Shown here one piece after another: positions 1 through 64,000 of a stretch of 64,000 nt of DNA. Origin of the DNA: Myroides oncorhynchi. GTDB lineage: Bacteria; Bacteroidota; Bacteroidia; Flavobacteriales; Flavobacteriaceae. The number at the start of each line of letters is the position of its first letter. The first letter of the stretch is position 1. The notes under the pieces were generated by a model. It was not told the origin of the DNA and did not search any database. It saw only the letters and a program-made list of their open reading frames with translations. The stretch is taken from NCBI RefSeq assembly GCF_020905415.1, contig NZ_JAJJMP010000001.1:3297501-3361500 (forward strand), read 5' to 3'. The translations under genes and the position numbers were made by a program.

Positions 1-711
1 TTTGTGACAGAACTAGAAAAAAGAGCTCAAGTAAAACTACAAGTTCCTAGAGCATATGAATTTACTGAGCGCAATGATAGATATGGTTGGCAACAAGCCC
101 ATGATAAAAAATGGTATTATACGCTATTTGTTGAAAATGGAGTAGTAGCTACGTATCAGAAGGAGTTTTTACACGACTTATCTAAGTTATGTGTTTCGGA
201 CTTTAAGTTTACTTGTAACCAAAACCTAATTTTGGGTGAAATCGATCAAGAGGACAAATGGTTAGTAGAAAGACTGATCACAAAGTACAAGATAGAGTTG
301 CAAAACAGCAAGTTAAGAGAGAGTTCTATGTCATGTGTAGCTATGCCTACTTGTCCATTAGCCTTAGCAGAGGCACAGCGATATTTACCTGAATTAGTTA
401 CAAAAATAGAGCCGCTATTAGAAAAACACCACTTGACTGACCAAGAGATAAGTATCCGTATGACAGGATGCCCTAATGGCTGTGGTCGTTCATACTTAGC
501 AGAAATAGGTTTTGTAGGTACTGCCTCACAGGAATATAATTTAATGCTAGGAGGTGATCGTTATGGCACAAGATTAAATAAATTATATAAATCAAAACTA
601 AAAGAACAAGATATCTTAACAGAATTAGATAGCTTATTTAACCTTTACAAGAAAGAGGCAATAGACAAAGAAACTTTTGGGGATTTTACCCATAGAAAGT
701 TTTTTGTCTGA
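1..711 (+). CDS. cysI: assimilatory sulfite reductase hemoprotein subunit, C-terminal part
   Basis: This is the 3' part of a gene that begins outside the window; the reading frame is open from base 1, so the GTG at position 4 is not the real start. The product reduces sulfite to sulfide with siroheme and a 4Fe-4S cluster in the cytoplasm. The cluster ligands are visible: a Cys-x5-Cys pair (CVAMPTC, about residues 111-117 of the visible part) and a Cys-x3-Cys pair (CPNGC, about 156-160). The C-terminal sulfite/nitrite reductase fold is complete. The downstream siroheme-synthase fusion supports a sulfur assimilation role. Confidence 0.93.
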   Translation, partial: FVTELEKRAQVKLQVPRAYEFTERNDRYGWQQAHDKKWYYTLFVENGVVATYQKEFLHDLSKLCVSDFKFTCNQNLILGEIDQEDKWLVERLITKYKIELQNSKLRESSMSCVAMPTCPLALAEAQRYLPELVTKIEPLLEKHHLTDQEISIRMTGCPNGCGRSYLAEIGFVGTASQEYNLMLGGDRYGTRLNKLYKSKLKEQDILTELDSLFNLYKKEAIDKETFGDFTHRKFFV

Positions 712-760
712 TTAAACTAAAGAAGATACAACCAATCTAAACACTACAAAATTATATATT

Positions 761-802
761 ATGCAAAGCTGTTGCTGTCCTATTATTTCTAGACTCTTTT
801 AA
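761..802 (+). CDS. 13-residue cysteine-rich leader peptide
   Basis: This short ATG-to-TAA frame encodes MQSCCCPIISRLF, with three consecutive cysteine codons at positions 4-6. It lies in the 254-bp gap between cysI and the siroheme-synthase/TSUP gene. A run of codons for the pathway end product just before alternative hairpins is the hallmark of ribosome-mediated attenuation. Here that would couple cysteine supply to the sulfur gene downstream. The frame is far too short for a coding statistic. The case rests on the Cys run, the location and the structures that follow. Confidence 0.55.
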   Translation: MQSCCCPIISRLF

Positions 803-915
803 AGTCTATGTAAAACTACCAAAGACTATGGTGGTTTAAGTATTCTAAAACTTTACGCAAGCTAATTAAAGGTTTATTCTCAAGATAGACCTAGGGTGAC
901 TATTGTCTTTGTTTT
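790..915 (+). promoter_or_regulatory. candidate cysteine-responsive attenuator
   Basis: Several competing stems follow the cysteine codons. TAGACT (790-795) pairs with AGTCTA (803-808), with the leader stop codon in the loop. CTACCA (816-821) pairs with TGGTGG (829-834). AAAGAC (821-826) can instead pair with GTCTTT (905-910), just before a T-rich run. The last two share base 821, so they are mutually exclusive. This arrangement fits attenuation, but no transcript data are available. Confidence 0.4.
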
Positions 916-965
916 AAAGTTTTAGTTTAGTAAATGAGTATTAAATATTTATAATATAGTATATT

Positions 966-2411
966 ATGAAAAACACATTGTTTCCAATATTTTTAAAAAC
1001 AAATACCTTTCACTTTTTAATTGTTGGTGGAGGAAATGTTGGATTAGAGAAAACTAGAACACTTTTAAAACAAAACGAGCTTACTAAAATCACTGTTGTT
1101 TCCAATGAATTTAAATCGGAATTCTATAATTTAGAAAGTGCTTATTCTCATTTAGAATTAAAACAAAGAAGCTTTTTGGTAGAAGACTTAAACTATACTG
1201 ATCTAGTTGTGATTGCTACAAACGATCCAATATTAAATCAAGAAATAAAGACTTTAGCTAATAGTAAAAAACTATTGGTAAATGCAGCAGACCAGCCCGA
1301 GTTGTGTGATTTTTACTTGGGATCTATTGTTACAAAAGGAGAGCTTAAAATTGCTATTTCTACCAATGGTAAGTCTCCTGTTTTAGCACGTCGATTAAGA
1401 GAGTATCTAGAACAAGAAATGCCTGATAGCATTGGAGAGAGTATCGCTAATTTAAATGCATACCGCAATACTCATAAAGGAAACTTACGACAAAAATTAG
1501 ATAGTTTAAACAAAGTCACTTCTGTTATTGTAGAGAGAGATCATCAAAAAAAACAATTGCTCACCAAGGTGTTTCGCCTAACTAGTATAGTTCTAATTTT
1601 CTTGTTAGGATATACCTTCTCTAATTATGTCACAATAAATGATATAAAAATTGGACTAGGGTCTATGCCATCAGAATTTTACTATGTTTTAGCTGTTGGT
1701 TTTTTTGCCCAACTAGTTGATGGGGCTTTAGGATTAGGTTATGGTATGACTTCTGCTTCAGCTATGATGGCTATGGGACTTAGTTTGCCAACTATCTCTG
1801 GAAGTATTCACACGGCTGAGATGTTTTCTAGTGCGGTCTCAGGGTACACACATTACAGATTTAAAAACGTCAATAAAAAGTTATTGCTTTGGCTGAGTAT
1901 TCCAGGGGTTATAGGAGCAATATTAGGCTCGTTATTTGTGATTTACATAGGTAGTGAGTATGAGTATATCGCCTATCCTTTTGTAGCCTTATATCTTATG
2001 ATTATAGCCATTAGACTTATTAGTTTGGCTTTGCGCAACTCAGTTATTAGAAAGAAAGTCAAATATGTTGGGTTATTAGGTTTTTCTGGAGGCTTTTTCG
2101 ATGCCTTTGGAGGAGGAGGTTGGGGCCCTATAGTTACCTCAACACTTTTAACCAAGGGAAGACAAACCAAATATGTAGTAGGAACAGTGTCATTAGCCGA
2201 GTTCTTTGTGACTTTTGCCGCATCAATGGTCTTTTTCTCAAAGTTAGGTTTTGGCTATTGGTATATATTTCTTGGATTAGCTCTTGGTGGGGTTCTTGCA
2301 GCTCCTTTAGGCGCCAGGTTAGCAGGGCGTTTACCTAAACGTATTGCATACATTCTTGTAGGATTATTAGTATTTATAGCTAGCCTTAGAATTGTATTTA
2401 AGTTTCTTTAA
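966..2411 (+). CDS. siroheme synthase (Met8/CysG N-terminal type) fused to a TSUP family transporter
   Basis: This is a two-part protein of 481 residues. Residues 1 to about 190 are a precorrin-2 dehydrogenase/sirohydrochlorin ferrochelatase-type domain with a Rossmann GGGNVG loop near residue 21 and the Asn-Gly-Lys-Ser-Pro signature near residue 137. Residues about 200-481 are a polytopic TauE/SafE (TSUP) transporter with repeated glycine-rich helices. The first half would make siroheme for the sulfite reductase upstream. The second half probably moves sulfite, sulfate or a related sulfur anion across the inner membrane. Fusion of cofactor synthesis to transport is unusual in form but fits the operon. 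The ATG at 966 gives a complete N-terminal Rossmann domain. Confidence 0.85.
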   Translation: MKNTLFPIFLKTNTFHFLIVGGGNVGLEKTRTLLKQNELTKITVVSNEFKSEFYNLESAYSHLELKQRSFLVEDLNYTDLVVIATNDPILNQEIKTLANSKKLLVNAADQPELCDFYLGSIVTKGELKIAISTNGKSPVLARRLREYLEQEMPDSIGESIANLNAYRNTHKGNLRQKLDSLNKVTSVIVERDHQKKQLLTKVFRLTSIVLIFLLGYTFSNYVTINDIKIGLGSMPSEFYYVLAVGFFAQLVDGALGLGYGMTSASAMMAMGLSLPTISGSIHTAEMFSSAVSGYTHYRFKNVNKKLLLWLSIPGVIGAILGSLFVIYIGSEYEYIAYPFVALYLMIIAIRLISLALRNSVIRKKVKYVGLLGFSGGFFDAFGGGGWGPIVTSTLLTKGRQTKYVVGTVSLAEFFVTFAASMVFFSKLGFGYWYIFLGLALGGVLAAPLGARLAGRLPKRIAYILVGLLVFIASLRIVFKFL

Positions 2412-2430
2412 AATAACCGAATTTATATTC

Positions 2431-2468
2431 AATAGAGACCTGATAACTATAGTTATCAGGTCTCTATT
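2431..2468 (+). terminator. intrinsic terminator, perfect palindrome
   Basis: A perfect 19+19 bp inverted repeat starts 20 bases after the siroheme-synthase fusion gene and runs into a T-rich stretch (AGTTTTAATAAA). It ends the sulfur transcript and separates it from ohrR. Confidence 0.85.
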
Positions 2469-2530
2469 AGTTTTAATAAACACCTAAAAATCAGTGTATA
2501 TAAAATCGTAAAGTATTAATATTTTGTAAA

Positions 2531-2565
2531 ATTATATTGCACACAATATAATTTATCTAACTTTG
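2531..2565 (+). promoter_or_regulatory. ohrR promoter with overlapping operator
   Basis: A perfect 9-bp inverted repeat (ATTATATTG, spacer CACA, CAATATAAT; 2531-2552) overlaps the TTG (2537-2539) of a Bacteroidetes promoter. The -7 box TAACTTTG lies at 2558-2565, 18 bases further on. A repressor on this site would cover the -33 element. The AT-rich palindrome resembles OhrR operators, so autoregulation by the next gene is likely. Confidence 0.75.
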
Positions 2566-2588
2566 CATAACAGTTTAATTACAGAAGT

Positions 2589-3014
2589 ATGAAAGATTCA
2601 TTAGAACTTGAAAATCAGGTTTGTTTTCCTATATATGCTCTTGCTAAAGAGATTATTAGTCAATATCGTCCTTATTTGGAAGCCCTTGATATTACGTATC
2701 CCCAATATTTAGTGCTTATGGTATTGTGGAAAGAGAAAGAACAAACAGTAGGGCAGTTGGGAGAGAAAGTCTTTTTAGATAGTGGAACGTTAACACCACT
2801 ATTAAAGAGAATGGAACAAAAACAGATGGTAGTTAGAACAAGGAGCCTAGAGGATGAACGTGTTGTGAAATTATCTTTAACAGCAAAGGGGATTTCTTTA
2901 AAAGAAAAAGCCAAAGATATCCCACAGCGATTAATGGAATCTATGCAAGTAACAGAACAAGAAATTATAGAGTTAAAAAATATAGTAACCAAAATATTAA
3001 ATAAGCAAAAATGA
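2589..3014 (+). CDS. ohrR: MarR family organic-peroxide sensor OhrR
   Basis: The 141-residue winged-helix repressor has the OhrR N-terminal pattern: a peroxide-sensing Cys near residue 12 (NQVCFPIYA), followed by ITYPQYLVLMVLW. The DNA-reading helix DSGTLTPLLKRME and the wing with EDERVV follow. In known OhrR proteins, oxidation of this single cysteine by organic hydroperoxides releases the operator. Its stop overlaps the ohr start by 4 bases (ATGA), so the two genes are cotranscribed and probably translationally coupled. A matching palindrome lies in its own promoter. Confidence 0.92.
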   Translation: MKDSLELENQVCFPIYALAKEIISQYRPYLEALDITYPQYLVLMVLWKEKEQTVGQLGEKVFLDSGTLTPLLKRMEQKQMVVRTRSLEDERVVKLSLTAKGISLKEKAKDIPQRLMESMQVTEQEIIELKNIVTKILNKQK

Positions 3015-3433
3015 AAGAATTATATCAAATAGGGGCTACAGCTACCGGAGGTAGAAATGGCCATGTAAAAAGTGACAATGGAATTTTAGATTTGCAAGTT
3101 CGCATGCCAAAAGCATTGGGAGGAAGCAGCGATGATTATACTAACCCAGAAATGCTTTTTGCCGCAGGTTACTCAGCTTGCTTTGACAGTGCACTTAATT
3201 TAGTGATTAAACAAAATAAAATTACAACAGAAGAAACATCAGTTACAGCTAAAGTAACAATAGGGCAATTAGAAGATGGAGGATTTGGTCTTACCGCTGA
3301 GTTGCACGCCAACATACCAGGAGTCACTCTAGAGCAAGCTCAAAAACTTATTGAAAGTGCTCATCAAATTTGTCCATATTCTAATGCAACGCGTGGGAAT
3401 ATGCAAGTGAAGCTAACAGTTTCAAATAACTAA
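3011..3433 (+). CDS. ohr: organic hydroperoxide resistance protein, Ohr/OsmC family
   Basis: This 140-residue thiol peroxidase reduces organic hydroperoxides to alcohols in the cytoplasm. Both catalytic cysteines are present in their usual settings: one in YSACF near residue 57 and one in HQICPYS near residue 121. The N-terminal TGGRNGHVKS motif and the RMPKALGG segment are typical of Ohr rather than OsmC. It is translationally coupled to ohrR, and peroxide sensing by OhrR should control it. Confidence 0.93.
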   Translation: MKELYQIGATATGGRNGHVKSDNGILDLQVRMPKALGGSSDDYTNPEMLFAAGYSACFDSALNLVIKQNKITTEETSVTAKVTIGQLEDGGFGLTAELHANIPGVTLEQAQKLIESAHQICPYSNATRGNMQVKLTVSNN

Positions 3434-3436
3434 TCT

Positions 3437-3808
3437 ATGTTATTTATAGTATCAACTGTTCTAACTTGTTTAGTCATAATAGAGCATCTTTACATTGTTT
3501 GGATGGAGATGTTTGCTTGGGAAACAGCAGGTAAAAAGACCTTTGGTAAATCACTAGCACCGGATTTATTTAAACCAACAAAAGCCTTAGCAGCTAATCA
3601 AGGATTATACAATGGTTTTTTGGTTATTGGCTTACTATGGTCATTTTTAATAGAAGATTCGATGTGGAGTGTAGACATTAGATTGTTCTTTTTAGGTTGT
3701 GTTGGTATGGCTGGAATATTTGGAGGAATAACTGCCTCTAAAAAGATATTTTTTATTCAGGGAGTTCCTGCACTTTTAGCCATTGTATTTTTAATAATTT
3801 CAAAATAA
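3437..3808 (+). CDS. DUF1304 family small membrane protein
   Basis: The protein has 123 residues and four likely membrane helices. It has the DUF1304 features: an N-terminal helix with the EHLYIVWMEMFAW motif near residues 18-30 and the conserved ALAANQGLYNGFL stretch near 52-64. The biochemical role of the family is unknown. It starts 3 bases after ohr and sits in the same operon, which suggests a link to peroxide or membrane lipid stress, but that is only context. Confidence 0.85.
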   Translation: MLFIVSTVLTCLVIIEHLYIVWMEMFAWETAGKKTFGKSLAPDLFKPTKALAANQGLYNGFLVIGLLWSFLIEDSMWSVDIRLFFLGCVGMAGIFGGITASKKIFFIQGVPALLAIVFLIISK

Positions 3809-3815
3809 GAAGATT

Positions 3816-4448
3816 ATGTCATTAATAGAGAATTTAAATTGGAGACATGCAGTAAAAGCATATGATCCAACAAAAAAAGTAAGTGAAGAAAATATAGATA
3901 CAATTATTGAAGCGGCAAGACTTGCTCCAACTTCTTCTGGACTTCAGCCCTTTAAGGTTATTATTGTCAGAGATCAGGGTATAAAAGAAAAATTAGCTCA
4001 GGGAGCTTTAAATCCAGAGTGTATGAGAGACTGTTCTCATGTATTAATCTTTGCAGCTTGGGATACTTATACAACAGAGAGAATTGATACAATATATGAT
4101 TTTACCACAGATCAAAGAGGACTGCCAAGAGGAAGATTTGAGAGTTATACAAACAAATTAAAAGAAATTTACTTAAATCAGTCAAGTGATTTAAACTTTG
4201 CTCATGCGGCTCGTCAAACTTATATCGCTTTAGGTTTAGCTTTAGCTCAGGCAGCTGAATTAAGAGTAGATTCTACACCAGCAGAAGGCTTTAGTAACCA
4301 AATTGTAGATAATGTCTTAGATCTACACAAACATGGTTTAAAAAGCGTTTCCCTAATGTATGTAGGGTATGCTGATAAGGCAAATGATTGGATTGCTCCA
4401 ATGAAAAAAGTTAGAGTGCCTAAAGAAGAATTTACAATGGAATTCTAA
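3816..4448 (+). CDS. NAD(P)H-dependent nitroreductase family oxidoreductase
   Basis: This 210-residue FMN flavoprotein is of the NfsB/nitroreductase type. The N-terminal FMN-contacting RHAVKAYDP motif lies near residue 10, and the APTSSGLQPFKV loop near residues 37-48 is typical of the family. It would reduce quinones, nitro compounds or other electron-poor substrates with NAD(P)H. As the last gene of the ohrR-ohr-DUF1304 run, 7 bases behind DUF1304, it may be induced by peroxide. A strong terminator follows. Confidence 0.88.
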   Translation: MSLIENLNWRHAVKAYDPTKKVSEENIDTIIEAARLAPTSSGLQPFKVIIVRDQGIKEKLAQGALNPECMRDCSHVLIFAAWDTYTTERIDTIYDFTTDQRGLPRGRFESYTNKLKEIYLNQSSDLNFAHAARQTYIALGLALAQAAELRVDSTPAEGFSNQIVDNVLDLHKHGLKSVSLMYVGYADKANDWIAPMKKVRVPKEEFTMEF

Positions 4449-4466
4449 AAAAGGAATAAACTAGAT

Positions 4467-4508
4467 AAAAACAGGCAATGGATTTAAAATAGTCTATTGC
4501 CTGTTTTT
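4467..4508. terminator. intrinsic terminator, probably bidirectional
   Basis: A 13-bp stem (AAAAACAGGCAAT, 4467-4479, and its complement 4496-4508) with T-runs on both strands lies between the convergent nitroreductase and DHFR-like genes. Confidence 0.85.
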
Positions 4509-4527
4509 AGTAATGTTTAATGTGATT

Positions 4528-5043
4528 TTAGCTTTTAGATTTAGTTAGATGCAACTCAATAAATCCATTGTGCTCCTTATGAGTTACAATTTCAAACTGT
4601 GTACTTAAATTTCTTTGCATTCCTAGAATGTCACTACCTCCAATAAACAAGGGATTGATATTGAAATAAAGATCAGTCACGAGTTCTTTCTCTATAAAGG
4701 CGTTAAAGGTAGCAGTTCCACCACCAATAGCTAATTCTGTAAATCCTTTTGTAACCATATAGGTTATCACTTCTTCAGGACTATTAACAAAGGTGTAACC
4801 TCTTATTGGGTGATGTGTATTATTAGAGAGTACAATTATTTCTATTCCTTTAAAAAGGTCTTTAACCTCTTGAGGAGAATTTTGAAAGCTTTCAAAGGTG
4901 TTGAAACCTATTACTAAATTTCCAATTTGATGTGCTAAATCAAGATAGAAAATTAAGGCTTCTTTAGGTAGTTGATACGTTGGGTTGTTTGATACTAATA
5001 CCTTACCATTGATTGAAATGTTTGCGATTAAGGATACTTTCAT
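4528..5043 (-). CDS. dihydrofolate reductase family protein (RibD C-terminal type)
   Basis: The 171-residue protein has the DHFR/RibD C-terminal fold: an N-terminal strand with IANISINGKV, a GFNTFESF segment where DHFR-like proteins bind the cofactor, and the glycine-rich GGGTATFNAF loop near residue 114. The last is the NADPH-binding signature of this group. Such solitary proteins reduce unknown pterin- or pyrimidine-like substrates, and a specific substrate cannot be read from sequence. The gene is divergent from the HxlR regulator, which probably controls it. Confidence 0.78.
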   Translation of the reverse strand: MKVSLIANISINGKVLVSNNPTYQLPKEALIFYLDLAHQIGNLVIGFNTFESFQNSPQEVKDLFKGIEIIVLSNNTHHPIRGYTFVNSPEEVITYMVTKGFTELAIGGGTATFNAFIEKELVTDLYFNINPLFIGGSDILGMQRNLSTQFEIVTHKEHNGFIELHLTKSKS

Positions 5044-5129
5044 TTTATTGTTTTTTAGAATTTCAACAAATCTATGACGTGCTTATTCTATATTTGCTAT
5101 TACTTACCTCAAGGATAGTAATTAATACA

Positions 5130-5480
5130 ATGGCAATAACAAACAACGATAAAGTATCCAAGGAAACAATTTTGGCACTAAGAGATGCTATTGAATTACT
5201 TAGTGGAAAGTGGAAGTTTTGTATTCTTAATAATCTACGTACTAATGGAGTAATGAGATTTAAAGATTTGCAAGAACACGCTAAGGGAATTTCTCCTAAG
5301 GTATTATCTAGAGAGCTGCAGGAGTTGGAAGATAATCTATTAATTATTAGAACGGTTAATTCTACCAAACCAATTACAGTATCTTATAGTCTTACTGAGC
5401 ACGCTTTAGAGAGTTATCCCGTTTTAGAATCTTTAATAGAATTTGGCCAAAAGCATAGAAATAAAATTAAAGATAAATAG
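5130..5480 (+). CDS. HxlR family winged-helix transcriptional regulator
   Basis: The 116-residue regulator contains the HxlR core LLSGKWKFCILNNL with the family tryptophan, then MRFKDLQEHAKGISPKVLSRELQELE, the recognition helix. The chosen ATG at 5130 gives a normal HxlR length. A longer frame back to 5013 would add a hydrophobic, non-family extension overlapping the divergent gene. A -7-like TATATTTG at 5089-5096 lies upstream. HxlR proteins often sense electrophiles or aldehydes and control a neighbouring reductase, here probably the divergent DHFR-like gene. Confidence 0.87.
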   Translation: MAITNNDKVSKETILALRDAIELLSGKWKFCILNNLRTNGVMRFKDLQEHAKGISPKVLSRELQELEDNLLIIRTVNSTKPITVSYSLTEHALESYPVLESLIEFGQKHRNKIKDK

Positions 5481-5494
5481 TGTAAGCTATATGA

Positions 5495-5875
5495 TTAATT
5501 ACACTCTGGACAAATACCAGATATAGTAAAATTAACAGACTTTATTTTATAGTTTTTAGGCAATATAAATGAAGGTTCTACTTCTGTAAGACAAGTAGTA
5601 TTTAGGCATCGTTCACAGGTAAAGTGAATGTGGTTATGGTTGTGCTTTTCTATTGTACAATGCTGACAAATAGCATATTTTATTGTGCCTTCTACAGTCG
5701 CTATTTTATGAATAATCCCCTGTTCAGTTAGGCGATCAAGTACTCTATAGATAGTTACTCTATCACAGATTCCATTTAATGTAGCAAGTATCTCTGCATG
5801 TGATAAAGCAACTTCTGAATTTTCAATCAGTTTTACTATTTCAGTTTTAGCCTGTGTATTTCTAGTTTGTTTCAT
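5495..5875 (-). CDS. Fur family metalloregulator
   Basis: The 126-residue Fur-fold repressor has an N-terminal winged helix (HAEILATLNGICDRVTIYRVLDRL) and a C-terminal metal-binding half. The latter is rich in His and Cys: CQHCTIEKHNHNHIHF, then CERC near residue 88 and the final CPEC. Two CxxC pairs indicate a structural zinc site. Which metal it senses (Zn, Fe or Mn) cannot be settled. It is divergent from a thioredoxin-reductase-like flavoprotein, and two TTGCAA palindromes lie between them. Confidence 0.88.
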   Translation of the reverse strand: MKQTRNTQAKTEIVKLIENSEVALSHAEILATLNGICDRVTIYRVLDRLTEQGIIHKIATVEGTIKYAICQHCTIEKHNHNHIHFTCERCLNTTCLTEVEPSFILPKNYKIKSVNFTISGICPECN

Positions 5876-5889
5876 GATGTAAAATAATA

Positions 5890-5944
5890 TTGCAACATTG
5901 TTGCAATTACAAATTTAATCATTATTATTGCAATAATGTTGCAT
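5890..5944. promoter_or_regulatory. twin Fur-type operators in a divergent promoter
   Basis: TTGCAACATTGTTGCAA (5890-5906) is a perfect palindrome around a central T. A second site, TGCAATAATGTTGCA (5930-5944), keeps the TGCAA/TTGCA arms. The sites are 39 bases apart (centre to centre) in the 85-bp gap between the Fur-family gene and the divergent flavoprotein gene. They likely bind the Fur-family protein and control both directions. Confidence 0.65.
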
Positions 5945-5960
5945 TAAATAAAATTAATCC

Positions 5961-6869
5961 ATGACATATAAAGATCAATATGATGTAATTATTGTTGGAG
6001 GAAGTTACGCTGGACTTTCTGCAGCAATGGCACTAGGACGTTTATTAAAATCTGTTTTAATCATTGATAGTGGTTTGCCATGTAATAGACAAACACCACA
6101 CTCGCATAACTTTATTACCCAAGATGGGCAAACGCCTCTTGCAATAGCTAATAAAGCAAAAGAGCAGGTTTTAGCCTATCAAACTGTATCATTTTACCAA
6201 GGATTAGTCGTATCAGGTAAAGAGATAGCAACTGGCTTTGAAATTAAAACAGATTCAAATGATATTTTTAAAAGTAAGAAGTTAATCTTTGCTACAGGAG
6301 TTAAAGATATTATGCCTGATATTAAGGGAATAGGGGCTTGTTGGGGTATATCAGTTATTCATTGTCCCTTTTGTCATGGATATGAATTTAAAGATAAGAA
6401 AACGGCTATTTTGGCTAATTCAGACAAGGCAGTTCATGTAGCTTCTTTAGTTAGTAATTTAACCAATGATACTACCATATTAACTAATGGAGCAAAAGAG
6501 TTTACTTTAGAACAACAAGCTAAATTAGAACGAAATAATATTTCAGTGATTGAAAGCCCAATTACAGAAGTTAAACACAAAAAGGGGTATCTTGAATCAG
6601 TTGTTTTTAATGATAACTCCAAATTAGATTTGCAAGCTATGTACGCAGCTGTAGCTTTTGAGCAGCATTGTATGATACCAAAACAGTTGGGGTGTGAGCT
6701 AACAGAGACAGGTTATATTAAGATTGATGCTTTTCAAAAAACAAGTATAGATGGCATATATGCTTGTGGTGATAATACCAACATGTTTCGATCAGTATCA
6801 GCTGCAGTAGCAAGTGGATCTCTGGCTGGGGCTATGGTTGTCAAAGAACTTACTGATGAGCTATTTTAA
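5961..6869 (+). CDS. thioredoxin-reductase-like NAD(P)/FAD-dependent oxidoreductase
   Basis: The 302-residue flavoprotein has an FAD-binding GGSYAGLSAA loop near residue 13 and a second dinucleotide fold in the middle. The redox-active CPFCHGYE motif lies near residues 134-141, and the C-terminal FAD signature YACGDNTN near residue 267. The CxxC and overall length match low-molecular-weight thioredoxin reductase relatives. The disulfide substrate is not evident. It is divergent from a Fur-family regulator with two shared operators, so expression probably follows metal supply or oxidative stress. Confidence 0.85.
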   Translation: MTYKDQYDVIIVGGSYAGLSAAMALGRLLKSVLIIDSGLPCNRQTPHSHNFITQDGQTPLAIANKAKEQVLAYQTVSFYQGLVVSGKEIATGFEIKTDSNDIFKSKKLIFATGVKDIMPDIKGIGACWGISVIHCPFCHGYEFKDKKTAILANSDKAVHVASLVSNLTNDTTILTNGAKEFTLEQQAKLERNNISVIESPITEVKHKKGYLESVVFNDNSKLDLQAMYAAVAFEQHCMIPKQLGCELTETGYIKIDAFQKTSIDGIYACGDNTNMFRSVSAAVASGSLAGAMVVKELTDELF

Positions 6870-6875
6870 TAAACA

Positions 6876-6904
6876 AAAACCGTAACTTGTCTGTTACGGT
6901 TTTT
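6876..6904. terminator. intrinsic terminator, bidirectional
   Basis: AAAACCGTAAC pairs with GTTACGGTTTT around a 6-base loop, with a T-run on both strands. It separates the convergent flavoprotein and SDR genes. Confidence 0.88.
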
Positions 6905-6929
6905 ATATTTCTATTAGTTAGTAAGAGAT

Positions 6930-7730
6930 TTAAAAGTATCGTTTTTGCATTGTACTCATCACTTTTTCAATACCTTCTTCTTTAAGCCAATCATATTCTT
7001 TAGTGGCTAGATCACCAGCTGTATAGTGAAGTTGGTCTTTATCTTCTATAACCGTTTGATAGATTACAGCAGCAATATCTTCAGGCACGTCACGTGTAGC
7101 ACTTGAATCTTGTTTCATTGCTGTTAAGTACTGATTAAATAGCGTTTCATAATCTGGATGTGAAGCGATTTGAGCATTGCTTCCAAAGCTAGTTTGCATA
7201 TAAGCAGGAACAATGGTTTTAATTTTAATTCCAAATTGACTTAACTCGTAACTCATTCCTTCCGTCCAATTTTGTAAAGCTGATTTTGTTGCAGCATAAA
7301 CCGAAACAAAAGGGTAGGAGATGTTTGCTGTTGAAGAAGTAACAGTTAGGATAGTTCCTTGTTTACGAGCTCTGAAATAAGGCAAAAATGCCTTTGTAAC
7401 AAGTAAAGTACCTAAGAAGTTAGTATTTATTTGTTGAGATAACTGATTATCTGTTATTCCTTCAAAAGGACCAATTAATCCATAAGCGGCATTATTAAGT
7501 AACACATCAATAGGGGCTATTTCTTCTGCTTTTTTTGCTGCATCTATAATCTGAGAAGGATTAGTAAGATCTAGTTTTAATAAATGAACATTTGGTAATT
7601 GATTTAGTTCTGTTTCTTTTTCAGGCTGACGCATTGTAGCAATTACTCTCCATCCTTTACTTGCAAATAATTTAGCTGTTTCTTTTCCTAAACCAGAAGA
7701 GGCTCCTGTTATTAAAATTGTTTGTATCAT
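6930..7730 (-). CDS. short-chain dehydrogenase/reductase (SDR) family oxidoreductase
   Basis: This is a classical SDR of 266 residues. The cofactor loop TGASSGLGK is near residue 8, NNAAYG near residue 83, and the catalytic Ser near residue 132 is followed by Tyr-x3-Lys in YAATK near residue 145. The Arg after the second strand (ATMRQP) suggests NADP(H). The substrate cannot be named. The gene lies downstream of a Crp/Fnr-type regulator on the same strand, with a perfect palindrome in its upstream gap. Confidence 0.88.
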   Translation of the reverse strand: MIQTILITGASSGLGKETAKLFASKGWRVIATMRQPEKETELNQLPNVHLLKLDLTNPSQIIDAAKKAEEIAPIDVLLNNAAYGLIGPFEGITDNQLSQQINTNFLGTLLVTKAFLPYFRARKQGTILTVTSSTANISYPFVSVYAATKSALQNWTEGMSYELSQFGIKIKTIVPAYMQTSFGSNAQIASHPDYETLFNQYLTAMKQDSSATRDVPEDIAAVIYQTVIEDKDQLHYTAGDLATKEYDWLKEEGIEKVMSTMQKRYF

Positions 7731-7786
7731 TTTTTAAGTTGTTTTTAAATTACTTTACAAAGATTAAGAGATAAAAAAACAACTGA

Positions 7787-7802
7787 TTTACCATATGGTA
7801 AA
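7787..7802. promoter_or_regulatory. perfect 16-bp palindrome upstream of the SDR gene
   Basis: TTTACCATATGGTAAA is a perfect palindrome 57 bases upstream of the SDR start and just below the stop of the Crp/Fnr-like gene. The position and symmetry suit an operator, most simply for that regulator. It does not match the classical CRP or FNR consensus. Confidence 0.5.
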
Positions 7803-7813
7803 AAGAAACGAAA

Positions 7814-8395
7814 CTATATTTTTTTTCGAATTCTACTTAAAGATTGCTGAGTAACACCAAGATATGAAGCAATGTAAGAAAGGGGAATACGATTAACAAG
7901 TGTTGGGTATTTCTGTAAAAATTCTAAGTATCGAGTGGTTGCATCTTGAGCAATAAGTGGACTAACTCGCTTTAGTTTTTCAACAAGAGCCTGTCTATTA
8001 ATTTCTTGAATTATATGCTCTAAACGTGGAATTTCTAAAAGAATTTCATTCCAGTCTTTATTTGAAAACAAAAGTAATTTACAATCTGTAATGGCTTGTA
8101 TATTTTCTGTAGAAATATTTTCTTTTAGGTTTGAAATTAAGTGATTTTCTTCTAAGAATATTTTAGTTATTTCTTGTCCTTTATCGTTGTAGTAATATAT
8201 TCTAAAGATACCATCTAAAATAAAACCTACCTGTTTTAAGATTTTTCCAGATTCAATAAAATGGTGGTTTTTATTTAATTGATATTCAATTGCCTTTCTT
8301 TGAATTAAAGCAATGTTTTCTAAGGTTAGTGGGTCAAATTGACATAAAAATTCGGTAAACTTTTCCATTAGAGTAAAGTTAATAATTCCTGGCAA
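7814..8395 (-). CDS. Crp/Fnr family transcriptional regulator
   Basis: The 193-residue protein has an N-terminal cyclic-nucleotide-binding jelly roll (residues about 10-125; LKQVGFILDGIFRIYYYNDKG) and a C-terminal helix-turn-helix ending in IASYLGVTQQSLSRIRKK. The usual cAMP-contacting Arg-Ser pair is absent, as in most Bacteroidetes members, so the ligand is unknown. An internal ATG at 8368 (MEKFTEF) fits the family N-terminus better than the first ATG at 8395. It lies upstream of the SDR gene and may control it. Confidence 0.85.
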   Translation of the reverse strand: MPGIINFTLMEKFTEFLCQFDPLTLENIALIQRKAIEYQLNKNHHFIESGKILKQVGFILDGIFRIYYYNDKGQEITKIFLEENHLISNLKENISTENIQAITDCKLLLFSNKDWNEILLEIPRLEHIIQEINRQALVEKLKRVSPLIAQDATTRYLEFLQKYPTLVNRIPLSYIASYLGVTQQSLSRIRKKI

Positions 8396-8445
8396 ATATT
8401 AGATAATGTAGGGAAGATCTTTTAAAAGAATAAAGTAAAAATAAA

Positions 8446-8484
8446 TCACCCCAATAAATTGTATAAAGATGCTTATTGGGGTGA
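8446..8484 (-). terminator. intrinsic terminator of the zinc-independent MDR gene
   Basis: TCACCCCAATAA and its complement TTATTGGGGTGA form a 12-bp stem. On the minus strand a T-rich run (TTTATTTTTAC) follows. It lies just below the stop of the quinone-reductase-like gene. Confidence 0.8.
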
Positions 8485-8542
8485 AAGGGTTTGTTGTTAA
8501 ACTAAATTATATTATATGGGGACTAAGTAAAGCGTATGATAA

Positions 8543-9520
8543 TTAAAGAATTTGGTGCTCAATATCTATGACAATCTTACCATAGAAGTCTTTATCTATA
8601 GATCTTGTTTCAAGTAAATCATGTGCTTTACCCATGTCTTCTAAAGAAAACACCTTAGTTACAATAGGTTTTAGTTTACCTTGTTCCACAAGTTTGGTTA
8701 ACTCATCTAGTTTGTTTCTATTTTGTCTAGTAAATACAAAGTGATAAGTTGCATTTTTGCCCCAAGCTTCAATAAGATTTTGAGGCTGAGAAATATCAAC
8801 TAGGGTAACTACTTGTCCAAGTTGACTTAAGACTTTTCCACTATCAGTAAGTGTAGTTCCACCAATGGTATCAATAATAACATCAACTCCTTTATTATTG
8901 GTTAACTCATTAATGCGATCAATATAGTTTTCTTTAGTGTAATCAATTACGTAGTCAGCTCCTAACTCATGTAAGAATTCATGATGTACTTCTCTAGCTG
9001 TTGTAAAGACTGTCGCTCCCATAGCTTTAGCTATTTGAATAGTTGGTATTCCAACCCCGCCAGCTCCTCCGTGAATTAAGATTGTTTGATTGATTTTAAG
9101 CTGAACTCTAGTTACAAGCATTTCCCATGCAGTACCTGCAGCTAAAGGTAGTGTAGCAGCCTGTAAATGGCTAATGTTTTTTGGTTTTAAAGCAATAATA
9201 GACTCATGAGCACAGTGGTATTGGGCGTAACTTCCAGGACCATTGAAAATCTCAGGAGAATAATATACCTGATCTCCAACTTTAAAATTTTCAACTCCCT
9301 GACCAAGTTCTACGATTACCCCAGAGACATCGTGTCCAGTGATAACAGGTAGAGGTAATTCATTTTTATAATCTCCACGACGTACTTGATAATCTAAGGG
9401 ATTAATTGAGGTTGCAAGTACTTTAACTAGTACTTCTTTAAATTTAGGTTTTGTTATCGGTACTTCTTTTATTATAAAGTTTGTAACGGGTCCAAATTCT
9501 TCTAATATAGCTGCTTTCAT
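8543..9520 (-). CDS. NADP-dependent quinone-oxidoreductase-like MDR family protein
   Basis: The 325-residue medium-chain reductase has an N-terminal GroES-like domain (SINPLDYQVRRG, GHDVSGVIVELG) and a Rossmann domain with HGGAGGVGIPTIQIAKAMGA near residue 150. It lacks the cysteine ligands of zinc-dependent alcohol dehydrogenases. That places it with the zinc-free quinone oxidoreductase branch, which acts on quinones and reactive enals. It sits 24 bases downstream of the exported hydrolase gene on the same strand, so the two probably form an operon opposed to the LysR gene. Confidence 0.87.
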   Translation of the reverse strand: MKAAILEEFGPVTNFIIKEVPITKPKFKEVLVKVLATSINPLDYQVRRGDYKNELPLPVITGHDVSGVIVELGQGVENFKVGDQVYYSPEIFNGPGSYAQYHCAHESIIALKPKNISHLQAATLPLAAGTAWEMLVTRVQLKINQTILIHGGAGGVGIPTIQIAKAMGATVFTTAREVHHEFLHELGADYVIDYTKENYIDRINELTNNKGVDVIIDTIGGTTLTDSGKVLSQLGQVVTLVDISQPQNLIEAWGKNATYHFVFTRQNRNKLDELTKLVEQGKLKPIVTKVFSLEDMGKAHDLLETRSIDKDFYGKIVIDIEHQIL

Positions 9521-9544
9521 TCTATATGGTTTTATGTTAGTAAA

Positions 9545-10522
9545 TTAATTTGACAGGGTATTTAAAAATTCAAGGATTTCTAATCCAATTTCATTTGTGT
9601 GAGTCTCTAAAGCGAAGTGACCAGTATCATAGAATTTTAGGGTAGCCTTAGTTAAATCCTTTTTATAAGCCTTGGCTCCTTCAGGTAAGAAATAGGGATC
9701 TTTATCTCCCCAGACTAGTAAGGTTTTTGGCTGATAAGTTCTAAAGTACTCTTGGAATTTTGGATAAAGCGCTACGTTTGTTTTATAGTCTTTAACAAGA
9801 TCTAATTGAATTTCGATATTACCTGGTCTATCTAAGAACTTTTGATCTAAAGTGTAGGCCTCAGGAGCAATTAAAGATGGATCTTTTACTCCTTGGTGAT
9901 ATTGAAACCAGATTGCTTCTTTAGCAACAAAACCATAAAGTGCTTTTCGGTTAGCATCAGAAGGATCTCGCCAATAGCGCTGTATTGGATCCCATTCTTC
10001 GCTTAATCCTTCCTCATAGGCATTTCCATTTTGCGAGATAATTCCTGTTATTTTCTCAGGGTTATTCACAGCTAATCGAAACCCAACAGGAGCACCATAA
10101 TCAAATACATACAAAGCAAATTGTTTTAGTTGTACTTGCTCTATAAAAGATTGCATGACCTTAGCAAGATGATCAAAAGTATAGTCAAATACTTTGTGAT
10201 CTGGAGCATCAGAAAAACCAAAACCTGGTAAGTCAGGCGCTATAATGTGGTATTGTTTACTTAAAATTGGAATTAAGTTTCTAAACATATGTGAGGATGT
10301 AGGATATCCATGTAAAAGTAGAAGAGTAAGTTTATCAGGATTTCCTGCTTCCCTATAAAAGATATTTAATCCCTGAACTTTGATAAAACGATAATGAACA
10401 GAATGATTTTCCATGATTTGATTTTTTGAAATTAAATTTGATTGAGCGTAAGTTTCTTGATTACTAGAAACACCAAAGGTTAATAATGTGGCTACTAGTA
10501 ATCTTGTTATTGTTTTTTTCAT
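9545..10522 (-). CDS. exported alpha/beta hydrolase, epoxide hydrolase/haloalkane dehalogenase-like
   Basis: The 325-residue protein starts with a cleavable signal peptide (lysines, hydrophobic core, then AQS near residue 28). The oxyanion HGYPTS motif lies near residue 71. The nucleophile is probably Asp in FDYGAPVGFR near residue 140, as in epoxide hydrolases and dehalogenases, rather than Ser. The catalytic His lies in DTGHFALETH near the end. The protein should act in the periplasm, and the substrate is unknown. It is divergent from a LysR gene with a shared T-N11-A operator. Confidence 0.85.
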   Translation of the reverse strand: MKKTITRLLVATLLTFGVSSNQETYAQSNLISKNQIMENHSVHYRFIKVQGLNIFYREAGNPDKLTLLLLHGYPTSSHMFRNLIPILSKQYHIIAPDLPGFGFSDAPDHKVFDYTFDHLAKVMQSFIEQVQLKQFALYVFDYGAPVGFRLAVNNPEKITGIISQNGNAYEEGLSEEWDPIQRYWRDPSDANRKALYGFVAKEAIWFQYHQGVKDPSLIAPEAYTLDQKFLDRPGNIEIQLDLVKDYKTNVALYPKFQEYFRTYQPKTLLVWGDKDPYFLPEGAKAYKKDLTKATLKFYDTGHFALETHTNEIGLEILEFLNTLSN

Positions 10523-10580
10523 CGTGTTATTTTGTTTGTCAAAAATATGTCGGATATTTGATTACTAAAAACGATTAATT

Positions 10581-10597
10581 ATGATTGTATAAATCAT
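10581..10597. promoter_or_regulatory. LysR-type operator
   Basis: ATGATT-GTATA-AATCAT is an inverted repeat with the T-N11-A layout of LysR sites. It lies in the 91-bp gap between the exported hydrolase gene and the divergent LysR gene, 17 bases before the latter's start. Confidence 0.65.
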
Positions 10598-10613
10598 AAA
10601 AAGTGATTTATAA

Positions 10614-11486
10614 ATGAATACAAACGACTTAAAAATATTTGAAGCTGTAGCGGAGAGTGGTAGCTTTACTAAGGCTGCTGAACTAATGTTTACTGTTCAA
10701 TCTAATGTAACGGCTAGAATTAAAAGCCTAGAAGAGGAGTTTGATACCAAACTGTTTTCAAGAACCTCGCGAAGAGTTGACTTAACAGAAGAAGGGAAGA
10801 TATTAATGCGTTATGCCAAAGAGGTTCAGCACTTGGTTGAAGAGGCTAAAAATGAGATTAAAAGCAGTGATATTGTAACAGGACATTTAGCCATTGGATG
10901 TATGGAGACCACTATGGCTTTAAAAGCACCTGAGATACTACTTTCTTTTGCACAGAAATATCCAAATATTGATTTAGAGTTTAAATCAGAGGATAGGGAT
11001 GTACTTATCTCTGATGTTTTAAATTATAAACTCGATGCTGCTTTTGTATCAGCACCACTTAATACTAGTGGACTTGAGAAAATTAAGATCAAAGACGAAC
11101 AGCTTGTTATTTTAGCCTCTTCAAAACAACCAAGCTTAAATAAATTAGTTACAGAAGAACCTTTAAAGAGTATTGTATTTGATAACGGTTGTATTTTCAG
11201 AGAGCGTTTAGAGTCTTGGTTTACACACAAAGGTGTTCATAATTATAAGAGTATTGAACTCAACTCTATAGAAGGGATTATAAACTTTGTAGAGGCAGGA
11301 CTAGGTATTAGTTTACTTCCTGAGGAGATTATATCTCAGTACTATCAAAATAGAAATATATGTACTTATCCAATTAACAAACAGTTAGGTACTATGACTA
11401 CTTTACTAGTTTATAGAAAAGATAAAACTCCTTCTAAAGCTCTTCAAAGTTTTATTGATATGTATAAACAAGACTTAACACTATAA
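10614..11486 (+). CDS. LysR family transcriptional regulator
   Basis: This is a typical 290-residue LysR protein. The N-terminal helix-turn-helix runs AVAESGSFTKAAELMFTVQSNVTARIKSLEEE (two segments, residues about 11-42), with the LFSRTSRRVDLTEEG wing after it. The C-terminal effector-binding domain contains GCMETTMALKAPEIL and GIINFVEAGLGISLLPEEI. It reads away from the exported hydrolase and quinone-reductase pair and probably controls it. The inducer is unknown. Confidence 0.92.
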   Translation: MNTNDLKIFEAVAESGSFTKAAELMFTVQSNVTARIKSLEEEFDTKLFSRTSRRVDLTEEGKILMRYAKEVQHLVEEAKNEIKSSDIVTGHLAIGCMETTMALKAPEILLSFAQKYPNIDLEFKSEDRDVLISDVLNYKLDAAFVSAPLNTSGLEKIKIKDEQLVILASSKQPSLNKLVTEEPLKSIVFDNGCIFRERLESWFTHKGVHNYKSIELNSIEGIINFVEAGLGISLLPEEIISQYYQNRNICTYPINKQLGTMTTLLVYRKDKTPSKALQSFIDMYKQDLTL

Positions 11487-11488
11487 AA

Positions 11489-11520
11489 AAGCAGATGCTA
11501 TAATTCCATAGCATCTGCTT
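11489..11520. terminator. intrinsic terminator, bidirectional
   Basis: AAGCAGATGCTAT pairs with ATAGCATCTGCTT around a 6-base loop between the convergent LysR and RidA genes. Confidence 0.85.
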
Positions 11521-11527
11521 ATAAGTA

Positions 11528-11917
11528 TTATTTTACAACTGTAGCCTCAAGCTCTACTGTTAGATTTTCAAATAATCTTTTTACCTCAAGTACTGTTGTT
11601 GCTTGCTCGATTTTGTGTTTAACAAGCCACTCTTGTAAAATAGGAAAGTGTTGTATAAGCTCAGTGGTAGAAGTAGTATAGATATTTAATCTAACAATGC
11701 CTTCAAGGGAGTAATTTGCTGTTTTAATTACCTCTTCTAAGTTTTTAATAGAGAGTAGAAGCTGAGTTTTCATATCAGCATTACTTGAAACTCCATTAGC
11801 GTCAATGGCTACTTGACCAGAGCAGTATAGTGTACTTTGAGCATTTTTGACTTCTATTGCTTGAGCGTAGTTGCGCTGAGATTGCCACTGCCAAGGATTA
11901 ATAGCTGTTTTTATCAT
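11528..11917 (-). CDS. RidA family protein (reactive enamine/imine deaminase-like)
   Basis: The 129-residue protein has the RidA fold: an LYCSGQVAIDANG strand, a central helix LLLSIKNLEEVIKTANYSLEGIVRLNIYTT, and a final strand with VELEATVVK. The arginine that binds the carboxylate in true RidA enzymes (normally before the last strand) is not obvious. It may therefore belong to a YjgF-like subgroup with another substrate. It is the last gene of a minus-strand run after a Crp/Fnr-type gene. Confidence 0.8.
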   Translation of the reverse strand: MIKTAINPWQWQSQRNYAQAIEVKNAQSTLYCSGQVAIDANGVSSNADMKTQLLLSIKNLEEVIKTANYSLEGIVRLNIYTTSTTELIQHFPILQEWLVKHKIEQATTVLEVKRLFENLTVELEATVVK

Positions 11918-12008
11918 TTTGCTTTCTTATTTTAACTTATATAGCAAATTTGCTATTAAACGCTTAAATCAGCAGTTGAGCTATATCACAAATAAAAAGT
12001 GAGGTAGA

Positions 12009-12575
12009 TCACTTTAAATCTAATCGGCTTAGTGTTTCTCTAGAAACTCCAAGATAAGCAGCTAATAGAGATTTTGGAACGCGCTGCATAATACCAGGAA
12101 AGCGTTTTTGAAGTTCAAAGAACCGCTCTGTAGTATTTTTTTTCATCATGGATAAAATACGCTGCTGCCCTGCAATAAATCCCTTGTGCGTTTTATCTAA
12201 AAAGAATTCATTTATCACAGGAAGTTCTTTTCTTAGTCTATTATATCCTTCTAAATCCAAAGCATAGACCTGTGTATCTTCAATACATTCTAAACTCATG
12301 CTTGCTAGAGATTGGCTGTAGAATGCTTTTAGATCCGTTTCCCACCAACCTTCCATTGCAAAGTCTACAATATGCTCTTTAGCATTATCATCCGTATAAA
12401 CAAGTTTTAAAAGACCTGTATCAATAAAGAACAGATAAGGTACAGGTTCTCCTTCTTGAATTAAAAATTGATGTTTTTTATATTTTTTAAAAGTAAAACT
12501 AGATAAGATAAAATCGAACTCCTTTTCTGTTAAGGAAACTACTTGCTCTATTTGTGTCTTAAGAGTATTATTCAT
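12009..12575 (-). CDS. Crp/Fnr family transcriptional regulator
   Basis: The 188-residue protein has an N-terminal cyclic-nucleotide-binding-like domain (FLIQEGEPVPYLFFIDTGLLKLVY) and a C-terminal helix-turn-helix with SLLAAYLGVSRETLSRL. No Fnr cysteine cluster is present. It is of the same broad type as the regulator at 7814-8395 but clearly a different protein. It lies between an exported hydrolase gene and ridA on the same strand. Confidence 0.87.
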   Translation of the reverse strand: MNNTLKTQIEQVVSLTEKEFDFILSSFTFKKYKKHQFLIQEGEPVPYLFFIDTGLLKLVYTDDNAKEHIVDFAMEGWWETDLKAFYSQSLASMSLECIEDTQVYALDLEGYNRLRKELPVINEFFLDKTHKGFIAGQQRILSMMKKNTTERFFELQKRFPGIMQRVPKSLLAAYLGVSRETLSRLDLK

Positions 12576-12625
12576 GTGATTTACTTTTGTTAAAGATTGT
12601 AAAGTAAAGTTACATAAGTATATTA

Positions 12626-13567
12626 TTATAGTTGTTCTAAATGTTTACTAATCAAATCAGCAGTTTGTTTGGGATGAGAAATAAGCCCTCCATGACCTGC
12701 ACCTTGAATAGTCTGTAATTCTATTGAATTAACTTTCTGTTTTATTGTTTTTGCAACAGCTGGATATACTAAGATAGAATCTGACCCTGTAATAAGTGTT
12801 ATTTCACCACTAAATTGATTAAGGTTTTCTGGTTTTATATTTAACCTTTCAGGATCATTAGCTTGATCAAGCCAAGTAGTGTAACTAGCTGTCATTGTAT
12901 TTCTGGCTCTTTGATCAAAAATAGAATACCAACTACCTTTTCCAAAGGCTACTTTTTCAATAAAATTAAAGGTTCCCTGTTCAATGTATCCTTGTTCAAG
13001 TAAAGTTTTACTTTTTTGCATTTCACTCTGTACCTCTGATAGAATTTGTTTGTATTGAGTTTGTCCTTTAAGCATTCCAAAAATAGGAGGTTCATATAAA
13101 ACAATACTCTTAACTCTATTAGCGTGATTATTGGCTAGTTCAATTGTGATATTTGCTCCATAAGAATGTCCTATAAAATGAGCTTTCTTAATTTGTAAAG
13201 CATCGAGTAGAGAGACGGCGTCTTGGACATCCATTGAAATTGTACCTTGTTCTTTATCTAAAGAAGAAGCACTATGTCCTCTTCTATCATATAAAATGAC
13301 GGGATTAGTAGCTGTTTTTATTAACTCTTCTACCGTTGGTAACCACGAATTATGATCATCCCATGAACCGTGTATAAACACAATAGGCGTACCTTGCCCT
13401 TTTTTATAGCGTATAGCTAAATCAATATCACCAGTATTGATAAGATAAAGTGGAGTATTTTCAATTGTAAAATATTCTCTATTTGTTTGAGCAAATAATT
13501 CGAATGAAAATAATTGAATTAGAAAAAAGAGTAGAAGTCCAAATTTTTTATACGAAGAATAATCCAT
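12626..13567 (-). CDS. exported alpha/beta hydrolase
   Basis: The 313-residue protein has an N-terminal signal or anchor helix (LLLFFLIQLFSFELFAQ). The fold follows with HGSWDDHNSW (oxyanion region), the nucleophile elbow GHSYGA with catalytic Ser near residue 144, and the catalytic His in GAGHGGL near residue 290. A cap of about 60 residues lies between. The substrate class (ester or amide) cannot be read. The gene begins a run hydrolase-Crp-RidA on the minus strand. Confidence 0.85.
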   Translation of the reverse strand: MDYSSYKKFGLLLFFLIQLFSFELFAQTNREYFTIENTPLYLINTGDIDLAIRYKKGQGTPIVFIHGSWDDHNSWLPTVEELIKTATNPVILYDRRGHSASSLDKEQGTISMDVQDAVSLLDALQIKKAHFIGHSYGANITIELANNHANRVKSIVLYEPPIFGMLKGQTQYKQILSEVQSEMQKSKTLLEQGYIEQGTFNFIEKVAFGKGSWYSIFDQRARNTMTASYTTWLDQANDPERLNIKPENLNQFSGEITLITGSDSILVYPAVAKTIKQKVNSIELQTIQGAGHGGLISHPKQTADLISKHLEQL

Positions 13568-13665
13568 GATTTTATATTATAATTATTAAGACTAAATTTA
13601 AGTAAAATAAATGAAGATAAAAAAACGAATTATAGCTTACTATAACCGGTTTTTAGTTAACTAAT

Positions 13666-13890
13666 TTATATCGTCTTGATGTATAACCTCTGTAATTCAT
13701 CAGGGGTAAAAATCTTTAGAATCTAACTGCTGTATTAGCTTGCCTTGTTTCATAATACCAATTTTTGTAGAGACTTTAGTAGCGTTGAAAATATCATGGG
13801 TAGCCATAAAAATGGTTTTTCCTTCATGGCCAAGTTTACAGATAAGTTCAATAAAATACCTCGGGTTTACTAGTTGGACTTGTAAGAATT
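13666..13890 (-). pseudogene. C-terminal relic of an ABC transporter ATPase
   Basis: On the minus strand this stretch reads RYFIELICKLG, then GKTIFMATHDIFNATKVS (the H-loop of ABC ATPases) and IGIMKQGKLIQQL. A frame change follows, then TPDELQRLYIKTI before a stop. A second frame change lies upstream near the D-loop. No Walker A or start remains. The surrounding 13568-14042 gap shows nothing else I can support. Confidence 0.72.
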
Positions 13891-14042
13891 AAAAAGAATA
13901 TATGTATGTCCGTTTGATGTAATAAGAGGGTGTAATGTTGTAATTGTCCCATTAAACTAGATAATACCAATTTTTACAATTACTGTATATTAACTAGTTA
14001 CTTGTTTACATGATCAGTTCCTTTAACCTATAAATTATCAGT

Positions 14043-14282
14043 GTGACACTAAACGGAGATACATTAAAGAATAAAACTAATTCGGGTATTTTAAAAAGTC
14101 TATTATCTTTATTAGCACAATATATATTTATTTTTACACTTTTAGTTATTTTACACTTGTTGTGGCTTTATCCATTGGAGAGTTTAATAGGTTGTTTTAA
14201 TATATTAGTAGGTTTTATTATCTATAAGAGAAAGGATGATAGATCTTTATCTATTAGTTCAACTTCTGATGTTACTAACTAA
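14043..14282 (+). CDS. possible small membrane protein of unknown function
   Basis: A GTG-started frame of 79 codons encodes a hydrophilic head, two hydrophobic segments (about residues 18-45 and 48-61) and a short charged tail. I recognise no family. It lies between two scraps of decayed DNA and may be spurious or a fragment. Confidence 0.28.
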   Translation: MTLNGDTLKNKTNSGILKSLLSLLAQYIFIFTLLVILHLLWLYPLESLIGCFNILVGFIIYKRKDDRSLSISSTSDVTN

Positions 14283-14288
14283 TTACTT

Positions 14289-14475
14289 TTTAAAACTGTA
14301 GTTTCCATAATATTAAATTTTAAAATTAATTATAGAGCAAGCACAGGTAAGACTCAAACGAGCGCAAAAGCAACGCAATAAAGCGAAGGCACAGTCAAGC
14401 GTTTATGGGGGGGATTTTTTTCCTAGCGAACCGCGAGGCATTACCTAGCTTAGTGAGGTAATTGATAAAAAATTA
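14289..14475 (-). repeat. relict copy of the ICE radC leader region
   Basis: About 185 bp match the region upstream of the intact radC-like gene at 59296-59479. Shared blocks include CAACGCAATAAAGCG, AGCGAACCGCG, ATTACCTAGCTTAGTGAG and TGATAAAAAAT. The first codons of the radC gene (Met-Glu-x-x-Val-Leu, minus strand) survive at 14289-14312, then the match stops. This is a deletion remnant of an older related conjugative element. Confidence 0.8.
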
Positions 14476-14500
14476 AAACACACCGATTAAGATGTGTTTT
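14475..14500 (-). terminator. intrinsic terminator of the cysteine hydrolase operon
   Basis: AAAACACA pairs with TGTGTTTT around a 10-base loop, 34 bases below the stop of the hydrolase gene on the minus strand. T-rich sequence lies on the minus strand side. Confidence 0.6.
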
Positions 14501-14533
14501 AATAAATTTAAACTGTAAGGATTGAACGCTTGG

Positions 14534-15193
14534 TTAAAAGGTTAATTGCATGAATTCATCTGTAGTTAGTTTTTGACCAAAGTGATGTACTATTTCATTT
14601 AGAAAGTACTCTTGTTGTGTTTGATTAAACGCTGAAGTAGCATTTGAAATGACGATAGTATTATATCCTTTTTCATGTGCATCTCTAAAGGTGCTTTCAA
14701 TACATACATGGGTTGCATATCCCACAAGATATATGTTATCTATTTTATTATTTCTCAGGTAGACATCTAAATTTGATCCTGTGAATCCACTTGCTCCCGT
14801 ACGTCCACTTACTATAAACTCCTGTGAGATAGGTTTAACCGTTTCAAAAAATGTAGATCCAAATTCATTTTCTTGAAATGTACCTGCGTTTGGAATAGCT
14901 TTTCTAAGGCCTGCTTTGGCATTACCCATTTCTGGATAATCTTTTTTAAAACGAAGGCCTACGTGAATAACTTCTATTTTGACCTCTCGGGCGTATTTAA
15001 GTACTTTTTCAATATTAGTTATAGAGTTATGCATCATCTGAGTATCTTCAATTAATATCTTATTGAGTTTTCCATCAGGATGCATCCATTCATTTTGTGT
15101 TTCAATTAGAATTAGAGCAGACCTCGAATTGGTTTGAGCGGAAATAGTGTTCATAAATAATAGGTTAAAAATTATTAAAAGTGATTTTTTCAT
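14534..15193 (-). CDS. exported isochorismatase-family cysteine hydrolase
   Basis: The 219-residue protein has a short signal peptide ending near residue 20 (TISAQT) and an isochorismatase-like fold. The catalytic Cys lies in GYATHVCIESTFRDAHEKGY near residue 165. The usual first-strand Asp is Glu here (LILIETQNEW), and the usual Lys is replaced by Arg (VSGRTGASGF). The acid and base residues of the Asp-Lys-Cys triad are thus conservatively changed. It abuts the NTF2-like gene, and MerR operators sit at the head of the operon. Confidence 0.85.
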   Translation of the reverse strand: MKKSLLIIFNLLFMNTISAQTNSRSALILIETQNEWMHPDGKLNKILIEDTQMMHNSITNIEKVLKYAREVKIEVIHVGLRFKKDYPEMGNAKAGLRKAIPNAGTFQENEFGSTFFETVKPISQEFIVSGRTGASGFTGSNLDVYLRNNKIDNIYLVGYATHVCIESTFRDAHEKGYNTIVISNATSAFNQTQQEYFLNEIVHHFGQKLTTDEFMQLTF

Positions 15194-15709
15194 TTATAAA
15201 TCAAGATGTAGAGGGTTAGTAATATATTCCTTAGATATTTTAGACACTGCCTTCCAAGAATTATCAAACTTTATATAGGATAAATAGTCGGTAATAATTA
15301 AATTATCCTTTCTATAAAACTCCGTTTTGACAATAGCTGTACTGTCCGTTAAGTCTAATATTTGAATTTTATATTGAAGATTTCTAACACCTGAGTTCAT
15401 TTTCTTAGGAGAGTGTTTATAGTCTTGGACAATCTCAATCCATTTATCTAAAGAGAGTTTAAATATTTCGTTTCCTTTGGGAACAAGAATCGTAAAAGAA
15501 GGATGGAATCCTCTTCTTATTTGTTCAATATCTAAGTGGTTTAAAGCTCCTTGTGCGAAGGTCTGTTCCACTAAGGTAATAAGTTCATTATTTGCCTGTT
15601 CTAAAAAGATGCTTTGTGCTGACATGTTAATTGTTTTTAGTGAGGTTACTACAAAGACTAAAATTAAAAATGTTCGTATCATACATTTAATGTATTTAAT
15701 TGACTTCAA
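15194..15709 (-). CDS. exported NTF2-like (lumazine-binding type) protein
   Basis: The 171-residue protein has an N-terminal hydrophobic signal (FLILVFVVTSLKT) and an NTF2-like cone fold: a helix with LITLVEQTFAQGALNHLDIEQIRRGFHPSFTIL (two helices) and later strands KTEFYRKDN and WKAVSKI. This family often binds small ligands or acts as an accessory to enzymes. Its stop is directly followed by the hydrolase start, so the two are cotranscribed. The first operator copy abuts its start codon. Confidence 0.78.
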   Translation of the reverse strand: MKSIKYIKCMIRTFLILVFVVTSLKTINMSAQSIFLEQANNELITLVEQTFAQGALNHLDIEQIRRGFHPSFTILVPKGNEIFKLSLDKWIEIVQDYKHSPKKMNSGVRNLQYKIQILDLTDSTAIVKTEFYRKDNLIITDYLSYIKFDNSWKAVSKISKEYITNPLHLDL

Positions 15710-15783
15710 TTGTAATTTATTTACAATTGCAAATGAAAGGCGAATATTTTATATTTACAACATAAATTGTAAATAAATTACAA
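15710..15783. promoter_or_regulatory. mirrored pair of MerR-type operators
   Basis: TTGTAATTTATTTACAA (15710-15726) and its exact reverse complement TTGTAAATAAATTACAA (15767-15783) each carry TTGTAA/TTACAA arms with a 5-base spacer. One touches the start of the NTF2-like gene and the other ends 1 base before the MerR start. Binding would control both directions equally. Confidence 0.8.
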
Positions 15784-15784
15784 A

Positions 15785-16108
15785 ATGACAGAAAAAAATG
15801 ATAGTACTGATTTATCTTTCGACTTTGATTTTTTAGATAAGTTGGTTGTAGGAATAGGAGAAGTAGCCCAAATTACTGGGATTGCAACTCGTCAAATTAG
15901 ATATTGGGAAGAAAAAGGTATTGTTACAAGTTTAACTGAGGAAGAAGGGAAAAATAGAAGATATAACTACGAGAATATCAAAAAGATGTTATTGATTAAG
16001 GAACTAATGGAAGAAGGATATACTTTAGATGCTTCAGCTGATAAAGTGAAGAAACGCATGGAGATGATTGAAGAAACGTTAAACAAGCTTAAAAAGCATA
16101 CAGAATAA
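15785..16108 (+). CDS. MerR family transcriptional regulator
   Basis: The 107-residue protein has an acidic N-terminal tail, then the MerR winged helix (GIGEVAQITGIATRQIRYWEEKGIV, two segments, residues about 23-47). A coiled-coil tail (residues about 80-105) follows for dimerisation. There is no ligand domain and no metal-binding cysteine, so it is a small MerR of the GlnR/TnrA type length. It reads away from the NTF2-like/cysteine-hydrolase operon, between two mirrored operators. It probably represses both transcripts. Confidence 0.87.
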   Translation: MTEKNDSTDLSFDFDFLDKLVVGIGEVAQITGIATRQIRYWEEKGIVTSLTEEEGKNRRYNYENIKKMLLIKELMEEGYTLDASADKVKKRMEMIEETLNKLKKHTE

Positions 16109-16112
16109 TTAA

Positions 16113-16142
16113 AACCCAAGTTAAGTAAATTTTACTTGGGTT
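16113..16142 (+). terminator. intrinsic terminator after merR
   Basis: AACCCAAGT pairs with ACTTGGGTT around a 12-base loop, 5 bases after the MerR stop. Confidence 0.75.
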
Positions 16143-16149
16143 CTAATAA

Positions 16150-16436
16150 AGCTTTAGCTGTATCTCCAACTACTTGACCTGAACAGATATTACCAACTGT
16201 GTTTTGTATTAGCTTACTTTCTTTATCTCCGTAATCTCTATTGAGTTGAGATAAATCCTGAAAACCATGACAGACAGCTACTTTATTACTATGCGCTGTG
16301 CAATAAGATTATCTAGTCCTCTAAAATAGATAGTTGGTAACTCATCTATTATAACAGAGCTTTTAAGCTTTCCTTTTTTATTTATTAGTTTTACTATACG
16401 TGAGTTGTAAAGTCAAAGAGTAGCGGAGTAAATTTT
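16150..16436 (-). pseudogene. fragment of a TraG/MobC coupling protein gene
   Basis: About 290 bp match the middle of the intact coupling protein gene at roughly 59939-60215 at high but imperfect identity. Both share blocks such as TTTAGCTGTATCTCCAACTA. Small indels, for example where the intact gene reads GGGCAGTCGCAATAAG, break the frame. No start, P-loop or end remains. With the radC leader piece at 14289-14475 it is evidence for an older ICE at this locus. Confidence 0.85.
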
Positions 16437-16576
16437 TTGAAAACTTGTTAAAAATCAAGGTTTTTGAACAAAAGAGTAAAGATAAAAGGTAGATGGGATA
16501 GTATCTAAAAGGGATCAATCTCAAAAGTTGTGTGTGAATTAAAAACTACAGATCTTTGTAATGATAAATAATAAAC

Positions 16577-16930
16577 GTGGAAAACTATATTGAGTTTATA
16601 AAAATGATTTTACCTGAGTTTTTAGTAGAACATTTTGATTTAGTAAAAACGATAAAACAAGGTGAAACAATGCACCTATATTTTGAAGAATTTAATAGAG
16701 TCCCAGATGAAGCGAAAGACCGTATTCTTATAGGTCATGGGTTTCATAATGAAACCACAATACAAGACTTTCCATTACGAGGAAATAGTGTTTATCTTCA
16801 TGTCAAGCGACGTCGTTGGTTAGATAAAACTACTCGCGAATTAGTACAGAGAGATTGGAATCTAGTAGCAAAAGGCACTCGTTTAACTGATGAGTTTGCC
16901 TCTTTTTTAAAAGAAATTAATAGATACTAA
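16577..16930 (+). CDS. ISAon1 family transposase N-terminal region protein
   Basis: The 117-residue first protein of ISAon1-type elements starts at GTG. It has the conserved KMILPEFLVEHFDLV head, the GFHNETTIQDFPLRG centre and the VYLHVKRRRW segment. It is separate from the catalytic frame that follows in these elements. Its partner is broken, so it is unlikely to support transposition here. Confidence 0.82.
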   Translation: MENYIEFIKMILPEFLVEHFDLVKTIKQGETMHLYFEEFNRVPDEAKDRILIGHGFHNETTIQDFPLRGNSVYLHVKRRRWLDKTTRELVQRDWNLVAKGTRLTDEFASFLKEINRY

Positions 16931-17878
16931 GGCAAGTGATTGTCATACAATAGGAGGTTTCTTTAATATTGATGGTAAAAAACTACAACGCCAATACAAA
17001 GATTCACTAAGTGATTTTCAAGCTTGGGAACATAAAAGAACACGCTAAAGACTATCTTCTTTTTCCTGAAAACATAGGACCTAAACTATCAATAGACGAA
17101 ACAGCTTTGTCAAAAGGTGAGCTCTATACAATTATTACAAACAAGTATAGTAGAGGAAAGAAAGGGAGTATAGTAGCCATTTTTTCTGGCACTAAAGTAG
17201 AGCCTATTATAGAAAAGCTCCTTACAATCTCCTCTAAGACAAGATCTAAAGTTAAGGAGATAACACTTGATATGGCAAATTCTATGAAAAAAATTGTTAC
17301 GAAGTGCTTTGTTAATGCCACACAAGTAACAGATCGTTTTCATGTACAGAAACTAGTAAATGAAGCATTACAAGATATTAGAATACAAGAACGTTGGAAT
17401 GCTTCAGATATTGAAAACAACTTAATCCTACAAGCTAAAAAAGAAGGTAAACAATTTATTCCAATAGAGTTTGATAATGGAGATACAGCTAAGCAACTAC
17501 TTATAAGGAGTAGATATCTACTAACTATGGATCCAAGTAAATGGACCACTAATCAAATACAAAGAGCAGATATATTATTTAATCAATATCCTTTGATTAA
17601 ACAAGCTTATAATGTAGCGCAACACTTAAGAATAATATATAACACAACCACAGTAAAAGAAGTAGCTTATACTAAACTGGCTCATTGGTACAATGATGTT
17701 ATGAAGATTAATTTAAAACAATTCGGCACTGTTATCAATACAATGCAAATCAATTATAAAACAATTCTTAACTATTTTGATAATAGAAGTACCAATGCCT
17801 CTGCTGAATCTTTTAATGCCAAAATTAAAGCATTCAGAGCTCAGTTTAGAGGTGTAAGAGATATTGATTTCTTTTTAT

Positions 17879-18833
17879 TGAGTTATTAAATTAACTTCCG
17901 TACATTAGTATCTTAAAATCAACAGTATGGAAATTTTTAAGGGTCAAAACATTCTTAACTTAGTAAAAGAACTACCAGATGACGAATCTTGTAAAGCTTA
18001 TCTAAGTAAAATAAAGTGGTCAAACGGTTTTACTTGTGTAAAATGTGGACACAAAAAAGGTTGCTTAAAATCTAATCATTCATACTATTGCTATAACTGT
18101 GAGCATGTTGAAAGCTCAACAGCTAATACCTTATTTCACAAAGTCAAATTTGGTTTACATAAAGCATTTATGATTGTGTTTGAAATGACAACTTCTACCA
18201 AAAGCATATCTAGTATTCAAATGGGTAAACGCTATGGTATAAGCCAGCCAACAGCGTGGGGCTTTATGCATAAAGTTCGTTTAGCTATGCAAAGTAGCGA
18301 GCAATCTCCTATGACTGAGACAGTCCATGTTGATGAGTTTGTTGTAGGGGGATACGAACAAGGAAAACCAGGAAGAAGTTACGACACCAAAAAAGCTAAA
18401 GCAGTGATAGCTGTAGAGTTAAATACTGAAAGAAAAGTAAAAAGAGCCTATGTTAAGTGTATTGACGATTACTCTGCTAAGTCATTAACTACTATATTCG
18501 AACAACACATTTCAGAAGATGCTAATGTAGTTACAGATAAATGGAGGGGATACAATCCCTTGAAAAAAAAGTATAACATCACTCAAAAAGAAAGTGATAA
18601 AGGTGCTAATTTTAAAGAATTACACGTGATAATTCACCAACTTAAATCCTGGATTAGAACTGTACCTTCACATATCAATAAGAAATACATCCAAGCTTAC
18701 TTTAATGAGTTCGTATATAGATTAAATAGATCCTTATTTAAGGAAACTATTTTTCATAACACAATTGTAAAGATGGTTAAAGCGAAACCAACTACTTTAA
18801 ATATGATTAGCGGAAACTAAACAGATAACTCAA
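17879..18833 (+). mobile_element. IS1595-type insertion sequence
   Basis: The element is about 955 bp. Its ends are inverted repeats: left TGAGTTATTAAATTAACTTC, and reverse-complemented right TGAGTTATCTGTTTAGTTTC. TCTTTTTAT occurs on both sides (17870-17878 and 18834-18842), matching the roughly 8-bp target duplication known for this family. It carries one intact transposase gene. Its insertion split the ISAon1 transposase gene. Confidence 0.85.
17927..18820 (+). CDS. IS1595 family transposase
   Basis: The 297-residue transposase has an N-terminal zinc ribbon (CVKCGHKKG and CYNCEH, residues about 37-64) and a helix-turn-helix segment KSISSIQMGKRYGISQPTAW. The catalytic domain has VHVDEFVVGG (first Asp near residue 136), VVTDKWRGY (second Asp) and a C-terminal IQAYFNEFVYRLNR segment that supplies the last acidic or Asn residue. 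It appears intact and could be active. Confidence 0.9.
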   Translation: MEIFKGQNILNLVKELPDDESCKAYLSKIKWSNGFTCVKCGHKKGCLKSNHSYYCYNCEHVESSTANTLFHKVKFGLHKAFMIVFEMTTSTKSISSIQMGKRYGISQPTAWGFMHKVRLAMQSSEQSPMTETVHVDEFVVGGYEQGKPGRSYDTKKAKAVIAVELNTERKVKRAYVKCIDDYSAKSLTTIFEQHISEDANVVTDKWRGYNPLKKKYNITQKESDKGANFKELHVIIHQLKSWIRTVPSHINKKYIQAYFNEFVYRLNRSLFKETIFHNTIVKMVKAKPTTLNMISGN

Positions 18834-18932
18834 TCTTTTTATACAGATTGACTAAGCTTTATGCATAAACACAACTTTTGACTATGATCCTCTAAAAGTA
18901 TCCGAAAAATAAAAGTGTACAAATATAAATAT

Positions 18933-18974
18933 AAAAAAGCCTAACTATTTGATTATAAATAGTTAGGCTTTTTT
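18933..18974. terminator. strong bidirectional hairpin terminator
   Basis: AAAAAAGCCTAACTATTT pairs with its complement over 17-18 bp around a short loop, with A/T runs on both sides. It sits between the ISAon1 end and the integrase region, and may end a gene that is now lost. Confidence 0.75.
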
Positions 18975-19269
18975 ATTTGTGGAGTCGCCGAAAGATTTAG
19001 AGGGTAAAACATCTACAATATAACGAAAATAAAAATAGATAATTATTTGATTTATAGGTGTTTAGTTATATTGTATTAATGTTTTTATTTCACATATTAT
19101 GGCAAGAGCGTACAGAAAGCGTACAAGTTTTTCTATACAAATTTCTAGCATATTATTCTTTTAAATCTGTTTATGACACAACATACATTATTCTTCTAAT
19201 TTACTTAAAAAAGTTAAGTGATTTTCAATGACATATCTCTGATTGGCATCATTATACACTGTGTGCTTT
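18975..19269. other. ICE left-end region with direct repeats, candidate attachment area
   Basis: No gene is visible here. AGCGTACA occurs twice, at 19107-19114 and 19118-19125, an 11-bp period close to one helical turn, as expected for arm-type sites of a tyrosine integrase. TGGAGTCGCCGA near 18980 resembles the reverse complement of a tRNA 3' end, but no tRNA can be folded. The exact attachment core cannot be set without the other end. Confidence 0.35.
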
Positions 19270-19299
19270 TTGCTTAGTAAACATTATTTTCTATATTTA
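19270..19299 (+). promoter_or_regulatory. integrase promoter
   Basis: TTG (19270-19272), 19 bases, then TATATTTA (19292-19299) is close to the Bacteroidetes consensus TTG-N19-TAnnTTTG. It lies 67 bases before the integrase start. Confidence 0.65.
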
Positions 19300-19366
19300 C
19301 GTCATCCTTGATGGACCTAGTTATTTAATAATAACAAAACTATTATTAATCTTAAAAGAGTTCATC

Positions 19367-20620
19367 ATGGCAGGAATTACCTTTCTATATCGTTCTTCTA
19401 AAGATAGGGCTAACTTAATTCTAAGATTAAGGTACACCTATAAAAACATTAAGCATACTTTAGATACTGATTCAAAAGTTGAAGTTACTAAAGAGTATTG
19501 GGAGAATATTCATCTAAAAAACAGCATCCGCGATATTAACAAAAAAAACGAGAAGCTTGTTCTTGAACAATATCTATTCAAAATAGAGAATTTTATATTA
19601 AAAGAAGTCGAGGAGATAGAGGCTAAACGTATTAGTAAAAGATGGCTTGATAAAAAGATCAAGTTATTTTATAATCCTTCTCTTGAGCAAAAGATACCTA
19701 CGCGTATATTTAAATATATCGACTATTATTTAGAATACCGTAAACATGAATTATCAAGTTGTCACATAAAAAAGTACACTACACTTAAAAATAAGATTAG
19801 AAGGTTGGAAAAGGCCTTTGATGAACAAATTCATTTTAACACCATCAATGAAAAGTTTAGAAAAAAATTTGAATCTTATTATAAAGAGAATGAGTATTCC
19901 CAAAATACTCTACAACGTGAATTTGTGAGTATAAAAACTTTATGTAATCACGCTAGAAGCTTAGGCGTTCATACTAATATGTTATATGATACTTTGACTT
20001 TTAAAAAATATAGAAATGAACATATCATTTTTTTTACAAAAGATGAACTTGATAAAATTTGCTATTATGAGTTTGAAGATGAATTCAAGTATTTAGAAAC
20101 TGCAAGAGATTGGCTTGTAATTAGTTGTTACACAGGACAACGTGTATCTGATTTTATGCGATTCAAAAGTGAGATGATTATGAAAATGGAAGGGCGAAAA
20201 ATTCTTCAAATTCAACAAAAGAAAACAAAGAAACATATTAGTGTTCCACTTCATTCTGAAGTTGAAAGGATATTGGATTATAGAAATGGTGAATTTCCTA
20301 AAGCACTTGTTGATCAAGAATACAATAAGCAAATTAAGGAATTAACGGAACTTATAGGTATTAATGACTTAGTACATGGCGGTATGGCTGTCCAAACTAA
20401 GCATGGTTATAGAAAAAAGGTAGTTAAAGCAGAAAAATATAACTTTGTAACTACTCATATTGGACGAAGAACATTTGCTACATTGTATTATGGAAAAATG
20501 CCTACGTCTTTGCTTAAAGATTTAACAGGGCATTCAACCGAAGCTATGCTGCTAACTTATATAGGCAAAAATAAATTAGAAAGTGCAGTTTCAGCATTTA
20601 AGTACATAGATACATTATGA
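19367..20620 (+). CDS. tyrosine-type site-specific recombinase (ICE integrase)
   Basis: The 417-residue protein has an N-terminal arm-binding region, a SAM-like core-binding domain (residues about 110-205) and a catalytic domain. Active-site residues are visible: Arg in TGQRVSDF near residue 262, His-x2-Arg in THIGRRTFAT near 365, His in LTGHSTEAM near 388, and the nucleophile Tyr in LLTYIGKN near 396. The phage_int_SAM_5 type is typical of Bacteroidetes conjugative elements. It reads into the element, so the attachment site should lie just upstream. Confidence 0.92.
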   Translation: MAGITFLYRSSKDRANLILRLRYTYKNIKHTLDTDSKVEVTKEYWENIHLKNSIRDINKKNEKLVLEQYLFKIENFILKEVEEIEAKRISKRWLDKKIKLFYNPSLEQKIPTRIFKYIDYYLEYRKHELSSCHIKKYTTLKNKIRRLEKAFDEQIHFNTINEKFRKKFESYYKENEYSQNTLQREFVSIKTLCNHARSLGVHTNMLYDTLTFKKYRNEHIIFFTKDELDKICYYEFEDEFKYLETARDWLVISCYTGQRVSDFMRFKSEMIMKMEGRKILQIQQKKTKKHISVPLHSEVERILDYRNGEFPKALVDQEYNKQIKELTELIGINDLVHGGMAVQTKHGYRKKVVKAEKYNFVTTHIGRRTFATLYYGKMPTSLLKDLTGHSTEAMLLTYIGKNKLESAVSAFKYIDTL

Positions 20621-20727
20621 ATTTTAAGCATTAAAATGCCATTTAAAGTAACTGAAAGACAATATGAATCTACCATAGTAATCATTCTTTACATTACTAC
20701 ACTAATAACCATTAAAATTCGTATAGT

Positions 20728-21027
20728 ATGAAAAAAAGTAAAGAAATTTTGAAAAAATTAGATTATGTTTTGAGTTTGTTAGAGAGTAGGGTAGTGACTG
20801 GTATAAAAGAAGTTTTAAATATCGATGACTTACAAGAATACACAGGGTTTAAAAAATCATATATCTACAAACTTGTTCACACTAATGCTATCCCATTTTC
20901 AAAACCAAATGGCAAATTCCTCTATTTTCAGAAATCTGAAATTGATCAATGGTTGATCAAAAACAAATCATTAAGTGAAGATTCTATAAAGGAAAAAACT
21001 CAGAACTACACATTGAAGAAAATTTAA
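20728..21027 (+). CDS. helix-turn-helix protein, excisionase-like
   Basis: The 99-residue protein has a MerR-like HTH_17 domain: LNIDDLQEYTGFKKSYIYKLVHTNAIPF, then GKFLYFQKSEIDQWLIKN (residues about 30-77). This is the domain used by AlpA- and Xis-type proteins. It follows the integrase by 107 bp on the same strand and probably acts as a recombination directionality factor or a local regulator. Confidence 0.78.
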   Translation: MKKSKEILKKLDYVLSLLESRVVTGIKEVLNIDDLQEYTGFKKSYIYKLVHTNAIPFSKPNGKFLYFQKSEIDQWLIKNKSLSEDSIKEKTQNYTLKKI

Positions 21028-21057
21028 AAATGAAGAATTAAAATTCTTATTAAAGTA

Positions 21058-21084
21058 ACAAGGTTAGCTATTTGCTAACCTTGT
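21058..21084. terminator. intrinsic terminator, bidirectional
   Basis: ACAAGGTTAGC pairs with GCTAACCTTGT around a 5-base loop between the excisionase-like gene and the convergent HEPN-like gene. Confidence 0.85.
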
Positions 21085-21099
21085 CTTATCAGATAAGTT

Positions 21100-21648
21100 T
21101 TATTGTAATTTAAGAATTTGTAACTCAGTAATTGATTGTAAAATTCTTATTAATGGTTCTAATAATAATCTTTGTTGTTCTTGAAAATGTTTTTCTCCAT
21201 GTTGCATATTACATCTTACATTGTATATAGTACTTAAGATTGCTTGAACTTTTAAATTCACATCATCATTTTCCATATTTTGGGCAAGTTGAAGATCAAA
21301 GTCTTCTCGTGGAACCCCATCCTCTAAATTAATATGAAATACATTATTTTTAATTAAGTTAGAAATGGCATTAACATCCTTTATACAGTCTTGTTCTTCT
21401 AGCTGAATAAATATATTATTAGCACCATTGTATTGAATAACAAGCTTAGTAGCTTTTTCAAAATCTGAATATCGTGGTTTTTCTAGATTTTTGTTTGATT
21501 CTAAATCTTGATAAGATTCGTTAAAAAGCCTGTTGTAAAGAGTGTATAATGCAGTATACTTATCAAATAAAGTTATTAGGCTATCATCTTTATATTCTGC
21601 TATTTTATTTTTCCACGTTTCAATATAATTTTTAGTTTTCGCTTTCAT
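21100..21648 (-). CDS. HEPN-like protein, candidate RNase partner of the YobI-like NTPase
   Basis: The 182-residue, mostly helical protein is of no family I can name with certainty. Near the C-terminus it has Arg145-CNMQ-His150, then GEK. This fits the R-x4-6-H motif of HEPN domains, many of which are RNases in defence and toxin systems, and the following helix (EQQRLLLEPLIRILQSI) is also HEPN-like. It lies just downstream of the large NTPase gene on the same strand. No antitoxin-like small gene is next to it. The HEPN call is motif-based and moderate. Confidence 0.55.
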   Translation of the reverse strand: MKAKTKNYIETWKNKIAEYKDDSLITLFDKYTALYTLYNRLFNESYQDLESNKNLEKPRYSDFEKATKLVIQYNGANNIFIQLEEQDCIKDVNAISNLIKNNVFHINLEDGVPREDFDLQLAQNMENDDVNLKVQAILSTIYNVRCNMQHGEKHFQEQQRLLLEPLIRILQSITELQILKLQ

Positions 21649-21675
21649 CTTTAAGATAAATTAGTGTTTTTTATT

Positions 21676-21784
21676 CTAGTGTTTGAGTGCTTCATGATTA
21701 TCTTCTGATATATAATATAGTTGTTGATCTGCTGGACGATGTTTAGACTTATATTCTATTAAAGTATTGATTTTTAAGCGAGAG
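21676..21784 (-). other. out-of-frame C-terminal extension of the YobI-like gene
   Basis: After the stop of the large NTPase, the next frame stays open and protein-like: NSRLKINTLIEYKSKHRPAD and so on to EALKH, ending at 21676-21678. One extra G in AAAAGGACAT would explain the shift. Read through, the protein gains about 35 residues, and the gap to the HEPN-like gene shrinks from 136 to 27 bp. It could be a recent mutation, a sequencing error or programmed frameshifting. Confidence 0.5.
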
Positions 21785-24700
21785 TTATGTCCTTTTATGA
21801 TTTATACTATAGTGAGAGTCTTTATCTGAAAAAGATGATATATAACCTTCACTTACTAGAATATTTAAAAGTTGTTCATTATCAGTGTTCTTAGCAATTC
21901 TTGCTTTTCTACTCTTGTCAGTAATTTGAGCATATTCATTTCCTAAATTTTCTAAGTAATTCTCAATGAATACTAAATCATATTTTTTGTAGTTTTTGTT
22001 GAATAGTTTAAGGCGTTCAATAACAGAAATATGGCTGTTATTTAGAATTGAACTTAAAATTGTATCGTTAACAGTGAATTTACTATCTGTTATAAGTATA
22101 GAACTTAATAGTTTTAAATTATTATTTGTAGCAATCACATTATCAGGACATTGATTTAATATGGTCAGCTTTTCGGAATCATCTAAGAGAGAAGACTTCA
22201 GTATTAATTCTATATCGTCGCTATCAAATTCAAGCTGATTTAAGATTTTGAAGTAATTATTTTTTTTGGTTTCAAGTAGAAGAATATTCAATCCGTTAGA
22301 TTTTTCTTTTAGTGAATTAAAAGTTTCAACAATAGGATCTAAACAATTATTATTAATAAGTGATTTAATCTTATTATTAGATATTGTGTCAAAGTTTAAG
22401 TTACTATAACACCAAGGACTTGATTTACTTATTAAAGCATAAGAAGTGTCTTCTATCTGATCATTTTGAAGTATTTTTCGCCAAAATTTGAGATAAGTAG
22501 GTTTGGTAGTTTCGTCTGTTGATATTTTCGTTTTCGATAATTCTTCTGCATTTTCAATTATATTGATAAACTCAATAGTAGATTGTGTGATTTCTAGTTT
22601 AGTATCTTCTTCCTCACCAATATCTTGATTAGAATACTCATGTAATAAATTTTCCCAAGATGGAATCAATAGATTGTTTTCTAGTATTTTAGAGTATAGT
22701 TCAATATTATTAATTGTAGAAAGCTTACTAATCTTAGTTTTTACTTGGATAATAATGCGTTCCTTGTTTTTATTATTAATATTTTTATTATTAAGTAGTT
22801 CTACTAAAAAATTTTCTTTTTCATTTACATTACTAGTTATTTTTAAATATACGTTTTCTATGTATGTATTAATATTCTCCTCTATGTATCTAGCTAATTC
22901 TTCTACTTTTGAATTCTTAATTGCAAAAAAGTTAGAGTTATCAAAATCTACTTGATTAAACTCGCCAAATTTATTAATTATGGAAACTATCATATCAATA
23001 TTTATTTGATAATATTGATTCTTATAGATAAAGGAGAGCATTTCATCTGTAGAATTAGCAAAGTCAATTTGAGTAAAAAGGATATTTAATTCTTCAATAA
23101 TTTCTTTGAGTTTTTTGTGATTCTCAGTGATGTTTAAGAATAGAGGATTAGATAGCATGACTTTTGTAAAAGAAGATTGGTTTGAAATCTCAACTATAGC
23201 ATCTATGTTTCCATTATCAATGATACTTTTAAAGATTGAGTTTTTTAACTCATCTGTAAAGTCAACACTAGTTTCTATATATCCCCATATATTACCCCAT
23301 TTGTCGCATAGTATGTTTATGAAAGAATCTAGTTTTTGAGATGTTTCAAAATATCCTTTGATAAACTCAATAGATATATCTGACTCATCTTTAAGTTTGT
23401 TAAATATCGATTCTAATTGAGTTTTATATTTATTTTGATTAGTAAGTAAAAAATCTAAAAGATCATAGTTTAATATATACTCTGTCTGGAAGTCAAATAG
23501 GTTAATTTTTGAAAGTAATTTTTCAATTTTAGATAATTTAAAGTTGAAAGGTTGCTTTATTGAGTTTTTTACACTAATATGGAATTGATAGTCAGATCTA
23601 GTGATACTTTCTTCATGAAATAATGAAATGTAATCTATATAATCCTCTGCTATATAGTTATTTCTTAAAAGAATAATTATAAACTTAAGATTAATATCTT
23701 TGCTAATACTGATTTCATTGAAATTATTTGATTTTAAGAGTTCCGCTATTTTATAATTTCTAATTATAGTTTTTTGTTTGTCTAATTCGTTTATTTTATT
23801 TTTGAGGGAAGAAATTCTGCCGTTTTTAAGTTCTATAATCTCCTTTTCCTTTTCTGCGTAAGATTTGTTTGGGTCAATTTTTTCTTCAATCTCAGAAAAT
23901 TTTGTAGACAAACCTGTGGCTCTACTTAATAAACTATAACTTTGGGCATATAGTTTGTTGTATTGATAATTATCTGATGTAATGTATGAAAAGTTGATAT
24001 CTTCTACCATTTCATCGATTGATATAGTATCATTATTTATAATAAATGACCTAAACTCGGGTAAAGTATTCATTACCCTAAACAAATAGAGCAATCTTAA
24101 ATCTTTAATATTATCTATAAATAAGTTTTCATAGTCCCTAATTTGACTTTTAGCAACATTAATCTCTTCATTAATTTTATTCAATGAATTTTTTATAAAA
24201 ATTGCTTTTGAATTAAAAATCTCATATAGATTCCCTTCATTATAACTTAACTGCATAAAATCATTCGGATAGATGTTCTTGTAAGTTATTATAGCAAATA
24301 GTTTGTCTTGATTTAACGTGTCATTTAATTTTTTGCTATACAGATAAAACTCATTTGATATATTGTGAAGCAAGCGCATATCATCGATAAAAAAAGATAT
24401 GTCTTCAATCAAATTATCACTTAAATTAAAACCAAATTCTTTTTTCTTTTTCAGTAGTATTTCACTTGAATTTGATGAATTTATAACAGGTATTACAGGA
24501 ATGATAAAATCAAAAAACTTTGTTCGTTCTTTATCTGTAAACATATCATCACGAACAGCATAAAGAAAAACAATTTCTTTACGTTTGGTTTTTTCAGAGT
24601 TGTTTAATAGTAAGTTAAGTTCTCTTAGTTTGGTAAAGATTTCTGTTTCACGAAATCTATCCAAATCCTCAATTACTATCACATTATATGGTCTTATAGA

Positions 24701-25504
24701 AAAGAAATAAAGAATCTCATCTATGTGATGATTTAAGATAGATTTATTAAGTTGATCTCCAATACCTATTTCAGCATTTTGTATCTTAAATTTATTTATT
24801 GTGACAGCACTAATAATTCTGACTGATTTTAAAATGATAAAAAATAAGCCAATGATTATTATGACAATACCAAAATAATGAACAATGTCACAAATTTTAT
24901 TATAAAGGGGAGTATCTTTAAAGATAGTTTGAATAAAGTATGGATTGATGTAGTTATAAAGGGCTATTGCAAAAGCTAGATATCCTATAGAACGTAAAAA
25001 CAAATTAGAAGAACTATAGCTCTTTATTTTTTTAAATCTTGAATCAGGTATTTTTTTATCTTCTTCATGATAAAAAATTTGCTCCAAAATACTAATTTCT
25101 ATAAGTCTAAGTAGTTCCGTTTTATCAACTTTGATTTTTTTACCATTTTCATCAAATCTAGGCTCTTCATCTTTAAAAGTGGCTAATGAAATGTTTAAAA
25201 ATTTTAAATCCTTACCTTTATAATTATGTTGGAATGTCTTTAAAATAGTACTTTTCCCTGCGCCATATGGACCTGTTAAAGCGATGTTCTTTATGTCTTC
25301 ATTTTTACGATTCTCTAATGCCCATAATAATGCTTTAGAGTAATGACAATTCTCTTCTTTAGTAATGATGGGAGATAATGATGTATAACCTAACTTCTCT
25401 TCTTCTTTGTCAGTGATTTTATATCGAATTGATTCAAGAAACTTAATTATTGAATCAATTAGTTTAAGAAATTGTTCTTTTATCAGTTTAATAAAGGCTT
25501 TCAT
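21785..25504 (-). CDS. YobI-like P-loop NTPase, membrane-associated
   Basis: The 1239-residue protein begins with an amphipathic helix and has a P-loop GPYGAGKST near residues 78-86. Two hydrophobic segments follow (about 168-190 and 205-235), then Walker B in VIVIEDLDRF. Two membrane helices between Walker A and B are the mark of KAP/YobI-type NTPases. The remaining 900 residues are helical, AT-biased in codon choice (rich in Asn, Ile and Lys) and without a domain I can name. Such NTPases occur in defence settings. It is the first gene of an operon with the HEPN-like protein, close to the ICE integrase. The C-terminus may be frameshifted. Confidence 0.82.
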   Translation of the reverse strand: MKAFIKLIKEQFLKLIDSIIKFLESIRYKITDKEEEKLGYTSLSPIITKEENCHYSKALLWALENRKNEDIKNIALTGPYGAGKSTILKTFQHNYKGKDLKFLNISLATFKDEEPRFDENGKKIKVDKTELLRLIEISILEQIFYHEEDKKIPDSRFKKIKSYSSSNLFLRSIGYLAFAIALYNYINPYFIQTIFKDTPLYNKICDIVHYFGIVIIIIGLFFIILKSVRIISAVTINKFKIQNAEIGIGDQLNKSILNHHIDEILYFFSIRPYNVIVIEDLDRFRETEIFTKLRELNLLLNNSEKTKRKEIVFLYAVRDDMFTDKERTKFFDFIIPVIPVINSSNSSEILLKKKKEFGFNLSDNLIEDISFFIDDMRLLHNISNEFYLYSKKLNDTLNQDKLFAIITYKNIYPNDFMQLSYNEGNLYEIFNSKAIFIKNSLNKINEEINVAKSQIRDYENLFIDNIKDLRLLYLFRVMNTLPEFRSFIINNDTISIDEMVEDINFSYITSDNYQYNKLYAQSYSLLSRATGLSTKFSEIEEKIDPNKSYAEKEKEIIELKNGRISSLKNKINELDKQKTIIRNYKIAELLKSNNFNEISISKDINLKFIIILLRNNYIAEDYIDYISLFHEESITRSDYQFHISVKNSIKQPFNFKLSKIEKLLSKINLFDFQTEYILNYDLLDFLLTNQNKYKTQLESIFNKLKDESDISIEFIKGYFETSQKLDSFINILCDKWGNIWGYIETSVDFTDELKNSIFKSIIDNGNIDAIVEISNQSSFTKVMLSNPLFLNITENHKKLKEIIEELNILFTQIDFANSTDEMLSFIYKNQYYQINIDMIVSIINKFGEFNQVDFDNSNFFAIKNSKVEELARYIEENINTYIENVYLKITSNVNEKENFLVELLNNKNINNKNKERIIIQVKTKISKLSTINNIELYSKILENNLLIPSWENLLHEYSNQDIGEEEDTKLEITQSTIEFINIIENAEELSKTKISTDETTKPTYLKFWRKILQNDQIEDTSYALISKSSPWCYSNLNFDTISNNKIKSLINNNCLDPIVETFNSLKEKSNGLNILLLETKKNNYFKILNQLEFDSDDIELILKSSLLDDSEKLTILNQCPDNVIATNNNLKLLSSILITDSKFTVNDTILSSILNNSHISVIERLKLFNKNYKKYDLVFIENYLENLGNEYAQITDKSRKARIAKNTDNEQLLNILVSEGYISSFSDKDSHYSINHKRT

Positions 25505-25738
25505 AATCGTTAAAAGTTAACTCATAAAGATATAAAAAATAAGTATTTAATAAACATATAAGAAATACTTCGTATTTGTAATAGTAAGTGGTAAGTTAAG
25601 AGAAGAAAGTATCGGTTTTTTAGATTGATATTTCAATAAGAATATTGAGTGAGTAATTAGACATTATATTCTTAGAGACTTATTAATCATTGTATGAAAG
25701 GTTTTTTCTTTTAAAATATTTTGTCAGTTTAAAAATTC

Positions 25739-25754
25739 ATCGTAATATTGCGAT
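25739..25754. promoter_or_regulatory. ArsR operator 1a
   Basis: ATCGTAATATTGCGAT, an inverted repeat with ATCG/CGAT arms, lies 20 bases before the first arsR start. An identical copy is at 26123-26138. The rest of the 25505-25774 gap holds no gene. Confidence 0.82.
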
Positions 25755-25774
25755 ATGTAATTAAGTATAAAACA

Positions 25775-26104
25775 ATGGGAGTAACAAAATCAGAATTATT
25801 TAGTGATAAGAAGAATAGGTTGTCGCTTATGTTTAAGGTTTTAGGGCATCCAGCAAGACTTGCAATTCTTCAGTATATTATCAATCAAGATGCTTGCATT
25901 TGTAATGATTTGGTAGAAGAGCTTGGATTGGCTCAAGCAACTATTTCACAGCACCTAAAAGAGCTTAAGAATAGTGGGCTAATTAAAGGAACAATTGATG
26001 GTAAATCAGTTTGTTACTGTATTGATGATGCAGTTTGGAATGAGTTTTTTGAGGAATTTAAAATGTTTTTTACTCAAAGAATCCAGTCAGAAGGTTGCTG
26101 TTAA
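25775..26104 (+). CDS. arsR: ArsR family arsenic-responsive repressor
   Basis: The protein has 109 residues from ATG 25775 (MGVTKSELF); a frame opening at 25748 would run back into the operator region. The winged helix contains the As(III)-sensing pair in DACICNDLVEELGLAQATISQHL (two segments), giving the Cys-x-Cys of ArsR proteins. A C-terminal Cys-Cys and CYC in the wing may add metal ligands. Identical 16-bp operators precede and follow it. It should repress the DUF6428-arsC-acr3-arsO run until arsenite binds. Confidence 0.9.
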   Translation: MGVTKSELFSDKKNRLSLMFKVLGHPARLAILQYIINQDACICNDLVEELGLAQATISQHLKELKNSGLIKGTIDGKSVCYCIDDAVWNEFFEEFKMFFTQRIQSEGCC

Positions 26105-26122
26105 TATTTTTTAATTAAAATC

Positions 26123-26138
26123 ATCGTAATATTGCGAT
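26123..26138. promoter_or_regulatory. ArsR operator 1b
   Basis: This is an exact second copy of the 16-bp site ATCGTAATATTGCGAT, between arsR and the DUF6428 gene. It implies a second ArsR-controlled promoter for the resistance genes. Confidence 0.82.
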
Positions 26139-26165
26139 TATAATAAAACAAAATAGAATTATAAT

Positions 26166-26618
26166 ATGAAATTATCAGAAGTAAAAGCAGTTTTAGGAAA
26201 TTTAGATCGAGTAGATTTTCAATTTGAAGATGGAACGTTTGTTGCAGAACACTTCCATGTAACAGAAGTAGGTCAGGTAACAAAAAAGTTTATTGACTGT
26301 GGAGGAACAATAAGAGAAGAGGTTAAGGTAAGTTTTCAATTGTGGAATGCAGATGATTATGAACACCGTTTAAAAGCAGGTAAATTGCTTAATATTATTC
26401 GATTGTCAGAAACAAAATTAGGTATTGTTGATGCGGAGATTGAAGTAGAAGTTCAAGGTAAAGAAACAATAGGAAAGTATTTCTTAGAATTTAATGGAAC
26501 TCACTTTTTATTAAAAAATACATTGACTGCTTGTTTAGCTGAAGATGCTTGTGGAATTACACCAAGTAATCAGGTAACTCAAACTAGTTGTTGTGATCCT
26601 AACTCTGGATGTTGTTAA
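26166..26618 (+). CDS. DUF6428 family protein of arsenic operons
   Basis: The 150-residue protein opens with KLSEVKAVLGNLDRVDFQFEDGTFVAEHFHVTEVG (two segments), the DUF6428 start. It has conserved CGG and QLW elements and ends in a cysteine-rich tail (TSCCDPNSGCC). DUF6428 genes are found next to arsR/arsC/acr3 in Bacteroidetes; no activity is established. The paired cysteines at the tail could bind As(III). Confidence 0.82.
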   Translation: MKLSEVKAVLGNLDRVDFQFEDGTFVAEHFHVTEVGQVTKKFIDCGGTIREEVKVSFQLWNADDYEHRLKAGKLLNIIRLSETKLGIVDAEIEVEVQGKETIGKYFLEFNGTHFLLKNTLTACLAEDACGITPSNQVTQTSCCDPNSGCC

Positions 26619-26635
26619 TCTTAAAAAAGTAAAAG

Positions 26636-27250
26636 ATGTATAAAACATTATCAACTACAATTAGCACTATACTTGAATCACAAATGATAAGTGATAGTAG
26701 AAAAGAAGCTTTGGCTCCTTTGGTGGCTTATATTCAATCTAAGGTTGATTCAAAATCTCCAATTCGAATCAATTTTATCTGTACACATAATTCAAGAAGA
26801 AGTCATTTGACTCAGATTTGGATGCAAGTAGCGGCTAGTTACTATGGCATTGCAAATGTTACTTGTTATTCAGGAGGAACCGAGCAAACAGCTATGTATC
26901 CAATGGTTGCTACAGTTCTGAAAGAACAAGGGCTTGATGTATTTAAAATTGCAGAAGGAGAGAATCCTATTTATGCTATAAAGTATGGTGATAATGAAGT
27001 TCCTATTATTGGTTTTTCTAAGAAGTACGATGCTGCTTTTAATCCAAGTGGTGATTTTGCAGCTGTAATGACTTGTTCACAGGCTGATGGAGGTTGTCCT
27101 TTTATAGCAGGTGCTGAGCGAAGAATCCCTATTACATTCGAGGATCCTAAGGCATTTGATGGAACAGCAAATCAACAAACAGGATATTTTAATCGAAGTA
27201 TTGAAATTGCAAGTGAAATGTTTTACATCTTATCACAAATTAAAAAGTAA
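26636..27250 (+). CDS. low-molecular-weight phosphatase-like arsenate reductase
   Basis: The 204-residue protein has the LMW-PTPase/ArsC P-loop CTHNSRRS (nucleophile Cys near residue 49). It has a longer insert than short ArsC proteins (SKKYDAAFNPSGDFAAVMTCSQADGGCPF), in which one or more Cys may serve as resolving thiols. It should reduce arsenate to arsenite in the cytoplasm, for export by the next gene. It lies 17 bases after the DUF6428 gene and 3 bases before acr3. Confidence 0.87.
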   Translation: MYKTLSTTISTILESQMISDSRKEALAPLVAYIQSKVDSKSPIRINFICTHNSRRSHLTQIWMQVAASYYGIANVTCYSGGTEQTAMYPMVATVLKEQGLDVFKIAEGENPIYAIKYGDNEVPIIGFSKKYDAAFNPSGDFAAVMTCSQADGGCPFIAGAERRIPITFEDPKAFDGTANQQTGYFNRSIEIASEMFYILSQIKK

Positions 27251-27253
27251 GTT

Positions 27254-28288
27254 ATGCAAGTTAGAATGAAATTTTTAGATCGATACTTAACCCTTTGGAT
27301 TTTCTTGGCTATGGGGATTGGTGTTTTGATAGGAAATGTATTTCCAAGTGTTTCTAATGTAATGGATAAACTGTCTATAGGAGCTACCAATATTCCGCTG
27401 GCTATAGGGCTAATCATCATGATGTATCCTCCACTGGCTAAGGTTGATTATAATCTATTACCAATGGCTTTTAAGGATAAGAAAGTACTAAGCTTATCTC
27501 TTTTCTTAAACTGGATTGTAGGACCTGTTTTAATGTTTGTTCTGGCTATTATTTTCATGCGTGATGAACCTGATTATATGGTAGGGTTGATTCTTATTGG
27601 TTTAGCCAGATGTATTGCAATGGTGATTGTATGGAATGATTTAGCAAAAGGTAATCGAGAGTATGCTGCCTTGCTGATTGCATTAAATAGTGTTTTCCAA
27701 GTGCTGTTTTATAGCTTCTTTGTTTGGCTTTTTATCAATGTATTACCTTCTTATTTTGGATTTGCTGATTATGCTATTTCAATTAAGATGAGCGATGTTG
27801 TACAAAGTGTGCTTATTTATTTAGGTATTCCATTTTTAGCTGGCTTTTTAAGTCATAAGTACCTAATTAAAATAAAAGGAGAAGATTGGTTTAAGCGCAA
27901 GTTTATCCCTTTTATTTCACCCTTTACTCTATATGCTTTACTATTTACCATTGTACTTATGTTTAGTTTAAAAGGAGAACAAATTGTTCAATTACCTATG
28001 CAGGTAGTTAAGGTTGCTATTCCACTTGTGATTTATTTTGTCTTGATGTTCTTTGTTAGCTTCTTTTTAAACAAGTCAATGAATGTTGATTATGATAAAA
28101 ATGCTGCTATTTCTTTTACTGCATCGGGTAATAATTTTGAATTAGCGATTGCGGTGGCGATTGCTGTATTTGGGATACATTCTCCTCAAGCTTTTGTTGG
28201 GGTTATCGGACCTTTAGTAGAAGTTCCTGTATTGATTTTACTGGTTCGTGTGAGTTTATGGATGAAAAAGAAATATTATACAAAGTAA
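27254..28288 (+). CDS. acr3: ACR3 family arsenite efflux transporter
   Basis: The 344-residue polytopic membrane protein has about ten helices. The ACR3 landmarks are present: [13 protein letters not shown] near residue 54, the [19 protein letters not shown] helix containing the essential Cys near residue 117, and [17 protein letters not shown] near residue 281. It exports As(OH)3 using the proton gradient. It is coupled to the arsenate reductase upstream. An ATPase ArsA is encoded further along the same operon. Confidence 0.93.
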
Positions 28289-28300
28289 AATATAGCCTTT

Positions 28301-29389
28301 ATGAGAAGTTTTGTAAATGATAATAAAGTTGATCAAAATGATTATGATTTAATCATTATTGGTGGTGGTCAAAGTGCTTTGGCTTGTGGGTTCTATTTAA
28401 GAAGAACACAAATAAAGTATTTGATTTTAGATCAGCAATCTCAACCAGGAGGAGCTTGGATTCACGGATGGGATTCATTGTCTTTGTTTTCTCCTGCTGA
28501 GTTTAGCTCTTTACCAGGCTTTATGTTTCCTAAATCAGAAAACTATTATCCTGTTCGAGATGAGGTTATTTCCTATATGGAAGATTATCAGTCTAAATAT
28601 GAACTCCCTGTAAAAAGATCTGTTCAGGTTACAGCAGTTTTAAAGCAAGAGGGAGGATTTACTTTAAAAACTTCGATTGGCGATTTCAAAGCAAAAGCAG
28701 TAATATCTGCTACAGGAACATGGGCTAGTCCTTTTGTTCCTGTCTTTAAAGGTTTAGATCAGTTTAAAAATGAACAATTACATTCTGCTTATTATAAAAA
28801 TGCTTCAGATTTTATAGAAAAAAAAGTATTGGTCATTGGTGGAGGTAACTCTGGAGCACAAATTTTAGCAGAAGTTTCCAAGTATACAGCTGTTACTTGG
28901 TCAACAATAGGAGCGCCAGCTTTTTTGCCTGACGATGTTGATGGTAGGGTACTTTTTGATGTAGCAACGCAAAAATATAATGACCAAAAGGCGGGTAATG
29001 ATCAGGCACAAGCAAAATATAATGTAAGAAGTATTGTTATGGTTCCCCCTGTTGTGGATGCTAGAGCAAGAGGTATTTTAAATAGTAAAGGAGAGGTTGA
29101 ACGCTTTACTGAAAATGGTGTTGTTTGGAAAAATGGAGAAGAAGAAAACTTTGATGTTGTTATTTGGTGTACAGGATTTAAGCCTGCCTTAAAGCATTTA
29201 GAACCTTTGGGTATTCTTCAACCAGATGGCAGAGTGAATACCAATGGTAATAGCAAAGTTGAAGGAATTAATGGTTTGTGGCTTGTAGGGTATGGTGATT
29301 GGACTGGTTTTGCTTCTGCAACATTAATAGGAGTAGGTAGGTCTGCTAGGAGTACAGTGGAAGAAGTTGTAGATTTTTTAAAGTTGTAA
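28301..29389 (+). CDS. arsO: ArsO-type flavin-dependent monooxygenase
   Basis: The 362-residue flavoprotein has an FAD-binding IIGGGQSALACGFYLRR loop near residue 20 and a second nucleotide loop VLVIGGGNSGAQILAE near residue 178. Between them is the ATGTWASPF motif that marks FMO-like enzymes. Its relatives in arsenic operons are named ArsO and are thought to oxidise arsenical substrates with NADPH. It follows acr3 by 12 bases. Confidence 0.85.
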   Translation: MRSFVNDNKVDQNDYDLIIIGGGQSALACGFYLRRTQIKYLILDQQSQPGGAWIHGWDSLSLFSPAEFSSLPGFMFPKSENYYPVRDEVISYMEDYQSKYELPVKRSVQVTAVLKQEGGFTLKTSIGDFKAKAVISATGTWASPFVPVFKGLDQFKNEQLHSAYYKNASDFIEKKVLVIGGGNSGAQILAEVSKYTAVTWSTIGAPAFLPDDVDGRVLFDVATQKYNDQKAGNDQAQAKYNVRSIVMVPPVVDARARGILNSKGEVERFTENGVVWKNGEEENFDVVIWCTGFKPALKHLEPLGILQPDGRVNTNGNSKVEGINGLWLVGYGDWTGFASATLIGVGRSARSTVEEVVDFLKL

Positions 29390-29409
29390 GAATAACTTTA
29401 GATAAATTG

Positions 29410-29425
29410 TTCGTATATTTACGAA
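29410..29425. promoter_or_regulatory. ArsR operator 2a
   Basis: TTCGTATATTTACGAA carries 6-bp arms TTCGTA/TACGAA around a 4-base spacer, 28 bases before the second ArsR start. The same arms recur at 29793-29808. It differs from the first ArsR site. Confidence 0.82.
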
Positions 29426-29452
29426 TAGATTAATTTGATAAATGATAAGGGT

Positions 29453-29773
29453 ATGTTGAAAAGAGACTTAACAGAAAAACAAGTAGAGATAGCAAGAATA
29501 ACGAAGGCTTTATCTCATCCTATACGAGTAGCCATTTTAGAAATGCTTGCTTCTCAGGAGTGTTGTTTTCATGGAGATATGTCAGAGGTATTACCTGTAG
29601 CAAAAAGTACATTGTCTCAACATTTAAAAGAATTAAGAGAAGCTGGCTTGATTCAAGGAACGATTAATTTACCTACAGTAAAGTATTGTATTAATAAAGA
29701 AAATTGGCGAATTGCTAAGCAACTATTAAACGAGTTTTTTGAAGATATTAAAAAGCCTTCTGAGTGCTCATAA
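29453..29773 (+). CDS. second ArsR family repressor
   Basis: The 106-residue protein starts at ATG 29453; an upstream TTG in frame is less likely because it lies 10 bases after the operator. The winged helix reads ALSHPIRVAILEMLASQECCFHGDM. Its Cys-Cys differs in spacing from the Cys-x-Cys of the first ArsR. The recognition helix is VAKSTLSQHLKELREAGL. Flanking TTCGTA/TACGAA palindromes suggest it controls itself and the arsF-arsG-arsD-arsA run. A distinct inducer, for example an organoarsenical, is possible. Confidence 0.88.
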   Translation: MLKRDLTEKQVEIARITKALSHPIRVAILEMLASQECCFHGDMSEVLPVAKSTLSQHLKELREAGLIQGTINLPTVKYCINKENWRIAKQLLNEFFEDIKKPSECS

Positions 29774-29792
29774 AAAAAATTTACATTTAATG

Positions 29793-29808
29793 TTCGTAGT
29801 TTTACGAA
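29793..29808. promoter_or_regulatory. ArsR operator 2b
   Basis: TTCGTAGTTTTACGAA lies between the second arsR and arsF, followed at once by a further half-site ATTACGAAC. It matches operator 2a in both arms. Confidence 0.82.
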
Positions 29809-30342
29809 TTACGAACATTAACAATTATTGAAACTAAAAAAATTAAATAACATCAAAATTAATACTTATGAAAACAACTTTTTTGAGCCTTATCTGTATG
29901 TTGGCTTTAGTTACTAGTTCATGTTCAGACAAGAAAAAGACACAAGAACAAGATGCGTTAGTTGAGTCGAGTATAGAAGCATTAGATCAAGAGCAGACTA
30001 TACAAGAGAAATCGGATAACACGATGGTTTATGTTTATTATTTTCATGGAAAGCAACGCTGTAAAACTTGTTTAGCAGTTGGAGATTTAACTAAGAAAAC
30101 TGTAGAAGGGGCTTTTGCTAGTAATGAGTTAGTGAAGTTTATTGAAGTAGATACAAGTGAAAAGCAGTATAGTGATTTAGTGGAAAAATATGAAGTGACT
30201 TGGAATGCACTTATTATTGCAAAGGGCGATGATTCAATTAATCTAACAGAAGATGCTTTTGCAACAGCACTGTATCCACCCGAGCAACCACATATTTCAT
30301 AAGCTAACGTAAGGTAGTAAGTTTGCTTCAAATAATAAATAG

Positions 30343-30633
30343 ATGAGCAAACAAGAAATAATGTACTCTCACGTAGAGGATTGGCAAGTAAGTGGATTAA
30401 CACAGACAAGATACTGTGAAAATGTAGGAATTAAGTTAGCAACATTTAGTTATTGGGTAGTCAAGTATAAGGCAGCGTCAATCCAATCAGTGGATAGCAA
30501 TTTTATAACTGTAAAAAAGGATCCAATAGCTAGTAGTATTCAAGAATATGAGATTATGTATCCTAATGGTGTAAAGTTACGAGTACATACAGATAATCTA
30601 AGTGAACTGTATTCATTAGTAAACTTAGTTTAA
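30343..30633 (+). CDS. tnpA: IS66 accessory protein TnpA-like
   Basis: The 96-residue protein has a helix-turn-helix start (EDWQVSGLTQTRYCENVGIKLATFSYWVVKY, two segments) typical of the first IS66 gene. It probably binds the element ends. Its stop overlaps the start of the next gene by one base (TAATG). Confidence 0.85.
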   Translation: MSKQEIMYSHVEDWQVSGLTQTRYCENVGIKLATFSYWVVKYKAASIQSVDSNFITVKKDPIASSIQEYEIMYPNGVKLRVHTDNLSELYSLVNLV

Positions 30634-30971
30634 TGTTTAGCTTGAGTAGTTCTCATCAATTTCATTTGTATAAATCAGCTTGTGATATGCGTAAGAGTTT
30701 TGATTCTCTGTGTGGTATTGTTCAAAACGAACTTAATCAAGTAGCTCATAATGGCAGTGTCTATGTCTTTATCAATCGCCGAGGTAATCAAATGAAGCTC
30801 TTACATTGGGAAACAGGTGGGTTTGTGTTATATCACAAACGCTTAGAGCAAGGTACCTTTGCTTTTCCGGTTCATAGTAAAACACAAATAAGTTGGAGTG
30901 ATTTAGTACTTATGATAGAAGGTATACAGGTTATAAAAAGTAGTCAAAAAAGAAGGTTTTTATTGAAGTAA
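30633..30971 (+). CDS. tnpB: IS66 family insertion sequence protein TnpB
   Basis: The 112-residue protein has the IS66 Orf2 pattern: ACDMRKSFDSLCGIV near residue 15, VYVFINRRGNQMKLLHWETGGFVLYHKRLEQG (two segments) in the middle and an SWSDL-like segment near the end. It is required together with TnpA and TnpC for IS66 movement, but its activity is not known in detail. Confidence 0.92.
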   Translation: MFSLSSSHQFHLYKSACDMRKSFDSLCGIVQNELNQVAHNGSVYVFINRRGNQMKLLHWETGGFVLYHKRLEQGTFAFPVHSKTQISWSDLVLMIEGIQVIKSSQKRRFLLK

Positions 30972-31020
30972 AATACGCGCATACCTTGTGTAAACGGGGC
31001 TTATGTCGTATATTTACTGT

Positions 31021-32595
31021 ATGGAAATAGACTTAGAAAATTTATCAAAAGAACAACTTTTGGCGCTTATAAAAAAGCAGTCAAAGACTATTTCTAAACA
31101 AGAGAAGGCAATCTCAAAGCAAGAACATAAAACATCTGTTTTAGAAGAGAAAAATTCTAAATTAGAAGATAAAAACACAGAATTAGAGCGTTTAGTCAAA
31201 CTACTTCAACGTATGAAGTTCGGTCAGAGTCGTGAACGCTTTGAAGACCCTAATCAAACTCAGTTACCCTTAGACGTTGAACAAGCAGTTTTAGAAGAAC
31301 AAGAAGAAGTAATCAAACAAGAGATTACCTACTCTCGTGAGAAAAAGAAACATCCAGGACGAGCTAAACTGCCAGATCACTTACTTGTAGAAGAAACACA
31401 TATCTATCCAGAAACAGACTACTCAGATATGATTTGCATTGGTAAGGAAATCACAGATATCTTAGATTACGTTCCAGGCTATTTTAAAATAAAGAGACTT
31501 ATTAGATATAAATACGCTACTAAAGATAAAGACAATACTAAAATTAGTATTGGCGATCTTCCAGAGCGAATTATTGATAAAGGAATAGCTTCAGAAGGAC
31601 TTCTATCAACAATATTAGTTGACAAGTACGTAGATCACCTTCCTTTATATAGACAGAAGCAACGCTTTTCCAGAGAAAACATCGATATAGCTTCTTCTAC
31701 AATAGATGGTTGGGTCGCTCAAAGTATGGATGCTTTAAAGCCTCTATATGAAAAGCTTGTGATGGATATCAAAAACGAAGGGTATCTTCAAGTTGACGAA
31801 ACCACCATCAAAGTTTTGGATGAGAAAAAGAAAGATAAGTCTCATCTTGGCTATTATTGGGTGTATCACGCACCTATATCCAAGCTCGTGATGTTTAATT
31901 ACAGTCCTACTCGTGCCAGTAGCGCTGCACTACCTATATTAGAAAACTTCAAAGGGTATCTGCAAACCGATGGTTACGCAGGGTATAAAGCCTATGGAAA
32001 TAAGTCAGATGTAACGCATCTTGGGTGCTGGGCACATGCTCGTCGTGAATTTGAAAGAGCTTTAGACAATGATAAAACAAGAGCTCAACATGTACTTGCT
32101 GAAATACAGAAGCTATATGCTGTGGAACGACAAGCTAAAGAACAAAACTTAACTCCACAGCAAATTAAAGAGCTTCGTCTAAAAGAGAGTTTACCTATTA
32201 TCAACGAACTTGGTAAATACATGTTTACTCAAATGAAACTTACCTTGCCTAAAAGTCAAATAGGTAAAGCCTTTGCTTACTCACAAACAAGATGGGATAG
32301 TCTTAGTGCGTACTTATACGACGGAAACTTACAGATAGACAACAATCTTGTAGAAAACGCTATTAGACCTGTAGCTCTTGGTCGTAAAAACTACTTATTC
32401 GCAGGATCACACGATGCAGCGCAAAGAGCAGCTATGGCGTATACGTTTTTTGCTAATTGTAAAAAGCACGATGTCAATCCATATCAATGGTTAAAATACG
32501 TATTGAAAAATATTCAATCCATAAACCACAAGAATATTACAGATTTATATCCTCATAACTACAAGAAACTTATCGTAGATAACGTAGAAGAATAA
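31021..32595 (+). CDS. tnpC: IS66 family DDE transposase TnpC
   Basis: The 524-residue transposase (ATG 31021; an in-frame ATG at 31003 is also possible) has an N-terminal coiled coil rich in Lys and Glu, then an IS66 zinc-binding-like and helix-turn-helix region. The catalytic domain shows VDETTIKVLDE (first Asp near residue 260), LQTDGYAGYKAYG (second Asp) and QIDNNLVENAIRPVALGRKN (Glu). GCWAHARREF is the usual IS66 motif. It appears complete. Confidence 0.94.
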   Translation: MEIDLENLSKEQLLALIKKQSKTISKQEKAISKQEHKTSVLEEKNSKLEDKNTELERLVKLLQRMKFGQSRERFEDPNQTQLPLDVEQAVLEEQEEVIKQEITYSREKKKHPGRAKLPDHLLVEETHIYPETDYSDMICIGKEITDILDYVPGYFKIKRLIRYKYATKDKDNTKISIGDLPERIIDKGIASEGLLSTILVDKYVDHLPLYRQKQRFSRENIDIASSTIDGWVAQSMDALKPLYEKLVMDIKNEGYLQVDETTIKVLDEKKKDKSHLGYYWVYHAPISKLVMFNYSPTRASSAALPILENFKGYLQTDGYAGYKAYGNKSDVTHLGCWAHARREFERALDNDKTRAQHVLAEIQKLYAVERQAKEQNLTPQQIKELRLKESLPIINELGKYMFTQMKLTLPKSQIGKAFAYSQTRWDSLSAYLYDGNLQIDNNLVENAIRPVALGRKNYLFAGSHDAAQRAAMAYTFFANCKKHDVNPYQWLKYVLKNIQSINHKNITDLYPHNYKKLIVDNVEE

Positions 32596-32703
32596 TTATA
32601 TCTCACAAGATGCACTTGCTCGGGGGCTTACACAGCACTAACAACACCAAAGGTATTAGAAGAGCTTATAGTTGAACAAGTAAACAAAAAACTTTAATGT
32701 TAG

Positions 32704-33402
32704 ATGGAATTACTACAACAATTAGTAGACAGTTCTGATATTCCAATAGTAACTGCGTTTTTATTGGGACTGATGACTGCTATTAGTCCTTGTCCCTTAG
32801 CTACTAACATTACAGCTACAGCTTATTTAAGTAAAGATATTACAGTTAAGCGTAAAGTATTATTTAATGGGCTGTTTTACACCTTAGGTCGTGCATTTAC
32901 TTATACTGTATTAGGAGTTATTTTCTATTTTGGAGCAAGTAAGTTTCAAGTAGCAAAACTATTGCAAAATGTAAGTGGTGTTTATTTGGGAATTGGATTA
33001 ATTCTTATCGGTATTTTAATGCTTGATATTATTAAATTAAATATACCAGGAGTAGGATCACTAAGTCAGAAGGTAAATCAAAAGAACTTTAAGAAGAATT
33101 ATTTCAATGCTTTTTTACTTGGTGTTTTATTTGCTTTAGCGTTTTGTCCTTACAGTGGAGTATTGTTTTTTGGAGTGATGATTCCTTTAATTATGGCGAG
33201 TGCTTCAGGATTATTATTAGCACCAGTTTTTGCTTTAGCAACAGGGTTGCCTGTAATCATCATAGCTTTTTTACTTGCTTACAGTGTATCTAATGTAGGG
33301 CATTTCTACAATAAGATGAAGAGTTTTGAAATTTGGTTCAGACGTATTATATCTGCTGTTTTTATTGTTGTAGGTGTTTATTATATATATGTGAATTTAT
33401 AA
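32704..33402 (+). CDS. arsG: ArsG family organoarsenical efflux permease
   Basis: The 232-residue membrane protein of the CcdA/DsbD transmembrane type has six or so helices. The Cys-containing motif AISPCPLATNITATAYL lies near residue 27 and the matching AFCPYSGVLFFG near residue 141. In arsenic operons of Bacteroidetes this type is ArsG, the exporter of trivalent aromatic aminobenzyl arsenicals. It lies 6 bases after the arsF stop, so IS66 is probably polar on it unless a promoter reads out of the IS. Confidence 0.86.
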   Translation: MELLQQLVDSSDIPIVTAFLLGLMTAISPCPLATNITATAYLSKDITVKRKVLFNGLFYTLGRAFTYTVLGVIFYFGASKFQVAKLLQNVSGVYLGIGLILIGILMLDIIKLNIPGVGSLSQKVNQKNFKKNYFNAFLLGVLFALAFCPYSGVLFFGVMIPLIMASASGLLLAPVFALATGLPVIIIAFLLAYSVSNVGHFYNKMKSFEIWFRRIISAVFIVVGVYYIYVNL

Positions 33403-33412
33403 AAAAATAGAT

Positions 33413-33655
33413 ATGGAAATAATAGTTTTAGGTACAGGTTGTGCCAAGTGTAAAGTAACTTTAGAAACCGTAGAATCTGTAGTAAAAGAATTAGGTTCTG
33501 ATATCAAAGTTACAAAGCAGGATGATATCATAGAGATTGTAAAATATAACATTATGTCTTTACCTGCTTTGGTTATTAATGGAGAAGTTACTGTAAAGGG
33601 GTATGTTCCATCAAAAGAAAAAGTAAAGGAATTAATTAAAAAACATCAGATATGA
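33413..33655 (+). CDS. small thioredoxin-family protein (possible ArsE)
   Basis: The 80-residue protein has a minimal thioredoxin fold with the redox pair in GTGCAKCKVT (Cys-x2-Cys near residues 9-12) and a cis-Pro in MSLPALVING near residue 47. It matches the small redox-active disulfide proteins. Its place after arsG, with arsF upstream, makes it the likely ArsE-like electron donor of the organoarsenical reductase. It overlaps arsD by 4 bases. Confidence 0.8.
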   Translation: MEIIVLGTGCAKCKVTLETVESVVKELGSDIKVTKQDDIIEIVKYNIMSLPALVINGEVTVKGYVPSKEKVKELIKKHQI

Positions 33656-33984
33656 AAAATGAAGTAAAGATTTACGATCCAGCTTTATGTTGTCCAACAG
33701 GGCTTTGTGGGGTTAATATTGATCCTGAATTAATGCGTATTGCTGTTGTAATAGAAAGCCTAAAGAAAAAAGGCATTTTAGTTGAGCGATTTAACTTACG
33801 TGACAATCCTCAAGTTTATGTAGACACTAAAGTAGTTAATGATTTTATCCAAAAAGAGTCTATCGATAATTTTCCTATTACTACCTTAAATGGAGTAATT
33901 GTTCTCACTAAATCATATCCTAGTAATAAGCAAATTTCAGAATGGCTTGAAGTGTCAGAATCTGATTTGATTGTTACAAAATAA
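33652..33984 (+). CDS. arsD: arsenite metallochaperone ArsD
   Basis: The 110-residue protein has the conserved vicinal cysteines near residues 13-14 (ALCCPTGLCGVNIDPEL), plus the Cys near residue 19 required to hold As(III). ArsD hands arsenite to the ArsA ATPase. The C-terminal cysteine pairs of plasmid R773 ArsD are absent, as in most homologues. It overlaps the thioredoxin-like gene and precedes arsA. Confidence 0.93.
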   Translation: MKNEVKIYDPALCCPTGLCGVNIDPELMRIAVVIESLKKKGILVERFNLRDNPQVYVDTKVVNDFIQKESIDNFPITTLNGVIVLTKSYPSNKQISEWLEVSESDLIVTK

Positions 33985-34015
33985 TCTAACCAAATATTCA
34001 ATTTCAATTTAGTTT

Positions 34016-34035
34016 GACATACCTAAATGTATGTC
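34016..34035. promoter_or_regulatory. inverted repeat upstream of arsA
   Basis: GACATAC and GTATGTC are 7-bp arms around a 6-base spacer in the 87-bp gap before arsA. It could be a regulator site or an mRNA hairpin. It does not match either ArsR operator in this window. Confidence 0.45.
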
Positions 34036-34071
34036 GAACAGGAATTGTATTGAATAATAAAAACAGTAGTT

Positions 34072-35802
34072 ATGAGTAATTTTAAACTATATAATCCCTA
34101 TAATGAAGGATTTACAAAATATATTTTCTTTACAGGTAAAGGAGGAGTAGGAAAAACATCAATTGCATGTGCTACTTCTTTAAACTTAGCAGACAGTGGG
34201 AAAAATGTATTACTTATTAGTACAGACCCTGCATCAAATTTGCAAGATGTATTTGATATACCTCTGAGTAATAAGGTAACTAAGTTAAAAGATATTCCAA
34301 ATCTTTCTATTTTGAATTTAAACCCAGAGCAAGCAGCTTTAGAATATAAAGAATCCATAATAGGACCTTATCGAGGAAAGTTACCTGAGGCTGTTTTATT
34401 TAATATGGAAGAGCAACTATCAGGATCATGTACAGTGGAGATTGCTTCTTTCAATGAATTTGCGGATGTAATTACCAATAAAGAGAAACACGATTTATAT
34501 GACCATATTGTGTTTGATACAGCACCAACAGGACATACACTTAGAATGTTACAACTACCAGCAGCATGGAATACATTCATTGATGAAAATACAACAGGTG
34601 TTTCTTGTCTTGGGCAATTGTCAGGATTAGGTGATCGTAAAGAGGTTTACGAGCAGGCAGTTAAAACATTGAGTGATAAAAATAATACAACTTTATTTTT
34701 GGTGAGTCGTCCAGATGAAACACCATTAAAAGAAGTAGAGCGTTCATATAAGGAGTTACTTGAGTTAGATATACAATCTCAACGTTTAATCATCAATGGA
34801 GTGCTAGAGAATTTTGATCAGGATGATTCTATTTCAAGTAAGTTGTATAAACGCCAGCAAAGTGCCTTAGAAAATAGAAGTAAAAGGCTTCTTGATATTC
34901 CAACCTATTATGTTCCATTAAGATCGTATAATATGACTGGAATTGATAATATTAGAAATATGCTTATTTCTAATACAAGTGCTGTTTTGACTGAAAATAG
35001 CTTAGACAAAAGCGAGTTACAAGATATTGATGTATTAATAGAAGACCTTTTCATTTCTAAGAAAAAAGTGATTTTTACAATGGGTAAAGGAGGTGTAGGG
35101 AAAACAACAATAGCTGCTCGAATCGCTAGAGGACTGGTTAAAAAAGGAGTTAAGGTTCACCTAAGTACAACAGATCCAGCCAATCACTTAGAGTATGTAA
35201 ATACACAGGTGGAAGGGCTTACTGTTAGTCATATTGATGAGAAGAAGGTGTTAGAAGCTTATAAAGAGAAAGTTTTAGCTAAGGCAAGACAAACTATGGG
35301 GAACAGTGATTTAAGTTATATCGAGGAAGATTTACGCTCTCCTTGTACACAGGAAATAGCTGTTTTTAATGCTTTTGCTGAGATTGTAGCTATAGCAGAC
35401 CATGAAGTAATTGTTATCGATACAGCACCAACAGGTCATACTTTATTGTTATTAGATTCAACTCAAAGCTATCACAAAGAAGTAGAGCGTACACAAGGAG
35501 ATATTAGCGAGGCTGTTCAGAATTTATTACCACGTTTAAGAAATGAACAAGAAACAGAAGTAGTTATTGTTACGTTACCAGAAACAACGCCTGTATTTGA
35601 AGCACAACGCTTACAAGAAGATCTTGCAAGAGCAGGTATACACAATAAATGGTGGGTAATAAACTCAAGTTTATATCTAACAGATACAACAAGTACTTTC
35701 CTGAAGGATAAAGCAAAAACGGAAGTACAATGGATTAATAAAGTCAATGAACTTTCTAAAGGTAATTTTGTTGTAATACCTTGGATGGAAAAGGTTGAAT
35801 AA
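34072..35802 (+). CDS. arsA: arsenite-stimulated ATPase ArsA
   Basis: The 576-residue ATPase has two homologous halves. Each has a deviant Walker A (GKGGVGKTS near residue 23 and GKGGVGKTT near residue 340) and a switch motif DTAPTGHTLR or DTAPTGHTLL. As(III)-binding Cys residues appear in the usual places (Cys near 122, Cys near 181 and Cys near 423). ArsA powers or gates arsenite export. There is no ArsB in this operon, so its partner is probably the ACR3 pump encoded upstream. Confidence 0.94.
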   Translation: MSNFKLYNPYNEGFTKYIFFTGKGGVGKTSIACATSLNLADSGKNVLLISTDPASNLQDVFDIPLSNKVTKLKDIPNLSILNLNPEQAALEYKESIIGPYRGKLPEAVLFNMEEQLSGSCTVEIASFNEFADVITNKEKHDLYDHIVFDTAPTGHTLRMLQLPAAWNTFIDENTTGVSCLGQLSGLGDRKEVYEQAVKTLSDKNNTTLFLVSRPDETPLKEVERSYKELLELDIQSQRLIINGVLENFDQDDSISSKLYKRQQSALENRSKRLLDIPTYYVPLRSYNMTGIDNIRNMLISNTSAVLTENSLDKSELQDIDVLIEDLFISKKKVIFTMGKGGVGKTTIAARIARGLVKKGVKVHLSTTDPANHLEYVNTQVEGLTVSHIDEKKVLEAYKEKVLAKARQTMGNSDLSYIEEDLRSPCTQEIAVFNAFAEIVAIADHEVIVIDTAPTGHTLLLLDSTQSYHKEVERTQGDISEAVQNLLPRLRNEQETEVVIVTLPETTPVFEAQRLQEDLARAGIHNKWWVINSSLYLTDTTSTFLKDKAKTEVQWINKVNELSKGNFVVIPWMEKVE

Positions 35803-35820
35803 AGAAGTACTTTTTAAAAA

Positions 35821-35862
35821 CATCACACTTGAATTAGCATGTCATACTAATTCAGTGTGATG
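35821..35862. terminator. intrinsic terminator after arsA
   Basis: CATCACACTTGAATTAG pairs, with one bulged T, with CTAATTCAGTGTGATG, followed by an 8-T run. It separates the ars operon from the convergent rteC-like gene. Confidence 0.85.
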
Positions 35863-35874
35863 TTTTTTTTCATA

Positions 35875-36717
35875 TTACGTTTTATCCATATACTCCTCTA
35901 AGGCTTCTTTTAATTTATCCAAATAGCTTGTTTTCGACTTAGCTCTTGCCTTCATACGATGAAAGGCATGATGAATATCAATTAAAGAGACACCAAATAA
36001 CCCTTGAAATAAAAGTGCTATTTTGCGTATTTCACCTTTACCATAGTTTATAGAACCTGCTACGTGAAGAGCATAAATAAGCTCGATTAAGGCATTCTGT
36101 GACTCTGACCACACAAGAGAATCACTTTGTTGTAAATTAGTGAGATTGTAGTTAGTTTGAATGGATATAATTTTAGATTGTAGATAGTCATAGAGATTTT
36201 CATTAGCTAATATTCTGGCTACTTTATAGTCATAATATGTTGAGAATTTAGGATCTATTTCAAATACAATACTACTTAATCCATTGTGAAAATTAATATT
36301 GCCTAATGTAAAATATTCCATGTCTTTGTCTGTTCTTTCACTTTTGTAGTACCGATAAAAATCAGTTTTATGTGCATGATTTTTAAACTCAATTGATAAC
36401 TGTTCAACTCTTTTTAGATAATAGTTTTCGAGTAAGTTATTTGAATATGTAGGAGAGAACGTTTCTATACGATACAGCTTGTTATAGAAGATAAGTTTAC
36501 TTAAGATTTTAGGTTTAATTTCTTTAAAAAAATGAATTTCTTCTTGTTTATTTGGGAAGCCTTGTAATAGAATTGTTTTCTTTAAAGTCGATAGTATTTC
36601 ACTGATGTAAAGTACCATGTGTTTAGCATTTGGAATAATGTTAAGTGAGTTTGTAAAAACCTTTTCTTCTTCTTTTAGAATGTAGTGTTCTACATTCCAA
36701 CTGTTGAGTTTTGTCAT
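35875..36717 (-). CDS. RteC domain regulator of conjugative element excision
   Basis: The 280-residue protein has the RteC features: an N-terminal helical half (FFKEIKPKILSKLIFYNKLYRIE), a YYLKRVEQLSIEF segment and the C-terminal winged-helix-like part with WSESQNALIELIYALHVAGSINYGKGEIRKIALLFQ (several segments, from about residue 203). In CTnDOT, RteC activates the excision genes. It supports an ICE identity for the surrounding region. No RteA/RteB pair is visible here. Confidence 0.88.
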   Translation of the reverse strand: MTKLNSWNVEHYILKEEEKVFTNSLNIIPNAKHMVLYISEILSTLKKTILLQGFPNKQEEIHFFKEIKPKILSKLIFYNKLYRIETFSPTYSNNLLENYYLKRVEQLSIEFKNHAHKTDFYRYYKSERTDKDMEYFTLGNINFHNGLSSIVFEIDPKFSTYYDYKVARILANENLYDYLQSKIISIQTNYNLTNLQQSDSLVWSESQNALIELIYALHVAGSINYGKGEIRKIALLFQGLFGVSLIDIHHAFHRMKARAKSKTSYLDKLKEALEEYMDKT

Positions 36718-36872
36718 AATTTATTTTGTTGATTGGTTAATTGACTCATTTATTCAATAAATTATTTTGAAACTAGTCTGTTTAAGTAGTAGTGAATTTA
36801 CTTAAACTAAAGGTGATTAAATGTTAAAAAATCTCAATAAGCGATTTTTAATTAAAATATTGCTAATTTTAA

Positions 36873-37850
36873 GTGATTATATATCAGTGTGTTAATTTTA
36901 AACATGAGAATAGGTCTCCTAAAATCTTTTCTTGTGAACATTTAATCGTATGTGTTATGAGATTAGATTTGGCTTATGATTTTTTTAATTTGTTGTATCG
37001 AAATATTCTTTCAAAATTAATTACAGAGTTTCATGTTAGTGAGAATGGAGGTTTGGGTAATTATGTTTGTAAAAGAACTTCTGATGTACTTTTAAAATAT
37101 TTCTATTTTAGTTCTTATAATAGTATGTACAAGTTGTCAGTTTCTATTTATCAAGAAAACTATCAAAATCTAACTAATTGTATTATAGTTGAAAACAATA
37201 GTAATATATGGAGGGTAATTACAGACAAACAACACCTGATAGAGAATGAGTTATATGAAAGATTAGATGATGAAAACAACTCTAAAAATGTTGGAGATAA
37301 AGAGATTATCCAGGTTATCTTTTATAAGAACCAAGTCCTTCAAGCTTATGTTGGTTATTGTATTAATCATAAGACTGATATACAAACTTATTATTTATGG
37401 AAGTTTAAGTTTAATATTTATCACCACAAGGATAGTCTAACAAGATTATGGAAGATCGGAAAATATAAAGCAAAGTTGTTATTAAAGCAATTTAGGAGTT
37501 TTTATGAACAGCAAAAGGAGAGTAATTTTTCAACTTCTCGTACTGATTTTTTAAAGTCTCCATTCTCGATGGTTATACCTGAGGATAGCACATTGATAGA
37601 GAATAAAATCTTTTTTAATCATACTTCTTTTCGTGATTTTAAGTTATATATGGGAACTTCAGTATATGATTACTATACTTGGATTCGTTTGCAAGAGTGT
37701 TTAAGCATGATTCTAATTAGCAATACAGATATTCAGATTATTATTGATCAACATTGGCATGGTTCAAAGGTTAGTTTTTACAAGAAATTTAGTCTGAATC
37801 AACCATTCTCTCCTTTAGATTTTCAAAACCCCAATCTTTTTAAAGAATAG
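36873..37850 (+). CDS. AraC-like helix-turn-helix protein, unassigned
   Basis: The 325-residue protein is poorly conserved over its first 240 residues. The last 60 (RLQECLSMILISNTDIQIIIDQHWHGSKVSFYKKF, then PFSPLDFQN) follow the pattern of an AraC-type second helix-turn-helix and tail. The start is uncertain: ATG 36873 adds 29 residues ahead of MRLDLAYDFF at 36960. It reads away from rteC and could regulate the small exported protein or the SusC/SusD operon. The ligand is unknown. Confidence 0.5.
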   Translation: MIIYQCVNFKHENRSPKIFSCEHLIVCVMRLDLAYDFFNLLYRNILSKLITEFHVSENGGLGNYVCKRTSDVLLKYFYFSSYNSMYKLSVSIYQENYQNLTNCIIVENNSNIWRVITDKQHLIENELYERLDDENNSKNVGDKEIIQVIFYKNQVLQAYVGYCINHKTDIQTYYLWKFKFNIYHHKDSLTRLWKIGKYKAKLLLKQFRSFYEQQKESNFSTSRTDFLKSPFSMVIPEDSTLIENKIFFNHTSFRDFKLYMGTSVYDYYTWIRLQECLSMILISNTDIQIIIDQHWHGSKVSFYKKFSLNQPFSPLDFQNPNLFKE

Positions 37851-38153
37851 TATATCACGATTCTTTACTTTTTTCTCTCAATTCTTTACTCTTTGATCCA
37901 CAAACTTTACTTTTCTATAGTTTATTATAATGAATTTTGTAAGGAAATATTTGATTACTAATAAGTTATTTTTCTTATTAATGATTAAATAGCCTTGCTA
38001 CCATTATATTTTCTAGAGATATTATGTGTTATATCTATTTGGTTTAGAAGCTTAATAAACCAGTTACTGCTATTTTAACCTACTAATCTTAAAAAACGAA
38101 ATTTCACCCTCAACTAGTATAATACTTGTTGATCTAACTTAAATTTTATAATT

Positions 38154-38477
38154 ATGAAAAACTCAATAAAAAACCTATTTATGCCTTTAGCTGTTGTTGC
38201 AATGCTTACAGTAGGTGCATTCACTATGAATGCTAGTAATAATACAGATAAAGCTGTTAAAGTAGAAACAGTAGTATTAACTCAGAATACTTATCTTGGG
38301 GAGCTATACTATTTTGATGGAAGTACCTATCAGGAAGTAGTATTACCTAGTAGAAAAGATTGTGAATTTGATGGAAATGGACCGTTATATATTGAAAAGA
38401 TTTCTTCTGTAAATCAACAAATTTATGGATGGGATTCATCTGCTGCGGACTATAGACCTCTTCATTTAATTATGTAG
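38154..38477 (+). CDS. small exported protein, DUF6520-like
   Basis: The 107-residue protein has a clear signal peptide (LFMPLAVVAMLTVGAFTMNAS, cut near residue 28) and a short mature part rich in Tyr and acidic residues, with two aromatic repeat-like stretches (GELYYFDGSTYQEV and QQIYGWDSSAADYRPL). Such proteins near AraC and SusC/SusD genes in flavobacteria are often grouped as DUF6520; the match is by style only. The 37851-38153 gap before it holds no gene. Confidence 0.6.
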   Translation: MKNSIKNLFMPLAVVAMLTVGAFTMNASNNTDKAVKVETVVLTQNTYLGELYYFDGSTYQEVVLPSRKDCEFDGNGPLYIEKISSVNQQIYGWDSSAADYRPLHLIM

Positions 38478-38495
38478 AATTGTATTCAAATACTA

Positions 38496-38522
38496 AACAA
38501 GGGGACCAATAGTCCCCTTGTT
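38496..38522. terminator. intrinsic terminator, bidirectional
   Basis: AACAAGGGGAC pairs with GTCCCCTTGTT around a 5-base loop, between the small exported protein and the convergent S9 peptidase. Confidence 0.88.
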
Positions 38523-38537
38523 ATTTTTAAGCTATAT

Positions 38538-41102
38538 TTAAAAATTATCTAATAGATTCCAAGAATAGTTATCTGGATCAATTCCTTTATTAATCCAATC
38601 TATGTTTTTGTTGTTTTTTAAGAAATAATCAAACCAATCCATCACTCTAAAAGTAAGGTCATTATCTTCAAGGGATTGATTAGGCATAATAGCATGATCT
38701 ATATTCTTGTAAAAAAGCGCTATAGTAGAAATTTGATATCTTTTAAGAGCTGCATACATATTACGTGTGTTTTCCCAAGGAACATTTTCATCTTTGAGTC
38801 CAGTCCATAGTAGTATTGGTGTTTTTACTTTATGTGCATGTAAGATAGGAGAATTATCTAAGTATTTTTGTGGATTTTGTGCATAGGTTTGTTTAAATTG
38901 ATACTGCCCCTTTTCAACTATAAACCAGTTTAACTTATTTCTATGTAGGTTATAGCGGTACATGTTACCTACTATTATATCATGGGCTCCAGCGCCGCTT
39001 ATAATAGCTGAAAACATATTTGTTTGAGTAGCTATAAAACTCGCTTTATAAGCTCCGAACGAATGTCCTATTAACCCAAGTTTTTGATTGTCTATTGTCT
39101 GTTCTTTTTGCAATATAGCATTAACACCACTTGTTACAGATTCTACAGCTGAAATTCCAACTCCTTGATCTGATACATAAGATTGAACATAATAAACAAA
39201 ATAGCCGTTATCATTTAGAAGTGGAATATTAAAACCAATCGAATTCAGTGCTGTTGGAAGTATAAACTCTTTAATATCAGTATTCTCCTCTCCATAGATA
39301 TAGACTACCATTGGATATTTCTTGTTTTTATCAAAGTTCTTAGGGTAATATAAGGTTCCTTCTAATTCTTTTTCAAATTTATCTTTGAAGGTTATTGTTT
39401 CTTTTTTTCTACCAGCATATAAATGTTTAGGCATCTCGCTTTCTAAAAGCGTTGAAATTTTACCATGATTAAAAACTTTAATAGAGATGGGTAAATTATA
39501 GTTTTCTTGTGTATAAACAATTGTATTTAAATCTTTGGTTGTTAGATTACCTAGGTGTGAGTAAACCCTTGATAAATCATTTCCTTTAGAATCGATAATA
39601 ATTTGACTTTTGTTTTTATCTATTTTATAGATCCATGTATTATTATTGTTTTTTATTGTTACTAATATAGGATTTTGTGTGTCAATAGTCGCTGCTAATT
39701 TATTGTTTAGTCTATTTTTATTAGAGAAGGTGATTCTTGCATCTGTTTTATTATCTAAAAGAGTTACCTGTTTCTTATTTGATAAATCAAAACGCATAAG
39801 TTTATTCTTGAAGGCATAAAAAATATGCTTTGAGTCGGATGACCATACAGGGGTAACATTAATTGACTTATCACAATCAATTGTAGTGTATTCTTTAGTC
39901 TTAATGTTTAAAACTTCCCATTTAGTTTCATCTATTGGATATATAACGTAATTGCCATTGTTTGATGCAATAAAACCAGAAGTATTATTATCTGTTATAG
40001 ATTTTATTGTAGTCAGGTTGTATATATCTAATAAATCATATTGAATTTTTGGTGAAGTGGAGGTGAAATCTTGGAACTTAAACGGATTATAGGCCAAAAT
40101 ATGATTGGGTAAATTTATAAACTGGTAGTCATAATCTCTAGTTCTATTAAGCTCATGGAGCGTATTTGTGGTGTATTTATAAACAAATGCTTTGTATTCT
40201 AATTTATACTTTTGCTTAAAAGTACTTGGATATAAATATCTTGAGTTCCCATTCCATATATCTAAGTATTTACTTTCTTCTATCTTTTCATTGGTTTTTA
40301 CATTGTATTTTATAAAGAGATCATCATTAGAGTAAAAGAATATTTCAAGTCGTTCTAATGAGTCTTTACTTAGTTGTAGGATGTTTGTTTTTCCTGTATT
40401 AAGATTTAATAGGTAGAGTTTGTTTTCATTATTTACAAAAGCAATTTTATCTTGATTGATGTTCCAATTTATTGATTTTAAAGTATCTATATGGTCTTTA
40501 AATTCTACGGTTTTAAATGATTGTAAATCTATAGCATAGGTTAAATTATCGGTATCTTGTTTTTGATAGATAAGTTTGGTTTTATCTTTATTGATTAGAT
40601 ATTTACCAACATTTTGCTCACTCACCAAGATTTTATTTGGATTCCCTTGTTTATCTAATTTGATAATTTGTAACGCATTTTCATTAGAGAGAGTAATTAA
40701 TAGATTATTATCTCTAATGGCTTTAGAGGAAAACTGTTTTATGTTAGGAAGTACAAAAGTTTTCTGGTCTTTTTTTAAGTTCAGCACAGTTAGGTTATTG
40801 TCTTTGTTCTGAAGTATTAAATCATTGTAGAGAAGATTTTCGTTTAAAGTTGCATAATCATCAATTTCTATTTTCTGTTTAGTCTTGGTATTAATATAGA
40901 AAATAGATTCTGGTTGATTGTTGTAGGCGAAGGTTTTAGTAATAATAACCCAATTACCGTCAGGACTTATAAGTGAAGGGTCAAGATAATACCCCAAAGA
41001 GTCTATTGCGGTTCTCCCTTTATACTCATTGGCAAATAAGGAGTTAAAGCATAAGAAAGTTAAGAGTATTGCGATAAAATGATTGATTAAATATTTTTGC
41101 AT
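38538..41102 (-). CDS. exported S9 family (prolyl oligopeptidase-like) peptidase
   Basis: The 854-residue protein has a signal peptide (FIAILLTFLCFNSLFANE), a long beta-propeller region (residues about 40-590) and a C-terminal alpha/beta hydrolase domain. The nucleophile Ser is in GLIGHSFGAYKA near residue 680, the Asp near residue 765 (GLKDENVPW) and the His in NIDHAIMP near 800. It should cut short peptides in the periplasm. It is the last gene of a SusC/SusD operon, 2 bases behind the lipoprotein gene, so its substrates may be the peptides taken up. Confidence 0.9.
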   Translation of the reverse strand: MQKYLINHFIAILLTFLCFNSLFANEYKGRTAIDSLGYYLDPSLISPDGNWVIITKTFAYNNQPESIFYINTKTKQKIEIDDYATLNENLLYNDLILQNKDNNLTVLNLKKDQKTFVLPNIKQFSSKAIRDNNLLITLSNENALQIIKLDKQGNPNKILVSEQNVGKYLINKDKTKLIYQKQDTDNLTYAIDLQSFKTVEFKDHIDTLKSINWNINQDKIAFVNNENKLYLLNLNTGKTNILQLSKDSLERLEIFFYSNDDLFIKYNVKTNEKIEESKYLDIWNGNSRYLYPSTFKQKYKLEYKAFVYKYTTNTLHELNRTRDYDYQFINLPNHILAYNPFKFQDFTSTSPKIQYDLLDIYNLTTIKSITDNNTSGFIASNNGNYVIYPIDETKWEVLNIKTKEYTTIDCDKSINVTPVWSSDSKHIFYAFKNKLMRFDLSNKKQVTLLDNKTDARITFSNKNRLNNKLAATIDTQNPILVTIKNNNNTWIYKIDKNKSQIIIDSKGNDLSRVYSHLGNLTTKDLNTIVYTQENYNLPISIKVFNHGKISTLLESEMPKHLYAGRKKETITFKDKFEKELEGTLYYPKNFDKNKKYPMVVYIYGEENTDIKEFILPTALNSIGFNIPLLNDNGYFVYYVQSYVSDQGVGISAVESVTSGVNAILQKEQTIDNQKLGLIGHSFGAYKASFIATQTNMFSAIISGAGAHDIIVGNMYRYNLHRNKLNWFIVEKGQYQFKQTYAQNPQKYLDNSPILHAHKVKTPILLWTGLKDENVPWENTRNMYAALKRYQISTIALFYKNIDHAIMPNQSLEDNDLTFRVMDWFDYFLKNNKNIDWINKGIDPDNYSWNLLDNF

Positions 41103-41104
41103 GA

Positions 41105-41821
41105 TTATAAATATAAATTGATAATGGTGTCATTTTGAGCAATAAATCTGATTGCATTTGGAGATAGAGCTTGAATGCTGCAAAGATTGCCTTTGGGTAT
41201 TCTTAAATTAAAATTCCCTTTGTTATCTGTGAGATGGTAGGTTCCTATACCTAGAACATTATTGTTAAATCCCGAACCAACATCAACATTTTTTAGAGGC
41301 TGATTTGTTTTCTTGCTTTTAATGGTTCCACTAATTGATACTAGTTGTTCAGGATTTACATTTTTTATGTGATTTGTGATATTCGCTTCTAAGACGGGGT
41401 TATTTTCAATTAGTTTTTGATAGCCAATTTTATCCTCAGTTATTTCAACATTGATAGTTTGGCTTTTGTCTAGCTTTGCAAAAGTGTATTTTTTAATATC
41501 TCTACCATAGATAACATGATTGGGAATAATAACAAGTGTATCTCCTTTTTCAATATTGATTTTGTAGTATCCTTGTTTGTTTGCAAAAACTCTTTTGTTT
41601 TCACCATATGCAGGTAAAGACTCGTCTTTCCAGCTCCACTTGTTTTTAATATTAACTGTTGTTAGCCCCAAAGGAGCAGAGTCAGTTCCTAGAACTGTTA
41701 CTCTGCCTTGGATTGTAATACCTGTAGTGTTTAGTTTGGTTGATTTACAAGCAACTTGTGTTAAACACAGAAGTATGAACGCAAAAAGTGTTGTACTAAT
41801 TTTAATAAAAAGTGATTTCAT
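41105..41821 (-). CDS. lipoprotein with two carboxypeptidase-regulatory-like domains
   Basis: The 238-residue protein has a lipobox (LTQVACKS, Cys near residue 25). Two copies of a beta-sandwich of the carboxypeptidase regulatory type follow: ITIQGRVTVLG with DTLVI, and VSISGTIKSKKTNQPLKNVDVG with GNFNLRIPKGN. This domain also opens SusC proteins. It is probably an outer-membrane accessory in the uptake operon, between SusD and the S9 peptidase, with short intergenic gaps on both sides. Confidence 0.83.
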   Translation of the reverse strand: MKSLFIKISTTLFAFILLCLTQVACKSTKLNTTGITIQGRVTVLGTDSAPLGLTTVNIKNKWSWKDESLPAYGENKRVFANKQGYYKINIEKGDTLVIIPNHVIYGRDIKKYTFAKLDKSQTINVEITEDKIGYQKLIENNPVLEANITNHIKNVNPEQLVSISGTIKSKKTNQPLKNVDVGSGFNNNVLGIGTYHLTDNKGNFNLRIPKGNLCSIQALSPNAIRFIAQNDTIINLYL

Positions 41822-41833
41822 AATGCAAGGTTT

Positions 41834-43213
41834 TTAGTATCCGCTATTTTGTGGATTTAAGTTTTTGTTTAGTAGTAATTGACTCTCAGGAATAGGCAAT
41901 AGTTTATGGTAATCTTGCCAATTGGTTTTTGTGGACTTTAGATCATCTAGTCTATCAAATCTTTTAAGGGTAAAGAATCGTTGATTTGATTCAGTAAAAA
42001 ACTCTTTGAAGGATTCATTGAGCAAGGCTTCTTCAAGCTCGTTTTTACTAAGATTTGGTTCAAGAGGAGTTAATCCACGCTTGTTTCTTATTTTGTTTAA
42101 GACTTCAATGGCTTGAATATTTTTTTCTTGTTTGAATAAACTTTCTGCTAAGAAGAAATATGCGTGTTCAATTCTATAGAAAATAGAGCTTTCATCTGTA
42201 TTGTTAGCCTTGTTTTTATACTTAAATGCTCCATAGTAAACTTGATTGTCTATTGAGATTTCATTAATCCAGTTAGCACGTCTTAAGTCTTCTGGTTCAA
42301 ATAAGTCAATCAGTTTACTACTTAGAGCCGTTGTAGCTGTTGATAGAGCCGTGAAAATATAAAGATTGGCCTCTGGAGTAATTGTTGTGTTTTGTTCTAA
42401 ACTAAATTGCCAAATTGTACTTTTAGCTATTTTTTTAAATGTTTGAGACAAATCAACTTCTATTTGATATTGACTGTTGTTAATTACGTTTTGGCTATAA
42501 ATCTCTGCCTGATCATTTCTTTGTTGAAGCAAATAATTTTCAGCTAGTAGTAATTCAGCAACAGATTTATTTACATAGAATCGGTTTGGATCTCTATAGG
42601 TATCAGAAAGTAAATCTATAGCCAATAAGAGGTCTTTTTCTATTAATAGTAAAACTTCGTAAGTAGGAATTTTATTCAGTGATGTATTATAGCTATAATC
42701 GATGGAAGTTGTGTAAGGAAGATCTCCAAAGAGTTGAAGTAGATTTTGGTAATGTAATGCTCTTAAGGTATATGCTTCTCCTAGAAACTGATTTTTGATT
42801 GATGCATCAATGTAAGTTGATTCACTTAACTTGTTTATAAAAAGGTTAATACCATAAATGTTTTTATAAGCAGTATTCCACCAATTAATGATTATATTAT
42901 CATTAGGAAGGATGTTATTTTGATGAAAATACTCTGCTGAACTGCCAAGATAATTTAATTCATCAGTGTAAAGGCTCATTCTATAGTTTATACCAGAGGA
43001 GTTCTTTGAAAAGAAAGGATTATTGCGAATATTAATGTAAATAGCGTTTAAAGCAGATTTTGTGGTATTTACATCTTTGTAAACATCTTCTTGATTCATC
43101 CTATCATTAGGAAGATCAACTTCAATTAAACTCTCGCATGAGTAAAGAAAGATTGCAATAAAAAATAAAACAATTGATTTAATTGGCGTTTTTATGTTAT
43201 TTGATATTTTCAT
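41834..43213 (-). CDS. SusD/RagB family nutrient-binding outer membrane lipoprotein
   Basis: The 459-residue protein has a lipobox (FLYSCESL, Cys near residue 26), the SusD start LPNDRMNQEDVYKDVNTTKSALNAIY and TPR-like helices (LGEAYTLRALHYQNLLQLFGDLPY). The C-terminal part is typical (IRNKRGL, EFFTESNQRFFTLKRF). It caps the SusC transporter and captures the substrate at the cell surface. It lies 11 bases downstream of the SusC gene. Confidence 0.94.
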   Translation of the reverse strand: MKISNNIKTPIKSIVLFFIAIFLYSCESLIEVDLPNDRMNQEDVYKDVNTTKSALNAIYINIRNNPFFSKNSSGINYRMSLYTDELNYLGSSAEYFHQNNILPNDNIIINWWNTAYKNIYGINLFINKLSESTYIDASIKNQFLGEAYTLRALHYQNLLQLFGDLPYTTSIDYSYNTSLNKIPTYEVLLLIEKDLLLAIDLLSDTYRDPNRFYVNKSVAELLLAENYLLQQRNDQAEIYSQNVINNSQYQIEVDLSQTFKKIAKSTIWQFSLEQNTTITPEANLYIFTALSTATTALSSKLIDLFEPEDLRRANWINEISIDNQVYYGAFKYKNKANNTDESSIFYRIEHAYFFLAESLFKQEKNIQAIEVLNKIRNKRGLTPLEPNLSKNELEEALLNESFKEFFTESNQRFFTLKRFDRLDDLKSTKTNWQDYHKLLPIPESQLLLNKNLNPQNSGY

Positions 43214-43224
43214 AATTGTAAGAA

Positions 43225-46200
43225 TTAGAATATTAGTTGCATACCGAATGAATAGGTACGAAGGGGAGGTAGGTATCCAGAAGTCGTAAATTCGGGGTCC
43301 ATTCCTTTAAAGGAAGTAATTGTCCACAAGTTTTGCCCTTGTACATAAAGTCTTAAAGATTCAATTTTGGATTTTGGTATTTTTAGGCTATAAGCAAATG
43401 ATAAGTTTTTCAAACGGATGTAAGAAGCATCACTGATCGTTGCATCACTCTCTGTGTATGGGTATTCATTACTAGCTGCAATTGCATCATTAAAAGAAGC
43501 ACCTATATAGGTTGCATTTGGATTATCAGGTCTCCATCTATTTATAAAGTCAACAGGAAGATTGATAATTGCAGCTCCTGGTATTATATGATTTTTGTTG
43601 AAGTTGTAGTTTTCTTGTTTTTTGAAGTAAAACAAAAAGTCTAAGGTAAAATTCTTGTAAGAGATTGTATTTTGCAATCCTCCATAGAATTGTGGATTTA
43701 AACTTTTAACTAGCATTTTATCGTTGATGTCTATTTTTCCATCATTGTTATAATCTGTAAATTCATATAATCCCGTTTCAGGATTTAATCCATTGTATTG
43801 GTAGAGTTTGACAATGTTTAAAGGCTCTCCAACTACGTAGTAACTACTTTGTGTTCCCTCTTCTAATCCAGGATAAGAAACGAGTTTGTTTTTGGGAAAA
43901 GATATATTAAAATTGGTCGTCCATTTCCAGGTATTACTTTTTAGATTATCGGTATTTAGTGTAAATTCCCATCCTTTATTATCCACAACCGCAGCAGAGT
44001 TAGTAACAATTGAATTAAACCCTGTTGTACTTGGGAGAGTAAGACCAATTAACTGATCCGTTGAACGGTTGTTGTAAAAAGCTACGGTGGTATTGATTCT
44101 ACTCTTTAGAAAGCTTAGTTCTAGAGCAGTCTCAAATTTTGTTGTTTTTTCCCATTTATAGTTTGGATTGTATAAAGAGGTAGGGTTCAATCCTGTTTCA
44201 TTATTATATTGATTAGAAACGATTGAATAGGTATCTAAATAAGCATAATCACCAATATTATCACTACCAGTTACTCCGTAACTTGTGCGAAGTTTTCCAA
44301 AAGACAACCATGGGAGATTTTCCATAAAAGATTCTTGAGAAAACAACCAAGCTGCACCAATTGCACCAAAGTTTCCAAATTTATTTTCTTTAGCGAATCT
44401 ACTTGATCCATCACGTCTTGCTGTTAGATTTAAAATATACTTGTTATCATACATATAGTTTAACCTTGTAAATAAAGCAACGTATTTATATTCTGCATTT
44501 GTGGTACTTCCAATGACTTTTTGTTTTGCCGCACCAATGTTCTTAATCAAGGCATCTGATGAAAAACCTACACCTCTAATAAAGGTTCCAGAAGTTGTTG
44601 TTGTTTGGTAAGTAGCACCAACTAAAATATCAAATGAGTGTTTACCTATTTCTTTTAAGTATTGTAATTGAGGCTCTACTATAAAGGATTTAAAGTTGTT
44701 GTTAGATTTACTGGTATTTGATTTCTCACTAGTATAATTTAATGCAGGATTGTACATAGTATGAGGTACTATTTTCCATTCTTCGAAATCTGTTTTAGTC
44801 ATTCCTGCATTTGTTTTAAAAAACAAATTAGGTAATAGCTTATAAGAGAGATTTGTATTAAGAATGAGCGATTGTGTATTATTCTCATAGCTTTGTTTAA
44901 GCTGTGCGAGAGGATTATTAAAACTACCATTCTCCCAATTAAGGTTACCTTGTTTATCATATAGGGAAGGAGCATTAGGAGCAAGATTTATTGCTTGTTG
45001 TGTTATATCTACTGTAGGTAAATTATTACTTTGCTCTGAATAGCTTGTTGAGGTATTAATCTGTAGTTTATTGTTTTTGCTTTTGTGATTGAAGTTAATT
45101 AGAGCTGAACTTCTTTTATAACCTTTATCCGTTGGAAAAACAGTAGTGTTTTCATTTTTAGAAAGATTAATATTATAACTTGTGTATTCATTTCCTCCTT
45201 GAATTCCCAAGGCTATACTTTGATCAATGGCAGTATCACCAATTAATTCTTTTTGCCAATTGGTATAACGATTTTTATCCCATGTTCCATTTATATCATG
45301 AGCATTCACTGGGTAAGTAGTGATACCACTATTTTTAAAAGCTTCTTCACGCATTTGAATATACTGCTGAGTATTCATCATATCGAGGAATTTAGCTACT
45401 TTGCTAAACCCAATAGAGGATGAAAAAGTAAATCTTGTTTTGTCTGATTTACCTTTTTTAGTTGTTATTAATACAACCCCGTTAGCTCCACGTGAACCGT
45501 ATATAGCTGTAGCATCTGCATCTTTTAATATTTCAATACTTTCAATGTCAGAAGGATTAATTGAGTTTAATGGTGATATTCCATTTTCAAACATTTGTAC
45601 ACCTAAGTTTCCATTTGCTTTACCCAAAGCATTTGATAAGAAAGGTACTCCATCAACAATATACATAGGTGCGTTTCTTGCAGAGATAATAGAAGTATCT
45701 AAAAAGTTACGTCCTCGGATTTCTATATTCATTCCTCCTCCAGCAACTCCTGAATTTTGTGTAATATCTACACCAGCTATTCTACCTTGAATTGCCTGAA
45801 GTGGATTTACCACGGGCTGAAACTCGATATCTTTAGCAGTAACACGAGCAATACTTCCTGTGCGCTCACGATCTTTAACGCTATAATATCCTGCATTGAC
45901 TACAATTTCATCAAGGGTACTATTATCTTCACTAAGCGTAATATTAAGTGAACTGCCACCAGAGTAAACCATAGACTGATCTTTATAACCCATCATCGAA
46001 AAGGTAATCTTATCACCAGAGGTAATATAGATGGTATATTTTCCATCTAAATCAGTTGTAACTACTGTAGTCCCAACTGTTACTATAACACCTCCAAGAG
46101 CACCAAAGGAATCTTTTACTGTTCCTGAGAGTTTTATAGTTGGTTTTTGTTTTGTATCTTGTAACAACTCAGATACACTAAAAAACAAATGTTTATCATT

Positions 46201-46296
46201 TGATACGGCATAAATTGGACAGCTCATTAAACTAACTAAAAAGATTAGCAGTATAGTCTTCCTGCAACCAAAAAAGGTTAAAAATTGAGTTTTCAT
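43225..46296 (-). CDS. SusC/RagA family TonB-linked outer membrane transporter
   Basis: The 1023-residue protein starts at ATG 46296 (MKTQFLTFFG), which gives a proper signal peptide; a longer frame to 46368 adds a non-signal extension. A carboxypeptidase-like domain (SGTVKDSFGALGG, residues about 55-135) is followed by the TonB plug (QAIQGRIAGVDITQNSG, the SusC motif, and YGSRGANGVVLITTKKGK) and a 22-strand barrel ending in aromatic FGMQLIF. No N-terminal signalling domain is seen. Substrate is unknown; the S9 peptidase suggests peptides. Confidence 0.94.
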   Translation of the reverse strand: MKTQFLTFFGCRKTILLIFLVSLMSCPIYAVSNDKHLFFSVSELLQDTKQKPTIKLSGTVKDSFGALGGVIVTVGTTVVTTDLDGKYTIYITSGDKITFSMMGYKDQSMVYSGGSSLNITLSEDNSTLDEIVVNAGYYSVKDRERTGSIARVTAKDIEFQPVVNPLQAIQGRIAGVDITQNSGVAGGGMNIEIRGRNFLDTSIISARNAPMYIVDGVPFLSNALGKANGNLGVQMFENGISPLNSINPSDIESIEILKDADATAIYGSRGANGVVLITTKKGKSDKTRFTFSSSIGFSKVAKFLDMMNTQQYIQMREEAFKNSGITTYPVNAHDINGTWDKNRYTNWQKELIGDTAIDQSIALGIQGGNEYTSYNINLSKNENTTVFPTDKGYKRSSALINFNHKSKNNKLQINTSTSYSEQSNNLPTVDITQQAINLAPNAPSLYDKQGNLNWENGSFNNPLAQLKQSYENNTQSLILNTNLSYKLLPNLFFKTNAGMTKTDFEEWKIVPHTMYNPALNYTSEKSNTSKSNNNFKSFIVEPQLQYLKEIGKHSFDILVGATYQTTTTSGTFIRGVGFSSDALIKNIGAAKQKVIGSTTNAEYKYVALFTRLNYMYDNKYILNLTARRDGSSRFAKENKFGNFGAIGAAWLFSQESFMENLPWLSFGKLRTSYGVTGSDNIGDYAYLDTYSIVSNQYNNETGLNPTSLYNPNYKWEKTTKFETALELSFLKSRINTTVAFYNNRSTDQLIGLTLPSTTGFNSIVTNSAAVVDNKGWEFTLNTDNLKSNTWKWTTNFNISFPKNKLVSYPGLEEGTQSSYYVVGEPLNIVKLYQYNGLNPETGLYEFTDYNNDGKIDINDKMLVKSLNPQFYGGLQNTISYKNFTLDFLFYFKKQENYNFNKNHIIPGAAIINLPVDFINRWRPDNPNATYIGASFNDAIAASNEYPYTESDATISDASYIRLKNLSFAYSLKIPKSKIESLRLYVQGQNLWTITSFKGMDPEFTTSGYLPPLRTYSFGMQLIF

Positions 46297-46420
46297 AATG
46301 TTTATAATTGATTTTGATATAAATGCTTTTAAATCATTAAGATTCTTATTGCCGTAGTACTTAAACAAGCCCTATATCAAAAGGTTAGTTAATTGGTAAT
46401 ATTTAATTCATACATATTTT

Positions 46421-46486
46421 ATAAAAACTATCCCCAAGCTCTAAAGCACGTCTCCCAAAATGCAAACTAGAGCAAAGGGATAGTCA
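46421..46486 (-). terminator. hairpin with T-tail upstream of susC, candidate attenuator or terminator
   Basis: ACTATCCC (46426-46433) pairs with GGGATAGT (46476-46483), and inside it GCTCTA (46437-46442) with TAGAGC (46467-46472). On the minus strand the stem is followed by TTTTTATAAAA. It lies about 130 bases before the SusC start. It may end a transcript from the 46500-47400 region or regulate read-through into the SusC operon. Confidence 0.5.
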
Positions 46487-47464
46487 TGGACTTATAGCAC
46501 GACTTAAAATCCCTTTAAGCCATCCTATTTCTTTGTTTTGTTTAAATGCTCACTAAGGATTAAGCCTACATTAACCAACCTAGGCTATAGCCCTACAGCG
46601 AGCGGTTTTCTCCATAATTAATAGTTTTAAAGTGTGATTAATAAATAGCACAGTAGGAGAGACTTATTTCATAGCATTTTTCCTTACTAACTAATCAATA
46701 ATCAATATTGCCTAAGCTTATTATCTGTGAATTAAAGGCAATAGTTATCCTGTACGCATCTAAAAACTGTTTTTAGACCTAGCGCAAAATGTGTTATAAC
46801 TCTAACTAAATAGGTAATAGGGTAGCCATCTAACATTAAAAGAGTTAATGTCAAATCAATCTACATCGATAAGATTTAGTTAAACTAAAGTTTAATCATA
46901 GGCTAAATGTGAGTTTAGTTACTACTTGTTTGTTGTTTAATAAAATGTAATAATTGAAAAAATCTCGAATAGAACATTCGATAAGTCCATTAAGGATAGA
47001 TAAGGTATTGCAAGCATTCATTAATACAATGAACACTAAACAAATCCACCTTTGTTTTAAAACCTCTATATACCTAATTGGGAGACGGTATGAATAAAGG
47101 TTGCAGTATGTTTTAAGTATAGAGTAGGTCATAAAAAACATTAAACTCTAATACTTTAATTCTCTTGGATAGTCCAGCACAAAGTACTGAACTATCTCAT
47201 TTTGTCACCTTTTACTCAAATTAAGTTGTGCTTTACGGTTTTCCTCTTGGAAAACATGAAGAAAGGATTTACTTTTAGAGTGCGAATCAAAAAAGAAAAA
47301 AACAATCTTACTTAAAATCAAAACTTTAAGTCAAGGTGACTTGTGAATGAATTAAGGAATCACTTCCTTTTTTCATCCCTTTTGTTATATGAGAACAATT
47401 TAATTTCAAAACTCTAATCTAATAACAACTCTTTTCTTCTAAGAATCGCATTAGCGAAGTATTA
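46484..47464. other. gene-poor region between the susC operon and the structured RNA
   Basis: About 1 kb shows no convincing gene. The best frame (46896-47141, minus, 81 codons) has no recognisable family. Small hairpins are present, for example CTTAAA/TTTAAG near 46500, AGCCTA/TAGGCT near 46564-46585, ATTGCCT/AGGCAAT near 46707-46743 and CTAAAAAC/GTTTTTAG near 46760. The region may carry regulatory RNA for susC, or be decayed DNA. Confidence 0.4.
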
Positions 47465-47762
47465 AAATAAAAAATCGCTCACATAAATTATATGAACGAT
47501 GTTTTATAGTATGATAAATAGAACCTTGTATAAAAGCAAGGAGCGGCTCACACTTTTAATTCGTAGGACGACCAAGTCCAACAATATAAATATTGTTTTG
47601 CCATTAAAAGTATACGTGAGTACCGCCCCAGTGCAGTTACAAAAGTATAAAACTTTTTTGCATGGAGCGACATCACGATTCTCTCATTGGCTTATTTGGT
47701 CGTTTACGAAATGAGAAACATCGTTAATTATGTCTTTATAAAAGACGTAATAGTAATTTTGA
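47465..47762 (-). ncRNA. structured RNA of about 290 nt of unknown class
   Basis: A perfect 10-bp closing stem (AACGATGTTT 47495-47504 with AAACATCGTT 47716-47725) holds several helices. CTCATT 47682-47687 pairs with AATGAG 47710-47715. TGCA 47632-47635 pairs with TGCA 47659-47662, with AAAAGT/ACTTTT inside. A long composite stem pairs GCGG, CTCAC and CTTTTAA (47543-47559) with TTAAAAG, GTGAG and CCGC (47604-47626), with two hairpins on its end. CCTTG 47524-47528 pairs with CAAGG 47537-47541. On the minus strand a terminator follows (TCATATAA/TTATGTGA, then ATTTTTT). A -7 box TATATTTG precedes it. No protein frame fits. Confidence 0.65.
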
Positions 47763-47767
47763 TTAAA

Positions 47768-47775
47768 CAAATATA
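47768..47775 (-). promoter_or_regulatory. -7 box of the structured RNA
   Basis: On the minus strand this reads TATATTTG, an exact TAnnTTTG match, a few bases before the predicted RNA start. A good -33 TTG is not evident, so the promoter is only partly supported. Confidence 0.5.
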
Positions 47776-47813
47776 GTAAAAATTTGCTTTTGGTACGAAC
47801 TTTTTTAAATAAT

Positions 47814-48224
47814 ATGGCAAGAAAAGATAAATCAGAAATTAAATTAAATAATAGAATTAAGGAAGTTCTTCAAGAAGAGAAAGTTTCGTCTATTTTAGTT
47901 GGATTATGGGCAGATGTAAATAAAGCAACCGTGAGTGCGTGGAACAGTAATACTTCTCAACCAACAAGTAGTAATCTTGATTTAATTGGCGAATTATTTG
48001 AAATAGATAATAGAATGTTATTTGAATCTAATCATCGAAAAAAAACAGGATTAGCTAAAGCTTTACAGATCGAATTAAATAGATTGATTAAACATGAGGG
48101 AATTTCTGTTTATATAGAGGTTATAGATGAAAAAACAGGTAAGAAAGTTAAAAGAAATAATAAGTTGTTGGTAGATGCGCTTCATCAGTTTGCTAAAGAC
48201 TATAAGAACAAGTTTAATATTTAA
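47814..48224 (+). CDS. XRE family helix-turn-helix regulator
   Basis: The 136-residue protein starts at ATG 47814 (MARKDKSEIK). An in-frame TTG at 47784 is less likely. It has a Cro/C1-type helix-turn-helix (LVGLWADVNKATVSAWNSNTSQPTSSNLDLIGELFEI in two segments, residues about 22-60) and a C-terminal part with VYIEVIDEKTGKKV of unknown role. It heads an operon with OLD nuclease and UvrD-like genes, 11 bases before the former. It likely controls them and perhaps the divergent RNA. Confidence 0.82.
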   Translation: MARKDKSEIKLNNRIKEVLQEEKVSSILVGLWADVNKATVSAWNSNTSQPTSSNLDLIGELFEIDNRMLFESNHRKKTGLAKALQIELNRLIKHEGISVYIEVIDEKTGKKVKRNNKLLVDALHQFAKDYKNKFNI

Positions 48225-48235
48225 GTTTTATATTA

Positions 48236-49852
48236 ATGAGTATTATAACTAAAATTAAAATTAAAAACTTTAAAAGTTTTATTGATTTTGAATTAGAACT
48301 TAATAAAGGAATAAATATTATAGTAGGGGATAATGAAGCTGGAAAATCAACAATTTTAGAAGCAATTCATTTATGTTTAACTGGATTTTTTCAAGGAAAA
48401 TTATTGAGAAATGATTTAACTCAGTATATATTTAATAAATCTGTTGAGGAGAACTATCTCAAAAATATTCGAAATGGTATTTCAGAACTACCGCCAACTA
48501 TAGATATCGAGCTTTTCTTGTCAGGAGCAGGAACAGAAAAATTAATAGGAGATGGAAATTCAGAAAAAAGTTCAAATGCATCTATTTTATATAGAATAGA
48601 ATTTGATAATGATTACCAAGATGAATATGATGAAATTATTGGTTCTAGACAACTTCATAATATCCCTATTGAATACTATAAGGTTACTTGGAGAACTGCA
48701 TCTAGAGATACAGTAACTAATAGAAGTATACCATTAAAGTCAGCATTTATAGATTCATCTTCTACTAAATTTAATAATGGTTCTGATGTTTATGTTTCTA
48801 GGATAATAAGAGATGATTTAGAGCCTTCAGAAAAAGCCTCAATATCTCAAGCTTATCGTGAATTAAAGGAAGTTTTCATTAAGCATAGTTCTATTAAGGG
48901 GATTAATGATAAACTTGTTGAAAAAAGTAAAATATCAGAAAAAGACATTCAAATTTCAATTGATTTATCTACTAAAAATGCATGGGAATCAACTCTTATG
49001 ACTTATTTAGATAATATTCCATTTCATTATATTGGTAAAGGAGAGCAGTGTATGATTAAAACAAAATTAGCATTGAGTCATTCTAATATATCGAGTTCAA
49101 ATGTAATTTTAATCGAAGAGCCAGAAAATCATTTGTCGCATACAAAACTTAATGAGTTTATTATGTGTTTACAAAATGAATTAGTAAGTAAGCAATTGAT
49201 TGTGTCAACTCATAGTAGTTTTATTGCTAATAAGTTGGGTTTAGAGAACCTAGTGTTAATTAATGATAAGAAGTCAATGCGCTTAAATGAACTTACTTTG
49301 GAAACCCAAAATTTTTTCAAAAAATTACCAGGTTTTCAAACATTAAGACTAGTTTTAGCTAGAAAGTTAATATTATGTGAAGGGCCTTCAGATGAATTAA
49401 TAATTCAAAGAGCATATCTAGATCAGTATAACAAATTACCTATTCAAGATGGTATAGATGTTATCTCTGTTGGGTTAACATTTAAAAGATTCTTAGATAT
49501 TGCAGATTTAATAAATAAAAAAGTTTGTGTAGTTACTGACAATGATGGTGATTACGTAAATAAAATAGATAAAAAGTATAAAAAATATGAGGGACATGCT
49601 TATATTAAGATATCTGCAGATAAAAGGAATGATTTAAATACTCTTGAGCCTCAGGTTGTTGATTCTAATAAGGAAAAACTAATAGAGTTTACTAGTATTG
49701 TAGGTATTGAATCAAAGAATAATACTGTAGAAGAAATTTCAGAGTATTTAATAAAAAATAAAACTGATTGGGCTTTAAAAGTTTTTGAGTCTGATAAGTG
49801 TATTATCTATCCAAGTTATATTCAAGAAGTAATAAATTGGGCTAATGAATAA
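48236..49852 (+). CDS. OLD family ATP-dependent endonuclease, GajA-like
   Basis: The 538-residue protein has an ABC-type ATPase half with Walker A GDNEAGKSTILEAIH near residue 32, a signature-like region KGEQCMIKTKLALSH and Walker B NVILIEEPENHLSH near residue 297. A C-terminal TOPRIM half follows, with ILCEGPSDELII near residue 380 and VVTDNDGD near 434, carrying the acidic metal-binding residues. This layout matches OLD nucleases such as GajA, which nick phage DNA. It overlaps the UvrD-like gene by 8 bases. Confidence 0.88.
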   Translation: MSIITKIKIKNFKSFIDFELELNKGINIIVGDNEAGKSTILEAIHLCLTGFFQGKLLRNDLTQYIFNKSVEENYLKNIRNGISELPPTIDIELFLSGAGTEKLIGDGNSEKSSNASILYRIEFDNDYQDEYDEIIGSRQLHNIPIEYYKVTWRTASRDTVTNRSIPLKSAFIDSSSTKFNNGSDVYVSRIIRDDLEPSEKASISQAYRELKEVFIKHSSIKGINDKLVEKSKISEKDIQISIDLSTKNAWESTLMTYLDNIPFHYIGKGEQCMIKTKLALSHSNISSSNVILIEEPENHLSHTKLNEFIMCLQNELVSKQLIVSTHSSFIANKLGLENLVLINDKKSMRLNELTLETQNFFKKLPGFQTLRLVLARKLILCEGPSDELIIQRAYLDQYNKLPIQDGIDVISVGLTFKRFLDIADLINKKVCVVTDNDGDYVNKIDKKYKKYEGHAYIKISADKRNDLNTLEPQVVDSNKEKLIEFTSIVGIESKNNTVEEISEYLIKNKTDWALKVFESDKCIIYPSYIQEVINWANE

Positions 49853-50999
49853 GTATATTATTGCAGGAGCTGGAGCAGGTAAAACAACGTATTTAGTTAC
49901 AGAATCCATTAGACAATCAGATAAGAAAATTTTAATTACAACATATACAGAAGCAAATGAAAGAGAGATTAGAAAAAAATTTCTTGAAATTAATAATGGA
50001 GTACCGAAAAATGTTACAATTCAAACTTGGTTTACATTTTTGTTAAAAGAATGGGTAAAACCTTTTCAAGGAACATTTAATAGTCTTTTATTTGATTATG
50101 ATATTAAAGGAATGATTTTAGTTAATTCGATGTCCGGAATTAAAAATACATTTATTAATCAATATGGAAAAAAAATAGAGATACAATACGCAGAAGATAC
50201 TGAGTTTTTAAAACATTATTTTTCTAAAAAAGGAAAAATTTATTCTGATAAGATAGCTAAGTTTTCATATAATGTCGACAGTCAGTGTGGTTCTGTAATA
50301 ACAAGTAGATTGAAAAGTTTTTATGATAAAATATATATTGATGAAGTACAAGATCTTGCGGGTTATGATTTAGAATTGATTAAATTGCTTCTAAAGTCAA
50401 AAATAGAAATAGAATTAGTAGGAGATCCTAGACAAGTTACTTACTTAACACATAATCCTAAGAAAAATCAAAAGTATACAGATGGAAATTTAAAAGGATT
50501 TTTACTTGAAAAATGTAAGAGCCTTATAAAGGATAATATTTATGAAGGACTACTGAATGAATCCCATAGAAATAATCATTTTATTTGTGATTTTGCAAAT
50601 AAGTTATATCCAACATATGAAAAATTAAGACCTTGTAAATGTTGTAATTATAATGAAGTCGAACATCTCGGTGTTTTCTTGATACGAGAAGATGATGTCT
50701 CAAATTATATAGAGAAGTATAATCCTACTCAATTAAAGTGGAGTTCAAGTACCAAAGTAAATGATAACTCAGATTCTCTTAATTTTGGTGAATCTAAAGG
50801 ATTAACTTTTGATAGGGTATTAATTTATCCAACTGAAAACATGAAAGCTTGGATGAAAGATAATAATAAGAAATTAGAATCTTCAACTAGAGCCAAATTT
50901 TATGTTGCAATTACCAGAGCAAGACATTCTGTTGCTATAGTTTTTAATTATGATACCTTAGAAATTTCAGATTGCATCAAGTACTCCGAAATAATTTAG
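49845..50999 (+). CDS. UvrD-like superfamily 1 helicase, GajB-like
   Basis: The 384-residue protein has Walker A IAGAGAGKTTYL near residue 6, Walker B KIYIDEVQDLAGYD near residue 164, motif III-like ELVGDPRQVTY near 194, and C-terminal motifs with ESKGLTFDRVLIY and FYVAITRARHSVAIVF near residue 350. It is shorter than GajB of Bacillus (about 490 residues) and lacks the usual 1B and 2B insertions. With the OLD nuclease it looks like a compact Gabija-type pair. Confidence 0.85.
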   Translation: MNKYIIAGAGAGKTTYLVTESIRQSDKKILITTYTEANEREIRKKFLEINNGVPKNVTIQTWFTFLLKEWVKPFQGTFNSLLFDYDIKGMILVNSMSGIKNTFINQYGKKIEIQYAEDTEFLKHYFSKKGKIYSDKIAKFSYNVDSQCGSVITSRLKSFYDKIYIDEVQDLAGYDLELIKLLLKSKIEIELVGDPRQVTYLTHNPKKNQKYTDGNLKGFLLEKCKSLIKDNIYEGLLNESHRNNHFICDFANKLYPTYEKLRPCKCCNYNEVEHLGVFLIREDDVSNYIEKYNPTQLKWSSSTKVNDNSDSLNFGESKGLTFDRVLIYPTENMKAWMKDNNKKLESSTRAKFYVAITRARHSVAIVFNYDTLEISDCIKYSEII

Positions 51000-51018
51000 A
51001 TAATAAAACACCCATTGG

Positions 51019-51051
51019 CAAAGCTTGGCAGATTTATCTTGCCAAGCTTTG
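51019..51051. terminator. intrinsic terminator after the OLD/UvrD operon
   Basis: CAAAGCTTGGCA pairs with TGCCAAGCTTTG around a 9-base loop and is followed by TTGTTTTGT. It begins 19 bases after the UvrD-like stop. Confidence 0.85.
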
Positions 51052-51104
51052 TTGTTTTGTAATGTTAGCTAACAAATTTAATTAATCCATTAAATTCTAA
51101 CATT

Positions 51105-51401
51105 ATGAATATAGATCGCACAGAATTCCTTTTATGGATGGAGCGTATTATGACACGCTTCGATCACTTGTCAGAACATATAAAAGACCTGCCTATAAAA
51201 ACTCAAACTATAGATGGTGAAGAGCTTTTAGACAGCCAAGATGTAATGGCACTTTTTAAAATAAGTCCTCGCTCACTGCAACGTTACCGCTCAGACGGTA
51301 AACTTCCTTATTATACAATTAGTGGTAAACTTTACTATAAACGCTCCGATGTCAATCAGTTTATCAGAGAATGTTTTAAACATCCTGTACGCAAGAAGTA
51401 A
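51105..51401 (+). CDS. helix-turn-helix DNA-binding protein, excisionase-like
   Basis: The 98-residue protein has an HTH_17 fold: LLDSQDVMALFKISPRSLQRYRSDGKLPYYTISGKLYYKRSDVNQFI in pieces from about residue 43. A leading helix with FLLWMERIMTRFDHLSEHI precedes it. Proteins of this type stand upstream of the mobilisation module in Bacteroidetes ICEs and are often annotated as excisionase or helix-turn-helix proteins. It differs from the integrase-linked one at 20728. A long-looped hairpin (AAAGCCAAGAGT 51412-51423 with 51456-51467) follows. Confidence 0.82.
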   Translation: MNIDRTEFLLWMERIMTRFDHLSEHIKDLPIKTQTIDGEELLDSQDVMALFKISPRSLQRYRSDGKLPYYTISGKLYYKRSDVNQFIRECFKHPVRKK

Positions 51402-51411
51402 ATAGCAGCTA

Positions 51412-51467
51412 AAAGCCAAGAGTGACCTTTAAAGCATACTATTTACTTATCAAGAACTCTTGGCTTT
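51412..51467 (+). terminator. long-loop hairpin, possible terminator
   Basis: AAAGCCAAGAGT and its exact complement ACTCTTGGCTTT are separated by 32 bases and followed by AGTTTTAAGTTTTT. They lie between the HTH gene and the DUF3945 gene. Confidence 0.55.
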
Positions 51468-51502
51468 AGTTTTAAGTTTTTAACCATTTAAAACTAGGTA
51501 TT

Positions 51503-52816
51503 ATGAGTACAGAAACCACACAAAGACAAGTAGAACATGACGTGCTTCTTGTCAACGACAAAACAAAGAATAAGATTCAAGTAGTAAAGGGATTAGATAA
51601 AGATGGAAAACTTGAAACCGTACCAGCTACAAAAAAGAATCAAAATCAATTTTTAAAAGTAGATCGTAATGGAGATTTCTTTTCCAACTTCTTTTCTAAT
51701 TTTTTCAGTCAACTTAAAAATCCAACCCAGTTTACTTTTTTTAGAGTTCCAGAGCTGTTGACCATTAAGATGGCTAATCAAATGCAAAAAGAACTCAATC
51801 AAACAGGACCTACTCACGAACTGTTTTTAAAACATCAAATAACAGAGATAGGTAATGAGCCAAAGAAAGAAAACAAAGTAGCTGAACCAACAAAAGCAGA
51901 GGAACAGTACAGTTCTAACAAGTTTGATATTAAAGATATTGATTGGGATTCACTATCAAGACTTGGCCTTTCTAAAGAAAAACTACAAGAAATGGATTTA
52001 TTAGAACCGCTCTTACAAGGCTATAAAACAAAGGACTTGGTGGCTGTAAATTTAGACTTAGGTTCAGCAGTGTTTTCTTTGGATGCAAGACTGTCTTTAC
52101 AGAAAAACGAAGAGGGCAAGGTTGTAATGGCACTTGAAGGAGTAAAGAAATATCCTAATCTTAATGTACCACTTTATGGACATGAGTTTTCAAAGCAAGA
52201 CAAACACAACCTTTTAAAAACAGGTAATATGGGTAGGGTAGTAGAGCTTGTTCATCCAACTACAAAAGAAATGATTCCATCGGTGGTAAGTGTAGATAGA
52301 CTCACCAATAACCTTGTTGTTACTAGAGTTGAGAAAATGCAATTACCACAAGAGGTAAAAGGCATTGTACTAAGTGAAGAACAGCTCCAAACTTTAAAAG
52401 AGGGCAAACCACTACTTGTAGAAGGGATGACCTCTGCTAAAGGAAATCTTTTTAATGCAGAGATTCAGTTTAACGCAGCTAAAGGGCATATTGAGTTTTT
52501 GTTTGACAATACCAATAAACAAAGTCAGAATAACTCGCAAAATCAATCTCAGTTATCAGGTGATTTAAAAACCTTTAGAGGTAAAGAGCTTACTGAAAAA
52601 CAGCAAAGTGATTTACTAGAAGGTAAACCAATTTACATCAAAGATCTGTTGGACAAAAGAGGGAATACGTATCAAGGCTATGTGACATATAACAAAGAAA
52701 CTAAGCAAGCTGACTTCTCGTTTAAGAATCCAAATAAAGAGGAACAATCAAAAGCTCAATCACAGTCAGAAAAACAAGCTGATGAGCCTAAAAAATCTAA
52801 AGGACGTAAAATTTAA
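51503..52816 (+). CDS. DUF3945 domain protein of conjugative elements
   Basis: The 437-residue, mostly hydrophilic protein has two related C-terminal repeats: LPQEVKGIVLSEEQLQTLKEGKPLLVEGM and FRGKELTEKQQSDLLEGKPIYIKDLLD (each quoted from a longer unit). These are the DUF3945 repeats, with a DUF4099-like middle (DIDWDSLSRLGLSKEKLQEMDLLEPLLQGYKT). The Gln- and Lys-rich tail is disordered. It always sits before the topoisomerase in these ICEs, as here (11-base gap). Its function is unknown. Confidence 0.86.
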   Translation: MSTETTQRQVEHDVLLVNDKTKNKIQVVKGLDKDGKLETVPATKKNQNQFLKVDRNGDFFSNFFSNFFSQLKNPTQFTFFRVPELLTIKMANQMQKELNQTGPTHELFLKHQITEIGNEPKKENKVAEPTKAEEQYSSNKFDIKDIDWDSLSRLGLSKEKLQEMDLLEPLLQGYKTKDLVAVNLDLGSAVFSLDARLSLQKNEEGKVVMALEGVKKYPNLNVPLYGHEFSKQDKHNLLKTGNMGRVVELVHPTTKEMIPSVVSVDRLTNNLVVTRVEKMQLPQEVKGIVLSEEQLQTLKEGKPLLVEGMTSAKGNLFNAEIQFNAAKGHIEFLFDNTNKQSQNNSQNQSQLSGDLKTFRGKELTEKQQSDLLEGKPIYIKDLLDKRGNTYQGYVTYNKETKQADFSFKNPNKEEQSKAQSQSEKQADEPKKSKGRKI

Positions 52817-52827
52817 AGCTAAAGACT

Positions 52828-54891
52828 ATGATTGTAATTCTTGCAGAAAAACCAAGTGTAGCTAGGGAGATAGCTATGCTTGTTGGAGCTAAAACAAAAA
52901 AAGAAGGTTTCATAGAAGGAAATGGATACTTTGTTACTTGGGCTATTGGTCATTTAGTTTCACTAGCTATGCCTGAGGATTATGGATTTCAAGGCTTTAA
53001 AAAAGAAGCTTTGCCAATCTTACCAAGGTCTTATTTGTTAGTACCAAGAAAGATTAAAAAAGCAAACAAATACACTTCTGATCCATCGGCTTTAAAACAG
53101 CTTAAGGTTATTGATAAACTCTTTAAAGCATGTTCTGAGATTATTGTAGCTACAGATGCAGGTAGGGAAGGAGAGCTTATCGCAAGATATATTTTTCAAT
53201 ACCTAAACTGTACTAAACCTTTTAAAAGATTGTGGATAAGTTCACTAACTGAAAAAGCCATTAAAGATGGCTTACAAAACCTTAAAGAAGGAAGCGAATT
53301 CGATGGACTTTTTAGAGCAGGTCATAGTCGTAGTAGAGCGGACTGGCTTGTAGGTATAAACGCATCTCAAGCGCTTACTGTTTCAATGAATGATTCGGTG
53401 TATTCTCTCGGTAGAGTACAAACACCAACCCTCAGTCTTATCTGTAAACGGTATTTAGAGAATACTTCTTTTAAGAAGCAACTGTACTATCAAATAGAAC
53501 TTATTCATCAAAAAGACGGTATACTATTTAAATCGCTCTCAACTGATAAATGGGAAGATAAACAAAAAGCAGAACAAGCTTTAAAACTCATTGACAAACA
53601 AAGTGAGGTTAAAATACAAAAAGTAGAAACCAAAACAATAAGAGCAGAGTCCCCATTTTTTTTTGATTTAACCTCACTTCAAAAAAGAGCCAATGAACTC
53701 TTTGGATTCTCAGCAGATGAGACTCTCAGCATTGCTCAGAGCCTGTACGAAAAGAAGTTTATCACGTATCCAAGAACTTCGAGTAAATACATTCCAGAGG
53801 ATTTATGGGCTGAGGTTCCTAACTTATTAAAGGTTCTTTCAGATGATAGTAGATATAGTAACCTCCTTCTAAAACTAAAGATGGCAAGGCTTAATAAGAA
53901 GATAGTAAATGATGTAAAGGTTACAGATCACCATGGACTATTAACCACAGATAGACTTCCTTCAGCGATTAACGCTAAAGAAGAGAGCATTTATCATTTG
54001 ATTGCTCAAAGAGTATGGGAAACAGTATTTGAACCTTGTGTAAAAAAGCAAACAGAGGTAACCTTAAGTAGTTTGGATTATGAGTTTAGTTTTAAGTTTT
54101 CTTCATTAGTAGAACTTGGATGGAGAGAGGTAAGAAAGGAGTTATCTACTACTGATGAGATAATAATTGATTTACCTAATTTAAAACAAGGGGAGAATCT
54201 AAAAATTAAAGAATCAATTGCTCTTGAAAAATCAACAAGACCTAATGCTTTATATACAGAAAGCACACTTTTGTCTGTTATGGAAAACGCCTATAGAGAA
54301 ATAGAGGATAAGTCACTTCAAAGTGTTATTAAAAACGTTGGAATTGGAACAGCTGCTACAAGAGCGTCTATTATCGAAACGCTTTTAAAAAGGGGTTATA
54401 TAATAAGAAAAGCAAAGTCACTTGTTCCAACTGAGAAAGGACTCAAAGTATATGAAATAGTCAAGAATAAACTTATCTCTGATGTACTATTAACCGCTAA
54501 ATGGGAATCTGCTTTTAAAGAGATAGAAGAGAATAAAACTAATATGGAAGATTTCCACAGGCAGATTGAAGGTTATGCTTCGGAGATAACAACAGAGCTT
54601 TTAGCTATAAAACCAGTTAATGAAACGGATCATCTATCTTGTCCTAAGTGTAAAGGGCATACACTTCAACTAAGAGAAAAAGTAGTAAGATGTTTAGATA
54701 CTGATTGTAGTTGGGTGTTGTTTAGGGAGGTATGTGGGGTTAAACTATCCATTGATGATATCACTGACTTAATACAACAAGGCAAAACCAAACTTCTAAA
54801 AGGATTGGTTAGTAAAGCTGAGAAGAAGTTCAATGCTTATCTTGTTTTAAAAGAAGATTGTACTACTAGTTTTGAGTTTAAACATAAGTAA
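52828..54891 (+). CDS. topB: type IA DNA topoisomerase (TopB-like)
   Basis: The 687-residue enzyme has a TOPRIM domain (ILAEKPSVAREIA with Glu near residue 6, and VATDAGREGELIARY near residue 110). The catalytic Tyr lies in KKFITYPRTSSKYI near residue 313. The C-terminal zinc-binding finger has CPKCKGHTLQL and CLDTDCSW near residue 610. It relaxes or decatenates single-stranded DNA, and in ICEs it is thought to support transfer replication. It is a common companion of DUF3945. Confidence 0.94.
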   Translation: MIVILAEKPSVAREIAMLVGAKTKKEGFIEGNGYFVTWAIGHLVSLAMPEDYGFQGFKKEALPILPRSYLLVPRKIKKANKYTSDPSALKQLKVIDKLFKACSEIIVATDAGREGELIARYIFQYLNCTKPFKRLWISSLTEKAIKDGLQNLKEGSEFDGLFRAGHSRSRADWLVGINASQALTVSMNDSVYSLGRVQTPTLSLICKRYLENTSFKKQLYYQIELIHQKDGILFKSLSTDKWEDKQKAEQALKLIDKQSEVKIQKVETKTIRAESPFFFDLTSLQKRANELFGFSADETLSIAQSLYEKKFITYPRTSSKYIPEDLWAEVPNLLKVLSDDSRYSNLLLKLKMARLNKKIVNDVKVTDHHGLLTTDRLPSAINAKEESIYHLIAQRVWETVFEPCVKKQTEVTLSSLDYEFSFKFSSLVELGWREVRKELSTTDEIIIDLPNLKQGENLKIKESIALEKSTRPNALYTESTLLSVMENAYREIEDKSLQSVIKNVGIGTAATRASIIETLLKRGYIIRKAKSLVPTEKGLKVYEIVKNKLISDVLLTAKWESAFKEIEENKTNMEDFHRQIEGYASEITTELLAIKPVNETDHLSCPKCKGHTLQLREKVVRCLDTDCSWVLFREVCGVKLSIDDITDLIQQGKTKLLKGLVSKAEKKFNAYLVLKEDCTTSFEFKHK

Positions 54892-54910
54892 TCCTTATTA
54901 AACAAAATTA

Positions 54911-54946
54911 AAAGAAGTTATCCGATTTTCAGATAACTTCTTTTTT
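54911..54946. terminator. intrinsic terminator, bidirectional
   Basis: AAAGAAGTTATC pairs with GATAACTTCTTT around a 9-base loop, with A- and T-runs on both sides, between topB and the convergent ardA. Confidence 0.9.
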
Positions 54947-54971
54947 ATATAAACTAATCTAAAATAACTGA

Positions 54972-55499
54972 TTAACTGTTTTTAAATACATGACCATTTT
55001 CATAAGTATAATCACCTATGAAAAGATCTCTAGCAAAGCTTTCATAATCAAAATATGATTTTACAAAATCAGATAAATCATAACATTCATCAATGATTTG
55101 GTAAGCGAAATCTTCTTCACTGTTATAATATCCTTGATAATCATCTTCAAATGATTCAAATAACGAGTCTATATCATCAGATTCAATATTGTAATTACCT
55201 ATGCTTACCCAAGCTGAAAAAGCTTCTAAGGTTTTATAATCTAAATCTGATACTTTTTCAATGATTGAAAAAATATTTTCTGAAAGACTACTTTCTGATA
55301 TTAACTCAGATGGGATGTTTTCCCAATCTTGAAACATAAATTCAGGATCTGTTTCATCAGCGTGTAGTTCTAAGCAGAACTCATAAAACTCTTCAATAGA
55401 GCTAAAGTTATTAAGCTCTATCCAATCTCCTTTAATTGAACCATTGTTATACTTAGCATAAGTACCAACATAAACTTTTGAGTGCATTAAATTTTCCAT
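54972..55499 (-). CDS. ardA: antirestriction protein ArdA
   Basis: The 175-residue acidic protein has the ArdA pattern: VYVGTYAKYNNGSIKGDWIEL near the start, EEFYEFCLELHADETDPEFMFQDWENIP in the first half, and a C-terminal helical half with clustered acidic residues. It mimics B-form DNA and blocks type I restriction enzymes, so the element survives entry into a new host. It is divergent from the SIR2-HerA operon. Its leader carries a UUCG-capped hairpin at 55515-55526. Confidence 0.9.
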   Translation of the reverse strand: MENLMHSKVYVGTYAKYNNGSIKGDWIELNNFSSIEEFYEFCLELHADETDPEFMFQDWENIPSELISESSLSENIFSIIEKVSDLDYKTLEAFSAWVSIGNYNIESDDIDSLFESFEDDYQGYYNSEEDFAYQIIDECYDLSDFVKSYFDYESFARDLFIGDYTYENGHVFKNS

Positions 55500-55514
55500 G
55501 ATAAATAGTATTAT

Positions 55515-55526
55515 GACCTTCGGGTC
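55515..55526 (-). promoter_or_regulatory. UUCG-type hairpin in the ardA leader
   Basis: GACC-TTCG-GGTC forms a 4-bp stem with a stable tetraloop on the plus strand. On the transcribed minus strand the loop reads CGAA. It lies 16 bases above the ardA start. Confidence 0.4.
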
Positions 55527-55564
55527 TGGTTAATTTCATGGCATTTGAGTTTTGATTTTTAGGT

Positions 55565-55671
55565 TAGGCAAGTTTTACAAAATAAATACGCTCAAAACTT
55601 GAGGAAGATTTATTGCGGTAATCCAAAAGACATGAACTTGCAAGAGCAAAAAAGCTAAAAAACTTTGCCTA
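55565..55671. other. closed 107-base structured region upstream of the SIR2 gene
   Basis: TAGGCAAGTTTT (55565-55576) pairs with AAAACTTTGCCTA (55659-55671) with one bulge. Inside, AATAAAT (55581-55587) pairs with ATTTATT (55608-55614) and CTCAA (55591-55595) with TTGAG (55599-55603). There is no gene in 55500-55832. It may be a small RNA, part of a long leader, or chance in AT-rich DNA. Confidence 0.4.
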
Positions 55672-55832
55672 TTGAAATACCAGAAGCGAAGTTATAAAAG
55701 GTAAAATGTGGAAAAGTGTTACTATTTATGCTTGGTCTTACTCGAGACTATCGCTGAATATTAAATTTTTAATTGTAGAGAATGTTATATTGTTTAGTAA
55801 TTTAGGCATCTGATCTTAAAATTTACCTACTA

Positions 55833-57038
55833 ATGAAAACACTATTACTAAATAATAAAAGTTCTGTAGCTTACGATGATTCAAATCCTGAAGACATAAA
55901 AGTATTTATTGATAATCAGGAACATGATTTTAAAGGAAGTACTGAAAATAGAATAGATTATGCTATTGCAACCAAAAGAAATAAATATGCTAAAACTCTA
56001 AATCATCAGTTTGAGAATTTGGTTTTATTGACAGGTGCAGGTTCTTCTATAGATTGGGGTGTTGATGGTAAGGTTGGCCAATCTATGGTTAGTTTATGGG
56101 ATGGTGTTGAAGCAAAATTAGGTGTAGAATTATTCCAAAAATTATTAGAAGTCATTAAATATAATGATGAGTGGCCTGATGGAACCATTGTTAAAAACCT
56201 AGAGAAAGTTTTATCAATGGCGACGCCTGCGATACCTTATATTACTTCAGGTGAAGTTAATTTAGTAGATTGCGTGAATGAAATAAAAAATTTTATTAGA
56301 AATGCTTGTATGCTAAATCTTCCAGATAATGCACCGCATTCTATTTTGTTGAATAAAATGACAAAAAGAAAGGTTACACTTCCAAGGTTTAAATTGTTTA
56401 CATTGAATTATGATACAATGTTTGAACAAGCTGCAAGTAAAAATAATTTTACGGTCATAGATGGCTTTTCATTTGGTATTCCTAGAGTTTTTAGTGGTCG
56501 AAATTTTGATTATGATATTGTAAGTAGAAATCAAAGTAGAGTTAAAGAAGAAGATAATTTTATAGAAAAGGTTTTTCATTTATATAAGTTACATGGTTCT
56601 GTAAATTGGGAGAAAATCGAGAATAAAATTTATCAACGTGAAGGAATCGAATTTCCTTTGATGATTTATCCACATCAATCAAAATACGAAAGCTCATATG
56701 AACAACCTTATTTTGAAATGATGTCACGATTTCAAAATAGTTTAAGAAAAGAAAATGTTTTTTTAGTAACTATTGGATTTAGCTTTGGTGATAAACACAT
56801 TGTTACTTCTATTATCGAAGCACTGGAACAGAATCCAAGTTTTCAACTAATGATAATTAATCGTAGTATTGATGAAAGTAATGTCAACTTAAAACCTTTT
56901 ATTGAAGCAGCGAAAAAATATTCTAATATTTCAATAGTAGCAGAAACATTCGAGGAATTTTCTAAGCATTATCCTGATTTACAAACCTATAATCATGATA
57001 CAAATAAACAAATAGTTATAAACTTACCAACTGTTTAA
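55833..57038 (+). CDS. SIR2 family NADase-like effector
   Basis: The 401-residue protein has the SIR2 NAD-binding landmarks: LTGAGSSIDWG near residue 68, LFTLNYDTMFEQA near residue 190, LYKLHGSVNW near residue 250 and VTIGFSFGD near residue 310. It lacks the zinc ribbon of deacetylase sirtuins, as do the antiphage SIR2 effectors. In the known SIR2-HerA system the complex depletes NAD on phage infection. It is 2 bases upstream of the herA gene. The catalytic His is probably the one in LHGS. Confidence 0.88.
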   Translation: MKTLLLNNKSSVAYDDSNPEDIKVFIDNQEHDFKGSTENRIDYAIATKRNKYAKTLNHQFENLVLLTGAGSSIDWGVDGKVGQSMVSLWDGVEAKLGVELFQKLLEVIKYNDEWPDGTIVKNLEKVLSMATPAIPYITSGEVNLVDCVNEIKNFIRNACMLNLPDNAPHSILLNKMTKRKVTLPRFKLFTLNYDTMFEQAASKNNFTVIDGFSFGIPRVFSGRNFDYDIVSRNQSRVKEEDNFIEKVFHLYKLHGSVNWEKIENKIYQREGIEFPLMIYPHQSKYESSYEQPYFEMMSRFQNSLRKENVFLVTIGFSFGDKHIVTSIIEALEQNPSFQLMIINRSIDESNVNLKPFIEAAKKYSNISIVAETFEEFSKHYPDLQTYNHDTNKQIVINLPTV

Positions 57039-57040
57039 AA

Positions 57041-58786
57041 ATGAAGATAAATCCATTTCAACATAGTCATTTTTTAGGATATGTTAATCATGTATCACCT
57101 TCTTTCATAAAGATTCATTTTCCATCTTCAGTTTTAATGAAGTCTTTTTACCATAATTCTGAAATTTTAAAAGGTGGCCTTGTAGGGAATTATGTCGTAA
57201 TTGAAGGTGAAGACAAAGGATTCCTTTGTAAACTGCTGGAAATTTCTCTGCCTGAAAAAGAAAGGTTGGAACTGAGTGAGAAAACTTTCTCAACTAAGGA
57301 ATTTCATCCAACAGGTAGATTGGAAGTATTATTATCTTTTGATTTATTTAATCCTTTAAACATTGAAAAAGGAGTTAATTCATTACCATTGATTGGATCA
57401 AAAGTTTTTATATGTTCTTCTGAATTTTTATCGACACATTTTAAGAAATTTGGAGTCAAAAAAGAAGATTTTGAAACAACACCAACAATTAAATTAGGTA
57501 ATTTGATCTATGATAAAAATGTACCTGTTGATCTATCTTTACAGGCTTTATTTGGTCGTCATTGTGCTGTTGTAGGAACTACTGGTGGTGGTAAAAGTTA
57601 TACTATAAGTAAATTTATAGAAGGAATTATACAGGCTAACTCAAAAGCTATAATTATTGATCCAACAGGAGAATACTCTAATTTTGATACTGATGCTAAG
57701 GTTATAAGTACTAAGCTTATTACAGACAGCTATTTTCCTTACCAAAATCTTACAATCAATGATTTATTTGTGTTGTTTAGACCTTCAGGCCAAGTACAGC
57801 AACCTATTTTATTAGAAGCAATTAAATCTTTAAAGTTAGTTCGTTGTTTAATTAATGATATTCCTAAGAATTACCATAATGAAAATGGTAGCCAAAATAT
57901 TTTTTATTTTAATACAAAGGATGGATTCCAAGTTGTACTTATAGAAAATGAATTGCTTACAAAGCAAAATCAATTTACAGCGCCATTTAATAATGCTAAT
58001 CATATTTATAAAGAAAAGATTGAAAATTTTAATAACAATGATTTTGATATTTCATTACTTCATAAGCAAATTGTAAATGAATGTTTTCAAGTTTATAATA
58101 ACCAATGGACAAGACAAGATGACCGGAATTTAAGTAATGCAACAAGTCTAATTATTAGAATTAACAATATAATTTCAAACGATAAATATAAAGGGATGTT
58201 TGGTTTTAGTGATCCTAAAACATCTAACCTAATATCCACGATAGAAGAATTTTTAGTAAATCCAAATTTAAATATATTAAGAATTAGTTTTGAAGATGTT
58301 CCATATGATTTTCAAGCAAGAGAAATTTTAGCAAATGCTTTGGGAAGATATTTATTAAATAAGTCAAGAACACTTGCGTTTAGAGATAAGCCATTGGTTT
58401 TATTTGTTGATGAAGCGCATCAATTTTTAAATAAAAAAGTAAAAGATGAATATTTTGAAAGTACTGAATTAAGTGCTTTTGACAGTATAGCAAAAGAAAG
58501 TCGAAAGTATGGGTTGTTTTTATGTTTAGCGACTCAAATGCCTAGAGATATACCAATTGGAACTTTAAGTCAAATGGGGACATTTGTGACTCATCGACTT
58601 ATTAATCATTATGATAAAGAAGCAATTTCAAATGCTTGCTCTACAGCTAATAAGGAAACATTGTCGTTTTTACCTTCATTAGGCTCAGGTGAGGCTATTA
58701 TAATGGGAGTAGATTTTCCTATGCCGTTATCAATTCAAATTGATAGACCATTAATAGAACCAAAATTTGATACTCCAAAATTTTAA
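57041..58786 (+). CDS. HerA family helicase/translocase of a SIR2-HerA defence pair
   Basis: The 581-residue protein has an N-terminal barrel (HAS-barrel-like, residues about 1-130) and a DUF87/HerA ATPase domain. Walker A GTTGGGKSYTISKF lies near residue 180, Walker B LVLFVDEAHQFLN near residue 450, and LCLATQMPRDIP (sensor/arginine region) near residue 488. HerA hexamers scaffold SIR2 proteins in the known antiphage complex. It is cotranscribed with the SIR2 gene and followed by a terminator. Confidence 0.9.
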   Translation: MKINPFQHSHFLGYVNHVSPSFIKIHFPSSVLMKSFYHNSEILKGGLVGNYVVIEGEDKGFLCKLLEISLPEKERLELSEKTFSTKEFHPTGRLEVLLSFDLFNPLNIEKGVNSLPLIGSKVFICSSEFLSTHFKKFGVKKEDFETTPTIKLGNLIYDKNVPVDLSLQALFGRHCAVVGTTGGGKSYTISKFIEGIIQANSKAIIIDPTGEYSNFDTDAKVISTKLITDSYFPYQNLTINDLFVLFRPSGQVQQPILLEAIKSLKLVRCLINDIPKNYHNENGSQNIFYFNTKDGFQVVLIENELLTKQNQFTAPFNNANHIYKEKIENFNNNDFDISLLHKQIVNECFQVYNNQWTRQDDRNLSNATSLIIRINNIISNDKYKGMFGFSDPKTSNLISTIEEFLVNPNLNILRISFEDVPYDFQAREILANALGRYLLNKSRTLAFRDKPLVLFVDEAHQFLNKKVKDEYFESTELSAFDSIAKESRKYGLFLCLATQMPRDIPIGTLSQMGTFVTHRLINHYDKEAISNACSTANKETLSFLPSLGSGEAIIMGVDFPMPLSIQIDRPLIEPKFDTPKF

Positions 58787-58837
58787 ATCGTCACAAAATT
58801 TTATCATTAATAGGATATTTTTGATGTAAAAAAAAGT

Positions 58838-58857
58838 AAGGCGTCATAAGACGCCTT
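58838..58857. terminator. intrinsic terminator, overlaps the radC stop
   Basis: AAGGCGTC pairs with GACGCCTT around an ATAA loop. On the minus strand T-rich DNA follows (TTACTTTTTTTTACATC). It ends the radC-like transcript on the minus strand and may also stop herA read-through. Confidence 0.8.
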
Positions 58858-59314
58858 CATCTGCAAAAGAGTAATAACTCTCAGAAGTTATTACTAAATG
58901 ATCTAAAAGAGCAATATCAAGTATTTGACTTGCTTGTTTAATCTTTTGGGTGATTTGTCTATCTGCATCACTTGGTTGTAATTTCCCTGAAGGGTGATTA
59001 TGTACTAAGATAAAAGCAGTTGCTTTTACTTTTAGTAAAGCTGCAAATATCAATCTAAGATCTACTACTGTTCCAGTAATACCACCTGATGATATTTCAA
59101 GTACTCCAAGTACTCTATTATTGTTCGAAAGCATAAGAACTTTAAATTGTTCTAATAATTCAATTTTATTTTCATCCCATGCTTTTAAAGCTACTTCATA
59201 AGCTGAATGAGAAGAATCTATTCTCGGTCTTTCAGATGCTTTAACTTTAGATTTGTAGATTAGTTCTATCTCTGATGCCACTAACCAATTGTTGTTTAAA
59301 ACTGCACTTTCCAT
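58844..59314 (-). CDS. RadC family JAB-domain protein of conjugative elements
   Basis: The 156-residue protein has the JAB/MPN metal site HNHPSGKLQPSDAD near residue 100 and the preceding KVLMLSNNNRVLGV strand. It lacks the N-terminal helix-hairpin-helix of chromosomal RadC, as usual for ICE copies. Its function in ICEs is unknown; a zinc-dependent peptidase or nuclease-like role has been suggested for the fold. A conserved structured leader lies upstream. Confidence 0.9.
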   Translation of the reverse strand: MESAVLNNNWLVASEIELIYKSKVKASERPRIDSSHSAYEVALKAWDENKIELLEQFKVLMLSNNNRVLGVLEISSGGITGTVVDLRLIFAALLKVKATAFILVHNHPSGKLQPSDADRQITQKIKQASQILDIALLDHLVITSESYYSFADEGVL

Positions 59315-59479
59315 AATATTATATTTTTAAATTAATTATGGAGCAGCTACAGGTAATGCTTAAGCAAGCTCAAAAAGCAACGCAATAAAGCGTAGACAAG
59401 GTCAAGCATTTATGGGGGAATTTTTTGAAAGCGAACCGCGGAGTATTACCTAGCTTAGTGAGATAATTGATAAAAAATA
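59296..59479 (-). repeat. conserved radC leader, intact copy
   Basis: This region between the coupling protein and radC matches the relict at 14289-14475. Read on the minus strand, AGGTAAT (59444-59450) can pair with ATTACCT (59350-59356), and AATGCTT pairs with AAGCATT inside it. Short CGC/GCG hairpins (CGCTTTATTGCG and GCGGTTCGC) are conserved in both copies. It is likely an mRNA leader or small RNA of the element. Confidence 0.6.
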
Positions 59480-59514
59480 AAACCACTAATAGCTTAAAGA
59501 ACTAAAATATAAGA

Positions 59515-61518
59515 CTACTTCTTCTTATTAATCAAATGAGCCAATTCTGGATCGTTTTCAATGCGTTTTAGCTCTGAATCAATAATTGATTCTACATCAA
59601 GTTTAACTTGTCTGTAATTGGCTTGAATCGTTTTATCTAAGGTATTATTACCATTAGCATCTAAAAAAGAAGTTATCTGTGGTATCTTTTGATAGGCTTT
59701 CATTTCTTTAGATACCTTATCATTATCAACTACTATTTCTGAGTGAAATATCTTTTGCTCTATACGCTCATCAAAATTATCTGAGACAGCCCCCACAAAC
59801 ATTCCTTGTGTGAGAGTTGCTATTTTAGAAGCAGGAATAAGCGTATCAAGCTGGGTAGAGAAGGAGGTTGAGCGGTCATTTCTATTAATGGAAATACTTT
59901 GACGTTTTTGAAGGATTTTACCAAAGCGTTCTGATAGAGCTTTAGCTGTATCTCCAACTACTTGACCTGAGAAAATATTTCCAACTGTATTTTGAATTAC
60001 TTTACTTTCTTTATCTCCATAATCTCTATTAAGCTGTGAGAAGTCTTGAAACCCTAAACACACCGCTACTTTATTACTACGGGCAGTCGCAATAAGATTA
60101 TCAAGTCCTCTAAAGTAGATAGTCGGTAATTCATCTATGATAACAGAACTTTTAAGTTGTCCTTTTTTATTGATTAGTTTTACAATACGTGAGTTATAAA
60201 GCCCAAGAGCGGCAGAGTAGATGTTTTGGCGATCGGGGTTATTTCCCACACAGAGTATTTTAGGCGCTGCCGGATTATTAATATCCAAAGTAAAATCATC
60301 TCCTGTCATTACCCAATACAGCGATGGAGAAATCATACGAGAGAGTGGTATTTTAGCCGAAGCTATTTGCCCTTGTAATTGGTCTTGTGCTCCTCCTTCC
60401 CATGCATCCATAAAAGGAGAGAGGTAATTTTCTAAATCAGAATAGGAGGTAAGGATGGTAAATACATCTGCATATTTTTTATTTAAAAGCTCGATAGCAT
60501 GAGGAAATGTACAATATTTCCCATTTTGATAAATCTTCAAAAACCAAATAATAGCTGCTAATAGTATGATGGGTGATTCTACAAAGAAGTCTCCTTGTTT
60601 TTGTATCCATGAGCGGTTAAGATTTAGCATGATGGTATAGGCTGATTCATAGGCATCAGATATATCTGTCATAAACGATGGGTTAATCGGATTACAACGA
60701 TGACTAAGACTTGGATCATCAAAGTTGATGACATAAAACTTGGGAGCAATAGTGTATTTATCTTTATGTAAAAGCAGATGATTATAAGCGATAGTTGATA
60801 AGTCATGGAACTTAAAATCGTAGATATACATGGAGAATCCCTTTTCAATTTGTTGTTTGATAAAGCTATTTACCACAGCATAGGATTTACCAGAACCAGG
60901 TGTACCCAATACAATTGTTGCCCGAAAAGGATTAACGATATTTATCCAACCACTGTTCCATTTACCTTTGTAATAGAATCTTGAAGGAAGATTTACGGAG
61001 TATTCATTTTCAATATGGCGAGTCTCTTGCATAAAACTTTCATTCTCAAAATTAAATACATCTTGCATAAGGTTGTCGTTTAATAGTCTACTAATCCAAG
61101 CGCCAGATACCAAAAGTAGGATATAGCCTAAGAATGTACTTGCGATATACAGTATAGCGCTCCAAGCGTAGCTAAAATCAAGTAAAAAGAAGTTGAAAAA
61201 GAACAAACTAAAACCAACTGTAAAAACACCTATGATTTTAGAGATTGTTATCTTTTCATGTTTTACGCCTTTGCCTCCCCACAGGCTTAAAGAGAGTAAA
61301 ACTAGACAAAAGAGTTTAGTATAAAGTAAATGGGAAAACAGTCCCGCTGTTTGATTAAAGTTAACTAGTATTCGATCTATAACAGCGTGTGTTACTTCAA
61401 GGCTTAAAAAGAAAGAATAACAATACCAGTATAGGTGCATAAGCATAAGTAAAATACTTACTGCTCGCATAAATGCTAAGATTTTAGCGAGCGCTTTTAA
61501 ATCGTCTTCTGAATGCAT
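59515..61518 (-). CDS. type IV coupling protein (TraG/TraD, MobC of Bacteroidetes ICEs)
   Basis: The 667-residue protein has four hydrophobic helices in the first 150 residues. A P-loop VLGTPGSGKSYAVVNSF lies near residue 206, YIYDFKFHDLS in the ATPase core, and Walker B KSSVIIDELPTIYF near residue 460. It links the relaxase-DNA complex to the secretion channel during conjugation. It is read opposite to MobA and MobB. A 16.2-16.4 kb fragment is a relic of a close homologue. Confidence 0.92.
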   Translation of the reverse strand: MHSEDDLKALAKILAFMRAVSILLMLMHLYWYCYSFFLSLEVTHAVIDRILVNFNQTAGLFSHLLYTKLFCLVLLSLSLWGGKGVKHEKITISKIIGVFTVGFSLFFFNFFLLDFSYAWSAILYIASTFLGYILLLVSGAWISRLLNDNLMQDVFNFENESFMQETRHIENEYSVNLPSRFYYKGKWNSGWINIVNPFRATIVLGTPGSGKSYAVVNSFIKQQIEKGFSMYIYDFKFHDLSTIAYNHLLLHKDKYTIAPKFYVINFDDPSLSHRCNPINPSFMTDISDAYESAYTIMLNLNRSWIQKQGDFFVESPIILLAAIIWFLKIYQNGKYCTFPHAIELLNKKYADVFTILTSYSDLENYLSPFMDAWEGGAQDQLQGQIASAKIPLSRMISPSLYWVMTGDDFTLDINNPAAPKILCVGNNPDRQNIYSAALGLYNSRIVKLINKKGQLKSSVIIDELPTIYFRGLDNLIATARSNKVAVCLGFQDFSQLNRDYGDKESKVIQNTVGNIFSGQVVGDTAKALSERFGKILQKRQSISINRNDRSTSFSTQLDTLIPASKIATLTQGMFVGAVSDNFDERIEQKIFHSEIVVDNDKVSKEMKAYQKIPQITSFLDANGNNTLDKTIQANYRQVKLDVESIIDSELKRIENDPELAHLINKKK

Positions 61519-61668
61519 AATAAATGTAATTAAGATTAACGATTTAAAGTAAAATTGTATTGGAGAAAGCGCCTTGTAATGGAATGCAGTGGTTTTGTTT
61601 GGCTACGTTAGATTGATAGTTTTATTTTAATTAAATTGCTAATATTTAATATCAACAGAATAGATAAG

Positions 61669-63381
61669 ATGAGTAAACAGGAGAGAAGTATTGACTATGT
61701 TTATGATAATGTGGAAAAGAAAATTATAGATTTAAATAGTATTATTAAATCTCAAAAAGATGGTTTTGAAATAAGAGATCAATACAATTCGAATACTATT
61801 AGATTTTCGTGTATTGAGTGTAAACAAAAGTTAGTGTGTTCTAATAGTAAAAGGGATACTGTCTATTTTAGACATAATAAAAATTCTGAGTATTGTATTT
61901 TAATGGATTCTGAAGTCGAATCAAATATAGATTTACTTAATAGTTACAAGCTTAATGCTTATAATAGAGAAAGCCCAAGGCATAAAGAATTAAAGAATAA
62001 ATTAGGACAATTATTAATAAAAGAACCAGGTGTAGATATCGGTTCTATAGATATTGATTCAAAGTTTATTTTTGGAATTGGTGGTAAAAGAAGACCTGAT
62101 GTATATTGTGAATATAAAGGATTGAAACTAGCTTTTGAAATACAGTTGTCTAGTTTGCCATTGCACTATATTAAACACAGGTATTATTTTTATAAAAGTA
62201 ATGGAATTTATCTTATCTGGATAATAGATTTAAAAAGTTTACCTGTAGATTTAGATAATTATATACGTGATATAAAGCATGTTTGGAGTGATCACAATTT
62301 GTTTAGTATTGCAGATCATGAGAATGAAAAACTTGTATTTACATGTAATTATAAGCAAGCATTTATCTATAATAATAAAGAAGTTCATAGTAAATGGATG
62401 AAAAAAGATATTTCACTGAGTGATTTATCCTTTAATCGTACTGAATATTATTGTTTGTATTATCTTTTTAATACTGAACTTAATATCAAAAAACTAGAAT
62501 TAGTTCAAATAAAGCAAAATATAGAGGATCAAAAGGAAGAAGAAGATCGAAAAATTAGAAAAAAGGAGGCAGAAGATAGAATGAAAAACTTGTTAGGAAA
62601 AGTAAGAACTTATAGAAATAAAGGTTGGAATTTTTATGGAATAAAAAAAGAAGTAGATGGGTTTAATTATCTGGAAGTAGAACTTTTAAACTCTTCAGTG
62701 AATTGGAATATGAACATAGAAGGAATTCCACTTATTTTGTATTATATACGAGAATATGAATTTGGGGAAGAAGAAAGGGAAAGCTCAATGAATATAGTAG
62801 AGTTTTTGCTAACAACTATGAACTTTAACTTCGATATAAATGTAAAAGACAAGTTAGGAAATGGGGTAATGGACTATTTGTATGCTAATGATTATTTATT
62901 AAAAAGACTCTACAAAGTTGAAAAGTTTATTTTCTATCGTGGTTATCAGCCCACTGAACAGGATAAAGATTTATTAGTTTCAAAAGTGGGGAAGTTTTGG
63001 GATTCAAAGTACCTTGAATGGATGTATTATTCTAATTTTAGGAGGTTAGAAGAACTGGATAAAGTACGAAATATACTTAGTTTTCTTTTATTTGTTGAAT
63101 CTGCCAAAAGAATGCAAATAATTGGAAAGAACCTTAAAAATTGGGTTCAGTATTTAATACTTGTCCTAAATCAGAACAAGAACCTTCATCAATATTTTGT
63201 TTATGTGTTAATTAAAACAAAATTAGGTGTTGAATTAGAAAAAGTAGATAAAAAGAAAACAATAGCTAATAGACTAAATAGTCTAATTAATGAAGAAAAT
63301 GACTCAACATACTATAATATACTTTTTAAAGTACATCCTGATATTTTTAAAGATTACATAGCTTCCAAACTAATCCTTTAA
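61669..63381 (+). CDS. CoiA-like/DUF6035-type protein, predicted PD-(D/E)xK nuclease
   Basis: The 570-residue protein (ATG 61669) has an N-terminal zinc-knuckle-like CIECKQKLVCSNS segment and FRHNKNSEYC (residues about 45-80). A nuclease-like core follows with RPDVYCEYKGLKLAFEIQLSS near residue 142, giving Asp and Glu-x-Gln of the PD-(D/E)xK fold. The C-terminal half is helical with no assigned domain. It resembles CoiA-type competence nucleases and DUF6035. Its position between coupling protein and relaxase genes may mean a role in DNA entry, or it may be cargo. Confidence 0.62.
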   Translation: MSKQERSIDYVYDNVEKKIIDLNSIIKSQKDGFEIRDQYNSNTIRFSCIECKQKLVCSNSKRDTVYFRHNKNSEYCILMDSEVESNIDLLNSYKLNAYNRESPRHKELKNKLGQLLIKEPGVDIGSIDIDSKFIFGIGGKRRPDVYCEYKGLKLAFEIQLSSLPLHYIKHRYYFYKSNGIYLIWIIDLKSLPVDLDNYIRDIKHVWSDHNLFSIADHENEKLVFTCNYKQAFIYNNKEVHSKWMKKDISLSDLSFNRTEYYCLYYLFNTELNIKKLELVQIKQNIEDQKEEEDRKIRKKEAEDRMKNLLGKVRTYRNKGWNFYGIKKEVDGFNYLEVELLNSSVNWNMNIEGIPLILYYIREYEFGEEERESSMNIVEFLLTTMNFNFDINVKDKLGNGVMDYLYANDYLLKRLYKVEKFIFYRGYQPTEQDKDLLVSKVGKFWDSKYLEWMYYSNFRRLEELDKVRNILSFLLFVESAKRMQIIGKNLKNWVQYLILVLNQNKNLHQYFVYVLIKTKLGVELEKVDKKKTIANRLNSLINEENDSTYYNILFKVHPDIFKDYIASKLIL

Positions 63382-63412
63382 AGACCAGATTATAAAGGTT
63401 CGTTTAAGTAAA

Positions 63413-63440
63413 TCTTATATTGACACAAATCAATATAAGA
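63413..63440. other. inverted repeat before mobA, candidate oriT or operator
   Basis: TCTTATATTGA (63413-63423) and TCAATATAAGA (63430-63440) form 11-bp perfect arms around CACAAA, 4 bases before the mobA start. An origin of transfer or a MobA autoregulatory site is expected close to the mob genes. Confidence 0.5.
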
Positions 63441-63444
63441 CACC

Positions 63445-63873
63445 ATGCAAACTACCAATAAAAACAAAGGAGGAAGAAAACTAAAATCCAATCCTAAAAA
63501 ATACAGACATGTTTTTAGACTCACTGAATCTGAAAATAATAGACTGCTTGCTTTGTTTACATCATCAGGAATGACAAACAAAGCAAGCTTTCTTGTTTCT
63601 ATGCTTTTAGATAGACAAGTTAAAACACTCAAAGTAGATGTAGCAGCACTGCAATATCATGCTACTCTTACCAAACTATTTAATCAATTTAGAGCAGTAG
63701 GAGTGAACTACAATCAAATAGTAAAACTTTGTAACCAGTACTTCTCTGAAGATAAAGCGAGACGTTCTATCTCAAAACTTGAAGAATATACCAAGGACTT
63801 ATCTAAACTTTGTTACTATATGATCAAGCTGACCAAGGAGTTTGAAGAGAAACATCTAAATTCTAATCTATAA
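63445..63873 (+). CDS. mobA: MobA-type relaxosome accessory protein
   Basis: The 142-residue basic protein starts GGRKLKSNPKKYRHVFRLTE, followed by helices with MTNKASFLVSMLLDRQVKTLKVD. It ends with a MobC-like part (LTKLFNQFRAVGVNYNQIVKLCNQYFSED). A ribbon-helix-helix relaxosome protein that binds near oriT is the usual role. It is 3 bases before the relaxase gene. Confidence 0.86.
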   Translation: MQTTNKNKGGRKLKSNPKKYRHVFRLTESENNRLLALFTSSGMTNKASFLVSMLLDRQVKTLKVDVAALQYHATLTKLFNQFRAVGVNYNQIVKLCNQYFSEDKARRSISKLEEYTKDLSKLCYYMIKLTKEFEEKHLNSNL

Positions 63874-63876
63874 GTT

Positions 63877-64000
63877 ATGATAGCTAAGATTGGTAAAGGA
63901 AGTAATCTTATTGGAGCTTTGTCCTACAATCAATTAAAAGTTGATAAAGGACAAGGTTCTGTTTTGTTTACAAACAACTTGACTGAACCAACTAACACAT
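63877..64000 (+). CDS. mobB: MobB-type relaxase, N-terminal part
   Basis: The ATG at 63877 opens a frame to the window edge that reads MIAKIGKGSNLIGALSYNQL, then DKGQGSVLFTNNL. This is the start of relaxase/mobilisation nuclease (MobP1-like) proteins of Bacteroidetes ICEs. The catalytic Tyr and His cluster lies beyond the window. Confidence 0.85.
   Translation, partial: MIAKIGKGSNLIGALSYNQLKVDKGQGSVLFTNNLTEPTNT

Follow-up and report, generated by a model that had tools for sequence, protein, structure and literature searches.

Tmn and a small HEPN-type protein, probably independent cargo genes of a Myroides ICE

The window analyzed here is a stretch of 64,000 nucleotides of Myroides oncorhynchi DNA, and in it two genes lie one behind the other on the minus strand: the larger (21785–25504) encodes a 1239-aa KAP/YobI-type transmembrane P-loop NTPase, and the smaller (21100–21648) a 182-aa HEPN-type protein, a predicted RNase. 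Our best reading, which we hold to be probable, is that these are two independent anti-phage cargo genes of an ICE, one being Tmn acting alone and the other a single-domain HEPN RNase. Across the further genomes that we sampled, these genes lie apart from each other, which makes them look like separate passengers. We picked the ORFs ourselves, without a gene finder; a first-pass annotation had reported the same two, and its coordinates and common strand are correct, with 136 nt between the Tmn stop and the small ORF (21649–21784, minus strand).

As far as its sequence tells, the large protein is Tmn, a catalogued phage defence. The match to the PADLOC Tmn model PDLC02220 is nearly full length (E = 1.8e-85; residues 32–1148 against positions 18–1185 of 1273), and so this half of the locus, which the first-pass annotation had taken for a new defence gene, is not new. 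The Pfam family YobI-ATPase (PF20693) matches with E = 8.5e-119. An alignment of 8 sequences shows G78, G81, G83, K84 and S85 to be invariant in the Walker A motif GPYGAGKS (residues 78–85; 25250–25273, minus strand), and E279, D280, D282 and R283 in the Walker B-like IEDLDRF (residues 278–284; 24653–24673, minus strand). The claim of two membrane segments between these motifs was a fair one. The segment at residues 209–236, approximately, is clear (24797–24880, minus strand; Kyte-Doolittle up to 2.19), and the one at residues 168–186 is weaker (24947–25003, minus strand; 1.40 over 19 residues). The protein thus shares with Tmn a P-loop domain with inserted membrane segments; it differs in scoring only 1.8e-85 against a model built on other Tmn proteins, and its activity is predicted. 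According to passages of PMC11846954, Tmn belongs to the KAP-family NTPases, has two transmembrane domains of an unusual kind and can inhibit T2, P1, phiVi and phiX.

Is the small ORF a gene at all? It is, and not a chance ORF. When the 4.8 kb were simulated 300 times with a first-order Markov model, no ATG ORF reached 182 aa (the longest had 109); the frame of the small ORF scores +0.27 bits per codon while the five other frames score −0.16 to −0.51; and four divergent full-length homologues of the protein were found. We also considered as a gene an open stretch of 40 codons that lies between the two genes in a different frame (21676–21798), and dropped it, tblastn against the fetched loci giving nothing below E = 2.2.

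The small protein is also very probably a HEPN protein, as judged from its invariant motif, its structure model and the closest solved folds. The Arg-x4-His motif reported earlier for this helical protein is there, as RCNMQH (R145 to H150; 21199–21216, minus strand). R145, C146, N147, H150, G151 and K153 are invariant in the five full-length members of the family, and the Arg and the His are also kept in two distant relatives (L155 and L141, 16% identity). In the model, one helix spans residues 130–150, with the motif at 145–150, and the last helix follows at 153–181. Among the matches listed, the closest solved folds are the HEPN toxins of MNT/HEPN pairs, at 8–10% identity in the top toxin rows. 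The earlier assignment to HEPN therefore very probably stands; the RNase role would follow by analogy. A single-sequence AlphaFold2 model (pLDDT 43.6) was discarded. A profile search of PDB sequences gave 8 matches (designed proteins, Cas9, yibA), none better than E = 0.086, and the viral structure library had nothing at E ≤ 0.001.

Both genes sit in an ICE of about 72 kb, bounded by imperfect direct repeats. The left repeat (18894–18991) was located by alignment to its partner 72.3 kb downstream, outside the window, at 91172–91281 counted from the window start (alignment score 133 versus at most 32 in 200 shuffles). The right repeat overlaps the 3′ end of a tmRNA gene (L160:7269–7664, minus strand), and tmRNA genes are common integration sites. 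The element carries a tyrosine integrase (19367–20620, plus strand; Pfam Phage_int_SAM_5, E = 1.2e-8), an AlpA/HTH_17 excisionase-like gene (20728–21027, plus strand; Pfam HTH_17, E = 1.2e-9), coupling-protein and TraG-type ATPase genes, and further defence cargo in the form of Gabija and SIR2-HerA. The integrase and the end repeats bear out the original placement of the two genes just inside an ICE integrase, and the defence setting proposed for both is supported.

The two genes could possibly share a transcript, given their common strand and short gap. A scan for TAnnTTTG boxes found none in the 136-nt gap; since it also came up empty upstream of Tmn, it is uninformative about a promoter of the small gene's own. 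Equally uninformative are sigma-70-like sites, which occur at the shuffled level (45 versus 41.1). Between the small gene and the convergent HTH gene lies a perfect 11-bp inverted repeat (21058–21084), possibly a terminator common to both; a scan with a terminator consensus returned no match.

The family of the small protein, whose members have about 185 aa, has no match in Pfam, PADLOC, NCBIfam or PHROGs, and we therefore regard it as new to the libraries searched, yet very probably a member of the known HEPN superfamily. In a phylum draw (Bacteroidota, a name inferred from relatives) 3 of 394 other genomes have it, and a class draw likewise turned up 3 of 394 apart from the window genome, namely two of the phylum-draw genomes and the distant relative L155. 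Five weak matches besides the protein itself in 299 genomes of the family draw (E = 0.001–0.006, inside frames of 297–944 aa) were read as chance. Searches of plasmids and phages by tblastn gave no match, either with the window protein or with a cut copy of its prophage relative, and scanning genome and viral contigs with single proteins brought no confirmed match.

The family travels on ICEs, on a prophage-like contig and in defence islands. In L149 the gene lies between the genes for the small and large terminase subunits, on the prophage-like contig; in L150 it adjoins PDC-M68A/B and has a conjugation gene of VirB4 type in the vicinity; in L151 its surroundings include a TraG that shares 54% identity over 299 aa with that of the window ICE; in L152 it follows an integrase; and in L158 a piece of the family is found near OloB and a PDC-M68B-like gene. 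These settings suit a mobile, free-standing defence gene.

As a system of one gene, Tmn is not known to have a conserved partner, and here too we saw no conserved partner gene at the loci sampled. The family draw has Tmn in 7 of 298 genomes besides the window's (8 of 299 in all), the genus draw in 8 of 100 others; viral contigs contributed 8 loci, and from a scan of genome contigs, with at least 359 loci, we took the best 80. In this set, which is redundant, relatives of the small protein occur in the fetched flanks of 0 of the 102 other Tmn loci. At the 15 loci from genome draws these flanks reach about 1.5 kb, elsewhere at most 6 kb, and less at contig ends. They were searched with the single sequence (first 95 loci, 2,471 ORFs) and with a profile (all 103 loci, 2,535 ORFs, best E = 0.11); L046, in which no Tmn ORF was found, is left out of the count, leaving 102. 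As for the redundancy, three loci appear by their equal neighbours to repeat others (L095 repeats L085, L107 repeats L069 and L105 repeats L089).

Whole genomes agree. Out of 95 Tmn-bearing genomes, a set also redundant and still including that of L046, one has a piece of the family, of 66 aa and near the end of another contig, to be compared with the 3 of 394 in the phylum draw; another match (G1158, E = 1.1e-4, inside a 319-aa frame) was read as chance. From the side of the small family, Tmn is at none of the four other full-length family loci and in none of the three whole genomes that hold the family, using a query that matched 8 of 299 genomes in the family draw. The idea of a new defence pair thus finds no support at 102 Tmn loci, 4 family loci and 3 family genomes. 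The first-pass annotation had said that the pair would be refuted if its genes adjoined each other nowhere else, and by that measure everything sampled speaks against it. Co-occurrence of the YobI-like and HEPN-like families in other genomes had been suggested as the check, and linkage was found in neither direction. Among the literature matches listed, none describes a pairing of HEPN with Tmn or with a KAP NTPase.

As an example, Myroides odoratimimus (L017) has TraK, TraM and TraN proteins 82–94% identical to those of the window ICE (TraK over 124 of 207 aa). Its conjugation genes adjoin a Tmn 61% identical to the window's, at a different position and with no small gene beside it, and the profile of the small family found no member in that genome.

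Tmn does have HEPN-type neighbours at times. At 41 of the 102 other loci a same-strand ORF of at least 90 aa lies within 300 nt downstream of Tmn, and these ORFs are of mixed kinds; 6 of the other 61 loci had less than 400 nt left. From these neighbours we chose 10, and Pfam places 4 in the HEPN superfamily, that is, at least 4 of 102 loci, none with the window family: Cthe_2314-HEPN in L060, and Abi_2, a family placed in HEPN in passages of PMC3710099, in L108, L055 and L076, the last two having near-identical neighbours. For the neighbour in L019, the Swt1-HEPN match stays below threshold (E = 0.027), and beyond the motif little is to be seen in either L019 or L064. HEPN-type genes are thus occasional neighbours of Tmn in this sample, as would be expected in defence islands. 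The Pedobacter locus L060 resembles the window in having its HEPN gene 100 nt downstream of Tmn; it differs in the HEPN family (PF18730, E = 3.7e-11), and its protein resembles the window protein no more than expected by chance, so that this neighbour was rejected as a homologue (24% over 120 aa; blastp E = 8.1, phmmer E = 0.56, profile E = 2.9). The L060 protein was not found in viral contigs.

Could the two genes nevertheless form a functional pair, at least in this ICE, with Tmn as the membrane sensor of infection and the HEPN protein as its RNase effector? We consider this unlikely. The common strand, the 136-nt gap and possible co-transcription would fit, as would the mechanism of Tmn, termed unexplored in passages of PMC11846954, and the HEPN-type genes beside Tmn at 4 or more of the 102 other loci (from ten chosen neighbours), even if none is of this family. 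But in the loci and genomes sampled the linkage is absent from both the family side and the Tmn side, the nearest Tmn relatives (L008, L009, L015–L020, L050 and L103, 52–69% identical over the best segment) have no family member in their flanks, and the related Myroides ICE has Tmn without the small gene. A similar proposal, likewise unlikely in our estimation, is that the HEPN protein has been recruited in this ICE as a Tmn effector and, more generally, that Tmn loci may pick up interchangeable HEPN-type neighbours. The candidates meant are the window family here, Cthe_2314-HEPN in Pedobacter and Abi_2 in others.

Other readings concern what the small protein would do. It might be an inactive or regulatory HEPN protein that binds RNA or nucleotides, or an accessory that restrains Tmn, with no RNase activity; we find this quite unlikely. 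In its favor, the residue after the Arg is Cys in all five full-length members instead of the polar residue, mostly N, D or H, which passages of PMC3710099 give as typical, not universal or defining, and reading by eye we see no Ex3[KR] in helix 2 of the window protein (residues 24–51), an acidic motif present in many HEPN families, not all, by the same passages. However, these also have inactive families losing the motif wholly or in part, while here the Arg and the His persist in all five full-length members and in both relatives at 16% identity. Very unlikely, in turn, is an orphan HEPN toxin left over from a toxin-antitoxin pair: the closest solved folds among those listed are indeed toxins of MNT/HEPN pairs, but unlike HepT the gene has no MNT antitoxin gene seen beside it, and by eye no small partner recurs beside the gene at the four other full-length loci.

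Under the preferred reading of two independent cargo genes, both would occupy the integrase-proximal cargo site of the 72-kb ICE. An infection cue would switch the membrane-inserted KAP NTPase of Tmn, which would stop phage growth without a partner. By analogy with other HEPN effectors, we infer that the 182-aa protein could form a homodimer joining two R145/H150 pairs, stay inactive until infection, and once active cut RNA without metal, leading to cell arrest or death and so, putatively, to immunity. For a possible mode of action of the protein, the nearest worked example is Tha, which passages of PMC11087260 describe as a HEPN RNase from prophages of S. aureus that phage tail proteins switch on. 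Compared by description, the two have in common carriage on a mobile element and the Arg-x4-His motif; they differ in size, Tha-1 having 301 aa (HEPN domain 184–296, motif R265NSIMH270) versus about 185 aa in the window family. HEPN-TM, in the same passages, is alike by name alone, a HEPN protein with a membrane protein.

What does this mean for the two families? With the large gene already catalogued, no more than a neighbourhood is left of the system that was claimed as new. If the HEPN protein were in fact recruited by Tmn, an NTPase of no known output would gain an RNase arm. There remains a small uncatalogued HEPN family, carried as a single gene on ICEs, on a prophage-like contig and close to defence systems of other kinds. 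With a length of about 185 aa and its active-site motif invariant, such a protein would be an easy test of whether a minimal HEPN protein can defend alone, and of what triggers it.

The ICE that carries Tmn, the 1239-residue membrane P-loop NTPase gene catalogued as phage defence, is inserted at the 3′ end of the tmRNA gene and spans 72.3 kb, from window position 18894 to 27.3 kb past the window end, with end repeats present. Between Tmn and the gene for the 182-residue HEPN-type protein there is an open stretch of 40 codons (window 21676-21798), which is in a different frame and overlaps the end of Tmn. No homolog of this stretch was found among the collected loci.

A full-length relative of the HEPN-type protein is found in a prophage-like contig (L149:7962-8540), between the genes for the small and large terminase subunits, an unusual site for a cargo gene. 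Small proteins of viruses or prophages that share the pattern [VI]RxNLFHGxK form a broad set of 28 loci found by that pattern (L118-L145), of which 17 were taken into an alignment. For the six that were searched (L120, L123, L134, L135, L137, and L141) there is no Pfam match up to an E-value of 0.1. These proteins are possibly another HEPN family that is not yet catalogued.

By eye, arsenic-resistance-like genes (ArsR-type regulators, a transporter, and an ArsA-like ATPase) occupy window 25748-35802, split by an IS66-like element. Also by eye, three minus-strand genes at 65368-68808 from the window start (1.4-4.8 kb past the window end), one of them an SMC-like ATPase, look like further defence cargo of the ABC-three-component type. 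This defence-gene-rich ICE carries an ArdA antirestriction gene as well (window 54972-55499, Pfam E-value 1.5e-30).

Among catalogued defense systems, PADLOC identifies in the same ICE a SIR2 and HerA pair (window 55833-58786, E-values 1.1e-85 and 2.2e-172) and Gabija (window 48236-50999, GajA E-value 1.6e-204, GajB 6.6e-132). Passages of PMC13427033 and PMC12735699 cite a report by Wu et al. of synergy between Gabija and Tmn; with both systems present together, this ICE may carry a synergistic set.
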